From Siphonodentalium dalli (Eukaryota; Mollusca; Scaphopoda; Gadilida; Siphonodentaliidae): a stretch of DNA of 64,000 bases. Made by a program: the position numbers and the translations under genes. The notes beneath the pieces were generated by a model. It was not told the origin of the DNA. It did not search any database and was given only the letters and a program-made list of their open reading frames with translations. The DNA lies in contig CP136062.1 of NCBI GenBank assembly GCA_032622095.1, positions 201,339,959-201,403,958 of the forward strand. The letters are read 5' to 3'. Shown here piece after piece: positions 1 to 64,000 of the stretch (position 1 is the stretch's first letter; each line of letters begins with the position of its first letter).

Positions 1-504
1 CAGGTTGTGGTCAAAAGTCATATATGACTTTTCACCACAATCTGGACTCGTACAAGAAAAACACATACTGTACACAACATTGTATAATAACTTCATATTA
101 ATATTGGTATTTTAGTATTTTCCACAACAGGTGCCTGTAATTAAATTCACTGATTGGCGTCCTATAATTATGCTCTTCGTTCTGTTTTATGTAACCTCTT
201 GTTCGAAGTGTCTTACTGTTAGCTAGCAGCTAGTATAATCCAGTGTATGTATGGTTTCACCTCAAACAATGTTTTTCAGTGGATATACGTAAACAAATAA
301 TAAAAAAAAATATTTGTTTTCGCTGATAATATAACGCAGTCTATATAGTCCAGGAGATATTGGTCGACACGAGCTATGTTATGCGTTTTGATACCTTTAA
401 GTTGAACTAGTAGATGGTTTATGTACAATTTCGTCCATACATACCGATATTATGACAAAAAGTTGAAATTAATATGTGAAAATATCGATTTATTTTCAAT
501 TTCT

Positions 505-1600
505 AGCCGCCAATTTACCAGCGATCTTGGCTGTGAGTATCAATTGCCAAACTCTAATGAATACTTCATGTCACTATTCCATATCAACATGTAATGGTGG
601 ATAGAAAACGCGAAACAATAACGCCCATCCTAAGAAAGTAAAGGAATGTAGATTTGTTTTCAAATTTCGGTCGCCATTTTGGCCGCCATCTTCGATTTGG
701 AAAACATTTTCTTGCATGAGATGTAAGGTAATTACTTCACCTCAGTATTTCCAACTCAACTGTACGCATGGATGGAGTTGTCTCGACAATAATGCCCAAT
801 GATGTGAATATGAGGGAATTTCGGTAATTTTTCAAAATCTGTCTGCCATTGTGGGCGCCATTTTGGATTTGGGGGACTTTTATTTGGATATGGTACAAGG
901 AAATTTCTTCGCCTAAGTGTTCCCAACTTACAATAGTAAGCAGGTGTGGAGTTGTCATGACAATAATGCTCACTGATGTTAAAATCAGCGATTTTCGGCG
1001 ATTTTTTATTTCTGGTGGCCATTTTGGCCGCCATCTTGGATTTGGGTAAATATTCCTCCACTCAGGTATAAGAGGAATCCTAGCTCGAGTATCTCATGCA
1101 AATATATATGCATGGGTGTTGTTATAATAGCAATAACATTCATTGATTCGAAATATAACATCCCGTTATTAACGGAGATTCGGCTTTGACCTATGATACC
1201 GGCATTTGGGAAAACGTGATATCTGACATAAATATCCCGCAATGAATGCATATTATGGTCCCCATGTGTTCGCCAATGACTCCTCTATATGATAAATGTA
1301 TAACATGATGCAAAAATTCTAACATTTTCCCACAGAGACAAACGAAAGGTGGTAACATGTCAGAAAACTAGCATATTTTCACATTTCGGCGGCCATCTTG
1401 GCCGCCATATTGGATTCTGGTGTCGGATTTTTGGCTAATTTGTAAGGGTTGTATATTAGCATAACGAATCGAGCGGAAAACAAGACCGCATTTGCTATCA
1501 TCTTTACTATAATGGCGATCAAAGAGACCTGGTGCATTTTAAAAAATGGCCGCCATGATGGACGCCATCTTGTCTGGAGTCTCTGCGGCCACTTTTTTTT
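505..1600. repeat. Degenerate repeat with 'gccattttggccgccatctt' words
   Basis: The word recurs near 670, 845, 1015, 1385 and 1545 at roughly 160-370 bp spacing, separated by diverged sequence mentioning 'gacaataatgc'. ORFs here are chance readings. Nothing gene-like is seen in 1-500. Confidence 0.65.
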
Positions 1601-1639
1601 CTTGTTAACAAGTGAAAAAAATTAGAGGAGACCTTAAGG

Positions 1640-4600
1640 AAGAAAATTAGTGGGGTGAAGTTAAGTCCTGGGGGGGGGGGGGGGTTGCAGAGGTCGACCA
1701 ATATCTCCTGGACTAATATACATACTATTTACTGTCGACGCAATTATCTGTATTTTGGACACGAATGCATTTTTTATGATCTAAAGTTTACTCGCAAATT
1801 ATCAAAAAAAGTAATCTCGTTCTCTCAGATATATCATGACATGTTATGTTTGAATGTGATAGATACAGCTGGTATGCTAATTAACATGCATAACGTGGGG
1901 TTTATAAGCATTAGGGTGGATACACACATGCATGTAATGTCTGTATGTAAAATACATGTATTTTACATGGTCACACCAATCATTGATAGCATTAATCGCC
2001 TGCGCGAGATCGTTCCATTTCAACAGGCGAGACCGGTGAGTAGTTATAAGCCAAAATCAAACTAACTGTTATCAAGAGATTTCAGGCCAGTCATAAACAT
2101 GTCTTTTTTCATGGGTGCCGAAATGAATAAATCCTGTCTGATATATGTTGCTGTTTTTCACGAGTTTTAGTTCATTTCGAAAAGTGGATTTGAGTCTGTC
2201 GATTTTATACTTGATTTGTTTCTCGTCATTTCTTGGAAACAGGGTCATCCAAAATAAAAAATAAATGTGTAGACTTTTGAAGCTATTTTAGGACGATTGT
2301 GATACATGAGTGTTTAATGCCCCACACACTGACTCCCAATTTAATCTCGTCCAGCAGAACCCGAACGGCTTTCTGGCTCCACATTTTGGAAGTGCTATAT
2401 TAATACACATGGCAATCAACTAACTCATACATGGTGAATTCCATGTTATAAAGTGATTTAGCCTAATTGGACAACGCCGAATCGAGTCAGGATAAGGGTA
2501 TTTGTTCCTCGACTATGCAGTATTTGTTCCTCGACTATGCATGGCCTCAGTTCAAATTTTAACAATCCGATATGGTGCTCTCATGCCTTGAATACAGGCA
2601 TTGGAACATTAAGACAGACAATACCAGTTTGTTGAGATTGCTCGGATAATTTGAGGGCGAGCTCATGTGATAACTTTCAATTGGGATTTCTTTGCATATA
2701 TCCATTACAGCGCCAAAACATTAATGCAGGTACAACGTTGAAAGAAAAAAGAGTCACCCCCCCCCCCCCATTTTAACCCAGAATTTACAGAGCAGTGTTT
2801 GTTTCTCAGGCCAAAGGATGAACAAGTTCCTAACTGTCACCATTTTAGCCTGTACAGGCTTGAATTATCACATTTTGGACTATAATCCATGATTGGGGGA
2901 GGGGCTGGTTCTCGAAAGTTTCGAATAACTAAGGGATTTAGTTGAATGTATCGGCCGGGATTATCTGGGCAAGAATGTACAACATAATGTTTTACTTAAA
3001 TATTCCATAGTTTTAAATTGTGTGTATATAACACAAGAGAGGAAAGTTGGCGTAGTTGTGGACTCGTAGCTGGACAACCCTTTTTCCGAATGAAGACACA
3101 CATGCAGCAACACCACCTTCTGTATACCTTCAAATTTAAAGCTGTAATAATATGTTCATAATTATATGAATAGCATCAATTGCTGCATATGAGATTAATC
3201 ACTCGTAGCAAACAGGCACGGCAGATATGACTGTCAACTACAATATTTACAAATCAGGAGTGGCTTCGTGGCTTCAGTGGGGTAGGCCTCATGTTGCTGC
3301 ATGCCCCCCTCCGGTCGATGAAATATGTAATGGTCAGTCCGGTAGCTTCCGGTATAATATAGCCCCTACATTGTGGAAATCCTGGGACCATCACTGGTAT
3401 ACAACCAAGAGAAGACTGACAATGATTTAAACAGAACGTCCAACATTTGGGTTATCGCGCGAACAATTATTTTAAGCGGCCTGACGACTTCGTCCAGTCA
3501 ACGACACTCTACACACTCAGAGCGTTACTCACTGTGGTCAAACATAGCCGCAATGATTGGGTTATCAGCAGACACATATTACATGGTCTGTATGATCCAT
3601 GTAAAACGACAAAAACACGATATTTACAGAGATTACATGCATGTGTGTATCCACCCTTATGCAGATGTGTGTTATTGTGGGCGGGTGTTAGAAGCGAACT
3701 ATTTATCGATTAGAGGTTGTGCATAAATTGGGCGACAGTACATGATCATTCCAGATTACGATTGTCGACTTGTTGTATAAAGTGCCCATTCGGAGAAATA
3801 GAAAAGGACGATGTAGAACATAGGAGATGGGTTTTAAATTGTATAAATCAGCAGACGAAGACTCACGGATTGGCATTACATGATCGACCCAGATGCGGCT
3901 GTATACATATATATATATATATGGTGTTAAAAATGTGTGTTTGTGTTTTGTTTTTTTGTCATATTGAACACTCACCACCCCGCATACCTTCATGGATTTT
4001 TACTACCTTCTGGACGATGTCGATATTTTGCGATGATTATTTTTTCTTTCTTGTCTTTGTTCCGTGGACACCGAAATAGGAATATTTTCAGGTTTATTTC
4101 TCTATCCGTATGGGTATACAAGAGAGTCAACTCTAAAGAAATGCCCTTGGTTTGAAATTTGTAGCATCTTCCAGACTTGGTAGCTTGAGGTACCGGTTTA
4201 AAAGGTTCAATGCAAGGGGGCACAAGAGCGGTTTGTCTAGTTGGGGGGGGGGGGGCGTATACCGTCAACTGGAGATTTCAAGGGACGACCTTCTCATTGG
4301 AGACCCACTATAATGTGCAACAAATATTTTAATAAAATTGTATAAGCGTCACCATGCACTAAGAACATTGAGAAATAGATAAAAACGTACTGACAATGTT
4401 CCAATAACAAAATTACTCAGTTGAAACTATTGTTATGTAAACAAATCTGTTACAGTGATTTGTCAACAAAAGTCTATAATCCTAGCTGTCTATATAGTAT
4501 TATATCAAATAGTTTTATCTGAATATGAGTTTCAGAATATTTAATCAACGTGTTGGACTTTTCCCAATGTTTACCATAAAGTTTTGATCTCAATTTTGCT

Positions 4601-4960
4601 CTTGTTGGACTTTTAACAGTTATTCCACTATAGCAGTAATACATAACAATTAATACTTGGTTTTGACATGCAAAATATCATTATTAAAGAGTTATAAACA
4701 ATAGACCAATTTTCTTTCATTAATATAGAAATTATTTCTTAAAGACATATTATGGACTTGTTCGAGTTCTTGAAACTGATAAGTTAGTATTCAGGCGTTA
4801 TGCCAACCTGGAGAATGTAGCATTCTACTAACATCGTCGAAAATTTCAACGAAATCGACCATACCACTCAATAGAAAATATCGTCAAAACTACGCTCAGT
4901 TGAAAATATTTATATCTGTATTCGGGACGCAACAATCGGCAACTAACAAACAACATGATT
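1640..4960. other. No gene seen; anonymous sequence with homopolymer tracts
   Basis: Runs of G or C lie at 1670-1684, 2757-2769 and 4243-4255. A 22-bp direct duplication (tatttgttcctcgactatgc..) occupies 2499-2542. The ORFs of 60-136 codons lack recognisable motifs. Confidence 0.6.
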
Positions 4961-5129
4961 TCGCCATCCAGAGTCGGTGCATTTAATTAATATATCAGAA
5001 TGACGGTGTGTGTTGGCAATTTGGATTAATATTCGTAAAAAGAACAAATTTGAGTAAGATAATTCTCCATTTCTATTGAATCACCCTACCGGAGTGTTTC
5101 ACATCACTTTAATAAGAAAAAATATCATA

Positions 5130-5480
5130 GTAGAAATATTTTCTCACCCTTTAGAAATATTTTCTGAGACATTAGAAATATTTTCTATTATTTCTTAAAT
5201 TAAGAAAGCAAAACAGATCATCGTTTTTGTGTTAGAAATATTTTCTTGCCGGTTAGAAATTATTTCTGACTTTATAAATATTTTCTTATGGGATAGAAAT
5301 GTTTTCTTATCGTGTAGAAATGTTTTCTGGTTTTAAGAAAATTCCAGCACATTTCTTGAAGCTTTTATCTTCGTAAGAAAATGTTTTCTATGTTTAGAAA
5401 AAACTCTCTTCGTATATAGAAATAAATTCTTGATATAAGATATTTTAACTTGATTCAAGCATTATTTTCTTATTTAGAAA
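5130..5480. repeat. Palindromic-word array (TAGAAATATTTTCT)
   Basis: About ten copies of a near-palindromic 14-bp core start near 5131, 5152, 5172, 5233, 5254, 5274, 5294, 5315, 5376 and 5418. Most are 20-21 bp apart, with unrelated 6-8-bp spacers. It lies just beyond the 3' end of the GH16 gene. Confidence 0.85.
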
Positions 5481-5536
5481 ATCCTTGTTGGCAGTGTATT
5501 TTTGCTGTTGTCTTTCCCTCGTACATACAAACATAT

Positions 5537-5542
5537 TTTATT
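5537..5542 (-). terminator. Likely poly(A) signal of the GH16 gene
   Basis: AATAAA on the minus strand, 174 bp beyond the stop codon. It is the first canonical signal I found downstream of exon 12. Confidence 0.5.
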
Positions 5543-5715
5543 TGTAAACTCACATATTGACATAAAGCAAATTGTGAACACAAAGAAACAAACATGGAAT
5601 GCTTATAAAACGGATTGGAACACAAGTTATTCCACATTAATGCTCATCCCCTAAATGTTAGCTATAGTCAGATGATGACTGACATGATACTTCGAACTAG
5701 GAATCGACACATCGA

Positions 5716-5919
5716 TCACAAAGTTTCCATGGTGACGTCAAACACTTCCATAGCAACATCTTCGCCAATCCACGTTTTTGTCCAATCATCGCGTCCTTTC
5801 CAGAAATCCTTGTTAGCCTTATATCCTTTGTTTTTCCATGGCTTCTTATAATCGTATTTCCATTCATTCGGGAAGAATCCATGATTCGACCCAACGGCAA
5901 CATTCAATATCAAATAGAA
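5716..5919 (-). CDS. GH16 gene exon 12: C-terminus and stop
   Basis: A 204-bp exon (acceptor gtttcag), phase 0, ending in TGA. It encodes FYLILNVAVGSNHGFFPNEW and continues to KPW, DFW, TWIGEDVAMEV. This is the usual end of BGRP/LGBP proteins ('FyLiLNvAVGG..gyFPd....kPW......a..dFw....W..tW...d.am.vd.v'). Confidence 0.96.
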   Translation of the reverse strand, partial: FYLILNVAVGSNHGFFPNEWKYDYKKPWKNKGYKANKDFWKGRDDWTKTWIGEDVAMEVFDVTMETL

Positions 5920-8900
5920 CTGAAACGAGATGAATGGAATCGCACATCAGTTATAAATGTACGGTATATATTGGAATGGCATTTTATTCATCAGGAAAAT
6001 ATGGGCAGACGGCAGACGAAAAAACTGATAATACAAATGCAGGATTCATATTCATTGTTTGGAAATGTTCAGAACATAATTCTCTAAGGGAACAAACTAT
6101 CCGTCAACCAGTATGTATGGTAAAGACTACTACTAGTAGGGCGGATATATGTAAAATCGTGCATTTTTTTCAATACATCACCAAATGTGGCCTGTACATG
6201 TACGTTCCTCAACATGTGCTAAATCAAAATACATATCATGGTAACATAAGTTTAATTTCATATAATATGGAAACATTGCTGGTGTTTCGCTGTCAATATA
6301 GTGCATGTGTTGCATTCGAAGTACTTCACCACTTAGATACAACTGGGTAGCACATTTGACGTTGCTATGATAACCAAGCCTACATGATCATGTGACCAAA
6401 CTGCAAATAAATTCCATCTCAGTATATTGAATGAAATAACGCCGATTGCGCACGTGTCCAGAGTTTATATCTAGTCCATTCCATTCAGTATTCATCATAT
6501 TAGAGTATTGGGGTCTTCTGTCGATGAAAATGAAGAAAGGCAACACGCTCGGAATTCATGGAGACAACGCATAAAAAAAACGCCGGTAAATCTGAAAATA
6601 TATAGCAAAATAGAATATCTTTCGTCTATTTAGTGCTTGTAAGCTAATTAATGTGGGCTCAATGTTACCCATCCAATAGGTCAAGCGATAAATCAAATTG
6701 GCTATAATTCACAGATGGAAAGTTTCCTTAGGGATAGCTGCCAATATGACCGCCAAACAAATGTGTGTGGGCATTTTATAATAATTTCACCTCATAATCG
6801 CCTGTATGTATGTAAAGGAAGATTAAGAAAAACAACTACGACAAGGTACGGCAAATGGATATTTATTTTTCGATGCTCACGTTTCGTGTCATATATGGTG
6901 TGCTTATAACCAAGATAACAAGAGGACACTGCAATGAATATGGACGAATGTTGGTAACTTATTATTGTATCGCATGCGGCAGTGACGGTGTGTCGTATAA
7001 CTACTTACACTGGATAAGTGTCAACTCTATCACATATGTATTATTATCGTGTGACTCCTCCAAATACAATTTCTAGTAGAGGGGATTACCCGACTAATGG
7101 GAAATCAATGTCATTGGGAAAAAACACTCGTTATCGGATGAATCCAGTTAGAGATATTGACACTCATCCTCTGGACCGAGCGAACATGTATGCACATCGC
7201 AAATACTTGCATTTTAATCAATGTTCAATGGAACAGCTATCGGCTAGATTTGGCAACTTTAGACATATGATATTCAGATAATTACCATTTTGAGCGATTG
7301 TGGAAATATGATTGCCAAATATCTTTACTCGAATCTATAACAAAAACTGGTTTCCACGACAACAAACGAAATTCGGATGAGTCAGCGCAATTTTATTCAC
7401 ACTATAGGTAGAGAGTTTACACCGCTACTGAACAAAATGGAATGCGTTGCTATTGTTTTCCAACAAGAGGGTGTCGAAGTAAAGCTCATTTTTCAACTGA
7501 ATTATGGGTTGGTTGCTATATATATGGCAACAATTTGACAAGTATTTGATCACAGATGTTTTTGCCTACCGAACTTCTTAAAACTGGGACATATCATATA
7601 TTAATTGGGCAAAATTTCTCAGTATATTCATAATGTGCTAGATTCGGCCATTTTTGTCACATATCTGATCCAATAGAAAGGGTTAAAGTGACTTGGTGGT
7701 TTCAACTTCAAATTAACATATTATGTTAAGTATACGAAGCCCTGGCATATCGATTTGTCACACCTGTTCATTTGTTTATTTGGATATGTTGAAAAGTGTT
7801 GTAACATAGTGTGTGCCTATCTATCTATAGGTTTCTCCCAACCTTCATTGTGTTGAAGTTTGAAAGGAGGCGCATGATTGTCTAGCTACACAATTTTGAT
7901 GTGCAATATTTTTGGTGAATTTTGGATTTTATTTAAAAACATGATAAAAACTCAGATTAGGTACAGGTTGGGTTATGGGAGTTTGAAGTGGTCGCTATAA
8001 AGAGCAGATTTGAACTTGTCCAGGTATGTGAGGGTAGCAATAGCAGGGTCAAGATAATTCCATGCAAGAATAGTACGTGGGTAGAATGAGGTGCGGGTGT
8101 ATTTGGGTCCAGTGAAAAACAGTACACATTTATGGCTTTATGTAATTAACCTTATCGCTGCCAACCTTTGTCCGTATAAAAGCTCAAGTTGTCTCGTTCT
8201 TGTGATTATCTAGCGGTCGGATTGGTACATTAACATTCTGGCTGCAGTCACTAGAGTAACTGGATGATACTAACAGGAAATGTCTCGAATCACGAAAGAT
8301 AATAAGTTACCAGAAATATTTGCATGGCCAGATCGAAAATTGGACATCATCCAGATGGTATGTAGGTGACATCGAACATGTAGCATTAATAGGACAACCA
8401 TTTAATTTCGCTAAATGCTTACCGGTTGATCGAATGGTGCGTTCGGGCTACCATTTGCCCATGGATTTTTCCCCCGGAACCGTCCTAACTTATAAAACCC
8501 TTCTGCAGGAGTGTTCAACCGCAGTGTCTCTTTCCCGTCCACTCTATTTCTGCAAGGCGACGAGAATTGATCGTAAATATAATTATAATGGTACATATAC
8601 ATACAGACTGTAGAGCGGGTTCGTAAATATAATTATAATGGTACATATACATACAGACTGTAGAGCGGGTTCGTAAATATAATTATAATGGTACATATAC
8701 ATACAGACTGTAGAGCGGGCTCGTAAATATAATTATAATGGTACATATACATACAGACTGTAGAGCGGGTTCGTAAATATAATTATAATGGTGCATATAC
8801 ATACAGACATACAGACTGTAGAGCGGGTTCGTCAAATCACACTTACGGTGAACAGTTATAACAAAATGTCTTGGCCAATAAGCAAGATCACCGAGTCGCT

Positions 8901-11900
8901 ACCATATTGGACCCATCCAGCCCCGTCCGCGCATTCAGTGCTACAGGTCAAAGTTCTGGAATATAGCATTCCACATTTGGAGCTTTTTAATACTCACGAA
9001 TTCCATAAATATGGAATTCAAAACTCCATATATGGAATTCTACTCCAGAACTTTCATCTGTAGCACTTAAACCGCGGAATGGTGCTGGATGGATCCAATA
9101 TGGTAGCGACTCAGTGATCTCGCTTATTGCCTGGGCCCAGGATTTGGCCGCATATATCTATATGGAGTTCAGAAACTTTACTTGCGCAACGACAAAGAAG
9201 GCATGCCACTTCTAAATCTGATAACTATGACGTTTACCACTCGATGCTCACCATGCAGTGTTTGAATATCCTGACTGTATTTTTTGAAAAATTTCGAACA
9301 GTAGTACGCATTCCAAGGTCAGACTTCATCGTTTTCAGATTTGATGGGAGTAGCGGCATGCATGCCTTCCTGGTGAATAACAATGTGTCGTGAATGATAG
9401 GGCCGAGGGAATCCAACATGTTTGTAACTGCTTATCATATATGTGTGAAAGCTCTCAGTAGCAGCATGTGTCATGCTGTCGTGTAAACCGTCGACTGTTA
9501 TTCTTAAGTAAACGTATAACTGGTATGCTTTATTGCTAGACATGATTTAACATATTACATACAAACACATATACACATATTAATATTTACAAACGTGGAT
9601 TAGGATGCCTACAATGGGAGACAGACACATTGGAATGACAACTCTATATGCCACCGAGTCCTTTGTACATACATAAAGTACATGTATATGCTGTCGTGTA
9701 AACCGTTGACTGTTATCCGGAAAGTACATATATACAGTGCATGCATAGTATGCACATGCCCCAGCAAATTCACACCCTGGCCTTTCGATAGTCATGCGGC
9801 AAAATGTCCAGCTACGCCCTACATCGCTATTTCTGATGTGTCACCATGACAATATCGAGATTGATGTTTCACTCTTGTCATGACGAGGATGACTCACCAA
9901 GTTGGTGAGGTCCTAATCAGGAAAGACCTTATTTTGCGGACACTTTATTTGATGTGGATGAAAATGACAAAAGGTGGCATCTAATTCAAAGCTATAGTGA
10001 CAAACACATTTATCATATTTTCTGCTTCATTCCTTGATTTAATTTTTTCGAGCAGTTCACATTTATCGGATTTACATCATAAAACTCCCCAATATTGAAC
10101 AAGAACCAATTAACCGTGCAGTTGTTCCTGATAATCCATTGCTCTCACACAACCAAACTTCTATTCAAGGTACGTGGTATCAACTTCTTAAGGAAGTTAC
10201 ACATTTGGGAGTAACAATGTGTAAAATTCTGCAACGAATTCAACGAACTTTTAGTCCAGGCACATTAGGCGTGAATGGGAAAAAGTAAGGAAATAAATCC
10301 GGGAAAGCTGATTTTTAAAATATTATTTAGGCCATAACATCGCGGATGCGTCGCGAAAAGTCCCCTAAAATCGCAGTTGAGCTTTCGGAGTTAACCAATT
10401 TTTTCCATAAAAAATAAAAACTTTTAAGTTTTTCACAATCATAGGAATAATGGGATGATATAACAATTTTTCAGCCGAAACATATACCAAATGTACTCAA
10501 TATTGTTCAATACACAATTCTCGAATCAGAGATACAAATTCAACGGGGGGATTTGAATGAATTTCGGTGATATGGATATAAAATAACATAATGACCCCAA
10601 AAAATGACGATTTTTTCAGACAAACTGTCCTATTCGATGTCAAATTTCTCGGGCTATTCATTACGAAGGCGCAAGCAATTTTGTTTTAAAAACTGCACAG
10701 ACATCACTCCTACTATATAATATGCGGGATTAGCAACTATACCTATGATAAGTGGTCAATACTTGTAAAAACATAACCCTACCCCCTAAACTGGCTCTCG
10801 TCACATTTTGCTCTTCCGCTAGTCCAAGTGCTTGTTGTAGAAAACACACCAACTGTGAAAAGGGCAATACAAGCATGAAACTTGGCACATATGTTCATTA
10901 TACGCTACTGCTCATTTTCACATGTGGCGACATTTGCAACAGGCTCTTCTTGGCAACGGTTGCTAGGCAACTACCCGGCATCGGATTAATGCATATGACT
11001 GATATTATATGTGTTCTAACATACTAAACTACGTCGTGTAGCATGTTTATGGTGAACATATTTGTTGTCAGTTTTGACCTGACTGACAAATTACCATACT
11101 TCTTACTTACAAGGGGTGACGATTGCTAGGGACACACACACAATCTAAAAATGCACATATGACTGATATTATGGTAGCTTTAACAAACTAAACTACACCT
11201 AATAGCACTTTTATGTTGAAAACAATTAGAATAGTTGTTGTTAGTGTTGAGCTGGCTGAAAAAATACCATATAATTCTTACTTATATGAGTGGTAACTGT
11301 TGCCAGGGTCATACCCGAAATACAAAAATGCACATATGACTGATATTATGGTATTATTAACGTTTTTATGGTGAAAACAATTATAAATGTTGTTAGTGTG
11401 AGCCTAACCAGAATATGGGTATAATTATCCGTTATGCTCCATCAGTTTAGATATCGGGAATTCAAAGTGAGAGTTGAAAAGTTGTTGCTTATATTTAATA
11501 TGAGACATGGCCATAATAGTTATATAAGCCATAGACCCACACAGCTAGTTATATAATGTAAGTCACGGACCCACTCTATACTATATATGAAGAACATAGC
11601 TAGGGTCAGCCACCAATATGTTAGTCATGGCCCTAGCCTACAATAGTTAGGTTAGGAACCCAGGCACATACATTGTCACAGGACCCATGTCCATACATAT
11701 AGACTATGGACGTAGAATATGTATAGTCCATGAACCAGACCGCTTCATATAACCATACATGTATGGTATCTATGACCATGACCATGACACTGTTACATGG
11801 TGCAAATACCCAAGTGCCCACAGATAGACCATGTACTAAGATAACATAGACCAAGTCCGATGCACAATACATAAGTGCACCATTGATTCAGGAACCTATA

Positions 11901-14900
11901 TATGGTATGAACATATGAGACAGTTTTATGACAGACCAACCTATATATAGATATTGGACCGATGCCACATATACGAAAGTTAAGGATGTGGGGCCTTATA
12001 AATAGCCAATACACATATGGCACTGTGGGTTGGCCATGGACACATACCCATACGTGTAGGCCATGGACCAAGGCCGATATATGTATGCCATATTGCATTG
12101 TACCCAGGCATAAGCAGGTGTCTGTCTATATGTAGGATATGGACCCACCCCTTGTACGTGATATAGCTACACCAAAGACCCAGGCAAGTTTAAATAGTGC
12201 TAATACACAGGTGAATATAATGATGTATGCAGTGATACAGGTGCCTATATGTAGGACATGGACACAGGTCCCTAAATAAAAGCTACGGCAGCGCACATAT
12301 ATGCTGGTAGGCAATGGACTGATCCACATATATAGGAGACACATGGAGCCCATGCCTACTGGTAAGTCATGGACCAAAATGCATGTGCATGGATCCACGT
12401 CTCTATATGAATACCATATACGTACGTCCGTTTTCAGCCATTCGACCAACGCCCTATAGGATGGAGTTCCCTATCGATTGGCCGTGTGCACCACCATAGC
12501 TTGGCTATGGACCCAGGCTCATATAGGTAGGAAATTGAGACGGGCCACTATGGACAGCCCAAGGATCCAGGCTGATTTAGTTATGACCTTATTACCAGAC
12601 ATTTATATGTAAGACATGAACCCACCCCATGAATGTACATGTTACATGGCTATCTAGGTTATAACCACAGCCACGCATACGCTATGGACCCATATGAACA
12701 CCACATGTAGTGCAAATACACAGGTGTATATAGTTATGAACGCATGACATGTACCCAGGTCTATACGTCAAATCAATAGAACGAACCCTAAATAGTATAT
12801 CATCGGTCCAGGCCCCTTTCTATGACATGGACACAGTAATTAAGACACGCGTCATTGGATGCTGTTCCTTAGTAACTGTGGGTTGGTAATGGGCCCATGG
12901 CTGCCCATGTAAATGGGTTTTGGTCACCGGTTCCAAAGGGTAGTTCATGGTATTTCAGTCTGAAATATATAGGCCACGCTCATGTACGAGCTCCTATAGA
13001 CTTGTAAATGACTCATGACTCATTGACATATATCTATTACAAATGTAAGTACTCTTCCTGAATTTAAGATGAATTTGAAATTAATTGACCCGCCCACGAA
13101 ACCTCCCCAATTCTTTATTAATGGTCCAAGAAAACTAAGCATCTTACACTGCAGAATTCGCAACTATTGTAGTGAATTAAAATCAGATATGTACAACAAT
13201 TTTATCTCTGATACCTCTAAATGCACATGTGGATACGAAGTCGAAGATGCCTTTCATTATTTCTTTGAGTGCCCCCTGTATGCTACCGAAAGATGCGAAC
13301 TTGTCAATAAGATTGCAGCCCACCAATTTATAATATCTAACATTTCCTCCTTACTCACGTGGATATCATCAGAATCGAATCGACGCAATGAAATTCTTTT
13401 CCATTTTGTTTATTCATACATTTCATCAACGAAACGCTTTAATTAGGCCCCCTCCGCTAACAAATATAGGCGAGATCCTCCTTTGCGTTACAAATGTTGA
13501 CTACCTCAGATGAAATTTCAAAAGCAGGATATAACTGACAGCAATAAAAACCACACCATACATCATGCTGTATATATGTTATGTTTGTCATCTACGTTGT
13601 ATTTGTTAAATTGTTAATGGGAGAGGGGCGGATTTAAGTTGTTAAAACTTGTGCCCCGATCCCTCTTGTAATATTATATTACAATAAAATATGTTTAAAC
13701 AAAATTGACATATATGTAGTTATGGCATGGATATGAAGGAAACACAGTTAGTTTATACCATATAGCAACTGGTATGCGGATGCTACCACACCGTGATAGA
13801 GTGTTCTGCATGGATGCCATTGTCAAATGTAGTGCGAATGTCCGATTCCAGGGGGGGGGGGGGGGGGGTTCAGGTGGTATCGACATAAATGTGGGTCAAT
13901 ATTTTTACATGTCTCATTAAAATGTATTCCAACAATCGATTGATGGAAGATACAATAATAAACTCCACACAGGTATGTGATTCTGATAAAACTAACTGAA
14001 TACTGTGTCAGTTTAAAGAAGATTTGTCAATGGTATGTGGTTACCTAGCAACAATGATACCTCAATACCTATTTGCCACACGAAAATCACACAAGAATGC
14101 AGCAGTACACAACACAACAACCTTTAGTTATGCATTATTGTCAATATAACCATAATATGGTATATTATGAAACAATTATATCATGCAAATTTCCTGAAAC
14201 GCATACCATATTATGAAACAGTTATATCAGTTAAATTACCAGAAACTCATACATATGGTGTGCTTTCAAATGTGGATATGTCCATAGCAACCATTACACA
14301 CCCGTTAGGTAACGAATGTGGCAACTTTACTGCCATGTTCACACTAACAATAATTATAATAGTTGTTTTCAATATAAAAATGTTACATGACGTAGTTTAG
14401 TTTGTTAAAACTACCATAATATCAGCCATGTGTGCATTTTCCGATGTCTGGTATGTCCCTAGCAACCGTTACCAGAAATATATAGTTATTTTAAAAGTCG
14501 AACCCACACTAACAATAACTATTACAATTGTTTCACCATAAAACGATAATGACGTAGTTTATATTAGTTTGTCAAAACTACCATAATATCAGTCAGCTCG
14601 GCATGTTTCGATTTCGGGTATGTCCCTAGCAACCGTTACCACCCTGTAAGTAAGAACTATGGTAATTTTCCAGCCAGATCCACTCGAACAACAACTAATA
14701 TTATTTTCACCATAAAAATGCTGCATGACGTAGGTTAGATTGTTAAAACTGCTATAATATCAGTCATATTTGTATTTCTTCGATGTGGGATATTTGCCTA
14801 GCAACCGTTGCCAAGGAAGGACCTGCCGCGACGTATATACATCTGAAAATGATTAATAGTGTATAAGGAACCTATGTGCCAAGTTTCATAGTGTTATCAC

Positions 14901-17900
14901 CATTTGCGCAATTGTTATGTCAAACGCCAGGACTATTATATGGTATTTTTGTCTTTCAGACACTCAAAGCCATGGCGTACGTTTTAGGGGGTAGTGTTAT
15001 GTTTCCGGCTATAATATCTTAAGGATGGTGATGGTTCGATATATCTCATCACTTTCCTGTTTTGAACTAACCACTGTTCTAGTATAATGGTTCATATTTA
15101 GCTCATTGTCGTCTGAATATCTTTACTCGCCCTCTTTTGTTAGGAAAATTTTGAATCACCATGCGATTTATATGCTCTCTTCGCCAATAAATGTCATCAC
15201 AATTATGGAATATCGACTGTTAGTAAGCTCTAGCATCAATTACGCATATATATCGACACCTGCTTCATGATGGACGGGTATGTATGAAGATTGAGTCCAT
15301 AAAGTAGCCTACATATGACTGCATTCGCATATGGTCTAATGGAATTTCGTCAGAATTTGCACCATTACGAAAAATCATGATATCTCAAAAAGCTCAACTC
15401 GGATTCTAGGGGACTTTTGCCAAGTTGTTCATAAACATGTTCTTATTAATCCCTGAAATATTCAGCTTTCCCGGATTTTTTGCACTAGTGAAACCTAATG
15501 TGCCTGGACTATTTGCCTGGTTGACATGCAAAGATTTTTGAAGAACACATTGGACAATATGCAAAGTATCCTAATTGCATGTTGCGATTCATCGAGCTAA
15601 TTACTCACATAATATAGTTCTCTGTCCAATCGAGAGAGAATTCGTGAACGGTGTCCGCCCATGTTCCGCTGGGTATTTTGCTGTAAAGATAAACATATTT
15701 GGTGTCTATTTTATTATCTATTTTATCGAATGCATTCTACACCCTTGTTGCGTGGGGCTGACGAAATGCCTGGTGCAATCAAGAAGTAATTGAAGAACCA
15801 CGGTGGCCATGGCGGAAGTGGGAAGTAATCAGGTCCATTTGCAACATCCTGTCAATTCATTATTACTCAAGGGTGTTGCGAATATAAGGCTTCCACGCAC
15901 CGCCCGTCATCAAATTTGGAGAAGAAAAGTAGAACAGTTAGAGAGATAAGTTAGAGAGAGTTGGAAAGTCAGTAGCGGTTAGGTAGCTTTCACGTTCAGT
16001 ATTATGTTATGCCATGGCTGTCTAATCCAGCTACGCCCGTAGGGATCATATCCCATCAGTACAAACCCTGGGAACTTTTTGATGATGTGACAGTTGATAC
16101 CTGTTCCTTAAAGGCACGTGAGGCCTTAATTGTCGAAAATATTCATATTTGTTCCAAACACCGTAAACAGAAAAACATTAAAACGCATACAGTTTCGTTC
16201 ATATATACCATGACCATCGCGTAAACAGCATGTTATCATAAATACCTACTATATTTTACCTAAGCAAGAGCCTGATTGGGGTATAGAGGACAGCACAATG
16301 CTACTGGCTAATCACACACACATGGCATAAACGCTCTTTATTAGTTCCATATCAGGAATTCACCAACAAAGAACGCTCTTTATGTTTACCATCATAATAT
16401 AAACAAACACAAGAAAAATAACTTTTTATGCTTTTGTTTACATAACAATGGTTAAACATATGAGAATAACATACTGTTTATGCGATATTTCTTATTTATA
16501 TACGGACAAAGTCTGCCTACATTTTGATGTTCTTTCTGTTTGTGACTGTTTTTGACGGGTGGAAATATTTTCACAGGATACCCACCGCCAAGGCCAACCG
16601 TACCTTTAATAATGCACGAAGTTGCACGATTTAAGGGGTTTCCACATCTGAGCTATTACACATTGGACCTACATTGAAAACTACCTAATTGTCGATCTAA
16701 GTACACCACATGAAGGTGTCTATGCTATCTGAAGACCATATCAAGTATATTCATTAACTCTTTACCCAACAGAAGGGCCCTGTGCCAATGCATTCTCTTA
16801 TATATGCGAGTCGACCATAGGTCGCCTCGCATATATAAGAGAATGCATTGGCTTAACACATTAAAAATTATAAAATTGTTAAAGAATGTAAGAAAAAATG
16901 GTAAAAAGTGTTTTAGGCCAATGCATTCTCTTATATATTCGAGGCGACCTATGGTCGACTCGCATATATAAGAGAATGCATTGGCACAGGGCATAACTGT
17001 AACTATCACAATGTGGTCAAGGAGCCGGTTCCAATGATATCCATATTTGTATGGTTCTATTGAGACAGACCGAACATATTTTGGGCTGTTGAAGCTTTAT
17101 TTGGCCGGTTTTGGCCGGTTTTGTTGGGTAAAGGGTTAATAATAATAACAATGTCAAAAGATGACTTAGTCATATTTTAGAAGGGAAATTGTTGGGAAGA
17201 GCGTTCTTAACAAGTATACAAAATTATTGGCAATGAATAACTGCCATAAAAAGTACATGATCTGAACTAGTGAAGGGCTCGAATGAGTATTTATTTGCGA
17301 GAAACACTGCTTCAAGACTGTTAACAGAATGTTAGTTTGTGTTGGGAAATCGTAAGCATCCATTTTGCATGCAATGTTACCTTCAAGAACCAGCACAATT
17401 AATATAAATGTTGATATGCAGATTTTTCAGGTAGCAATCGACTGTAATAGGCCACAGTTTTAGAGATAGCTGGTCAGTTGGTTATTTGGCTATGGACATA
17501 TGACCTAAAATATTATGTTAGTTGTTGCAAAATGGATGCTTACATTTTTCCAGCACAAACTAACATTCTTTTAGCAGTCTTGAAGCAGTATTGTTCTCTA
17601 TTAAATTGTCATTCGAGTCTTTCACAAATGATCATGTGCTATAATCATATATAATCATCAAGATTTGCCTGATGTCCCCCCCCCCCCCCCCCCCTCCTGC
17701 ATCAATATATATTTCCCCTGATTTTCGTAAACTAACTAATAAAATGGCTGCACTGCCTAATTTATTCTTACTGCATTTCAAACTCATGGTGCTATACCCT
17801 GAATGCCCGGATGTTTGTTCGATCTGTTATAACTGTTATCATCTAAATGAATGCCTGAGGATTTGATGATCAAATGTCTGTCTGTTATATTACAGATTAT

Positions 17901-20900
17901 TACGTGTTGGACAATAAACAGATTTTACTAGTTTCTTCCAGTTTATTGTCCAACAAAAAGTTTATTTTCTGGGAGACTATAGAAATGACCTCCGTCTGTC
18001 CGTCACACATTATGAATACATTCATTGGGTAAACAACCCCTCCTAGTTTTGAATGAAGAGAATTGAAACTTTAGGAAATTGTTACCAATATATTGCTGAT
18101 GGGCAACATTTATATGGACGACGGAACATTTGTTGAAACATTTAGACCCTTTTGATGTTGGTTACCTTCATTGTATAATAAACTTCTCCCCCAGTATCTA
18201 ATGCGTAAAATTGAAACCATAGGATATTGTTACCCTCATATCGTTTATATGTAACATATAAATGGATTTTTTTTCACCGAGGTATCCCTTTTTCTTGACT
18301 ACGAAAAATTTAGAACGTTTTTGAGTTTCGGTACCTTCATTGTGTATAATAAACTTCTTCCACAATTTCGAATGTAGATAATTTTATTTCAATAATCAGC
18401 AGGAATCAGGGCAATATTTTCCCCAGGAATTCACAACATTATACCATATATTCATTAGAAATAATGAACATTATGACACAAACATAATGATTATACCAAA
18501 AGCATAACAAATAAGGAAACAACTATAATTATAACATTTAGCGTTCTTCGCGGGGGGGGGGGGGGTAGAATAACTCTGATGTGTCATTGATTTGTGTGCG
18601 GATATGCCATTATTGCCAGATAGATAGTTTTTGACATAGAGGCGAGGCACACGAAGAGACAACCGCCATGCAGTGTATCTAATCAAGCAATATGACTTCT
18701 ATTTCACTTCCCTTCATACACGGAAACAATTACTTTTTAAGATAAATGTTTGGGCGACTTCGAATATCCTCATATTAGTGCTCCATGATAGAGTGGTGTT
18801 TCTTATAGTGGCATATTGAGGACATGCATGCAGTAAAAAGTGCCCCGTACTTTTAACATCACCACAGGCGCACTTGTTAGGTTCAGAGAGATGATTTAGG
18901 AGTACATCCGCATTGAAATTGCTGCATTTTAGTCTCGTGAATGTATGAAGTGTGTGTTCTGATATATTCACACAAAAGCTGAAGTGACTAATCTTAATAA
19001 TGCCAGTTAGAAAAGCATGTATTCAGGAGTGGTCTATTATATCCATTTAGTCAAAAGGCTTAAAGGCACGGTGGCCTTGATTGTAGGTTATAAAGGCACG
19101 GGTGGCCTCGGTTGTAGGTTATAATTTAGAAATAAAAGTTACCAAATTAAGAAAATTTCCTCAAGAATATGCTAACAATATGGTATAATGATTGTATGAA
19201 TATGCTATTATCCACAAAACACACTTGTGTGAGACGAGAGTTTGTTTATATACAGCAAATAAAGAGTGTCCGATAAGCAAAACAATCAACATCGTGGTGA
19301 TTATTTTGTGAGATTGATTCACTATGCACCGAACTATTGAGTGGCGAGTATTAGCGAGCGCTATAACGGTATATATAACACAAACATGGTACAGTTTTAA
19401 CCAAAGTTCATTCAGTGTGAAGTCCCCGGTGTTGAGTGTTTTGCTTATCGCACATACTTTACGTACTGTATTGTAACATAACATGGCTTTTGTTTACTAA
19501 CACGAAGGCCATCCGTATCCTTAAAGTGAGAAGACTTACGTTTCTTTAACTCGATATTTATTCTGTTTCGGGTCGACGCCCCAGTGTATAGCTGATGAAA
19601 CTTTATCGATTCCATGACTCTCACCCCGGTTGTCTTTGGCAACCACATTCCCTGTAAATAGACAAAGTGGAGGTGCGTGACAACATAGAAACCTTATTTC
19701 ACAGTATCCACATCTTCTGTAGTTCCAACACTGCACGCCTTGTCTCCCCTTGGTTATGTACTATAAAATTACAAATCCGGTGATTTGAGCCGCGTACTAT
19801 AACGGTCGATGATTTAGTTGTGTATATACGACTTCTCGCAACAATGGCACAATGCAGAGGCAAATCGAGTACTGCCTACCCCAAAAGATGAAATATTCAA
19901 GCCCTCCACCTTGTGCTCTATGGTATTTTCAATTAACTATGGAAATTCAATTTCTTCTACATTAGAGCTTTGATGAATAAATATATGATTTAGTGTATTT
20001 GCAATTTATTTTGGATCATGTATATATAGAGGATCTCCAACGAGTTATGTTGGGATATATGATTTCATGAAACGAGTTTGATAAATTTGATTCACATCGA
20101 GTCATAGACGAGTTGTGAATCAAATTTATGAAACGAGTTTCATAAAATCTTATATCCCAACGATATAAGCAGCATTTGAAACTTTTTAAATATTACAGTT
20201 GAAAACCCTATATCACACACTTTCATGTCATAGTAAAATTTAGATGTTGTGATTGCATTTATTGTTTCATTTCTTTTTCGGCGGAAGATTTGCCATTTTT
20301 GTGGATTGTTTCTAGTTTTAGCTTTACTGTGTGCGTTATTTCGTCCTCGCATTAAGCGACTCACCTGGTTGGTCATCCTAGGTTTATCTATAATTCGGAT
20401 TGTCACTTTAGAGGGTATAAATGAAGCCAGATATTATTTCTGTTATATAAGAAGAGTGTCTTTGAGCATTCATTTTCATTTCTTCACAACCATCTTTTAG
20501 AATGCAATTCCAACCAATTTCTGCTAGTTTACCGAACATGGCTTCCATATCCATGTCATTGTACTCCGAAATGACTCTTTTTAATTTATTAATGGTCTTT
20601 AGTGTATCTTAAACCGTAGCTTGATGTTGAGTTAGGACATGACGAAAACATTATATGAATGAGAGTTCTTGAATGATCAGATATTCTTGTGTAATGGTCA
20701 CTACAATAGGCGTCGAAATAATCAGTAACGATACATCTTAGGAACATATAATTTATGGCTGCACTTTTTGAATCCACCTTAAGGCCCCATTATTCTACTA
20801 CATCACATAAAACTCCCATTATATAATTTTAAAAAGCATTACATATTTCATTATCTCTCACTAGTGATGAATATGGGAGCAGTCCCGCCAACTTGACATT

Positions 20901-23900
20901 GTGCCAGCAAAATGACTTTACATTATGTCCCACTAATACACAGAGAGTACCTACAGTTTTGTTTGAATAACGAAATATCTCATGAGCGTCTGGAAAGAAA
21001 TATCGGCTCCAATCGCAAGTGAAAATTCGATATTTCTTTTCAGACACGAATGAGTTGTTTCAGGTATTCAAAGTAGGTATTCTTTTTATTATATGCACCT
21101 TATTAAGCTCAAAGTACAGCAATTTGAAAAAAATATTCGGGAAGAATACTTCCTAATAATCATAAGTGCACAATTACCTAGATAAAGCAACAAGACTCGC
21201 GCACAGAAATGAAACACGGACTCGAAACTAACAAGTCTCCGTGTCGAAATATATAAATCCCACGTCACCGGTCACAACTGCATGGTGCGTGATAAGTTGC
21301 GGCTAGCCAACGGAAACCCCGAATACCGGACGACACTTGCATGATCAATCCATAATTAGGTGTCTGTTTCAACTTTAAGCGCGTGTGATTTTCTTCGGAA
21401 AGTTGTTCGCTTGTTATTGACTTATTAAAGTATAAGATATAACTCTAATTTCGAATGAGGTTAGGGGTTATAACCGATAATTTTGCAGATAATTTACTAT
21501 ATCGCGCGGTTATGGAATTTGTCTTCAAATTTTTCGCTCGCGTAAACCACCCCGTCGACCCGGCATGCATGCTACAATGAAATATAACGAAACCTACAGT
21601 GAAAATACGACACCGTATTTCACTGTGGCGTCTAAGAGATACATACCAAGATAATTTCCCGCTATTTTATATAGGCAAGCATATAATAAATATGACCTCT
21701 TCTGTACTTGTATATTATCTGTCGTCTGCTTATTTTTCATAGAAAGCCCTCATACCCTTCCAGATGAATAATATACCATTCCAATGTATTCGTTTATAAT
21801 TGAGCGGGAGAATCCATTTAGCATAGCAAATCATAACGAGCATTTGTCTCACTTCTGCGTGAAAAGTGCAAAACAAGATAAGGAAAATATCTGCGCAATG
21901 TTTTTCATTGTATATAGAGCCTTACTAGCTGGTGGGCCCGACTTCGTCCGGGCTATTCGTCCGGACTATATAGGGATTTCTTTGCCAGAAACATGACTAT
22001 ATGAGCGTATATGAGCAAGGACACGGTCGCATGCGAAATTGGACCCGATTTGATCTTGAATTGACCATTTTGAAGGTCAAGGTCAGGTCGGGGTCACGAT
22101 TTGACCCGTCCAAAACACTCTCCGGACAAAAGTACCCCTAGGTATCAAATTTCGTCGAAATCCGTCCGTTTTACCCGATTTGACCTTGAATTGACCATTT
22201 TGAAGGTCAAGTTGGGGTTACGATTTGTCCCGTCCAAAACACTCCCCGGACAAAATTAACCTTAGGTATCAAATTTCGTCGAAATCCGTCCGTTTTACCC
22301 GATTTGACATTGAATTGACCATTTTGAAGGTCAAGGTCAGGTCGGGGTCACGATTTGACCCGTCCAAAACACTCCCCGGACAAAAGTACCACAAGGTATC
22401 AAATTTCGTCGAAATCCGTCGGGCAGTTTTCCCGGCCATTGCTAATAAACAGACAGACAGAAAGACAGACAAACAGACAAACAGACAGAAGTCCCAAAAT
22501 ATATATTAGATGTCGTGCACATGTATTTATCTCATACCTCCTAAATTGCGTAGACATAATTTATATGTTCAAAGAAGCAGAAATAAAATGTATTTGGAGC
22601 AGACGCTTGGCACCATATATAACACCACGAAGCACTATGATATGTATGCTTATTCGTACCTCTTGCTTCCATCATGTCGATCTCGCCTCCTGTCGGCCAG
22701 CCGCCGTACATTTCCTTCTTTGGTAGGATCCATATTGCTGAATTGCAGAATAAAATGTAAAAAGGGTTATTAAACAAGAGGTTACACCATAGGTGTTGGT
22801 ATATCCGTACATAGTGCCAAATGTTAAAACACAAACAGAATGGAACTCACATTTTAACCCTTTACCCAACAAACCGGCCAAAAACGGCCAAATAAAGCTG
22901 CAACAGCCTAAATTATCTTGGGTCTGTCTCAATAAAACCATACAAATATGGATATCATTGGAACCGGCTCATTGACCACATTGTGATGGTTACAGTTATG
23001 CCATGTGCCAATGCATTCTCTTATATATGCGAGTCGACCATAGGTCGCCTCGCATATATAAGAGAATGCATTTTTTAAAAACTTTTTACCATTTTTTCTT
23101 ACATTCTTTAACAATTTTATAATTTTTAATGTGTTAAGCCAATGCATTCTCTTATATATGCGAGGCGACCTATGGTCGACTCGCATATATAAGAGAATGC
23201 ATTGGCACAGGGCCGTTCTGTTGGGTAAAGGGTTAAAGCAAATAAAATGGAAAATGCGAACATTACCATTTGACATTTCATTGATAGCTAGGCTAGTGAA
23301 AGCCTTACAGATGGTTAACACCCATATGAATTGTTATTGCGATCCTATAACCCATGACTGATAACCTGCGCAGACGAACATAAATCCATGATATCGAGAT
23401 AAATGAAAAAGATTAACCCCAGAACAGAAAACAAAACGCGAACAACGTGTTGGCCCCTTTGTTGAAAGATCTCCTGATGGCTAACCTCCATAAACAAAAT
23501 TCAGATCTGGTAAGCAATTGCTGAGATATCGTTGTGTGGACGGACAGACACCCATCATTTCCAGAGAAACACAGAAGGATAACTCTAGAACTGGAAACAC
23601 GAACAGCATTATTGAGCCCTCTTTTGATATGCCTACGAACCGACATATCAAATTGCATTGTTATATCAACTAAACCATGGCTGATATATACAATCAATAA
23701 TGTCCAAATAAACAAAGAAAAGATAACGCAGGAAAGAAACACGTCATAAGTCCTTCTTTTGGCAGCACTTTTTATGACAAACCTCGAGATCTATACAAAA
23801 TTTAATTGAAATCGGTTGAAACATGCATGCATAGATGGCGGAGATATCTGCGCGAATGGACTGGGGGGGGGGGGAATTAGTGTCAGATAAACAAAGAACA

Positions 23901-26900
23901 TTAACTCCTATTTTGAGAGGCCTCCTGATGACCATGCCAGCTCCCTACCAAATTTCCTTGTGGAGATATTTTCTCGGACTAATGTACACAGAGACGCGCG
24001 CATGCACGAACGGACGGATGTAATCCAGTATGTATCTTGTAGTTGTTACGTGGAGGTCTGTAACCCTGAATACAGTTTTAAAACACTTTAATTTGATTTG
24101 GAAATGTTCAGATAATAAGTTCAACGAACGTTAGTTCAGCTTATTATCTGAACTTTTCAAACAAATGAATCGGAATTCTTCTGCCATTGTATTATCTATT
24201 CGATTTTCTGTCATCTACATCTATATTTCTTGATAATTTCTCCAGAAGAAGAGTAGTCCATTCCATTGTATATACTTCTTCAATCAATGGGACAATCCGT
24301 TTAGCAAAGAAGATGTTAAGTGGTTCTCACTCACCAGGCCATAACCAGTCTCCCTTTGGTATTTTCGCTTTGACGGTTATCCGCCCATATTTCATAGTGG
24401 CTTTCGTTGAGATCATGGCAGACATAACTGGTGGTAGCGTTCCGTATTTGCCTTCCCGGCGACACCCGTAGTTATACGTCTCTGTGCAGCTTTCGAACAT
24501 GTCTGTAAATGTTAGTTTGACCCTTCATTTACTAAATTCTCAGTGGCGAGTTAAGAAAATGTTCAGATAATAAGTTCAATACACAACATATGGTCTGCAC
24601 ATTTCCCACCAATAAACGCAAATCCTTCTGCACTTGTGTTGTTATTTTTCGGCCGTCTTTCTTCTGCTTAAATGTCCCGAACATCCTTCAAAATGAAGAA
24701 TATACCATTACATTGTATACCTTTATAATTTATGTGAGAATCCATTTAGAAAAGAAAGAATAGCTCCCATCTAGATATGATCCTAAAAATGGCTGTAACT
24801 TTTCAAATCATTTCTCCAATAAATGTGGACTGCACGGTGTGCCGCTGGATTCAAACGTGAAATTAAACGAAAAACTGGAAAAAATCGATGGCTCCCATTC
24901 AAGAGGTCACCCCGAAGGTCCGTATGCAGTTTGGTGACGGTCGGATATATATATATATGCCGTGGATACACGCGTGAGTATAACGGGTGTGTCTTTTTAC
25001 CGGATTCCGGATCCCGGATTTCGACCCGGATTTAGGTTTCTTTTTACCGGATTTCGACCCGGATTCGGGTATGAATTTCATGCTTGTTTTATCACACATT
25101 TAACCCATTATAAGCCGTTTCTGACACGCGGAAACTGGTTAGGAGGTGAGATTAAACCAATATAGGGCTGTCGTGCTCATTCAACCCGATTAATCGTATT
25201 TAAAGGTACATATCGTGCCCGGATCAGCATACGTCTTATTTTTTCATATAGACACGGCGGTTGGATTGATTTTACGTGATCATGATGGCATTTAAGGGAA
25301 CACACCATGTTAAATAGGAGTTAATGTATAAGTGAAAGGAGAACAATCGGGATCCGGGCATAATCTGTACCTTTAAAAATGATTAATAAATACGCGATAA
25401 TTAATTCGGATCCGTGCATGGCTTGCACCTTTAAATGCGATCATCCTTCTGTGAAATAAATCCAACAGCCGGGTCTAACCTCTCAAAATCAACTTCTAAC
25501 TTCCTCTTAACTCAGCTGACATTTAATATATTAAATAGGCGTTAATTTATATGGAGATTTTTTTTTTAACCGGATCCGGGCATGGTCTGTACCTTTAAAC
25601 TAGATAATCACTGTATAAACTGTAGCTGGCTGCAACGGGATGAATATGCTAGCAGTGTTTTTATAACGATTCGGGCGGCCAGACTATATAATCACTGTAT
25701 AAACAGTAGCTGGCTGCAACGGGATGGATATGCTATCCGTGTTTTTATAACGCATCGGGCGTCGTGACATAAAACGCTTAATACAAGTCATACATCTATC
25801 TCACTTAAACCGGCTTAAATATCGAATTTACAATAGTAATACTACTAGTATCACAAATATAATCGTTTATAATCGAACTAAAACAATAAACCATTTAAAC
25901 TGCACCAGGTTTTTTTGTGGGCTGGAGAACAAAAAATCTTCACAAAAGCAAGTCAATTTATTTCAATCCCAATGATATTACTGTTAAGCGCAACCTGTGC
26001 CATGTTTTCGCGGGTCTGAAATGTCTTTTAATTAAAGATATATATATATAAACATAAAATTGAGATCAGGGTTCGGGTCGAAATTAGAAAAAGACACATA
26101 AAATCCGGATCTAGATCCGGGCATAAAGTTTGTCTATAAATGGGCTCATTCTCGCGTGAAATCAATCCAAGCGCCATGTTCACCGTTTCCAAATAAACTG
26201 AGTTCCGCGTGGCTCAGCTGCCATTTAATGTATTACATACTTGACTATTTATATGAAATAGAAAAGAACTATTCGTATCCGAATCCGGGAATGATCTGAT
26301 CTAAACATCAACATCTATAACCTAGTTCCACGCGACTCAGTTGACATTTATTGTATTAAATAAGCATTACTTTATAAGAAGAAAAATCCGGATCCGGGCA
26401 TAATCTGTACCTTTAAATATTATCAGTAAATACGTGGAAATTAATTCGGTTCCGCACATGATGTGTACCTTTAAATGCGAAAATCATTCCGTGAAATCAA
26501 TCCAACAGCCTAGTATAACGTCTCAAAATCAACTTATAACTTTGTTCCACGTGACATTTAATATATCAAAAAGACGATAATTTATATGGAAAAAAAGAGA
26601 CAGAAAAAAACCGGATCCGGACATGATATCTACCTTTAAATATGATCAATGATTACGAGATAATTAATTCGGATACGGACATGGTGTGTTCCCTTAAATG
26701 CCATCATGATCACGTAAAATCAATCCAACCGCCGTGTCTATATGAAAAAATAAGAAGTATGCTGATCCGGGCACGATATGTACCTTTAAATACGATTAAT
26801 CGGAGTGAATGAGCGCGACAGCCCATATTGGTTTAATCTCACCTCCTAACCAGTTTCCGCTTGTCAGAAACGGCTTTTAATGGGTTAAATGTGTGATAAA

Positions 26901-29900
26901 ACAAGCATGAAATTCATACCCGAATCCGGGTCGAAATCCGGTAAAAAGACACCTAAATCCGGGTCGAAATCCGGGATCCGGAATCCGGTAAAAAGACACA
27001 CCCGAGTATAACACACAAGGTTCGTACATCTCACCGCTATAGGCTATACGTTTACACAAGAGGCAAAATTATTCTATTCCGAGACCAATTGACACTTTTG
27101 AGTCATACTTTGTGAAACTACAGCATATGCACAAGTCTTTAATTGTTTACACTTATTAAAGATATGATATACCACGATTGATGATCGATTGATTCTTGCT
27201 TGATATTTAAAGGCTAATTACTAAGTAATGTCAGTTGTTGAATAACTTAAGCAATTACATAGCTATCATTACTCGTGTAGAAAATGGTATATCATAGGCA
27301 ATTTATAATTACATGTACATGTAGTTGTCTTTCGTGTCCCGGGACACAATAGCCATATTTGACGAAATGGCCTGAAGCAACTTAGCCGGCGTGTGAATGT
27401 ACCCGTACCGATAACAAACAGGGCCACCTTGAACTATCTTTACCCTGATGGTGGTGGTCTTTAGTTCTTTTAGTTTATATGTCTGAAATATTTTTTTTCG
27501 GTCACAGTATAATCCATGTTGGCGTGGGGATTAAATGTTTTCGCGGCAGCGTCGACCACTTTACAGGCGGTCTCTCTCTAAATGGGTATTCTGAGAACAC
27601 TAACCTGGCACCAAAATTGTTTACCTATGTCTTTTCTGAATGACACCTGTGTAAAATGAAAGAAAGGTTCACATTCGACACCCGGTGTCATCCAACAATA
27701 TAAAATAAATAATTAGGAACTGTATATACCTTCACAATTCCGGGCGACATTTTTGCGGTCACCTTTCAAAAGAATAGTGCCGAATTGTATTCAATTGAAT
27801 AGTGCAGTGTATTATTGTTGTGTGTATATAGGAATACAATCATTCAAACTCGTTTTCTGTAACCGATAATAATATAATATGTTAAACCGCCTAGTTTGTT
27901 GAACTTATTACCTGAACATTTCCTAAGGGGTAACTACTTATCGGTGAGTATTTAGTAACAAACAATGTTAAATATCGCTTTAAAATGATGATTATACTGA
28001 CGTGTCATGTCCATAACGGCTGAGTCGAGAGCGTCTGGTCCACTGAAGTCTGGATGATCGACCGTTAATGTCTGGAATAAAAGGGGGAAAAGTGTCAATT
28101 GTGTGAATAAACGTCATCTAGATGTCTGACAACTAATTATCCACATAATATAACGTATAACTTTTCACAAAGTGTTTGTGTTTGGGAGTGTTTTGGCTCG
28201 GATTGTCAGTGACTTCAAAGCAATGTTCACGGAGTTATGGATCTAAAATGGAGAGTAACTTTTGTTCTGTGTAGATAGCTTATACTGCCAATTAGGCGCT
28301 CAAAACAGGAGAAAGCACTTACCACCTTTTTGAAAGAAATATGTTTGTTTAACCTTTTCTTTCTCAGAAGGAGACATTGAAAGCTTAGTATATTAGAGGT
28401 AAACCTGACAAGATAATGGCGGCGGTTGAATGACGATACTATGCACCTAACAGTGTGTATATCTTTATTATCCTCCATAATGGAAGAGTTAGATACAAAC
28501 TCAAAATAAAGTGTAAACTTATATACAAATACACATAGTGTCGCAGGCAAAAACATAAGTTATACAGGCATGTATAAACACATTATGACAGCTTGAATTG
28601 ACTGAACACGCAAGAAAACCGAGATATCAGAAAAAAATAAAAATAGAGTAAGGGGGTAGGGAAGAGAGAGAAAACAAAAACAAAACCAAAATTAATACAA
28701 AAAAAAATCTTATACTTTTACACACAAAAATTTCTGGGAACTCATATAATACAAAGCTGAAGAAGTCAAAATAAATTGTTCATTATTACAAAACAAGTAT
28801 TAGTCATTGTGATGATTAGATAACAACTTTTGATTTCGGGATTCCCGTTTCTACCATTGCGAAAATACATGTGTTTTGTCTGTGTGTTCTTGAATATTCT
28901 ACCTGTTATTGGTTATTGGAACAGACTGTAAATGGAAAACTTACAATTAACACAGAGATTGGGGATCCATTTGCTCATAATAGCGGAGTTTATACTAGTG
29001 TCGTTTCATCTTCCCGTGCAGGCTATAGAAAGCTAGTTTTATGTGTCAGGCAAATGTTATAATGTAACATTTATTATGCCCTCTATGGTGTATACTGCGA
29101 GGCTGATCTGGCGATGGCATAGGGCTATATATATATATCTTTATTTCCTCCAGTATTGAAGAATATAACACCTAACATGTATTGCTGATAAAGTATGTCT
29201 CAGTTGGGATGCAGACTAAAGTTCGTATTGCGAAGTATCGGGGTGTATTTAATCCGATTAGTAGATTTTTTGGTCATAATTTAGAGGCTTTCTGGTGTGG
29301 TGAATGAGAAACCTTCAGCAATAAGCTGTGGTTGTTGTAATAATTTGAAGTATTAGTTGTTTTTGTAGAATTCTGAGGTGGTGCATTCATGAACCAATAT
29401 ATTATATATTTTATATATGCCTAATAATATGACCTTGAGGGTGTTACCATTTCTGACTATGGTTTTCTTGTAATTTATTGTCTGCGAGACTTTGTCACAA
29501 TACAAGTGATTCATATTTGAGAAATTTGATATAATTTGAACGTTGGAATGTTCGCCACAGGTATTGGGCTACTAGGCTGTCGAAAGGGAGCGCTTTATGA
29601 CGTGCAGTACCTATACGAGGTATCATTTAAATTCCAATTTATAGGCCGTGGTTCTCGAACAGAAGCCATTGTTCATCGAGAGTGAAGGTTTCCTACAGTA
29701 CTGTTCATTCTCTATTTACCAGTAGCATTACTCCCAATTATTGTTAGGATGAACAAACTTTGGCTCCGTTTGCAAACTAAGCGAATGGTGTAATGTTGTC
29801 AGTCAATTCACGTCAAGGGAAAACTCGCCATGATAGTTGGTCATTTACCGGTCGTGAGGAGGATTTATAGACTGTTATACGCCAAATAAACATAGCGTAA

Positions 29901-32900
29901 CTCGTTCCCATATGATTCACAATTGTTCATAGTATCCCTGACCATTCTGTTAGAGGAAATATACTTTTATTTGCTTTAAAGCCACTGCCTACAACCATAT
30001 ATTATCATTAATTTGGATCCTGCATGGGCTCCATGCCAATTTTAAAGTCGGATCCGGATTTCAGGGATGGATGTTGTTCTTAAATTCTGCCTATTATCAA
30101 GTATACTCACCGGTCGCAGGAACAAGTTGTCGTTCTTGAAGTATAAGTTACGCTCAAGGGGAGTATACACTTGGAATTCTTCGTTCTACAAATAAACGAA
30201 AACCCGGGACACAGATGTAATAAGAGCAGCCATTATTAAATATTTTTAAATATATATATTCTTGAGTGTTTATAATGATATATAATGGCTTTTCTTCGAA
30301 TCTTTCGGAAATATCTCTAAAATGACCAATTATGAAAATTAATGGTACTTTCCTTAAAAGCATCATTTTGCCCCACGATGCAGTATCATTATTTTGCTAA
30401 ATCCGCAGGACCCACCAACTTCATAGCAAATTAGCACGCAGGACCGCTTGACCATGCAGTCGATCTGTTACAATATAGATCGCAGGATCTGACGAATAAA
30501 TACAGTAGTAGACTCGTAGATATATAGGAAAATCGATTGGAAGCTTACAGGGATGTTGTGACATGGGGCGGGTGTTCTCCTATTGTGGTAAGTATTTTCA
30601 ACAATTGGAAATTTCACGCCTGACACAACATATTTTTCTGGTTAACAGTTTTTGACTCGAATGATCATCACCAGTTGGAAATTGTCCAACCCTGATGGGG
30701 CCAACAGTTTGGAAGTTTGATATATTAGAAGATCGAGGCCCCCAACAAATACAATCTAGACACGTTCCTGATTTGAAGGTTTCACATGTACAGCATCATC
30801 TGCTAGGAAATATGTATTCATGGTTCTATAAGTAGGTCCTTTTTTTTAATCACGATTGCCTAATTACACAGTTACAGGAAAATATTTTACACAGATTCTT
30901 TGTTGACCGGAAAGACATTTTGAAGTGATATCATTTACAGCACCGAAGAGAAAATGGAACATTTTTCCCGCAACCAGTTATGTTTTGGATGGACACCGCT
31001 GACAAGGGTCGTGACTAGATGGCATCTGTTTGTGGAGTGTTCAAAAGTTCCAACTGCATGCCTTTGAACTATACCCAAATACCCAGGTTCGGGGAATTCC
31101 ACAAATCAAACCAAACCCTTGGGTTTGTAATATTCAACCTGGTACATCTAGTTATGTTGTTTGAAATTTCAATGAAAGTAGGAAAATATTCGACTTTTTG
31201 TAAAAATAAATAAAAAATTAATAAGATAAACCCGCACATGTCGCTTTCGTCCTGTCCTTGTCCCTGACGACATTTCGAACGTTCTGATCGGTATAATCAA
31301 ATCGACCTGATTTGTTTCGACAGTTTATGATTTGTTAATACTATCCAACAAACTTTAACATTGTACATACTAAGAGGACGGAGGCATGGTCACCCTCTCA
31401 AAATGTTCAACGGTTGGAAATATCATGCATGTAAAAACATCGGTTGAAACTCTCATACCGAAATTGCTCTGATAGTTTGATTTGACAACCAATATACATA
31501 GTGTTAAATTAAATGTTTTAGGCCAAATTTCGGTTTTGAGTGAAAGCGAAATGGCCATAATTTTGAAAATGTTCATCCATGCATAAGGGAGATATAGGTT
31601 GGAATTTTCCACCATTTGAAAATCTTGATGTATACGTATAGCAGTTGGAAATTCCAACTCATAGGGGAATAGGAGGGTTGCATTTCGAAAATTCTACTTC
31701 GGACATTCCCAGCGGACACATTCTAGCCACGACATGACAATCGGAAGATCATTGTGTATTGTGTACACAATATGTTCTTCCTCCTCTCCACCTTTTGTAA
31801 TACTTTAAATTTCTCGATATCATGCTATTTTGATCAGCGAATAATGCATTATTATAAGGCTTGGGTAAACATGATTCTGACATAACCGTGACCGACTGAT
31901 GTTATATATATCGACGACACAATTATTACAAGAATCTTGTAAATGGGTGTTTGAATAACATAGAAACCGCGGGAGAGGGTGATGACGTTTATGGGTTTTT
32001 TGGAGAACACATGTGTGCATGTATGAGATTCCTGAAATGTTTGTTTAATCCTACTGACCTTTCCGCCATACATAGAAATCACAGTTTTCCAATCGTCACC
32101 TAACCGACTCCGCCCGGTAAATGTGTCTCGGAATATAATGGATCGAAACCGAGCTGACAGTTGTATCGTCGTGTCCGGAACTGAAAGTATACATGCACTA
32201 CATGTATCCAGGGCAACAAAAGAGAATGCTGAGAATCTAGTCATGCTACCTACCGCCGTATAATATGTTGACAACGGAGTTGGTATGGAACCTGCACCTG
32301 TGCAAATGGCCAAATACACTGAAACTGCATGGTGATCATGAACATCCAAGATGGCTGCTGGCGGCCAAGTGTTTCATAGAAATTCGGAAATATTACATAG
32401 CTCCCATATAAGAAGAATAGGAGGCTCGTTGGATCCACTTCTAAAAATAGAATCTTTGGGTCTAAAATTGGTTGTACTAAAATATTCCCAAAACTTCCAA
32501 AATATCAAAACCCAAAAAAAAATTCAAAACTTCCAAAATTAATTTTTTCCAAAAAATTTCAAAAACCCAAAACTTCCAAAAAAAATTTCAAAATCCCCAA
32601 ATTTCAAAAAAAGAAAAAATTTCAAAACCCCCCAAAATTATTTCTCTTAAAAAAAAGTTTAAATAAAAATTTTATAACGAGTTTTCGGTTTCTGATAATA
32701 TCGATATTAAAATGTCGAATGTTAAATTATTTGCGTGTAATATCTTTCGTTATTTTTTTTGTTCAACCAATGTTTCAATGTATTTATTAATCGATGTTTA
32801 GAAATAGCTTTATTGGACATTGTGACCATCGGTATGAATGCATACATTCCAGTGTTTATCGGACGCAGTTCATACATATATAATTGTCATACCTGAAAAT

Positions 32901-34668
32901 AGACACCATTACTCTTACATAAATAATAAAGAGCGTTTATTCTTTACACTCTCTATCCCAGATGAAGTTATTGAGTATATGACAGACATGTATTACCGTG
33001 AATTATTGGAAGTATTGAGATGTACTATCTTGAATCACGAGCGGACAACCCCCCAGAATGAATTGTCATATTCGATGGAACATATTATGTACACGTAATC
33101 ACACACGACATTGTGGGTAACAATGTGTCTTTCACACCTTGCTTTACCAAATGAATTCTATTATATTCCCGTTCACAGTTATATGCTATTCAGAAAACAT
33201 ATCGTGTTAATGTCTGAGCAGAATTAGTTGTTTAACGGGTTAGTATCAATTAAGGTTGATAAACTGTGTCATTGTTAGCATTAACACGATAATTAGTTAT
33301 CCAAAACATGCATACATAATACATCCAGGTCGTGAGACACTCAATTATAGAAATTGCTTCGGTGTCATTGTTATAACAACATTACGTAATAACCACTTAT
33401 CACTCCATTCACACTTACGATCATTTTGTATACCAAAACTCCAGTTAGCACCGATGATGTAACATTATATCACTGCTATTGTATCAATTGATAGGTTCAG
33501 ACAAGTTCGATGTTTAGAAAATAGATAATGTGCAGGTGTTCACTTGACAAGAGATTTTGTACACTCAATCACAGACCAAGGAGAAGTACTGTGTAGACAG
33601 GTCTTGTCGGTAAGAGAGTCAGACGAGAAGTGAAGACTCGGCTATTAAAACATAGTAATGCGATAGCGAACATCAAACGAGTCTGCGCACGCATATCTGT
33701 CAAAGGATACAATGGCAGTCATTGGTCAATTTATCCCCGGTGTCAGCTCAGTACAATAGCAGTCATTGGTCAATTTATCCCCGGTGTCAGCTCAGTACAC
33801 AATCGGCACGAAGCCGGAGGTCATAATTACTCTTACGAATGAAGAGCGTTGAACATATACGAAATTATTACACGAATGAACTGAAATTTATATTTCACAT
33901 CTTACCAACAACAGATACAGACATAGTCATAGTGTTATACTATCTTACATGTACCCATGCTATGACATCATTCGAAGGGGCAATACACTCAAGGAGTTAA
34001 AGTGACACGAAACAAGGGACGTGATGTAATATTGGTGTTTGAATCTTAAAGGAACACAAGACACTCTAAAGGGACACTCATTATGAATGAATGTTAACAA
34101 TACAAGCGCACGAATGAAGAGCGTTGAACATATACGAAATTACTACACGGCGGCGGCGGCGGCATTGCAGTATTTTACTGCGGGGTCCGCCGGCGGCGGA
34201 CCCCGGCGGCGGCGAGAGCTTTCCGATGAATGGCAACAAGCCATATTTCCGACTAACTCCTGAAAAGTTACCTATAATTCTGCTGTGGTTAAGCAGTCCA
34301 TTATTTAGTGCATAACTGTATCATCATGTCAGTCACCAGGTTACACATATCTATATAATAGAGTGTTCATATTGAAATCACTCATAATTGCATTGACATT
34401 TGGATAGGTAGGTTGTATTGTAGCTAATGTGATAAATTTGTATCCAGTACAAACAACACTAAGAGACGTTGTGAACGACAGCCTGAACTAGTTAACTAGT
34501 CCACCACGTTTCCCTTGTTTCTGTTCTATATAAATATAGGTGCATAGAAGAACGCTCGATTTCACTGATTATATAGGAAAATGAAGTATCAATGTGAAGA
34601 GTGTTTAAGTGTCTATGCTTGGCAAGATAGTTTGAAGCGTCATATCAAAGTTAAACACACACCTTCAG

Positions 34669-34702
<34 letters not shown>

Positions 34703-37700
34703 GTATCATCAGCCGCAACAACAACAACACCAACAACAACAACAACAACAACAGTATCATCAGCCACATCAGCCACAACAACAACAACAACAACAACATT
34801 ATCATCAGCCACAACAACAACAACAACAACACCAACAACAACAACAACAACACCACCACCAACAACAACAACAACAACAACCACAACAACAACAGCCACC
34901 AAGCGACATAACATCCTGCTTTGATGATCCAATGGCCAATGTCCATGAAGATTTTATTTTCAAGCATCCATTCACGGCATGTGTAAGTGGACCGACATCT
35001 TGTGGTAAGACATACTTCGTGAAAACCTTACTACAAAAGTCTGCCTCAAAAATATCACCCGCACCTGACAGAATAATATGGTTTTATAAATATTGGCAGC
35101 CCCTATATGACGAATTAAAGTATACCGTCACCCCTCAGGTCAACTTTATACGAGGAATACCAGCAAACTTGGATTCTCTTATCAACCCCCGGTATAAAAA
35201 TCTAGTTATACTCGATGACTTGATGCAAACTTCATCAAAAGACCAGAGAGTTAATGATTTGCATTCCGAAGGAAGTCACCATTTGAACTTATCTTTGATA
35301 AGTTTGAACCAGAATTTCTACTACAACAAAGATCCAACGCAACGACGAAATTGTCAATATTTGGTATTGTTCAATAACCCAATCGACAAGGGATTAATTT
35401 CAACATTATCAAGACAGATGTATCCTGAATGTCCTCAGCGTATGGTTCGAGAGTTTTCGGAAGCGACGAGTGAACCGTACGGTTACCTACTGGTGGATTT
35501 AAAAGCCGCAACACCGGACACATTACGTCTGCGACAGAATGTACTAAAAGAGGACACGAACCAACATAGGGGTGAATGGAATGGCATGAAATATAATCTC
35601 CAAAAAGACAGAGAACACCCAGATGAACAGAATGGGATGAAAAAACATACAAAAGACACTGAGACCCAGGGTCAACAGAATGCGATGAAATACGATGACA
35701 GAGAACTCCCCGGTCAACAGAAGGGCATAACATATAATTATATTGTGCCCCAGGGTCAACATAATGACTATACTAACGACATACGGCCACCTGGTGAGCT
35801 CGATGAAATTAATAAGAAGAACCATCAAAACAGAGACATTCGAGAAGACATGTCGTACCCTTGTAATGAATGCGGGCTTTTGTTCGCAGATCATTATGAT
35901 GTTCAGAGACACGTAAAAAACTGGTGTCAAGAAAATAAGTTAAAACGAAAATTAACTGAGGACCCGGATGAACACGGAGTTATGTCCGAGACAAAAACAA
36001 CTCTCTTCGGAGAAGATACAGATGAAGATGAACGGGGAACGCTATCAGATTCAAAAGATGGTAATGTCGTCGGTAGTAGAACGGTATTCGGTCTTAAGAA
36101 AGCTGCGCGATGTGTCAACGAGATGGACACATTCAAAAGTATGATGAAACGCGTCACCAATGATGTGAAAGAAGAAGAGAGCATTTCGGGAGATGAGAGC
36201 ATGTCGGGAAAAGAGGATACCATCGACACAGAGTTTGCTCTGTTTCGCAAAAGTTATAGACGATTAATAGAATACCAGTATCGATTGAAAACATCACCCA
36301 TACATAACACGATCATGAAGAAAATGGTCAAACTGACCAAACGCGGATATAATAATGAATGGGCTGCAGATGAAGCGATGAGAAAATTCAAGAAACTCTT
36401 AGAAGTAAATCTAAAGGTCGAAGATTCAGACAATGATTAAATTTCAATAAACTTCATCAACATGTTATTCTCGTCTTCGTTATATATCTATAAGTGGGGA
36501 GGGGGGTTTGTATAGCGAGAATGCTCCTTTAATATTCACACACCAATATTACATAACGTCCCTTACCTCGTGTCACTTTAACATTCCACACACCGTGTGT
36601 GCATTATCCCCCTTTAAGTATGTCATAGCATGGGTACATGTAAGATAATATAACACTATGACTATGTCTGTATCTGTTGTTGGTAAGATGTGAAATATAA
36701 ATTTCAGTTCATTCGTGTAGTAATTTCGTATATGTTCAACGCTCTTCATTCGTGCGCTTGTATTGTTAACATTCATTCATAATGAGTGTCCCTTTAGAGT
36801 GTCTTGTGTTCCTTTAAGATTCAAACACCAATATTACATCACGTCCCTTGTTTCGTGTCACTTTAACTCCTTGAGTGTATTGCCCCTTCGAATGATGTCA
36901 TAGCATGGGTACATGTAAGATAGTATAACACTATGACTATGTCTGTATCTGTTGTTGGTAAGATGTGAAATATAAATTTCAGTTCATTCGTGTAATAATT
37001 TCGTATATGTTCAACGCTCTTCATTCGTAAGAGTAATTATGACCTCCGGCTTCGTGCCGATTGTGTACTGAGCTGACACCGGGGATAAATTGACCAATGA
37101 CTGCTATTGTACTGAGCTGACACCGGGGATAAATTGACCAATGACTGCCATTGTATCCTTTGACAGATATGCGTGCGCAGACTCGTTTGATGTTCGCTAT
37201 CGCATTACTATGTTTTAATAGCCGAGTCTTCACTTCTCGTCTGACTCTCTTACCGACAAGACCTGTCTACACAGTACTTCTCCTTGGTCTGTGATTGAGT
37301 GTACAAAATCTCTTGTCAAGTGAACACCTGCACATTATCTATTTTCTAAACATCGAACTTGTCTGAACCTATCAATTGATACAATAGCAGTGATATAATG
37401 TTACATCATCGGTGCTAACTGGAGTTTTGGTATACAAAATGATCGTAAGTGTGAATGGAGTGATAAGTGGTTATAACGTAATGTTGTTATAACAATGACA
37501 CCGAAGCAATTTCTATAATTGAGTGTCTCACGACCTGGATGTATTATGTATGCATGTTTTGGATAACTAATTATCGTGTTAATGCTAACAATGACACAGT
37601 TTATCAACCTTAATTGATACTAACCCGTTAAACAACTAATTCTGCTCAGACATTAACACGATATGTTTTCTGAATAGCATATAACTGTGAACGGGAATAT

Positions 37701-40700
37701 AATAGAATTCATTTGGTAAAGCAAGGTGTGAAAGACACATTGTTACCCACAATGTCGTGTGTGATTACGTGTACATAATATGTTCCATCGAATATGACAA
37801 TTCATTCTGGGGGGTTGTCCGCTCGTGATTCAAGATAGTACATCTCAATACTTCCAATAATTCACGGTAATACATGTCTGTCATATACTCAATAACTTCA
37901 TCTGGGATAGAGAGTGTAAAGAATAAACGCTCTTTATTATTTATGTAAGAGTAATGGTGTCTATTTTCAGGTATGACAATTATATATGTATGAACTGCGT
38001 CCGATAAACACTGGAATGTATGCATTCATACCGATGGTCACAATGTCCAATAAAGCTATTTCTAAACATCGATTAATAAATACATTGAAACATTGTTCGA
38101 ACAAAAAAAATAACGAAAGATATTACACGCAAATAATTTAACATTCGACATTTTAATATCGAGATTATCAGAAACCGAAAACTCGTTATAAATTTTTTAT
38201 TTAAACTTTTTTTTAAGAGAAATAATTTTGGGGGGTTTTGAAATTTTTTCTTTTTTTGAAATTTGGGGATTTTGAAATTTTTTTTGGAAGTTTTGGGTTT
38301 TTGAAATTTTTTGGAAAAAATAAATTTTGGAAGTTTTGAATTTTTTTTTGGGTTTTGATATTTTGGAAGTTTTGGGAATATTTTAGTACAACCAATTTTA
38401 GACCCAAAGATTCTATTTTTAGAAGTGGATCCAACGAGCCTCCTATTCTTCTCATATAGAGGTCACCCCGAAGGTCCATGCGTAGGTTGGTGACAATTGG
38501 ACGAGGGATGTGGTCTGCATATGTTTAGTGTGTGTCGAAGGATTTTTTCATTCAAAGAGTAAAATCAAAGATGGCTGCCGGTGGCCATGTTTTTCATTGA
38601 AAATCGTTTAAACATGTCTGTAAATAAAACATTCAAAACATTTCTGCAACAAATGTGGGTTGTAGGGTGAGCCGATGGATTCAAATGTGAAATCAAAGAT
38701 GGCTGCTGGCGGCCATGTTTTAACGAATTTTGGAAACATTATTTGGCTCCCATCTAGATCTATAGATGTCAATCTGAACATCCATATGAAGTTTGGTGGC
38801 GATGAGGATAAGGGATGTGGCCTGTATAGGGTGTGCCGATGGAAATTGTTGACGGATGTACAGACGGACGCACGGACGCCAACCCATGGCAATGAAAGTG
38901 TATAAATTCTACTAGTATAGTAGGAAGAGTAACGTTGATCCCTCCCTTATTTGTATAGAAATGAAAATTATGAAATTACCGTTGTTTCTCATTCATACGG
39001 CACGGATTCGCTGACCGGTGCGAATATTTAACTGTGAATGGCTTGAGGCATATAGACATACTGTAGTTTAAGTCTAATAACACCAAACAACTAATTCCCA
39101 CAGCTGCTGCGGGTCGTATGGTTCTGCCCAAGAACCAAACAACCCTACCCTAAAGAACACAATGAGTCCAGATAGTTTTCAACATGTAATTCTGAGCTAC
39201 ATTTATGGTAAGCGGAAAATATCTTCAGGATTTTTGTTACTAATTATGTGTCAAATCGGACTGAATATATAGATTGTGTGGACGGCAAATGAGAACTCGG
39301 TAATCAGTTTGTTTTTTCTTATAGAGAAAGCGATTAATTTTATGGGCAGGGCAGAACAACATGGATGTCCGGAACAGATTAATCGGTCTACGCGTCGACC
39401 TACCAGCGATCCATTGCCCCTCGTCGAGAACCTTGTATCTTGAGTCCCGGTAAGACAGGACCTTGTAGTTTAGTTTATCCCCGGCCCTGAGATTGGTGTT
39501 CAGAGTCCCGCCATAGTTGTAGATTTCTGAAAGTGACGGAATTTAACACTTAGTCACTCATAGCTGCAATGGGGGAACAATACGTAATATATTGTATATA
39601 ATATTATATCAGCACCAAAAGTAAGTCCCCTCTGATATTTATGAGAATATTTGAAAATAACTTGTTTCGATTAAGTGTATGTCTATAACGCGCGTAGTAA
39701 ATTTGTCTGAAAACTGTCCGGTTATAACGCATATATTTTCTGGAAAAGTTACCGACACCGATTAAGTTCATCGACGTATAACCTTAGTGGCTAATTAAAG
39801 GTACGGTTGGCCTTGGCGGTGGGTATCCTGTGAAAATATTTCTACCGCCACAAACAGAAAGAACATCAAAATGTAGACAGACTTTGTCCGTATACAAATA
39901 AGAAATATCGCATAAACAGTATGTTATTGTCAAATGTTTGACCATTGTTATGTAAACAAAAGCATAAAAAGTAACTTTTCTGGTGTTTGTTTATATTATG
40001 ATAGTAAACATAAAGAGCGTTCTTTGTTGGTGAATTCCGGATATGGAACTAATAAAGAGCGTAGCAGTAGCATTGTGCAGTCTTCTGTAACACAATCAGG
40101 CTCTTGCTTAGGTAAAATATAGTAAATCTTTATGATAACATGCTGTTTATGCGATGGTCATGGTATATATGAACGAAACTGTATGCGTTTTAATGTTTTT
40201 CTGTTTACGGTGATTGGAACAAATATGAATATTTTCGACAACTAAGGCCTCACGTGCCTTTAAGCGGCAACCAATCGTATTACAGTATTTTGAGACTTGA
40301 CAGCTTGTGACTAGATTATTATATCTTCGGAAATAAGAGTCATAATAGAAATTATGCATGTTTGATTAAATAAGAGCAAACTTGTCTATACTAATAACAT
40401 ACAGAGAGTTTTAGTCATAAATCATCGACTCAAGACTTTTCATTTGAAATACTGACTATGATATTAGGGAACAATGAATAATTTCGTCAACATGGCCAAG
40501 TCGTGAGTCATACCAACGACATTAGCTTACCTACCTGGATGCAAGACGAATGTCTGTATCGTGTTGAATGTGATTTGGTTGTTAACGCTATAAAGGAAAA
40601 TGGTTGGTTCCTCTCTTGCTGAAATCAGAAAATGATCCTCGTTAATTGGAATGGGGAAATAGGCAGGCGGTATTCCAGTCTGTTCTCCCGATTTTCTCCC

Positions 40701-40806
40701 GATATCATGCTGCGGTATGGACTAATTATAGAAAGTACGTCTGGCTGTTTGGCGTTCACGTCCATGGTGATGTGGAGCAGGATCTCTATTCTTAGACAAC
40801 GCTAAT

Positions 40807-40846
<40 letters not shown>

Positions 40847-43800
40847 GTTATACTTAGTAATGCTTCTGTATTGTGTCATATTCCAGATATCAAAATACAC
40901 GCGAAATGTACCACTGTTAAACTATGTATATGCATGCGCTAAAACAAATCAACCTCTTAAGGGTCAGACGCACGTTTTGCCAAAATTTCCTGGTATTAAA
41001 AAAGGACTTTCTCAAAATCTACCAGGAATTTCTTTGTGAAATTTGGTACAAGCGATTATTATGACACAATATTTAAGAACCATCGACCCATTGGATATCA
41101 TATTCTCATTTACTTCACTTTTATGGAATGAAAAATCACTGTTTTCCGGTACCAATAACTTCTGTAAAATAGATTTTTTCAAAAGTGCAGTTCTTATATC
41201 TGAAGATCATGAGAGGTGACTTAATTTTTCTTGATTCGTGAAAACATGGCTCATCATACGAGATTTATTATCTGGCATAAAATGTTGTATCCGCAGCGAC
41301 GGAACATATTCCGACTGGTTCTCCTTGTCCCATGGATAAATATTATCACCTCTGTGGTACAAAATATATGCAGAAGATCTCCTCCATATTATTCAAAAAT
41401 CAAAATTGGGCCTTCGCATCCACTCACTGAATTGTTCATCTCCCACCCAAGCCGATGATATGATGCTTCTCTCTCTATCCCGCCCAGGTCTTATTGGCTT
41501 ATATGAATTATGCATTGAATTCAGTAATAAATGGCGCTTCAGTTATAATTCATCGAAAACCGTCATAATGGGTTTTCAATGAATCAAAACAAAAGGCCGA
41601 TAAATGTGCAAGATCATGGCCATTTGGATCATCCTTTCTCGGAGAAGTTGACTCCTATACTCACCTGGGAATTCTGCTTTCCAAATCCTATTTCAATAAC
41701 AAATTTGTCGATGCCATATGCACAAAATTAAGGGGGGCATATTTCGGCCTCTCCGATGTTGGCCTATACCCTGGTTGTATCTCTCTTCAAAGTTCATACA
41801 AACTTTACAGAACAATAGTCATCCCTTCAGGGTTGTATGACAGTGAACTTATCTGGAACCTAAACACAACTCAAATAGATAAGCTTGAGAAGGCCCACAG
41901 AGTTTGCATCAAGCATATCCAAGGTTTTCCGACGAGGACCCGAACAGTTATTGCACAAGGCTGTCTAGGCTGTTCCTCGCTAGAATCGTGGATCGATCGT
42001 CGGAAACTCTCAATGCTTGGCGCTTTCTGTGGGCCAAATCACGAGTTGGCATCAAAACAGTTATTCCTACTATACGACGTTTGTATGATTTCATATCTGG
42101 TCTGTCAACGGATGAAACATCTTTTATACATGACATATGGCGCATTCTATGCAAATATAATATGGAACATCACCTTATTGAATATGCTAATTCCAATGAA
42201 TTTCCATCGCCCGTGGTGTGGAAACGCTTGGTAAGGACAGCGGTAAAGGAGTTAGATGAACTTGACTGGTATAATCGTATCTCCGGCGACTCCTCTTTAA
42301 CAGCATTCCGTACCATTCACCCCACGCTACGAACGATCGGTATATGGAAACTATGCTCACAATTTCCGGAGGAAGAAATTTGTATTCCTCTTGATCGGTC
42401 GCATAATCGCACATACAGCTTTCGGACAAAATGATACATGCAAACATTGTTTAGCGACCTACTCATGTGTAGTACAACATACCTTGTTAGATTGCCCGTC
42501 ATTGCTACATATTCGGAATGACATGTGGTACCACATCATTGACAATTATGGCATTGACTGTTTCCTCTACCGAGATCAAATACCCCGTTTGCAGCTACTG
42601 TCTGCCCTTCTGGGATCGCCACCTAGAGATCTCGCTCTACTCTCAGATAACCACTCTAATCTGTCTCGCTTGCTCGTTGGGACATCTGCATTTATGTGGA
42701 AACGGTTTCATTTTGACAATGGTTAACTAAAGTGATCAGCACTCTTTCGGAGTAGAATAGCGTTAATTTTCTATTAATTCATTTACTGTTATATATTTGG
42801 TAAATTAACTCTGTCACATGCAGCATTGGCCAATTCAGTACCATGCATCCTTCCGCCAAATATGTATATATTTCAAATTACCCATATTTCCTACATGTAT
42901 ACACTGTTTACAGTTTACGTACTATACACTTCACATAGCCTCACTAAGCTCACTTCAACGGACATCCATGAATCTTAGTATTCTCCCGGATGCATGATCA
43001 CACAAACCATACCCATGTGTATTCTCCCGGATGCATGATAACACAAGCCACACCCATGTGTAATTGTATGTGTGTATACATATGTAGGCGTAAGAATATA
43101 TATATATATATATATATATACATGTGTATAGGTGTATACATATGCATGTGTGTGTGTATATATATATATATATCTATTATATATTTTGGAAGATCTGTGT
43201 GTGTGTGTGTGTGTGTGTGCGCGATGAACTCGAAAACGACCGAGCCGATTTCGATGAAACTTGGTATGTGGTGGTATTTTCGACCGGGAATGGGCATAGG
43301 CATATTAATTTTCAGATCCGAGCTCAACTTTTCACGTGCCGAGGTCAAATATGTTTTTACGCTGTGTTAAGCCCCGGTTCCACATCCCCGATTTTCCACC
43401 CCGAATGTTCCCGAATGACTCCCGAATCATAATTTTGCAAAAATCGTGGAGTAAGTTCGGGACGAGTCGGTACAGTGAATTTTTACCCCCGAACATGATC
43501 GGGGATATCGGTGCTATCGGGGTCGATTCGGGACGATTCTGGGCCCGCTCCCGACAGTTTTGAAATGTTCAAAACTATCGGGAACCAAGCCGAATCGCTC
43601 CCGATTTGTCAATCATCGGGCGAAATTCGGGAGCAATTCGGCACCTATTCGGGAGTAGTCGGCAGTATTCGGCAATATTCGGGTGGATATTCTGGAGTAG
43701 TCGGCAGTATTCGGTAGCTTATTCCCGAATTCGCGATGTGTGGCTGCTTTTATACTGATATCCGGTGTATCTGCAACATTCGGCCTCGATTCGGGACGTT

Positions 43801-46800
43801 CGGCAGCAATTGAATACCAATTCGGTATTTATTCGGCATCAATTCGGTACCAGTTCGGCATTGATTCGGGTTATTCGGCAACAAGTCGGTAGTAATCTGG
43901 GTAATTCGGCAGCTACTCGCACGAAATTACGGTATCAGTTCGGGATAATTCTTTATCATTCGGGAAGACATTCGGAAGAATTCTGGAATACTCGGCAATG
44001 TTCGGGACGATTAAATTTTGTCATCAGTTCGGCGGCTTTTGGAATAAAACTCGTCCAGAATTCTCCCGAATGCTGCCGATTTGGTCTGGTCCCGAATTGG
44101 TGCCGAATATACTAATTCGGGACAGAAAATCGGGAATATGGAACCGGGGCATTACGGGACTTTCATTTGAGTTCGGTGCTTACAAATCGATTCGAAACAG
44201 CGCGAATAATTAAATGCCAGTCATAATAATGACACTGTGAGAATCTTTCGTGTTTCCTCTTTCCAACGATATATAATGCGTATGTATCCGTTTTAGTTAT
44301 CTGCCTCAATTATCAAGAAGAAGTGGTACTATCTTCCATCAGGATAAAACAATGCGTAACTTCTATGACGTCGTTAGAGTTCATAACGTTAGATCACGTT
44401 ACCGCTTAACCGGCCGATGCATTTGACTGTTTCAGACGTCTTGGCGATATCTCGGGCACCGATGGTAATTTATCTTTACGTTGAAACTTGATAATTAATG
44501 AGCGTGTGTATATGAGGCGCGTTTATATACTTGAGTGGAAATCAAATCGGGTTAAAAGGTCAAATCGGGTAAAACCGGATTGATTTCGACGGGTACTTTT
44601 GTCGGGTACTTTTGTTCGGGCAGTGTTTTGGACGGGTCAAATCGTGACCCCACTTGACCTTGGCCTTCAAAATAGACAATTCAAGGTCAAACCCCGGACG
44701 AAGTCGGGTCACCTTCTAGTCTATTATATATTTTGGAAGATCTGTCTGTGTGTCTGTCTGTGTGTCTGTGTGTTCGCGATGGACTCGAAAACGGCCGAAC
44801 CGATTTTGATGAAACTTGGAATGTGGGGTTTTTTTCGGCCGAGAACTGGCATAGGCCTATTAATTTGTCCGTGCGACGTGACCTTGACCTTGAAATCGGG
44901 TAATTTCAAGGTCAAACGCCCGAATATCACGGGATTTCGATGAAACTTGGTATGTGGGGGTACTTTCTTATGGCGAGTCTCTTAAGCATATTCGTTTGCC
45001 CGTGCGACGTGACCTTGACCTTGAAATCGGGTAACTTCAAGGTCAAATCGCCAATTTTGATGGGATTTCGACGAAATTTGATACGTAGGGTTACTTTTGT
45101 CCACTGATTGTTTTGGACGGGTCCAATCGTGACCCCGACCAGACCTTGACTTTCAAAATGATCAATTCAAGGTCAAATCGGGTAAAACCGGATGGATTTC
45201 GACGGGCACGTTTGTCGGGTACTTTTGTCCGGGCAGTGTTTTTGGACTGGTCAAATCGTGACCCCAATTGACCTTGACCTTCAAAATGGCCAATTCAAGG
45301 TCAAAGCCCGGACGAAGTCGGGTCACCTTCTAGTAAATATATATATCTTCTATTATATATTTTGAAAGATCTGTGTGTGTGTCTGTCTGTAATCGATGGA
45401 CTCGAAAACGGCCGAACCGATTTCGATGAAACTTGGTATGTGGGGTTATTTTCGGCCGGGGAGTAACATATGCATATTAATTTTCAGATCCGAGGTCAAC
45501 TTTTCACGTGCCGAGGTCAAATCTGTTTTTACGCTGTGTTACAGGACTTTCATTTGAGTTCGGTGCTTACAAATCGATTCGAAACAGCGCGAATAATAAA
45601 ATGCCAGTCATAATAATGACACTGTGAGAATCTTTCGTGTTTCCTCTTTCCAACGATATATAATGCGTATGTATCCGTTTTAGTTATCTGCATCAATTAT
45701 CAAGAAGAAGTGGTACTATCTTCCATCAGGATAAAAACAATGCGTAACTTCTATGACGTCGTTAGAGGTCATACCGTTAGATCACGTTAACGCTTAATCG
45801 GCCGATGCATTTGACTGTTTCAGACGTCTTGGCGATATCTCGGGCACCGATGGTAATTTATCTTTACGTTGAAACTTGATAATTAATGAGCGTGTGTATA
45901 TGAGGCGCGTTTATATACTTGAGTGGAAATCAAATCGGGTTAAACTGGCGGATTTTTACGGACGAAATTTGATGCATAGGGTATCTCGGTATCCGCTGGG
46001 CCGATTTCCCGTTATCCGCTGGGCCGATTTCCACCATTTTTGGGGTGTTGGTGTTTGACCCCACCAGACCTTGACCTTCAAAATGGTCAATTCAAGGTCA
46101 AAGCCCGGACGAAGTCGGGTCACCTTCTAGTATATATATATATATATATATATATATAGGATATCCACACTATTTCAGTGGATATGGGTTATATCTCATG
46201 AGTGATGACAAAACATTGAATTTACACGAGTGGCTAAAAAAGTGGCTTTAGCCACGAGTGGAAATTCAAATGTTTTGTCATCACGAATGAGATTTAACCC
46301 ATATCCACTGAAAAAGTGTGGATATTCTGTTTATTATAACTTTAGTTACTTGCCTATGACCCCCCAATGAATGTCAATACATCAGAAATTTCAAGCTGAT
46401 ATCACTCACTAGTGGGATATCACTTATATCTCACTGCTAAAACCTTATAATTCATGGGCAAGTATATAATAAATATGTATCTTCATGCCATATAACCTTC
46501 GCAATTATCCAAACTTTGGAGTTATCTCGCTTGCACTTCAGATAACCGTCTTAACAAAGCATAACCTTTCTTTAAACACAGCATAAAACGTTCCGCTTCA
46601 GCTCAACGCGAATTATTTCATACCCTTTATTTCCTCATACAGACATGTCCCATATATGCTTTGGTGTATATTTAATCAGATATATATGCACATATAAACG
46701 TGCATATATAGGTACCTGACCGTTACATATGTATTCATATGTGTGTGTATGTGTGTTGGTGTGTGTATGTCTACGTGGATGCATGTATATATGTATGTAT

Positions 46801-48694
46801 ATAAGCATATATATGTAAATGAGCATTTATATATATGTATATAACCATGCATATATTCACGAGTTCTGGCGCGGCTGTGTACGTGCACTTGCGCATTTAT
46901 AGGTGTATACATGTATATTTTCGTATATATATGAGTATATACATATGTATGTATATGTATGTGTGTATGTATATGTGTGTATGTGTGTGAGGGTGGGCGT
47001 GTATGTGAGTGTGCGGATGTGTGATCGTGCCGGTGCTCGTGAGGGTATGCATACTTATATGCACTCAAATATGTTCGTATTTGTCTCTTTGTCAGTCAAA
47101 TTATATAACCCTGTATGTTGTATACATAGCCAAATTCCTGCATGCAGGATGTATTTGTGTTCTCAATTTATTTATAATGTTTATATATATGCTCTTCATT
47201 ATATGGAGGAATAAAGATATATATAACCAACTTAAAGCTGACCACAATATCTCTTAATACTGTGACATAATTCCAGTTGATCGATCCATGCATGAGTGGC
47301 CCACACTGCATATCAACATTTGTTTTCATTGGGCTGGAATATTTGTGACTGCTGTTTTTCTTCATTATAATATTATATGGGGCTATGATGCTATATTATG
47401 CAATTAAAAATCTAACTCAACATTATAATACAAATGAAGCCTCCTCTCATAGACCCAAGACAATAAGTTATCTGGTGATTGGAGTATTGTGTGAAATTAT
47501 AAATTAAGTTCTTGGTATACCGAGTATTAAAATCCATTGTTTTGATCGTCTCATAATAATTGTTCAGATTTTATTATGAAGATGGTGATATGTGAAATTC
47601 AAGATAATTCTCCAGATATATCCATAATTTTATAATGAAGATGGTGATATGTGAAATTCCAGATTATTCACCAGATATATCCAGAGAAATTCTTTGTTGA
47701 AAATATCTTGCCGTTTTGGCTGGATTTATGCAAAAACGTGCCTCTCCCCCAAAACACAATTTTAAGTGAATTGCGTGTAATTCAGATATGTCTCGTATGT
47801 TGTTGGGGAATAATGCAGATGTGTTGTCGGAAGCGGTGCCCGGACGAGACAGTGTATAATCCATTTAAGGGAAAGGGTTGATAACAGATTTGCAAAATAC
47901 ACATTTAAAGGAAGGTAACTCTTCCGCGAGTTAATATCCGCGATAAAATCGAGAATGCAAATATAATTCCTTTCATCTTGTTATTTTGAGGCGACACGTT
48001 GCATGGTTTGGTGTAATTGTTGACGCCCTGGGTAAACTAGTCAACATTCAAAGTCGGGCGTAATTTCTCAATAATTGTTCAACATTATCATTCACATTAT
48101 ATAGTGAATAATCTTTTCTGATTAGAAAAATCTGTTTCATCTTTACGGATGTGACTAACAGTGTGTGCACTTTCCGCTAACAAATATAATCGTATCTTCG
48201 AAATTTGAAGTTCTGAATATTATGTACGTTTAGGGGTTTAAGGGATTATGGGTCATGAAACCATTAATTCATTGCGATAGACCATTCTAATATTTTCATG
48301 TTGTATTAAATCATCAAACAGTTACTCCATTTCACGTTGTCATTTAAATTATCAATTTATTTCCACATACGTCCAGGGTGACAGAGCGGTCCACATTTGG
48401 CTATGACGCTCATATGAATGTATGGTATAGAATCACATTTCTTTTGAATAAATTAATGTTCGCACATGCTTGTAAATATTGTAAAACTAAACAATAAATC
48501 GATCAATTTATTATTACTTACCTGTTACTGATACCTTGACGTTATGGTTTTCCGTGAGCTTGAGTTGTGTGTTGGTTGGATGCTGGCACAAAACATGAGG
48601 AAAAATAACCAAGATAAAAACTAAGAAGGTAACCAGTCTGTGCTGAGCCCCATCCCAGATATACTCCACGCGCATGCTCCAATCGTGTCTATAT
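5716..48694 (-). CDS. Beta-1,3-glucan-binding protein / GH16 beta-1,3-glucanase-like gene, 12 coding exons (whole gene span)
   Basis: Twelve minus-strand exons join into one frame of about 462 codons plus stop; every intron is GT..AG and every split codon fits. Order: signal peptide (residues ~14-30), CBM39-like glucan-binding domain (~40-121), GH16 domain (~135-462). The GH16 core shows NEEFQVY, GDWLWPAIWILP, GEIDMMEARG, SAIHWG, NPW, APFDQ and LNVAVG, all hallmarks of the BGRP/GNBP/laminarinase branch. The catalytic E284, D286 and E289 are present, whereas insect GNBPs usually lack them, so I infer an active secreted beta-1,3-glucanase or a glucan sensor that can still cleave. The length matches the family (about 450-490). 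The large introns hold most of the repeats in the window. A transcript would settle the exon 4 acceptor and the 5' UTR. Confidence 0.93.
5920..8422. other. GH16 intron 11, no internal feature recognised
   Basis: Ordinary AT-rich intron between exons 11 and 12. ORFs up to 138 codons (for example 5934-6350) show no domain and no codon signal that I can see. Confidence 0.6.
8423..8549 (-). CDS. GH16 gene exon 11
   Basis: A 127-bp exon (acceptor cttgcag, donor gtaagc) encoding NRVDGKETLRLNTPAEGFYK, LGRFRGKNPWANG and APFDQP. The GFw..G.f...NPW..G..mAPFDq pattern is diagnostic. A 50-bp minisatellite begins only 22 bp from its acceptor. Confidence 0.95.
8571..8829. repeat. 50-bp minisatellite, five copies
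   Basis: The unit starts tcgtaaatataattataatg and repeats at 8571, 8621, 8671, 8721 and 8771 with almost no divergence. The last copy has an 8-bp internal duplication. It lies 22 bp from the exon 11 acceptor, where the branch point of intron 10 is expected. Confidence 0.97.
8870..9150. repeat. Foldback repeat
   Basis: Arms of about 120-130 bp (8870-8990 and about 9040-9150 inverted) share 'gagtcgctaccatattgga', 'catccagc' and 'aaagttctgga'. The loop contains three 'ggaattc'/'gaattcc' words. No target duplication found. Confidence 0.75.
9151..10251. other. GH16 intron 10 segment, nothing recognised
   Basis: No coding, RNA or repeat signal beyond one echo of 'ctgtcgtgtaaaccgtcgac' at about 9477 and 9690. 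Confidence 0.5.
11500..12980. repeat. Word array (CCATGGACCCAGG with TATA-rich spacers)
   Basis: Dozens of copies of '(c)catggaccca(g)g' alternate with 'tatatgtagg' at irregular 35-60-bp spacing. Long minus-strand ORFs here (11633-12449) merely read this word. Confidence 0.85.
13069..13705 (+). pseudogene. LINE 3' end (jockey/CR1-like C-terminal zinc knuckle)
   Basis: Encodes the C-terminus of a non-LTR retrotransposon ORF2: ILHCRIRNYCSEL, then CTCGYEVEDAFHYFFECPLY, the usual C-x-C-x7-H-x4-C knuckle after the RT. It ends at a stop at 13446. About 240 bp of 3' UTR follow, with an AATAAA near 13684 and an A-rich end. The RT itself is absent: a 5'-truncated insertion within the large inverted-repeat element. 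Confidence 0.85.
15609..15680 (-). CDS. GH16 gene exon 10
   Basis: A 72-bp exon (acceptor ctttacag, donor gtgagt) encoding KIPSGTWADTVHEFSLDWTE and NYI, the 'F...FH.y.leWt.d.I' segment of GH16. It starts with 1 nt and ends with 2 nt that fit exons 9 and 11. Confidence 0.88.
16112..16605 (+). mobile_element. TTAA-flanked MITE, family 1, copy 1
   Basis: Flanked by TTAA on both sides. The ends read AGGCACGTGAGGCC and GGCCAACCGTACCT. It is a full-length inverted relative of 39799-40259. TTAA duplications point to piggyBac- or Kolobok-type transposition; the AGG start fits Kolobok better. No coding capacity. Confidence 0.8.
16758..17135 (+). mobile_element. TTAA-flanked MITE, family 2, copy 1 (piggyBac-like ends)
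   Basis: TTAA at 16754-16757 and 17136-17139. The ends read C(C/T)CTTTACCCAACA and TGTTGGGTAAAGGG, close to the CCCTTT start typical of piggyBac TIRs. Inside are two 69-bp near-perfect palindromes (about 16790-16855 and 16917-16985), themselves inverted to each other. Confidence 0.85.
17140..18713. other. GH16 intron 9 segment, no gene
   Basis: Contains a 19-C tract (17676-17694) and a 14-G tract (18552-18565). About 17960-18370 shows three degenerate units containing 'gaatgaagagaattgaaac', 'ggaaattgttacc' and 'ttcattgtataataaacttc'. Confidence 0.55.
18714..18971 (-). pseudogene. LINE C-terminal fragment (minus strand)
   Basis: Encodes NHLSEPNKCACGDVKSTGHF and then LLHACPQYATIRN, the C-x-C-x7-H-x4-C knuckle of jockey/CR1-type LINE ORF2. 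It begins inside the protein and ends soon after; no RT is nearby. Confidence 0.75.
19540..19651 (-). CDS. GH16 gene exon 9
   Basis: A 112-bp exon (acceptor ttacag, donor gtaagt), with two split bases at each end. It encodes GNVVAKDNRGESHGIDKV then SSAIHWGVDP, corresponding to the conserved 'iG...v.STLHwGp' segment. Confidence 0.93.
19652..21924. other. GH16 intron 8 segment without recognised genes
   Basis: Apart from the palindrome at 20049-20162, no coding or repeat structure that I can support. Confidence 0.5.
20049..20162. repeat. Palindrome with ~50-bp arms
   Basis: 'ttgggatatatgatttcatg' to 'aatttgattcacatcg' is mirrored by 'ttgtgaatcaaatttatgaa' to 'cttatatcccaa' around a 13-bp centre. 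Confidence 0.8.
21925..22510 (-). mobile_element. Helitron-like non-autonomous element, family A copy 4
   Basis: Minus strand reads A|TCTAATATATATTTTG at the 5' end and, at the 3' end, CCCGGACGAAGTCGGG followed by CTAG|T. That is the TC..CTRR layout with a subterminal hairpin typical of Helitrons. The body is three ~126-bp tandem units with 'ccattttgaaggtcaaggtc' and 'gaaatccgtccgttttaccc' (+ strand), and a CAGA-rich stretch near the 5' end. Confidence 0.7.
22660..22737 (-). CDS. GH16 gene exon 8: catalytic motif
   Basis: A 78-bp exon (acceptor attcag, donor gtacga). It encodes AIWILPKKEMYGGWPTGGE and then IDMMEAR. The GH16 nucleophile, assisting acid and acid/base (E284, D286, E289 in the spliced protein) are all kept. 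The Trp in GGWP and the WP upstream are also family-conserved. A catalytically dead glucan-recognition protein would have changes here. Confidence 0.96.
22858..23232 (-). mobile_element. TTAA-flanked MITE, family 2, copy 2
   Basis: TTAA at 22854-22857 and 23233-23236. Inverted full-length copy of 16758-17135 with the same pair of internal palindromes (about 23005-23072 and 23137-23206). Lies 120 bp upstream of exon 8 in gene orientation. Confidence 0.85.
23400..24030. repeat. Degenerate tandem repeat, 3-4 units of ~170-190 bp
   Basis: Recurring text: 'ctcctgatggctaacc', 'gagatat', 'cggacagaca', 'aaacacagaaggataactc', with strong divergence. A 12-G tract sits at 23863-23874. Confidence 0.6.
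24101..24157. repeat. Short palindrome of 'AATGTTCAGATAATAAGTTCA'-type ends
   Basis: 'gttcagataataagttcaa' and its inverse 'cagcttattatctgaac' flank a 13-bp centre. The same end occurs alone at about 24557-24581 and, inverted, at 27899-27921. Confidence 0.75.
24335..24502 (-). CDS. GH16 gene exon 7
   Basis: A 168-bp exon (acceptor tttacag, donor gtgagt) covering residues 211-266. It contains a two-cysteine segment (MFESCTETYNYGC), the KYGRITVKAKIPKGDW strand and LWP, typical of the 'fkYGrvEvRAKlP.GdWlWPAiW' block. Confidence 0.95.
24557..27921. mobile_element. Possible outer inverted-end element
   Basis: 'AATGTTCAGATAATAAGTTC' at the left and 'GAACTTATTACCTGAACATT' at the right form a 22-bp inverted pair around the 9-bp-duplication element. 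Only the ends support this; no clear target duplication. Confidence 0.35.
24985..27003. mobile_element. TIR element with 9-bp target duplication (2,019 bp, MULE-like)
   Basis: GAGTATAAC occurs at 24976-24984 and 27004-27012. The ends read GGGTGTGTCTTTTTACCGG and its inverse. The TIRs run about 325 bp (to ~25315 and from ~26684). The interior is built of repeated 'atccgggcatgatctgtacc' and 'tttaaa' words and 'gtgaaatcaatccaacagcc', plus an ~84-bp direct duplication at 25602-25770. A 9-bp duplication with long TIRs fits Mutator-type elements; Merlin is an alternative. No transposase. Confidence 0.8.
28002..28071 (-). CDS. GH16 gene exon 6
   Basis: A 70-bp exon (acceptor attccag, donor gtcagt) encoding TLTVDHPDFSGPDALDSAV and a few more residues. 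It continues 'RPTLT' across the splice and ends with one base completed by exon 7 to His210. Confidence 0.88.
28072..30110. other. GH16 intron 5, nothing recognised
   Basis: AT-rich; small ORFs without motifs. Confidence 0.55.
30111..30185 (-). CDS. GH16 gene exon 5
   Basis: A 75-bp exon (acceptor tttgtag, donor gtgagt), phase 0 at both ends, encoding 25 residues starting NEEFQVYTPLERN and ending LFLRP. The NNEFQVY.. and L.IrPtL segments are standard in this GH16 subfamily. Confidence 0.92.
30186..32058. other. GH16 intron 4, no gene
   Basis: Words around 'gttggaaatttcc' recur at about 30600-30720 and 31385-31660, perhaps the two ends of a degraded inverted element. I could not fix its limits. 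Confidence 0.45.
32059..32180 (-). CDS. GH16 gene exon 4: linker and start of the GH16 domain
   Basis: The exon ends at donor gtcagt after YGGK. The peptide includes SIIFRDTFTG and DDWKTVISMYGGK, the usual opening of GH16 BGRP domains ('..F.d.F.g..ld...W..e....gg'). Two acceptors in the same phase are possible: after 32180 (tactttcag, used here, 122 bp) or after 32153 (actgtcag, 95 bp). The second would shorten the linker by nine residues. Confidence 0.85.
32336..32404 (+). repeat. Older repeat split by the Polinton-like element, left part
   Basis: The text 'aagatggctgctggcggcca' and 'tagctcccatata' continues on the other side of the element as 'gaggtcaccccgaaggtcc' (38459 on). An uninterrupted relative at about 24880-24925 reads 'ggctcccattcaagaggtca'. 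The element therefore inserted into this repeat. Confidence 0.7.
32405..32410. repeat. Target-site duplication, left (CATATA)
   Basis: CATATA directly precedes the AG terminus of the Polinton-like element and is repeated exactly at 38453-38458, after its CT terminus. Confidence 0.85.
32411..34149 (+). repeat. Left terminal inverted repeat (1,739 bp)
   Basis: Inverse copy of 36714-38452. Near the tip is a strand-asymmetric A/C-rich stretch (about 32480-32650) built of 'TTCCAAAA' words. Further in lie an 86-codon ORF (32838-33098) and a 45-bp direct duplication at 33715-33800. The inner end falls within a ~290-bp direct repeat. Mismatches are few; one base change turns Asn into Tyr in a matching 68-codon ORF. 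Confidence 0.93.
32838..33098 (+). CDS. Small ORF inside the left TIR (86 aa, unidentified)
   Basis: Encodes a peptide starting MHTFQCLSDAVHTYIIVIPE with a charged helix-like stretch (DEVIEYMTDMYYRELLEVL). The same uninterrupted ORF is present in the right arm at 37765-38025. No family recognised. Because the arms are near-identical, its presence twice does not by itself prove selection. Confidence 0.3.
   Translation: MHTFQCLSDAVHTYIIVIPENRHHYSYINNKERLFFTLSIPDEVIEYMTDMYYRELLEVLRCTILNHERTTPQNELSYSMEHIMYT
34167..34204. other. Two adjacent hairpins in a GC-rich patch
   Basis: GCAGTA-TTT-TACTGC (34167-34181) is followed directly by GGGGTCCGCC-GGC-GGCGGACCCC (34182-34204), inside a (CGG)-rich stretch at 34150-34215. 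It lies exactly at the inner end of the left TIR and differs sharply in composition from the AT-rich surroundings. It could be a recombination footprint, a transcription block or a replication structure. Confidence 0.75.
34527..34536 (+). promoter_or_regulatory. TATA box of the ATPase gene
   Basis: TATATAAATA lies 45-54 bp upstream of the ATG at 34581, which would put transcription start at about 34557 and give a very short 5' leader. Confidence 0.6.
34581..36440 (+). CDS. Zinc-finger / P-loop packaging-type ATPase of the Polinton-like element (619 aa)
   Basis: Layout: C2H2 finger at residues 5-26 (C5, C8, H21, H26); Gln/His-rich linker ~30-112; P-loop ATPase ~125-320 with Walker A GPTSCGKT (137-144) and Walker B LVILDDL (208-214); six degenerate repeats of the type 'G-x-x-N-x-M-K-Y' (~331-410); C2HC finger (C428, C431, H444, C449); acidic and basic tail. 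Segments such as HHLNLSLISLNQNFY, YLVLFNNP, SRQMYP and PYGYLLVDLK are the family hallmark in A32-like ATPases of Polintons and adintovirus-like elements, where the enzyme pumps DNA into capsids. No capsid gene is present here, so its present role is unknown. The frame is open throughout, with a close TATA box and poly(A) signal. Confidence 0.85.
34671..34905 (+). repeat. CAA/CAG trinucleotide tract (polyglutamine coding)
   Basis: Imperfect CAA repeats with CAC and CAG variants encode the Gln/His-rich linker of the ATPase and contain the recurring word 'QYHQP'. It is in frame and translated. Confidence 0.9.
36446..36451 (+). terminator. Poly(A) signal of the ATPase gene
   Basis: AATAAA starts 6 bp after the TAA stop and is followed by a T-rich stretch, as in compact viral transcription units. 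Confidence 0.65.
36714..38452 (-). repeat. Right terminal inverted repeat (1,739 bp)
   Basis: Inverse of 32411-34149, ending ATTCTTCT next to the target duplication. Directly inside it, about 36545-36713 is a diverged direct copy of the arm segment at about 36841-37000, so the arm boundary lies within a tandem duplication. Confidence 0.93.
37765..38025 (-). CDS. Small ORF inside the right TIR (86 aa, duplicate)
   Basis: Mirror copy of 32838-33098 with an identical predicted peptide. Confidence 0.3.
   Translation of the reverse strand: MHTFQCLSDAVHTYIIVIPENRHHYSYINNKERLFFTLSIPDEVIEYMTDMYYRELLEVLRCTILNHERTTPQNELSYSMEHIMYT
38453..38458. repeat. Target-site duplication, right (CATATA)
   Basis: Exact partner of 32405-32410. 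A 6-bp duplication is what Polinton/Maverick integrases produce. Confidence 0.85.
38459..38935 (+). repeat. Older repeat split by the Polinton-like element, right part
   Basis: Two or more degenerate units containing 'atcaaagatggctgc', 'ggccatgtttt' and 'ggctcccatctag', ending in a tract of 'acggacg' words near 38860. Related units are at 24780-24940 and, more distantly, at 600-1600. Confidence 0.65.
39404..39526 (-). CDS. GH16 gene exon 3: CBM39-like domain, second part
   Basis: This 123-bp exon (acceptor ctttcag, donor gtaggt) covers residues 81-121. It contains YGGTLNTNLRAGDKLNYKV and ends DEGQWIA. This matches the CBM39 pattern of a 'v..GD.inY.v' strand, then a tyrosine-rich strand, then the terminal W. 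The Polinton-like element lies in the intron after this exon. Confidence 0.88.
39799..40259 (-). mobile_element. TTAA-flanked MITE, family 1, copy 2
   Basis: TTAA at 39795-39798 and 40260-40263. Aligns in reverse orientation with 16112-16605 over its whole length, with small deletions. Lies in GH16 intron 2. Confidence 0.8.
40535..40618 (-). CDS. GH16 gene exon 2: CBM39-like domain, first part
   Basis: This 84-bp exon (acceptor atttcag, donor gtaggt) covers residues 52-80. The string REEPTIFLYSV resembles the start of CBM39 domains, which read roughly 'dePGIkLfafH'. Phases fit exons 1 and 3. Confidence 0.85.
40807..40847. repeat. (CAA)n microsatellite
   Basis: About 13 uninterrupted 'caa' units in GH16 intron 1. 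Confidence 0.95.
40958..41110. repeat. Interspersed repeat 'ttaagggtcagacgcacgtt'
   Basis: Related to the repeat at 57532-57660 and, inverted, to 47571-47750. Begins with TTAA. Borders approximate. Confidence 0.45.
41285..42726 (+). pseudogene. Broken LINE ORF2 (jockey/CR1-like reverse transcriptase, C-terminal half)
   Basis: In several frames: a degraded 'SPWLYK.YAEDLL' segment at ~41330-41380, the RT box QADDMMLLSLS near 41455, the THLGILL segment near 41660, then LYDSELIWNL, KLEKAHRVCIKHIQGFPTRT and a final zinc knuckle CKHCLATYSCVVQHTLLDC near 42440. At least three frameshifts (near 41580, 42000 and 42420) join these parts. The 5' half of the RT and the endonuclease are missing. It lies in GH16 intron 1. 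Confidence 0.85.
43085..43172. repeat. TA/TG-rich microsatellite
   Basis: (TA)n and (TG)n blocks immediately left of the first Helitron-like copy. Confidence 0.9.
43173..44719 (+). mobile_element. Helitron-like non-autonomous element, family A copy 1 (interrupted)
   Basis: Begins A|TCTATTATATATTTTGGAAG and ends CCCGGACGAAGTCGGGTCAC..CTAG|T. The subterminal hairpin is CCCG(g)AC-gaa-GTCGGG. The body contains 'gactcgaaaacg', 'tttcgatgaaacttgg' and 'gaccttgaccttcaaaa' words. A 782-bp MITE interrupts it at 43370-44151; without it the copy is about 762 bp, near copy 3 (782 bp). Confidence 0.78.
43370..44151. mobile_element. TIR MITE with TTA duplication nested in the Helitron-like copy 1
   Basis: Ends AGCCCCGGTTCCACATCC and its inverse; TTA at 43367-43369 and 44152-44154. 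The related Helitron-like copy 3 shows the empty site at about 45530-45550 ('acgctgtgttacaggac'). A 3-bp TTA duplication fits PIF/Harbinger. The interior is almost entirely 'attcggg/attcggc' words (left edge 'cccgaat'). Confidence 0.8.
44720..45333 (+). mobile_element. Helitron-like non-autonomous element, family A copy 2
   Basis: Starts directly after the CTAG of copy 1 with no spacer (TCTATTATATATTTTGGAAG) and ends with the same hairpin and CTAG at 45330-45333. Rich in 'gaccttgacc' and 'ttcaaggtcaaa' words; lacks the middle section of copies 1 and 3. Confidence 0.78.
45349..46130 (+). mobile_element. Helitron-like non-autonomous element, family A copy 3
   Basis: TCTATTATATATTTTGAAAG at the start and CCCGGACGAAGTCGGGTCAC..CTAG at the end. 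Parallels copy 1 along its length without the nested MITE, giving the empty site for that insertion. Confidence 0.78.
46158..46327. repeat. Palindrome with ~80-bp arms
   Basis: 'ggatatccacactatttcag' through 'gagtggctaaa' is mirrored by 'ttagccacgagtgg' through 'aaagtgtggatatt'. It follows a (TA)n stretch at 46131-46157. Confidence 0.85.
46640..47050. repeat. TATG/TG-rich low-complexity region
   Basis: Imperfect 'tatatgta', 'tgtgtgta' and 'tgtgagtg' words; ORFs here on both strands are artefacts of the repeat. Confidence 0.85.
47571..47750 (-). repeat. Interspersed repeat copy (related to 57532-57660)
   Basis: 'gcataaatccagcc', 'aacaaagaatttctctgga' and 'ttcacatatcaccatcttca' occur in inverse here and directly at 57540-57660. 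A ~60-bp portion is tandemly duplicated. Confidence 0.7.
47751..48521. other. GH16 intron 1 segment, nothing recognised
   Basis: No supported gene or repeat. Confidence 0.5.
48522..48694 (-). CDS. GH16 gene exon 1: start codon and signal peptide
   Basis: The coding part runs from the ATG at 48675 to 48522 (51 codons plus 1 nt) and is followed by donor gtaagt. The peptide starts MRVEYIWDGAQHRL and then has a hydrophobic run (VTFLVFILVIF) ending near C30/Q31, a classical secretion signal. A likely acceptor (gtttcag) lies at 48695-48696, which suggests that the first part of the 5' UTR is on another exon further upstream. The exon ends with one base (G), completed to Ala by exon 2. Confidence 0.85.
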
Positions 48695-49500
48695 CTGAAA
48701 CGATAGAAATTAGATTTAGGATATGACCATGTACAAAATTAATTGTAAATTATTATGTGGTTGTCATTGGCGAGAAAATACAATGCGCATGTTCTGGTGG
48801 TAATTCCAGTGGGGGGCTACATGTGAAACAAGTTGACAGGACTGTCATGTTGATAATGACATGAAACTCTACTCTGGCTATGCCCGTATAGAGATCATAT
48901 TCTAACGGTTCAAAACCTAGGCAGTTTTTGGTGTTCTGACGAGGAACTTTATAAAATTGAAAATTAACGCAGGGACTATATTATTTTATCCCCAACCAAA
49001 TGTTCAAAATTTGTCGAGCTCGTAAGATGGACCAAATTACGATAGTGGGTTCCAAATCCCAACGTGCGTACATGTGACAGCTCGCGTAAAATGGTCCAGA
49101 TCCAAACTAAAGTTTCCCGTTAATCATACATGGTATATTAACTCAGGCAAAATTTGGGGTGTACATCTAGATTTGATACATGAATGTCGAGTAAAATCAC
49201 GCCAGTCATAAACTAATTTTAATTATAATGACCATGTTGTTTGCATTGTTCATATATAGCACATGAGCCTATGTTGCACTAATCCATGGCTCGAATTCGT
49301 TAATTTGTTGCATATATTCGGTTGAGTATAAAAGTAGATGATCCCATAAATTGCCGGATTTAGCGTACAGTCCCACATTAACTGATTACACGCATATTAG
49401 TTGTATTAATTCATATTATTTTAGAGAGATCGAATGTCAACATTGGGCCACATGTCCTCGTTTGGTTTATATTCTTCAATTCCCTGTCATGTACTGAATG
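48695..49500. other. Upstream of the first coding exon, no promoter identified
   Basis: Either 5' intron or promoter region of the GH16 gene. I see no convincing TATA box or exon here. Confidence 0.45.
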
Positions 49501-49509
49501 AAGTATCAA

Positions 49510-49975
49510 CGGTAATCACCACAGAGAACTATTGGGGAAGTTCCAAATCATGCCAAAATGATAACTGTTGGTTCCTGTGGGAATGGGTATAAAGAACCAA
49601 TGGCTCTTGGGGGAATAATGCAAGGTTCTTAATTGGGAACCAAATTACAACCAGTGAAGAATCAACTGGTTCTTGGTGAGGTGACGAAGAACCAAATTCA
49701 ATTTCGGAAGAACTAGACGGTTCCGCCAATCCGCCTGGTGGACTCAATTAACAGTAAATTAGGTTCTTCACTCACAAACGTGAAGAACCAAAACTAACAT
49801 AAAAAGAATCAAAATTAACACCCGGAGAACCAATTTACTCCGTATGTGCGAAACCAAAATGAAGAAACAATTGGTTCAACGCGTCGTGAAGAACCGGTTG
49901 GTTCTTCAATTTGGTTCCACGTGCAGCTGGTAGACAAATGAAGAACCCATTACGTATCATATGGTCATACTTATT
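49510..49975. repeat. Word array (GAAGAACCAA / TTGGTTCTTC)
   Basis: About 20 copies of 'aagaacca' or its inverse with irregular spacers, in both orientations. Confidence 0.8.
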
Positions 49976-49991
49976 TCTTAGAGTGTATGTA

Positions 49992-50267
49992 AAAAAAAAA
50001 GCGCACGTGTGAACTTACAAGTATATATAGCTCCACCTGAGACTGTTATATTAATCTCAGGCTCCACTTACATATACAGTTCACAGTCGTGCGAATTCAG
50101 TCATTCTTTTAAGTAAAAGTGTTATTCCAACAGACTACATGCACGTGTGTCTCTTCGTGAGTGCATATCCAAATATACTAATTTCCATTCATAAATTTAA
50201 AAAAAGCGCACGTGTGAACTTACAAGTATATATAGCTCCACCTGAGACTGTTATATTAATCTCAGGC
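49992..50267. repeat. ~70-bp direct duplication
   Basis: 'gcgcacgtgtgaacttacaa' through 'ttatattaatctcagg' occurs at about 49993-50060 and 50201-50267. The second copy directly precedes a LINE fragment. Confidence 0.9.
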
Positions 50268-50733
50268 CGTACTACCTTTAGCCCCACAAAATTGGTAAAA
50301 GCATTCGATGCTAAACTTAAGGAAGAATATATCGCATGGTGGTCAAGAAAAAGAGAAGATTCGTCAAAATTTACAACTTTCCAAGCGATCAATAAAACCT
50401 TTGGGATTGCAAAATATCTTAACCTAAGCATGGATCATCACACCAAAGCCTCATTCACTCGTTTCAGAGTGAGTGCCCATGCACTCATTGGCTATTGAAA
50501 CGGGCCGCCGAGCGAAATCCGATACATGGGAAAGTAAAAGGCTATGTCCGCTCTGCGTCGTTCAAGTGGAAGACAAAAAACACTTCCTACTTTACTGCTC
50601 CCTGTTCTCGGACGAACGTTCTGAATTATTTGATAATCTACGGGGAATATCGGCTGCGATTAACTTATTACCCGACACTCAATTATATACACACTGGAGA
50701 TCCGTGAACTCGATTACCGGTTACGCCAACTAA
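50268..50733 (+). pseudogene. LINE C-terminal fragment
   Basis: Two overlapping frames (to 50498, then 50473-50733) read RFRVSAHALAIETGRRAK, LCPLCVVQVEDKKHFLLYC and LFSDERSELFDNL. This is the 'lRisaH.L.iE.GRy...R.C.lC...ededeyHFLl.C' tail of LINE ORF2. One frameshift near 50490. A further scrap (inverse of about 50693-50715) lies at 53980-54005. Confidence 0.8.
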
Positions 50734-51474
50734 GTACAACGGTCATTTTTTTAATTTTCACGTAGAAGCTACTGCACAAAATCGATGAGTATTAAACAAA
50801 ACAATGATATTATCCATATCAGATTAATTAAAAAACGTGTGAGATTTACAATGAGAATGAACCATCTATCGGAAAAAGTAATCCATTGCCGAAACAATGT
50901 CTTAATCGTGTCACAAAAGAGATTTATATACCTTATTTCTTGAATAATTTCCAAGTTTACGATTTCAATCGTTAGGTGAGACCCTGTCGGCTGTTCTCTG
51001 AATGTATGTTATGTGTCTCCAAATAAGCTAGCATCTCAGCTTACTTATATGTTGAACCCAGTTGTTATAACAAGGTGAAAGGCGTGTATACGGTATGCAT
51101 TTTGAAATCCAGTATTATTTCTGCAAGAACTCGTACAACAGTTTCGAACACCACGCACTTAGGTTAAGCAAACATGTTTAATAACACGCACACCGGTTTT
51201 CAATATTAGAAACAAATATTAAACCTCCATAAAATGGTCGACATAAAGTATATACCTAAGGGGTTTCAGTGTTATGCGCACACAATGCGCGTTGGTTTAA
51301 ACAATAGAGTCCGCACTGGGCCTTTCACATAACTGCACAAAAAGACGTCCGTTAATTTTAGTGGACAACTTTACTAAACAGTCAGTAAATTGGTGTGTGA
51401 AAGCATTGCGCGATGCCCAGAAATGCACAAATTTATCTGATGAGATCAAGACTCCCATATAAAAGAGCACAATT
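50734..51474. other. No recognised feature
   Basis: AT-rich, no supported gene. Confidence 0.5.
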
Positions 51475-51925
51475 GTAATACCATGACTTGTTACTACAAT
51501 GGTACTACCGTGGTACCATCGTGGTATTACCGTGGTACTACCATGGTATAGTGTCGCACTAACATGGTACGATAAGTGACATTTACCATGTTACTACCAT
51601 GATACATTGGAACTCTACTAGGGTAGGGGCCTACTTTACCATGATACTATAATGGCAGTTTGGTACTACCATATCAGTATAGTACTACCACAGTATATAT
51701 ACTACCATGGTACAACCACGTTAAATTGATATACACCATGTAGTATACCATGGCACTGTACTAAAGTACTTTACCATGCTTTTGGTTACAGTTGGTACTA
51801 CCATGCATTGTAGTATGGTATACTACCCCGCATGGTATTACCACGGTAAAGTGATAACTACCATTGTACTACCATGGAAAGTACATACTATAGGGTAAAC
51901 TACAATGCTACAGTTGATGCCGTTG
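51475..51925. repeat. Word array (TACTACCATGGTA)
   Basis: About 20 copies of 'accatggta'/'taccatgg' and variants with irregular spacing, ending 'aaagtgtattttg'. The array at 5130-5480 is followed by a similar 'cagtgtattttt'. Confidence 0.85.
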
Positions 51926-52963
51926 TAAAGTGTATTTTGTTATATTAGACTAGATTCTACAATATAATTAGACCAAGTATTCTCGGCCCACAACTGCTCG
52001 GGATATTGACTCTATACAAGGTTACATCTTTTGATGAATACATTTTTAGCAAGCGAATGGAGATAAATGCATTGCATGTGTGTGAAACGCTTGCGTTATG
52101 CGGATAGTTCAACGCACTTATGTGAAAGGTGTACGCACCGTGCGTAACTTAAACGCATGTGTTAAACGCATGTACGTGAACGCAGCTTAAGAAATAAGAC
52201 AGGCGCCTCCGTTCCGCGCTATGATATACGAGTGCTAAGCTATATAAAGTGTGATATACTTGTTTTTGTCCATATATAATAGTATTTAATTCACAGAGAT
52301 GATATTATTTCAGATTAAAGTCTGAGTGTGGTAGTATAATCACATTGAGCTTTTAACAATTTATACGATTCTATTCCATGGTTTCATTCTACACATGTTT
52401 ATGCTAAAGGACGGATGCAGAATACTGCTTCAAAATATCACAAGTTGTATTTGGTTGTTCATTTGGGGAAATAAAACTATGTGCTATATAACAACAATAG
52501 TCAGTTGATGGCATACTATAATGCATGCAATATGTTATAGATGGGGTTTCAACTAACATGGACCATTTAGCCATCAAATTTCGTCAGCAGGATTTACTTT
52601 GCAGAACATTCCATTGGAAGCTTAACCTATGCACGTGGTATCGAAAACCGTTGTGCGTGGTTTAAACTATTTTTGAGTAACCGTTGTACGAGTTCATTCC
52701 GAGCTTCAACCCTCGAGTTGATTATGTCGGGTTTTCGTCGGTGACCCACTTTCACGCGTAACGCTGGGCATGTGAATATCGAGGAGGATATTTTTGCTGT
52801 ACAATATGGGTGAAAGTTTTTATCCGGGTCAACAGGCGACTGTGTAGAGTTCTATTAAACAAGAAAATATGCTCGTGTCGGAGGAATATTTTTCATTTAT
52901 CAGCCCATAAATACAAACAAATTTGATTAAACACTGGAGTTTTGACGATGATGCAATAGAACC
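51926..52963. other. No recognised feature
   Basis: Recurring 'aacgcatgtg'-like words at 52080-52190, otherwise anonymous. Confidence 0.45.
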
Positions 52964-52968
52964 ATTAT

Positions 52969-53857
52969 CACCCCATGCATCCGGACATGCTCGTAGCGGA
53001 AGACATGCTCGTAGCGGAATAACCATATGGCCCGCGATTTGCACACCGTTCACGGTTAGACACATGTTGCACCAAAACCAACACATACCAGTGGTTGACG
53101 GTGGTGGTACTATTTGTGGCTATAATTTACCCAACTGTACATCAAACTTCTTTAAACATGGACGCAGTTTAATCCTATTTTACCGGGAAGTTAGGCCAAA
53201 TATTGTGGCAAAATTTGCATTTCTTACATAAAATTACGATTTCTGTGGTAACAGCCCAGACAATATAGTCTTTGCATACATTGCTATTTCCGCGGATATT
53301 CCCTTAATATAATAGTCAACATTTTCTGTCATGTTTCTACATTTTCAATAGTAAAAAATAACCATATATTCAGGTCATAGCAAGAAAATATGGAATGTCT
53401 TTAGCAGTGGTTTTACGTTTGCTATAGACATACCCCAAAATCAAGTGAGTGCCTCCATGGAAACTATTTTTTCGGGCACTAATATGATTGACATCGCAAA
53501 CATGTCCAGTTCATTTTGAAGCTAAGATATCATACTTTGAGAGACTGTATGTTATATAACGTGTCAATGCAAAGATTCATTAAAATTTGATAAACTTATA
53601 TCGAGTAAGTATTTCAGGTCATAATTTTCGTATAAAACCAGATTATCGAACAGTAATATGCAAATTGCGGAAACCACAACCGCTCATTTCTGTAGACCGA
53701 TTATCGCTGTTAACGTTTAAAAAAAATCAAGGTAAAATAAACCGTGTTTTTATGAAATAACTTACGACAACTAAAGAGGAAGTGCAAATGGCGGGGCATG
53801 TGGTTATTCCGCTACGAGCATGTCTTCCGCTACGAGCATATCCGGATGCATGGGGTG
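52969..53857. mobile_element. TIR element with CAC ends and 5-bp duplication (889 bp)
   Basis: ATTAT at 52964-52968 and 53858-53862. The ends read CACCCCATGCATCCGG and its inverse; TIRs about 75 bp, each with an 18-bp direct duplication 'gacatgctcgtagcggaa'. A 5-bp duplication with CAC termini is the Transib/RAG-like layout, but the next bases differ from the Transib consensus. No transposase. Confidence 0.78.
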
Positions 53858-53862
53858 ATTAT

Positions 53863-54745
53863 ATACACACACAATGAACTCGGAAAATATTTGAATTATG
53901 GCACATTGCATGGGTATATATCATAACAATTACACTTTCCGTCCGTCAATGTTAACCGTTGTTCGAGTTCTCAACCGTTGTTCGAGTTCACGGATCTCCA
54001 GTGTGATAACACTCTAGTCGGAATATTCGATAATGACATCACACCGCGGGTAATGAGATATATCCATGTCACTCATGAAAAACGGCGCCGATTCACAGGT
54101 GCCGCAACCTGATGATAGGGCCCAGAGCGCAGCGGGGGTCAAATATTTATCTCATATATACTGTCGATTTCTAGGTTCATCTTTGTATGTGTTATACAAA
54201 CTACATTTATATATGTGTATTTCCTGTTTATATGTTTGTATGTTTAATTGACATATCATGTTTATGTAATGTACTATATTTGTTATATGTACTCATGTGT
54301 TATGTGACAATGTTGTCACGAATGACATATTATCATTAAAGACAATAAAGACATTCATACCATCGAATGACCTTGAGCCACAATCCTCGTTCCCATTAAA
54401 TTCCTATATAACGTTGACCACAATCTGATATATGACGGGTGGCGGATATTTATTACCATGGTAAGGTATGCTTGTTACCTTAAATGAACTATTCTAAACT
54501 TCAAATAGCTTAAAATAGTTCTTTAATATCTCTGCCCTGTAACCACATCTTACATTATTATACTGCGCCGCGGTTTGACACATGATTTAAATCAACTTTG
54601 GCAAAACAAAACACGTGGATGTTAAATGCGTGCATCGATATAGGCGAGTATGTGGCTATTGGACATGTAAGCGTCTTCTCTTATAAAATAAGCATAGTGC
54701 ACACTCTAACCTGGAAAAGAGCATTATCAATCAATAATCAATGAA
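53863..54745. other. No gene; LINE scrap at 53980-54005
   Basis: Otherwise anonymous. A 61-codon ORF at 54066-54251 has no recognisable domain. Confidence 0.45.
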
Positions 54746-54749
54746 TTAA

Positions 54750-55215
54750 AGGTACTCAATCCGATTAGACGGTCCCCATACCATCAAGATACAACAACAG
54801 CATTTATTCAAAAATATATACGCTTTAGTTTTCAGAATCGATCTATTGCAACAAAATAATGCTAACCACTGTCAACTATGGTATCAAATGTCCCAAAACT
54901 TGTTATTTATCAACATTTAGTTCAACAAAATATGGCCGTATTATCACTAAAGTATCACGAAATTTGACCGTATTACCACTTGATTTTAGAGTTATCCATC
55001 TTCATCCACAATTTTGTCCGAGACCATCCGTTTGACCACGTCTTTCTGGGCCACATTATTACACATCTTGAGAAATATCAAACTTCAAAAATACATATCT
55101 AAACACTCTGAGTTTTTGATGTTGATGGGTGGGTTCCTCGGCTGGAATCAAATATTTGTTACCCCCGAAGCCAAAGGAATAGTAATTTAGGAGTGTCTGA
55201 TCGGATTGAGTACGT
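54750..55215 (+). mobile_element. TTAA-flanked MITE, family 3, copy 1
   Basis: TTAA at 54746-54749 and 55216-55219. Ends AGGTACTCAATCCGAT and ATCGGATTGAGTACGT. Inverted relative of 57082-57527. Confidence 0.87.
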
Positions 55216-55219
55216 TTAA

Positions 55220-55613
55220 GATATCACCCGTGAATGCTAAAGATGAGCCAAAACATGGCTGATATAAGCTTTATTCTTTCTACCAAATCCCATTCTCTAA
55301 TGTAATTACGTCTTTATTAAAGTTTATGCTATACCATACAATTTCTGTTCATTCCTGAGCATGATTTAGATAAATAAATATGTTTACATCAGAATATTAA
55401 TAATAACACACAGTGAAAGGGCCTCACTCTAGCATTCTGGTCGAGTTTTTACCTGCATTGTTGAATTATTTTTGCATGTGCACTTGCACCCTGGTCATAT
55501 AATTTTTTTATATGATGGGAAAATTGCCATATAATTTTTTTATATGGTGGGAAAATTGTCAATAATCAAAAATGTAATTAATTCAATACATTTGAGAGCT
55601 AGACTAAACAAAC
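55220..55613. other. No gene; 31-bp tandem duplication
   Basis: 'atataatttttttatat..gggaaaattg' is doubled at about 55497-55560. Confidence 0.6.
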
Positions 55614-55626
55614 GGCATAACGAAAG

Positions 55627-55627
55627 C

Positions 55628-55718
<91 letters not shown>

Positions 55719-55729
55719 GATAGAGAGGG

Positions 55730-55809
<80 letters not shown>
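55627..55809. repeat. (GA)n microsatellite
   Basis: About 180 bp of near-pure 'ga' with a few GG and T/A interruptions. Confidence 0.98.
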
Positions 55810-55811
<2 letters not shown>

Positions 55812-55814
55812 AAT

Positions 55815-57077
55815 AAACCATCCGTATAGTGGTGAAATTGATGGTGGCTAGTTTGGATTAAGCTGGAATTAATTATAGGCACATGTGTTCTAAGATGCCC
55901 CCGACCAACAGCATAACATGATGTAAGTTATGAGATACAGAAAATCAATTGTGGATGGCCAAATTATATCGGACAAAATTATGAAATTGCGCAAAAAAAC
56001 CCCAAAAGTTCTCTCCCATAATCTACAGATATGGTGCCATGTATATATAATATAAGTAGTATTACTGTATAACTTGTTAAAGGCGTCCCTGTTTTTTTTC
56101 TCCAGAGAGTCGTGAAATAAATAATATGGAATTTCCTTGTCGTTTATATGACTTGAAGTACACCGAATATGATCCTGTCAATTCCTACTGCTTAACTATT
56201 CTTAAAATTCGCCTCAAATTTAGGCTTTTCAGTCGATACCGAGAACACGTCGAACAAACATTGGCTTTAAAATTAAATTGAAGAATATATAGGTATGAAG
56301 ATTTATCAAGATTAAAAACTTAAACTAGCTATAATTCCATTTCCGTTCGCGAATGAGCCAAAAGCTAACCGGTTTGGTGATAAAAGGGTACGCATATGTT
56401 CAGGTCGCGACATGCAGGTGTGCCCTTCATGTATTGCCATCAGAATTAATTAACCTCTAAAGTAATACGATTACGTCGTTCCATTTACCTGAGACATTAG
56501 GCCACAGACTCGGGCCCGAAATAATCGTCAAAACGAACAATATTCCCCATCACACTGTATACCAACAACTAACATCCATATTTTTGTAAATATACCCACA
56601 ATATATCAAAATGACGATGATCATGACATCCTATGCGTATGCTATAACTGTGGTTCAGCAGACGTATGAATGAGTGATTACGCTAAATATTTTATAGGCT
56701 ACCCTCGGGCAGAAGAGCAAATTAAATTGTTGGTAAAGCCCAGGATCAAATAGAAGAGGTGCGCAAGCAATCATGCAGCGCTGTATATAGAGTAAAGTTG
56801 ATGAGACACAGGGTCGTGAGCACGCCGAGGTGAAGGATCGACGTAATCAGTCACGCAGGAGCAAGAGGAAAAAAAAGAGCGATTGGAAATTAGAAATGAC
56901 GCCGATTTCCCCCACATTGCATAGCAAAGGCTACAAGTGTTCGTTCACTTGCTGGCAATTTTGCAGGCAATTCGTCGTAGGTTGCTGTAGTGTGCTAAGA
57001 TGTGAATGCCAAACTACTTGTAAAATACACATGCACAACAGTGTATACTAAATGCGAAGTGAGATATATCTAATTCC
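55815..57077. other. No recognised feature
   Basis: A 73-codon ORF (56830-57051) has no recognisable domain. Confidence 0.5.
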
Positions 57078-57081
57078 TTAA

Positions 57082-57527
57082 AGGTACTCAATCCGATCAT
57101 TCGCTCCTAAATTACTATTTCTTTGGCTTCGGGTGTACACAATATTTGATTCGAGTCGAGTGATCTAAGCTCAGAGTGATCAGATATCGATTTTTGAAGT
57201 TTGTTATTTCTCGAGATGTGTAATAATATGTGGCCCAGAAACACATAGTCAAACGGAGGGTCTCGGACAAAATTGCCGATGAAGATGGATAGCTCTAAAA
57301 TCAAGTGGCAATACGGTAAAATTTCGTGATACTCAAGTGATAATATGCCCATATTTTGTTGAACAAAATGTTGAAAAATAACAAGTTTTGGGGAAATTTG
57401 ATACCATAATTGACTGTGGTTAGCATTATTTTGTTGCAATAAATCGATTCTGATAACTAAAGCGTATTTTAAAGAAATGTTGTTGTATCTTGATGGTATG
57501 GGGAACGTCTGGTCGGATTGAGTATCT
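57082..57527 (-). mobile_element. TTAA-flanked MITE, family 3, copy 2
   Basis: TTAA at 57078-57081 and 57528-57531; same TIRs. A 174-codon minus-strand ORF starting at 57631 runs through it but has no motif and is frame-broken in copy 1. Confidence 0.87.
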
Positions 57528-57531
57528 TTAA

Positions 57532-57660
57532 AGGGTAGACGCACGCTTTGCATAAATCCAGCCAAACATTGCAAGATATTTTTAACAAAGAATTTCTCTG
57601 GATCTGTATGGCGAATAATATTGAATGTCACATAATGATCACCATCTTCATCATTATATT
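57532..57660 (+). repeat. Interspersed repeat abutting MITE copy 2
   Basis: 'gggtagacgcacgctttgca' through 'cataatgatcaccatcttca'; shares the TTAA with the MITE and ends where the LINE tail starts. Confidence 0.65.
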
Positions 57661-60608
57661 ATTATTATTGTTGTTTTTTCCATAAGGTCACTCTCTTGGA
57701 GGTGTATAAATGGTGTATTGGCGGCTGAACCACAGCCGTAGCAATACTCACTAGACAGTATGCATTGATGTTACTTTGCGTAGTATTCTGGCAGTGCCAA
57801 GAAGTGCAGTTTTCTGTAGGTGAGCAACATCTATGGAGGTAGGAAGTAGGGCTAGCCATTTGCTAATATTGTTGCTCACTGCCCCAGTTGCACCAATCAC
57901 TATAGGTATGATGGAAGTTTTCATTTGCCACATACGACTCACCTCTATTTGTAGGTCAATATACTTCCTGACCTTTTCTGTTTCTTTCTGGGTGACATTA
58001 TAGTCACTTGGGATCGAAACATCTATGAGCAGACACGTGTTGTCGTCCCTGTTCTTGACGATTATGTCTGGTCTGCTACACGAGATGGTTCGGTCAGTGT
58101 GAACCTGTGTGTCTCAAATGACTGTAATGTTGTCTCTAGATCTTACATTCTGAGGAGAGTGTTCATACCATTTATCTGCAGATTGCATGTTATAATGCTT
58201 ACAGATGGACCAATGAACATATCGCCCAACGTTATTATGGCGTTCAAGGTATTCTGAACTCGCTAATCTTGGACAAGCAGATATAATATGTTCTCTACTG
58301 TCTCAGGGTGCTGGTGGCATACTCTACATGTAGGATCAATATTCTTCCGAAGGATCTTGTTTTGGTAGTATCGGGTACTAATGACCTGATCTTGAGCAGC
58401 AATAAGAAGGGACTCGGTCTGAGCCTTCAAGCCTGCATTCTGCAACCATCTGAATGTTGCCGTGCTATCATACTCTTGTTCGTTGATTTTTCTGGCGTGT
58501 TGTCCGTGCATTCGTTTCAGTTCATATCGCTCTGTCCGTTTGTCTTTCATTTTTTTCTTCAGTTCTAGTTTCAACTTTTTGGCCTCCTCCGTTTATTGGT
58601 TCGTGTCTCGATACCAAATTCTGTTCTGAACTGCAGTGCCTGTTTAGTTATGGAATATTTCTTTTTGTTATTTTCATGTCGTTGAAGGCATTTTATGTAC
58701 ACATCACTGCTATTCCTGATATACCTATCAAGACCAACCACTGCCACTTTATAGGCACTCGCCAACTCAATTAAACCTCTGCCACCATATTTTCGTGGTA
58801 AGTATATCCTGTCCACATCTGCCTTACTGTCATGCATGCCACTGGCTGTTAATAACTTTCTTGTTTTCTGTCTAATTGTGTTATTTCGTTCATCCTCCAG
58901 TCTATAACACCGAAGCTGTAACTGATTACTGGGACTGCTAAGCTATTATAGCCATGATCTTATATTTGGCATTCAAATTCCGATTTCAAAATCTGTCGGA
59001 CTCTTCTTTTGTATTCTGCTATTATTTTGCTTTTCATTTTTTGCATGTTCTACTCCATCATATTCGTCAACTCCAAGATATTTATACACTTCTGTCTGGT
59101 CCAGTTCCTTTATGGGTGCCCTTCTCGTCTAATGTAAAATCACCTTTTGTTTCAATTTTACCTTTAACACAAGTCAGTTTGGCACATTTGTCATAGCCGA
59201 ATTCCATTCTTATATCATTACTATAAGATCTCACAACGTCGAGTTGTTGCTCCAATTGATGTTCGTTGCACCCATATAGTTTTATATCATCCATATACAG
59301 CAGGTGTGACAGTTTTGTCTCACCCTGTTGCCCCCCGATGGAGTACCCAGTATTCAACGAGTTGATCTCAGAGCTCATTGGGAAAAAGCTTATGCAAAAC
59401 AGGAGGGGAGACAAAGAATCTCCTTGGAAGATGCCATTTCTAATGCGAATGTCACCTGATACAATCTCACCCTCGCTGTGTGTCAAATGCATTGTTGTTT
59501 GCCATTTTTTCATGACATTGTCCAGGAAATTTATCATGGTTGAATTAGCTTTATAAATCTTGAGTGACTGCACGATCCAGCTATGAGGAACACTATCAAA
59601 GGCCTTTCTATAGTCGATCCATGCGGTACTCAAGTCTCTCTTTGTGTTGCGGCAGTGCTCCATCACCATTTTGTTAAGGAGGAGCTGGTCCTTGCAGCCC
59701 ATGCTTCCTTTACAACAGCCCTTCTGCTCCTTTGGAATAAGGTTGTTATGGGATAGATGTTTGTACAATCTCTCAGTTAGAACGGATGTGAGAATTTTGT
59801 AGAGAGTAGGTAAGCAGGTGATGGGTCGATAATTTTTCGGGTTTGATGTGTCACTGGTTTTGGAGAGCAAAAATGTGACACATTTTAATAGCCAGTCTGG
59901 TGATTCGTCGGGTTTGGTAATCAAGTCACTGAACGATCTTGCAATGTGTGGATGGCAAGTTGTAAACTGCTTCAACCAATAATTTTGGATATTGTCTATT
60001 CCAGCTGCTTTCCAGTTGTGCGTTTTGCTGATAGCATACGAGACTTCTTCTTGCGTAATATCATGTCAGTACTGTTCATTAATATCCGCATTTCTCTCAA
60101 TCTCCTTTGTGATCCATTCAGCTTCAGCATTATGTGTCTCGTTCCTCTCCCATATACCCTTCCAGAATGTTTCTAGTTCTACTTTGTCGGGAGGCATTGT
60201 AATTGTTATTTTAGTTTCATTCATATCTCTATAAAACTTCTTTGTGTTATTAGCAAATGTCTTGTTCTGTCCAAACTGCTTTGACCTTCTTTCGTATCTA
60301 CGTATTCGCTGTGACTTTGCCTGGATTTTTTGTTTCAGTGTTTCCATCACTTCTTCCATTGTTCTGTCGCTATTAATTACATATTTTCTGAGTATCTTCC
60401 TTTTTTTATGTTCATTTAATTTCTCATTTTTCAACTCAGTTAGTGTTGATAAATCTGCTCGAAATGAATCTATTTTTTTCTTTATTCGCACCTTCCACTT
60501 TGGTTCTTGATTTTGTGTTTGCTTGTGTGGTCGAACCTTTGCGTCCACCTTCTCAGATATGAGTTGTGCGGCAATGTACAGCACAGTGTTTATCTCTGTT
60601 AAGCTCAT
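57657..60608 (-). pseudogene. R2-like non-LTR retrotransposon ORF with restriction-like endonuclease, broken
   Basis: Reading from 60608: a basic, coiled-coil-like N-terminus; an in-frame TGA at 60066-60068; then the RT with NYRPITCLPTLYK, AWIDYRKAFDSVPHSW, GIFQGDSLSPLLF and YMDD (59286-59297). A frameshift near 59100 and others near 59040 and 58880 lead to LPRKYGGRGLIEL (~58780). One more near 58570 leads to the zinc knuckle CRVCHQHPETVENI (~58300) and RHNNVGRYVHW. Then, past a TGA at 58114-58116, comes the restriction-like endonuclease with RPDIIV (~58060-58074) and DVSIPSDY. The frame ends at 57751, with an AAC/AAT-rich tail near 57660. The C-terminal endonuclease, not an APE, places it with R2/NeSL-type elements. 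It cannot encode an intact protein. Confidence 0.9.
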
Positions 60609-60800
60609 TTGTGCTCATTCTTGTGCTTTCCTCTGATCTACAATCGTAGAAATGTTGAAATCGCAAACATTTTCAGAAAAAACTTTGCATTATTAAACAC
60701 TAAATTGACCGAGCCTCTCGACAAACGGGTGATTATTGCCTACAAGAAAAATCCCAGTTTGAGAGATATGCTCGTTCGATCTAGACTCAGACCTTGATTA
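60609..60800 (+). pseudogene. Possible Penelope-like element fragment
   Basis: A 62-codon frame ends ITEPLDKR-like text followed by VIIAYKKNPSLRDMLVRSRL. This resembles the 'P.vayr+.kNLrdlLvrakl' segment between RT and GIY-YIG domains of Penelope-like elements. No RT or GIY-YIG remains nearby. Abuts the R2-like element head to head. Confidence 0.4.
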
Positions 60801-60889
60801 ACACGCAGTTCAATTAGCTTTTTAGCAATTTCAACATCATTATCCTTTGTTTGTGATCAACACAATATTTTATGTCAATTTCCGACACA

Positions 60890-61140
60890 ACCTAACAAAA
60901 TGTCGTTCTTTATCAATTTTTTGAATTTTTTCTTACATTCTTACAATTTTTATAATTTTTTATTATTATTTAATACAAATCCTTAACAATTTTTTTTCAT
61001 TTTTTTCATTTTTTCTTACATTTTTTAACAATTATAAAAAATAATATATAATTTGTTAGGCAAATGCATTCATTCTCTTACATATACGAGGTGACCTATG
61101 GTCGACTCGCATATATAAGAGAAGGCATTGGCACAGAGTT
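60890..61140. repeat. Degraded third copy of the family 2 palindrome module
   Basis: Contains 'cttacattctt', 'ttaacaattataaaa' and the palindrome 'tctcttacatatacgaggtg' / 'gactcgcatatataagagaa', as in 16758-17135, but lacks clear TTAA ends. Confidence 0.7.
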
Positions 61141-61301
61141 TTCGCAAAAATTCAGGAAGCTCCCGCCATAAAAGGGTAAACCGGCAGTGATAAAGAGAGA
61201 CAGACGCTCTGCTGAATCCAATGCAGCAGCGTATTTCAGAATTACGTTGCATGCTGCCAAATTGCATATCAAATTGATGAAATTAACTACTTTATTATCT
61301 A

Positions 61302-63696
61302 CTAGAAGGGTTACCCGGCGTTGCATAGGTTAAAGTGATGTGAAACCCTCTGTTGATATTTGGTGGTAATAGAGAATACACTTGCTCTCAAAGTGTTACA
61401 CGTGTCCTCATAAATTGTATATCCAAATGGCATCACAAAACATGATTCGTATAGGTAGTGTGGCTCATCTTGTCAGGTCAGAGCGATATCATCTTCTTTA
61501 TCGCGTTTAATTCGCCCCACCAATAAAGAAGTAGTTATTTATTTACAAATGCGTATACTTTAGACGTTATAACATGAAACAGAAACATCATAAACACATT
61601 TAGTTCGAAAAAATAAAAGACGACAATTGTGTAATACATATAGATGTATCAATCAATCAATTAATCAATCTAGTTTATCACATCTTCGTATAAGATCTTG
61701 AGGACACCCAGCTATCATATCTCCATGAAGATACAGATGTTTTGAAGATATGTCCAGGTGCTCCTCTGTTCTGGTGCTATATACTGGCTAATCACCTTCA
61801 GTTTAAAATAAATGTTATGCATTTATTGCAGCTACATGTTCCCGAAACAGCGAGATTTTGAGTTGTTTATGTTAGGCGATGAGTCTGTCTAAACAAATGA
61901 AAGAAATCCTCTGTATCCGGCAGATATACCCTTGTCAGTTGTCACCATTGGAAGATCCTGAAAAGTCATTTGCCATGGACTGCATTTTCCTTTATCTCAG
62001 ACTGCACACTGTGGCCACTATTTTTGAACAGGCCTGCTCTACATTTCCATATCTCTTAGCAATTGTAACTTTTTGTGGAAACTATATTGAATGGGACAGA
62101 CTCAATCGTGTTATAATATATACATGAGCCATTCTAATATGCAATCCTCTGACGATTCAAAGTCCCCCAGTTTGAATGAATATATGCATCTCTTAAATAT
62201 ATTGATTTTCATGCTTTCTTCTATGTATCTGTGTTGCTAGATCATTATAGGAATGCCCTGATTTCTATCCCCATATAATATGAGAGTTGAGAAGATATAA
62301 TTGTTCAAGTGACTTAATTCGGTCACAATTTGTCGAGATTAGAACGACATGGAGATGGCCTGGGATATGACCATATATACCTTTGTTGGATATCGGTGAA
62401 TTGAACAATCTTATAAATGCTAGTGAATCGCCTCTCGGCATCCATGACCCAAACGAACCCAAATGTGATTTAATTAACCATATCATTAGAGAAGAACGTG
62501 CATGAATTTGTTGCAACTCTCCTCGTGCATGATTTGAACAGCGCCACTTTTGTCATATTTAAACCACGTCTATTAGACCCATGCATTATATAATGGAGAT
62601 GGTTACATATAAATTTGGTGGTAATCGGCAACTAAACAAATTCTTATCATAGTTATTACCCCACATCTCTCACCCAAAGGCACAAATTTCACGTCTTTAA
62701 ATCACACGGTTATAATCCTCGAATCACGGAGAAGAATAATTTATCAATTTGGTCGAAATCTGCGCTAAAAATAGCCCCCCCCCCCGACATCAACAACGTC
62801 ACTTTAGAACATTTTAACCTGCACCATTATCTTTCTCGTAAAAAGTATACAAATTTGTATCAAATTTAGGGCCACCATTGCATATCTCTCACCCAAAAGG
62901 CACAAAAACCACACGATAACTTTATATCAAATTTAGTGCCCATCTCTCACCAAAGCAGCACCAATATGACGCCTTAAAAATCACACGATTAGATTCCTCA
63001 TATCATGAATAAGAATGTGTATCCATTTGGTGGAAATTGGCGCTAAAATATTGTGCATCAATTTTGGCGCCCCTCTCCCTTTCAGTGCACCCCTGATTTG
63101 AATGACGCCACTTTTGATAGCTTTAAGCCACGGAATTAGACACCTCATACCATAGGGATGGATTTGTATAAGTTCCGTGGCAATCGGCGACTAAACAAAT
63201 TCTTATCAGATTTAGTACCCACCCACCGCCCCAAGTTTCTCATCCCAACGATACCAATTTGGCGTCTTTAAATCACACAATAAGATTCCTTGTATCATGG
63301 AGAAGATTTAAGAAGATTTGTGCATCAATTTGGTGGAATTCAGCGCTAAGTATTATTGTGATCAATTTTGGTGCCCCTCTCCCCTTCCGGACATCCCTGA
63401 CGCGAACGGTGCGACTTTTGGCATATTTAAACCTTACCATTTGATTCTTCATTTTATGGGGATGATCATATATAAGTTTGGTGGCAATCTGCGACAATTT
63501 TTATTCTGCCCCTCCCCATTTTTTGCCCCTGACCCTAACGACGTCACTTTAGAAAATTCTAACCCTCGCCATTATTTTTCTCGTAAAAAGTTACCCCATA
63601 TAGACCCTTTTTGTGCCACTTAGGTGGTCCCTGTGAATTTCTATAGAACACAGACAGACAGACAGACGGACAAACATTCGCAAATATAGATATAGA
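61302..63696 (-). mobile_element. Helitron-like non-autonomous element, family B (2,395 bp)
   Basis: Minus strand begins A|TCTATATCTATATTTGCG, followed by a CTGT-rich stretch, and ends GCCGGGTAACCCTTCTAG|T. The TC start, CTAG end and A/T target bases fit Helitrons, though the subterminal hairpin is weak. From 62500 to 63640 (+ strand) it holds five degenerate ~190-220-bp units with 'aatttggtggaaat', 'gcccctctccc' and 'gacgccacttt' words. ORFs inside are repeat readings. Confidence 0.55.
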
Positions 63697-63803
63697 TTGG
63701 CGTTCGATCACCACAGCAGTGTTCCACATCTAAATACTGAATCGTAACAAAATGGGAAGTGGCAAAATGTTTCAATCTTCTGTAGATATAGCTATATACT
63801 TAC

Positions 63804-63894
63804 CCACTTTCTTTTTTTGGAAAGCTGGTTTCATTCCGTCGGCGCTTTTACCAGACTGAGGGAACATCAATGTAACGTCAACATAATACATATC
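63804..63894 (-). CDS. Possible internal exon of an unidentified upstream gene
   Basis: A minus-strand open stretch with acceptor cgcccag and donor gtaagt, encoding DMYYVDVTLMFPQSGKSADG and then KPAFQKKKV. The composition looks like a secreted or extracellular protein, but I do not recognise the family. A stop codon lies just upstream in frame, so it must begin at or near this acceptor. It could be an exon of a neighbouring gene on the same strand as the GH16 gene. Confidence 0.4.
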
Positions 63895-64000
63895 CTGGGC
63901 GAATGTAAACGATCAATGTCCAACACAAACAACCATTTACGTGGTATTCGAGATGTGTTTGTTTCCGCATTATTACTATTATTCAGCTGTGAGCAATTAA

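What the first reader, a model, noticed from the sequence alone, without database searches (positions are those of the whole stretch)
32411..38452. Single-gene Polinton-like element with intact ATPase and very long, nearly identical TIRs
A 6-bp duplication, AG..CT termini and 1,739-bp arms without net indels mark a complete, recently mobile unit. Its unique 2.56 kb encode only one protein, a packaging-type ATPase with zinc fingers. Full Polintons carry polymerase B, integrase, protease and capsid genes. A unit that keeps only the ATPase gene with its own promoter and poly(A) signal suggests either a non-autonomous satellite riding on a full Polinton or virus, or a distinct minimal element in which the ATPase has another job.
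Basis: partly seen in the sequence, partly recalled or inferred. Interest (0 to 1): 0.88.

Follow-up and report, generated by a model that had tools for sequence, protein, structure and literature searches.

The report
Palindromic Polinton satellite with ATPase gene
The element is a damaged copy of a large family of mirror-image jumping DNA units that share the ends of a virus-like transposon in the same genome but carry a DNA-binding-type gene of their own, here fused to a viral DNA-packaging motor.

Summary
Observation confirmed: 6,042 bp, TSD CATATA, 1,739-bp arms (6 mismatches, no indels), one 619-aa ORF. The window's own assembly (2.23 Gb) changes the reading. An apparently complete 16.5-kb Polinton with the same ends lies there (PolB, rve integrase, TBP, PC4, own 221-aa ATPase; TIR 82% like the window's). 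The window unit belongs to a separate, abundant family whose intact members are 8.3-10.9-kb near-perfect palindromes with 6-bp TSDs (9 of 9): two divergent copies of one gene around a central hairpin, T-shaped in 6 of 10. Arms of one element differ 0-0.7%, elements 3-11% (9 of 10). The family protein is a C2H2 finger plus C-terminal domain; in the window's type a Polinton-like packaging ATPase (31% identity, E 1e-29) is fused to it. The window copy lost one of its two genes; its junction was found whole nowhere else among 40 scored loci. Reading (inferred): palindromic satellites mobilised by the Polinton and copied through fold-back; the ATPase fusion may steer packaging to satellite DNA.

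The parts
32405..32410 (.). left target-site duplication CATATA
   Evidence: repeated at 38453-38458
38453..38458 (.). right target-site duplication CATATA
32411..34149 (+). left terminal inverted repeat, all that remains of the left arm
   Evidence: 6 mismatches to the right arm, no indels
36714..38452 (-). right terminal inverted repeat, outer part of the complete right arm
32421..32435 (.). hypervariable blocks (arm positions 11-14 and 21-25) round constant CTCGTT; differ between elements, identical at both ends of one element in 10 of 11 (window, Polinton, 8 of 9 palindromes; C5:151.87M differs in the second block)
34149..34150 (.). deletion junction: left arm joined straight to the palindrome centre, left gene lost
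   Evidence: only the window spans it whole among 40 scored loci of 2,163 candidates
34150..34213 (.). remnant of the GC-rich central hairpin
34187..34580 (+). promoter segment shared by ATPase-bearing and ATPase-less satellites; TATATAA at 34527
34581..36440 (+). 619-aa ORF: C2H2 finger, Gln-rich stretch, A32/FtsK-type ATPase, second finger, C-terminal domain
34587..34658 (+). zinc finger 1 (aa 3-26)
   Evidence: below Pfam cut-off
34944..35546 (+). ATPase domain (aa 122-322), Walker A GPTSCGKT, Walker B ILDD
35856..35918 (+). zinc finger 2 (aa 426-446), start of the module shared with the ATPase-less satellites
   Evidence: below Pfam cut-off
35985..36437 (+). C-terminal domain shared with the 200-aa satellite protein
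36446..36451 (+). AATAAA polyadenylation signal
36608..36753 (.). 146-bp partial copy (95%) of an inner-arm segment (36883-37028), reaching into the right arm

Best explanation
The window holds a one-arm-deleted copy of a palindromic satellite of a Polinton. Shown: (1) the satellites share termini, 6-bp duplications and about 1.2 kb of end sequence with an apparently complete Polinton in the same assembly; (2) intact satellites are near-perfect 8.3-10.9-kb palindromes with one gene in each arm and a central hairpin; (3) arms match far better within an element than between elements; (4) the genes stay open in dozens of scored copies and encode a finger protein, in one type fused to a Polinton-type ATPase. 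Inferred: the Polinton's polymerase copies the satellite from its ends; the displaced strand, being self-complementary, folds back at the central hairpin and is copied, which keeps the arms identical; the Polinton integrase inserts the product with a 6-bp duplication. The finger protein probably binds satellite DNA (end or hairpin). In the ATPase type, coupling that protein to a packaging motor would direct loading of satellite DNA into the helper's particles, as phage satellites redirect helper packaging (recalled). The window copy arose when a deletion joined the left arm to the centre.
For: Same kind of ends and a perfect 6-bp TSD in 11 of 11 units with both ends seen: 9 palindromes, Polinton, window (2 of the 11 begin AGAAGATAG, one A shorter). 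Polinton C1:205517602-205534065: PolB, rve and chromo integrase, TBP and PC4 above Pfam cut-offs; Peptidase_C5 and the ATPase's Pfam matches below them; TIR 82% like the window's over 1.24 kb. Palindromes; flanks outside the TSD are not inverted copies of each other, apart from one 21-bp match at 1 of 9. Arms of one element are sisters in 9 of 10 elements. Central hairpin: C8:53.9M z -16.8; two lateral hairpins of at least 7 bp in 6 of 10 centres, by my reading. ATPase homologous over 206 aa, Walker A and B kept. No stop in 64 of 71 scored ATPase copies and 144 of 150 scored finger-protein copies. ATPase region: two pairs that I picked and pooled give 10 non-synonymous of 19 changes against about 80% expected, P 0.007. 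One-arm deletions with differing break points.
Against: The Polinton TIR is only 82% like the window's and only one Polinton of its class was read, so another family may be the actual helper; its capsid genes were not identified by any profile. No DNA, RNA or particle data: replication, fold-back copying and packaging steering are inferences. C5:151.87M has arms differing 6.5%; C2:199.64M is a rearranged compound. Selection is weakly measured: pN/pS among ATPase copies is 0-1.07 in the 34 of 36 pairs where defined; among 15 type B pairs it is about 0.55-0.65 for the 5 with the divergent copy, and 6 have only non-synonymous changes (1-3 each). Genome-wide scoring kept the best candidates only (71 of 11,783; 150 of 3,424), which favours open frames. 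Pox_A32 is below its cut-off in the C7:50.0M copy (22.0 against 22.8). ATPase-less satellites are also abundant, so the ATPase is not needed for spread. Finger binding was not tested.
Confidence: 0.75

Rival explanations
1. Passive internal-deletion derivative: a full Polinton lost most genes and the remaining ATPase is a relic without function.
For: The window copy did lose a gene by deletion; one-arm losses with varied break points exist. Selection estimates are noisy.
Against: The ATPase is only 31% identical to that of the Polinton sharing the ends and is fused to fingers; blastp against ORFs of at least 90 aa in L031-L033 found no homologue of the finger protein; most scored copies stay open; the palindrome is the common form among copies read.
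Confidence: 0.1
2. The ATPase-finger protein is not a packaging factor but a replication, segregation or anti-silencing factor for the palindrome (for example it acts on the central hairpin), or a dominant-negative that curbs the helper.
For: The protein shared by all satellite types read is a finger protein, mostly without ATPase, so the basic satellite function is likely DNA binding or regulation. A T-shaped hairpin is a natural protein target.
Against: The ATPase domain is homologous over its length to a Polinton ATPase of packaging type and keeps Walker A and B; no helicase family reached its cut-off (PF00910 11.9 bits against 21.5).
Confidence: 0.35
3. The palindromes are products of host repair (inverted duplication) of single-gene elements like the window's, so the window form is ancestral.
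For: Inverted duplications can arise by template switching (recalled).
Against: Palindromes begin and end with transposon termini and TSDs in 9 of 9, occur at many loci, have two unrelated kinds of centre, and the single-gene forms seen have individual break points.
Confidence: 0.07
4. The palindromes replicate by parvovirus-like rolling hairpin with a nickase acting on the T-shaped hairpin, not by protein priming.
For: Stem with two lateral hairpins; half-element length 4.1-5.4 kb; in 5 of 6 ATPase-less elements folded the stem keeps the same two-base mismatch (GCAGTA against GCGATA), the GCAGTA side lying next to the GGGGTCC-type hairpin (degenerate in C5:151.87M), although arms are near-identical (my reading; shared recent ancestry may explain it).
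Against: No HUH nuclease match, and no helicase match above cut-off, in the satellite proteins or in 12 Polinton ORFs scanned (PF00910 below cut-off, 11.9 and 17.6 bits against 21.5); one satellite type has an unrelated simple hairpin centre.
Confidence: 0.2

Closest known systems
Polintons/Mavericks (vertebrate set, PMC8097293, passages seen)
   Same: 6-bp TSD, AG..CT-type termini, long TIRs, packaging-ATPase homologue
   Different: Those called intact are 12.7-24.6 kb with 7-8 core genes and TIRs of 46-1,447 bp; the satellites have one gene family and repeats reaching the centre
Gene-poor Polintons (PMC4028283, passages seen: nine elements without MCP also lacked protease and ATPase)
   Same: Polinton ends without the full gene set
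   Different: Here the gene is not the helper's: a finger protein, or its fusion with a divergent ATPase, in palindromic order
Adintoviruses and Polinton-like animal viruses with zinc-finger genes (PMC11071296, passages seen)
   Same: That preprint reports zinc-finger regulator genes ('Ziftr') in some adintoviruses and FtsK/HerA packaging ATPases
   Different: No palindromic genome or ATPase-finger fusion in the passages seen
Foldback elements and Galileo (listing and abstract start of PMC4168063 only; rest recalled)
   Same: Very long inverted repeats with a short centre
   Different: Here the repeats carry open coding genes and the ends are of Polinton type
Parvovirus terminal hairpins and self-complementary genomes (recalled)
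   Same: T-shaped hairpin, inverted-dimer form, 4-5-kb unit
   Different: No HUH replication protein found; the hairpin lies in the middle of an integrated dimer
Bidnaviruses (PMC4061559 and PMC11071296, passages seen)
   Same: Small linear DNAs with Polinton-derived ends; some with several segments
   Different: Carry PolB and parvovirus-like genes; their repeats do not form the parvovirus hairpins
Phage satellites that redirect helper packaging (recalled)
   Same: Proposed logic: a satellite brings its own packaging component
   Different: Unrelated genes; untested here

Membership tests
Polinton/Maverick (full element) | 6-bp target-site duplication | tested here: met
   window and 10 of 10 other units with both ends seen
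Polinton/Maverick (full element) | AG..CT termini and long TIRs | tested here: met
Polinton/Maverick (full element) | PolB and rve integrase encoded | tested here: not met
   no such ORF in the window element; present in the Polinton sharing the ends
Polinton/Maverick (full element) | capsid proteins and protease encoded | tested here: not met
   no such ORF in the window element. In the Polinton sharing the ends a 148-aa ORF matches Peptidase_C5 at 20.0 bits (cut-off 21.3) and no capsid profile matched
Non-autonomous satellite of a Polinton | shares ends with a Polinton carrying polymerase and integrase in the same genome | tested here: met
   82% over 1.24 kb; one such Polinton read
Non-autonomous satellite of a Polinton | mobilised by that Polinton's proteins | not testable with these tools
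   needs experiment
Viral A32/FtsK-HerA packaging ATPase | Walker A, Walker B and full-domain homology to a Polinton ATPase | tested here: met
   Pox_A32 just below cut-off in the C7:50.0M copy
Viral A32/FtsK-HerA packaging ATPase | predicted fold | tested here: inconclusive
   single-sequence model, mean pLDDT 32.5
Parvovirus-like rolling-hairpin replicon | T-shaped hairpin at a genome end | tested here: inconclusive
   6 of 10 centres have two lateral hairpins of at least 7 bp by my reading, but the hairpin is central in the integrated form
Parvovirus-like rolling-hairpin replicon | HUH nickase with SF3 helicase | tested here: not met
   no match above cut-off in satellite proteins or in the 12 Polinton ORFs scanned

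The most novel reading that the evidence does not exclude
A lineage of self-complementary satellite viruses of Polintons: each genome is a complete mirror-image palindrome with a parvovirus-like hairpin at its centre, copied through fold-back so that its halves do not diverge, and some have fused the satellite's DNA-binding protein to a captured viral packaging motor to draw the helper's particles to themselves.
Probability: 0.3. Interest if true: 0.92.

Novelty: new variant of a known kind. Interest (0 to 1): 0.8.

Why it matters
It gives a candidate helper-satellite pair for Polintons within one genome, with dozens of scored copies of the satellite genes and of the matching class of PolB. 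The near-perfect palindromes are a natural record of how a linear replicon may fold and copy itself, with arm divergence as a clock for each insertion. An ATPase-finger fusion open in many copies, beside abundant ATPase-less relatives, makes it possible to ask whether satellites of eukaryotic virus-like elements steer packaging as phage satellites do.

Tried and rejected
Relatives in other collections: viral contigs gave none in three scans, phage tblastn none; a genome contigs pattern scan gave two bacterial MAG matches that I did not pursue. A single-sequence AlphaFold2 model was useless, so no fold search was made. PDB sequence search gave zinc-finger matches only; PHROGs three weak matches of no use. 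tRNA and Rfam scans were empty. Literature: ten searches listed no palindromic Polinton satellite that I recognised from titles and abstract starts; passages were seen of PMC4028283, PMC8097293, PMC6431247, PMC10045372, PMC11071296 and PMC4061559. Most subscription papers and Repbase were not searched, so this is no proof of absence.

Considered and set aside: a segmented Polinton in which different palindromes carry PolB, integrase or capsid genes. The one PolB locus of the matching class that was read is a 16.5-kb element with PolB and integrase together, not a palindrome. Another Polinton lineage (PolB about 1,300 aa) showed no matching TIR in the 10 kb read. Not answered: rve search of the whole genome, TIR search.
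Full report
Observation. The unit at 32411-38452 is real: perfect 6-bp duplication CATATA, AGAAGAATAG...CTATTCTTCT termini, 1,739-bp arms with 6 mismatches and no indels, and one long ORF of 619 aa with a TATA-like box upstream and AATAAA just after the stop. Pfam assigns Pox_A32 above its cut-off and zinc-finger matches below theirs.

Assembly. The window lies at G000:C2:201339959-201403958 in a 2.23-Gb, nine-contig assembly of an unnamed organism, by its size a eukaryote (inference). The promoter segment of the ATPase gene gave 128 matches from 40 scored candidates of 2,813, many as head-to-head pairs. Ten places were read as two adjacent 10-kb stretches each.

Palindromes. All ten are built as mirror images: arm, gene, hairpin, gene, arm. 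C2:199.64M is a rearranged compound with several gene copies and its right end was not seen. The other nine are 8,267-10,890 bp with perfect 6-bp TSDs in 9 of 9. Outside the TSD the flanks are not inverted copies of each other, except for one 21-bp match at one element, so the symmetry belongs to the element, not to the locus. An eleventh (C5:167.25M) is a palindrome over the 9.5 kb read; its ends were not in the stretch.

Arm identity. In the outer 1 kb, arms of the same element differ by 0-0.7% in 9 of 10 elements (window included; C2:199.64M left out because its right end was not in view) and form sister pairs in the tree, whereas different elements differ by 3-11%; the exception is C5:151.87M, 6.5%. 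Arms are therefore made identical at about each round of spread, as expected if one half is copied from the other through fold-back (inference).

Centre. The GC-rich centre closes into a stem in 10 of 10 elements (in C1:209.75M only 8 bp at the base, then a side hairpin); in 6 of 10 by my reading it bears two lateral hairpins of at least 7 bp, a T shape like parvovirus ends. Of eight further loci the centre could be delimited in 4, of which 2 are T-shaped. In 5 of 6 ATPase-less elements the stem carries the same two-base mismatch, one version always next to the same lateral hairpin (my reading); these elements may share recent ancestry, so this is weak evidence. The C5:167.25M element has an unrelated, simple hairpin, so palindromy does not depend on one centre sequence.

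Genes. Type A carries the ATPase ORF; 6 of 8 arms read are full length (566-592 aa), two are cut short (417 and 465 aa). Type B lacks the ATPase and encodes a 189-200-aa C2H2 protein, open in the arms of the six elements listed; one arm is cut by a stretch boundary and is open. Beside these, the ORF lists show antisense, minisatellite and TIR frames; two of them had no Pfam match. Type B and both versions of type A share a C-terminal domain, recognisable even between the most different pair (26% over 120 aa, E 6e-8 in a single comparison without composition correction). The window ORF is thus a fusion: finger, Gln-rich stretch and ATPase joined to the finger and C-terminal module of type B. 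Genome-wide, 64 of 71 scored ATPase copies (of 11,783 candidates) and 144 of 150 scored type B copies (of 3,424) have no stop; 23 and 50 divergent pairs were counted. These are lower bounds, biased to intact copies.

Selection. pN/pS between ATPase copies ranges 0-1.07 in 34 of 36 pairs, within-element pairs included, two being undefined; two pairs that I picked give 10 non-synonymous of 19 changes against about 80% expected (P 0.007). Type B: of 15 pairs, the 5 with the 189-aa copy have pN/pS about 0.55-0.65, the other 10 have 1 to 5 changes each, and in 6 of them all changes are non-synonymous. Purifying selection is likely but not firmly measured.

Polinton sharing the ends. PF03175 matched 69 scored loci of 1,596 candidates; by my count 58 have frames of 803-1,178 aa, mostly near 952 (one with a stop), and 11 have 1,098-1,330 aa of another type. 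One locus of the first class was read: C1:205517602-205534065, 16,464 bp, TSD CATATA, TIRs 96.5% alike. It encodes a 593-aa ORF without Pfam match, PolB, PC4- and TBP-like proteins and, on the other strand, a protease-like ORF (Peptidase_C5 below cut-off), a rve integrase with chromo domain, further ORFs without significant match, and a 221-aa P-loop ATPase (Pfam matches below cut-off). Capsid genes are expected among the unmatched ORFs but were not identified. Its TIR is 82% identical to the window's over 1.24 kb, with the same arrangement of constant and variable blocks at the tip. Its ATPase is 31% identical to the window's over 206 aa, with shared Walker motifs. No homologue of the finger protein was found among ORFs of at least 90 aa in L031-L033. 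The locus of the long-PolB class showed no such TIR in the 10 kb read.

The window copy. In intact copies the left arm continues through a second gene to the centre. In the window it stops at 34149 and joins the centre at 34150. Upstream of 8 of the 25 unpaired ATPase copies, five carry the second gene arm, one lacks the left gene wholly and two lack its promoter-side part, with other break points. Among 40 scored loci (of 2,163 candidates) only the window spans its junction whole; one place inside the compound C2:199.64M matches across it over part of the query at 79%. The single-gene form is thus an individual decay product of the palindrome.

Mechanism. Polintons are thought to replicate by protein priming from their ends (established for the group; not tested here). 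A displaced strand of a full palindrome can fold on itself and be completed without help, which explains arm identity and could give a replication advantage like that of self-complementary parvovirus vectors (recalled). The shared ends and 6-bp duplications point to the Polinton integrase. The finger protein is the constant satellite gene, so DNA binding is probably its basic role; fusion to a packaging-type ATPase in type A suggests steering of packaging. That last step is the least certain (about 0.35 to 0.4).

Novelty. Gene-poor Polintons, foldback elements, parvovirus hairpins and zinc-finger genes in adintoviruses are known; ten literature searches (listed under Tried and rejected) brought up no palindromic, protein-coding Polinton satellite that I recognised. 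I call it a new variant of a known kind, because dependence on a Polinton is well supported by the shared ends while the replication mode is inferred.

Noticed in passing
window 32421-32424 and 32431-32435; same positions in 9 palindromes (L011-L014, L017-L030) and in the Polinton (L031:602, L032:7065): Two short hypervariable blocks inside otherwise constant termini; different from element to element, identical at both ends of one element except in C5:151.87M: barcode-like, cause unknown.
   Followed up: partly
L031:8619-9272 and 9284-9808: The Polinton sharing the ends encodes PC4-like and TBP-like (PF00352, E 3e-32) proteins, unusual for a Polinton as far as I recall.
   Followed up: no
L033 (C8:142632001-142642000): A second Polinton lineage with a PolB of about 1,300 aa and its own 177-aa ATPase; no TIR match in the stretch read.
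   Followed up: partly
L015, L016 (C2:199640001-199660000): Compound locus with several palindromic type B units in tandem and inverted order.
   Followed up: no
L013, L015-L018, L027-L030: Arms of type B elements contain a minisatellite whose frame reads as FAHLLIFLLICSF-like repeats; repeat number probably accounts for much of the arm-to-arm gaps.
   Followed up: no
window 16107-16622 and 39782-40264: Two copies of a 0.5-kb dispersed repeat in opposite orientation (about 95% in the long blocks), one on each side of the element.
   Followed up: no
window 16746-17139 and 22853-23244: Inverted repeats of about 390 bp with internal palindromes, perhaps another transposon.
   Followed up: no
window 59082-60608 (-) and 41569-42726 (+): Long ORFs; 59082-60065 looks like a LINE-type reverse transcriptase by eye.
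   Followed up: no
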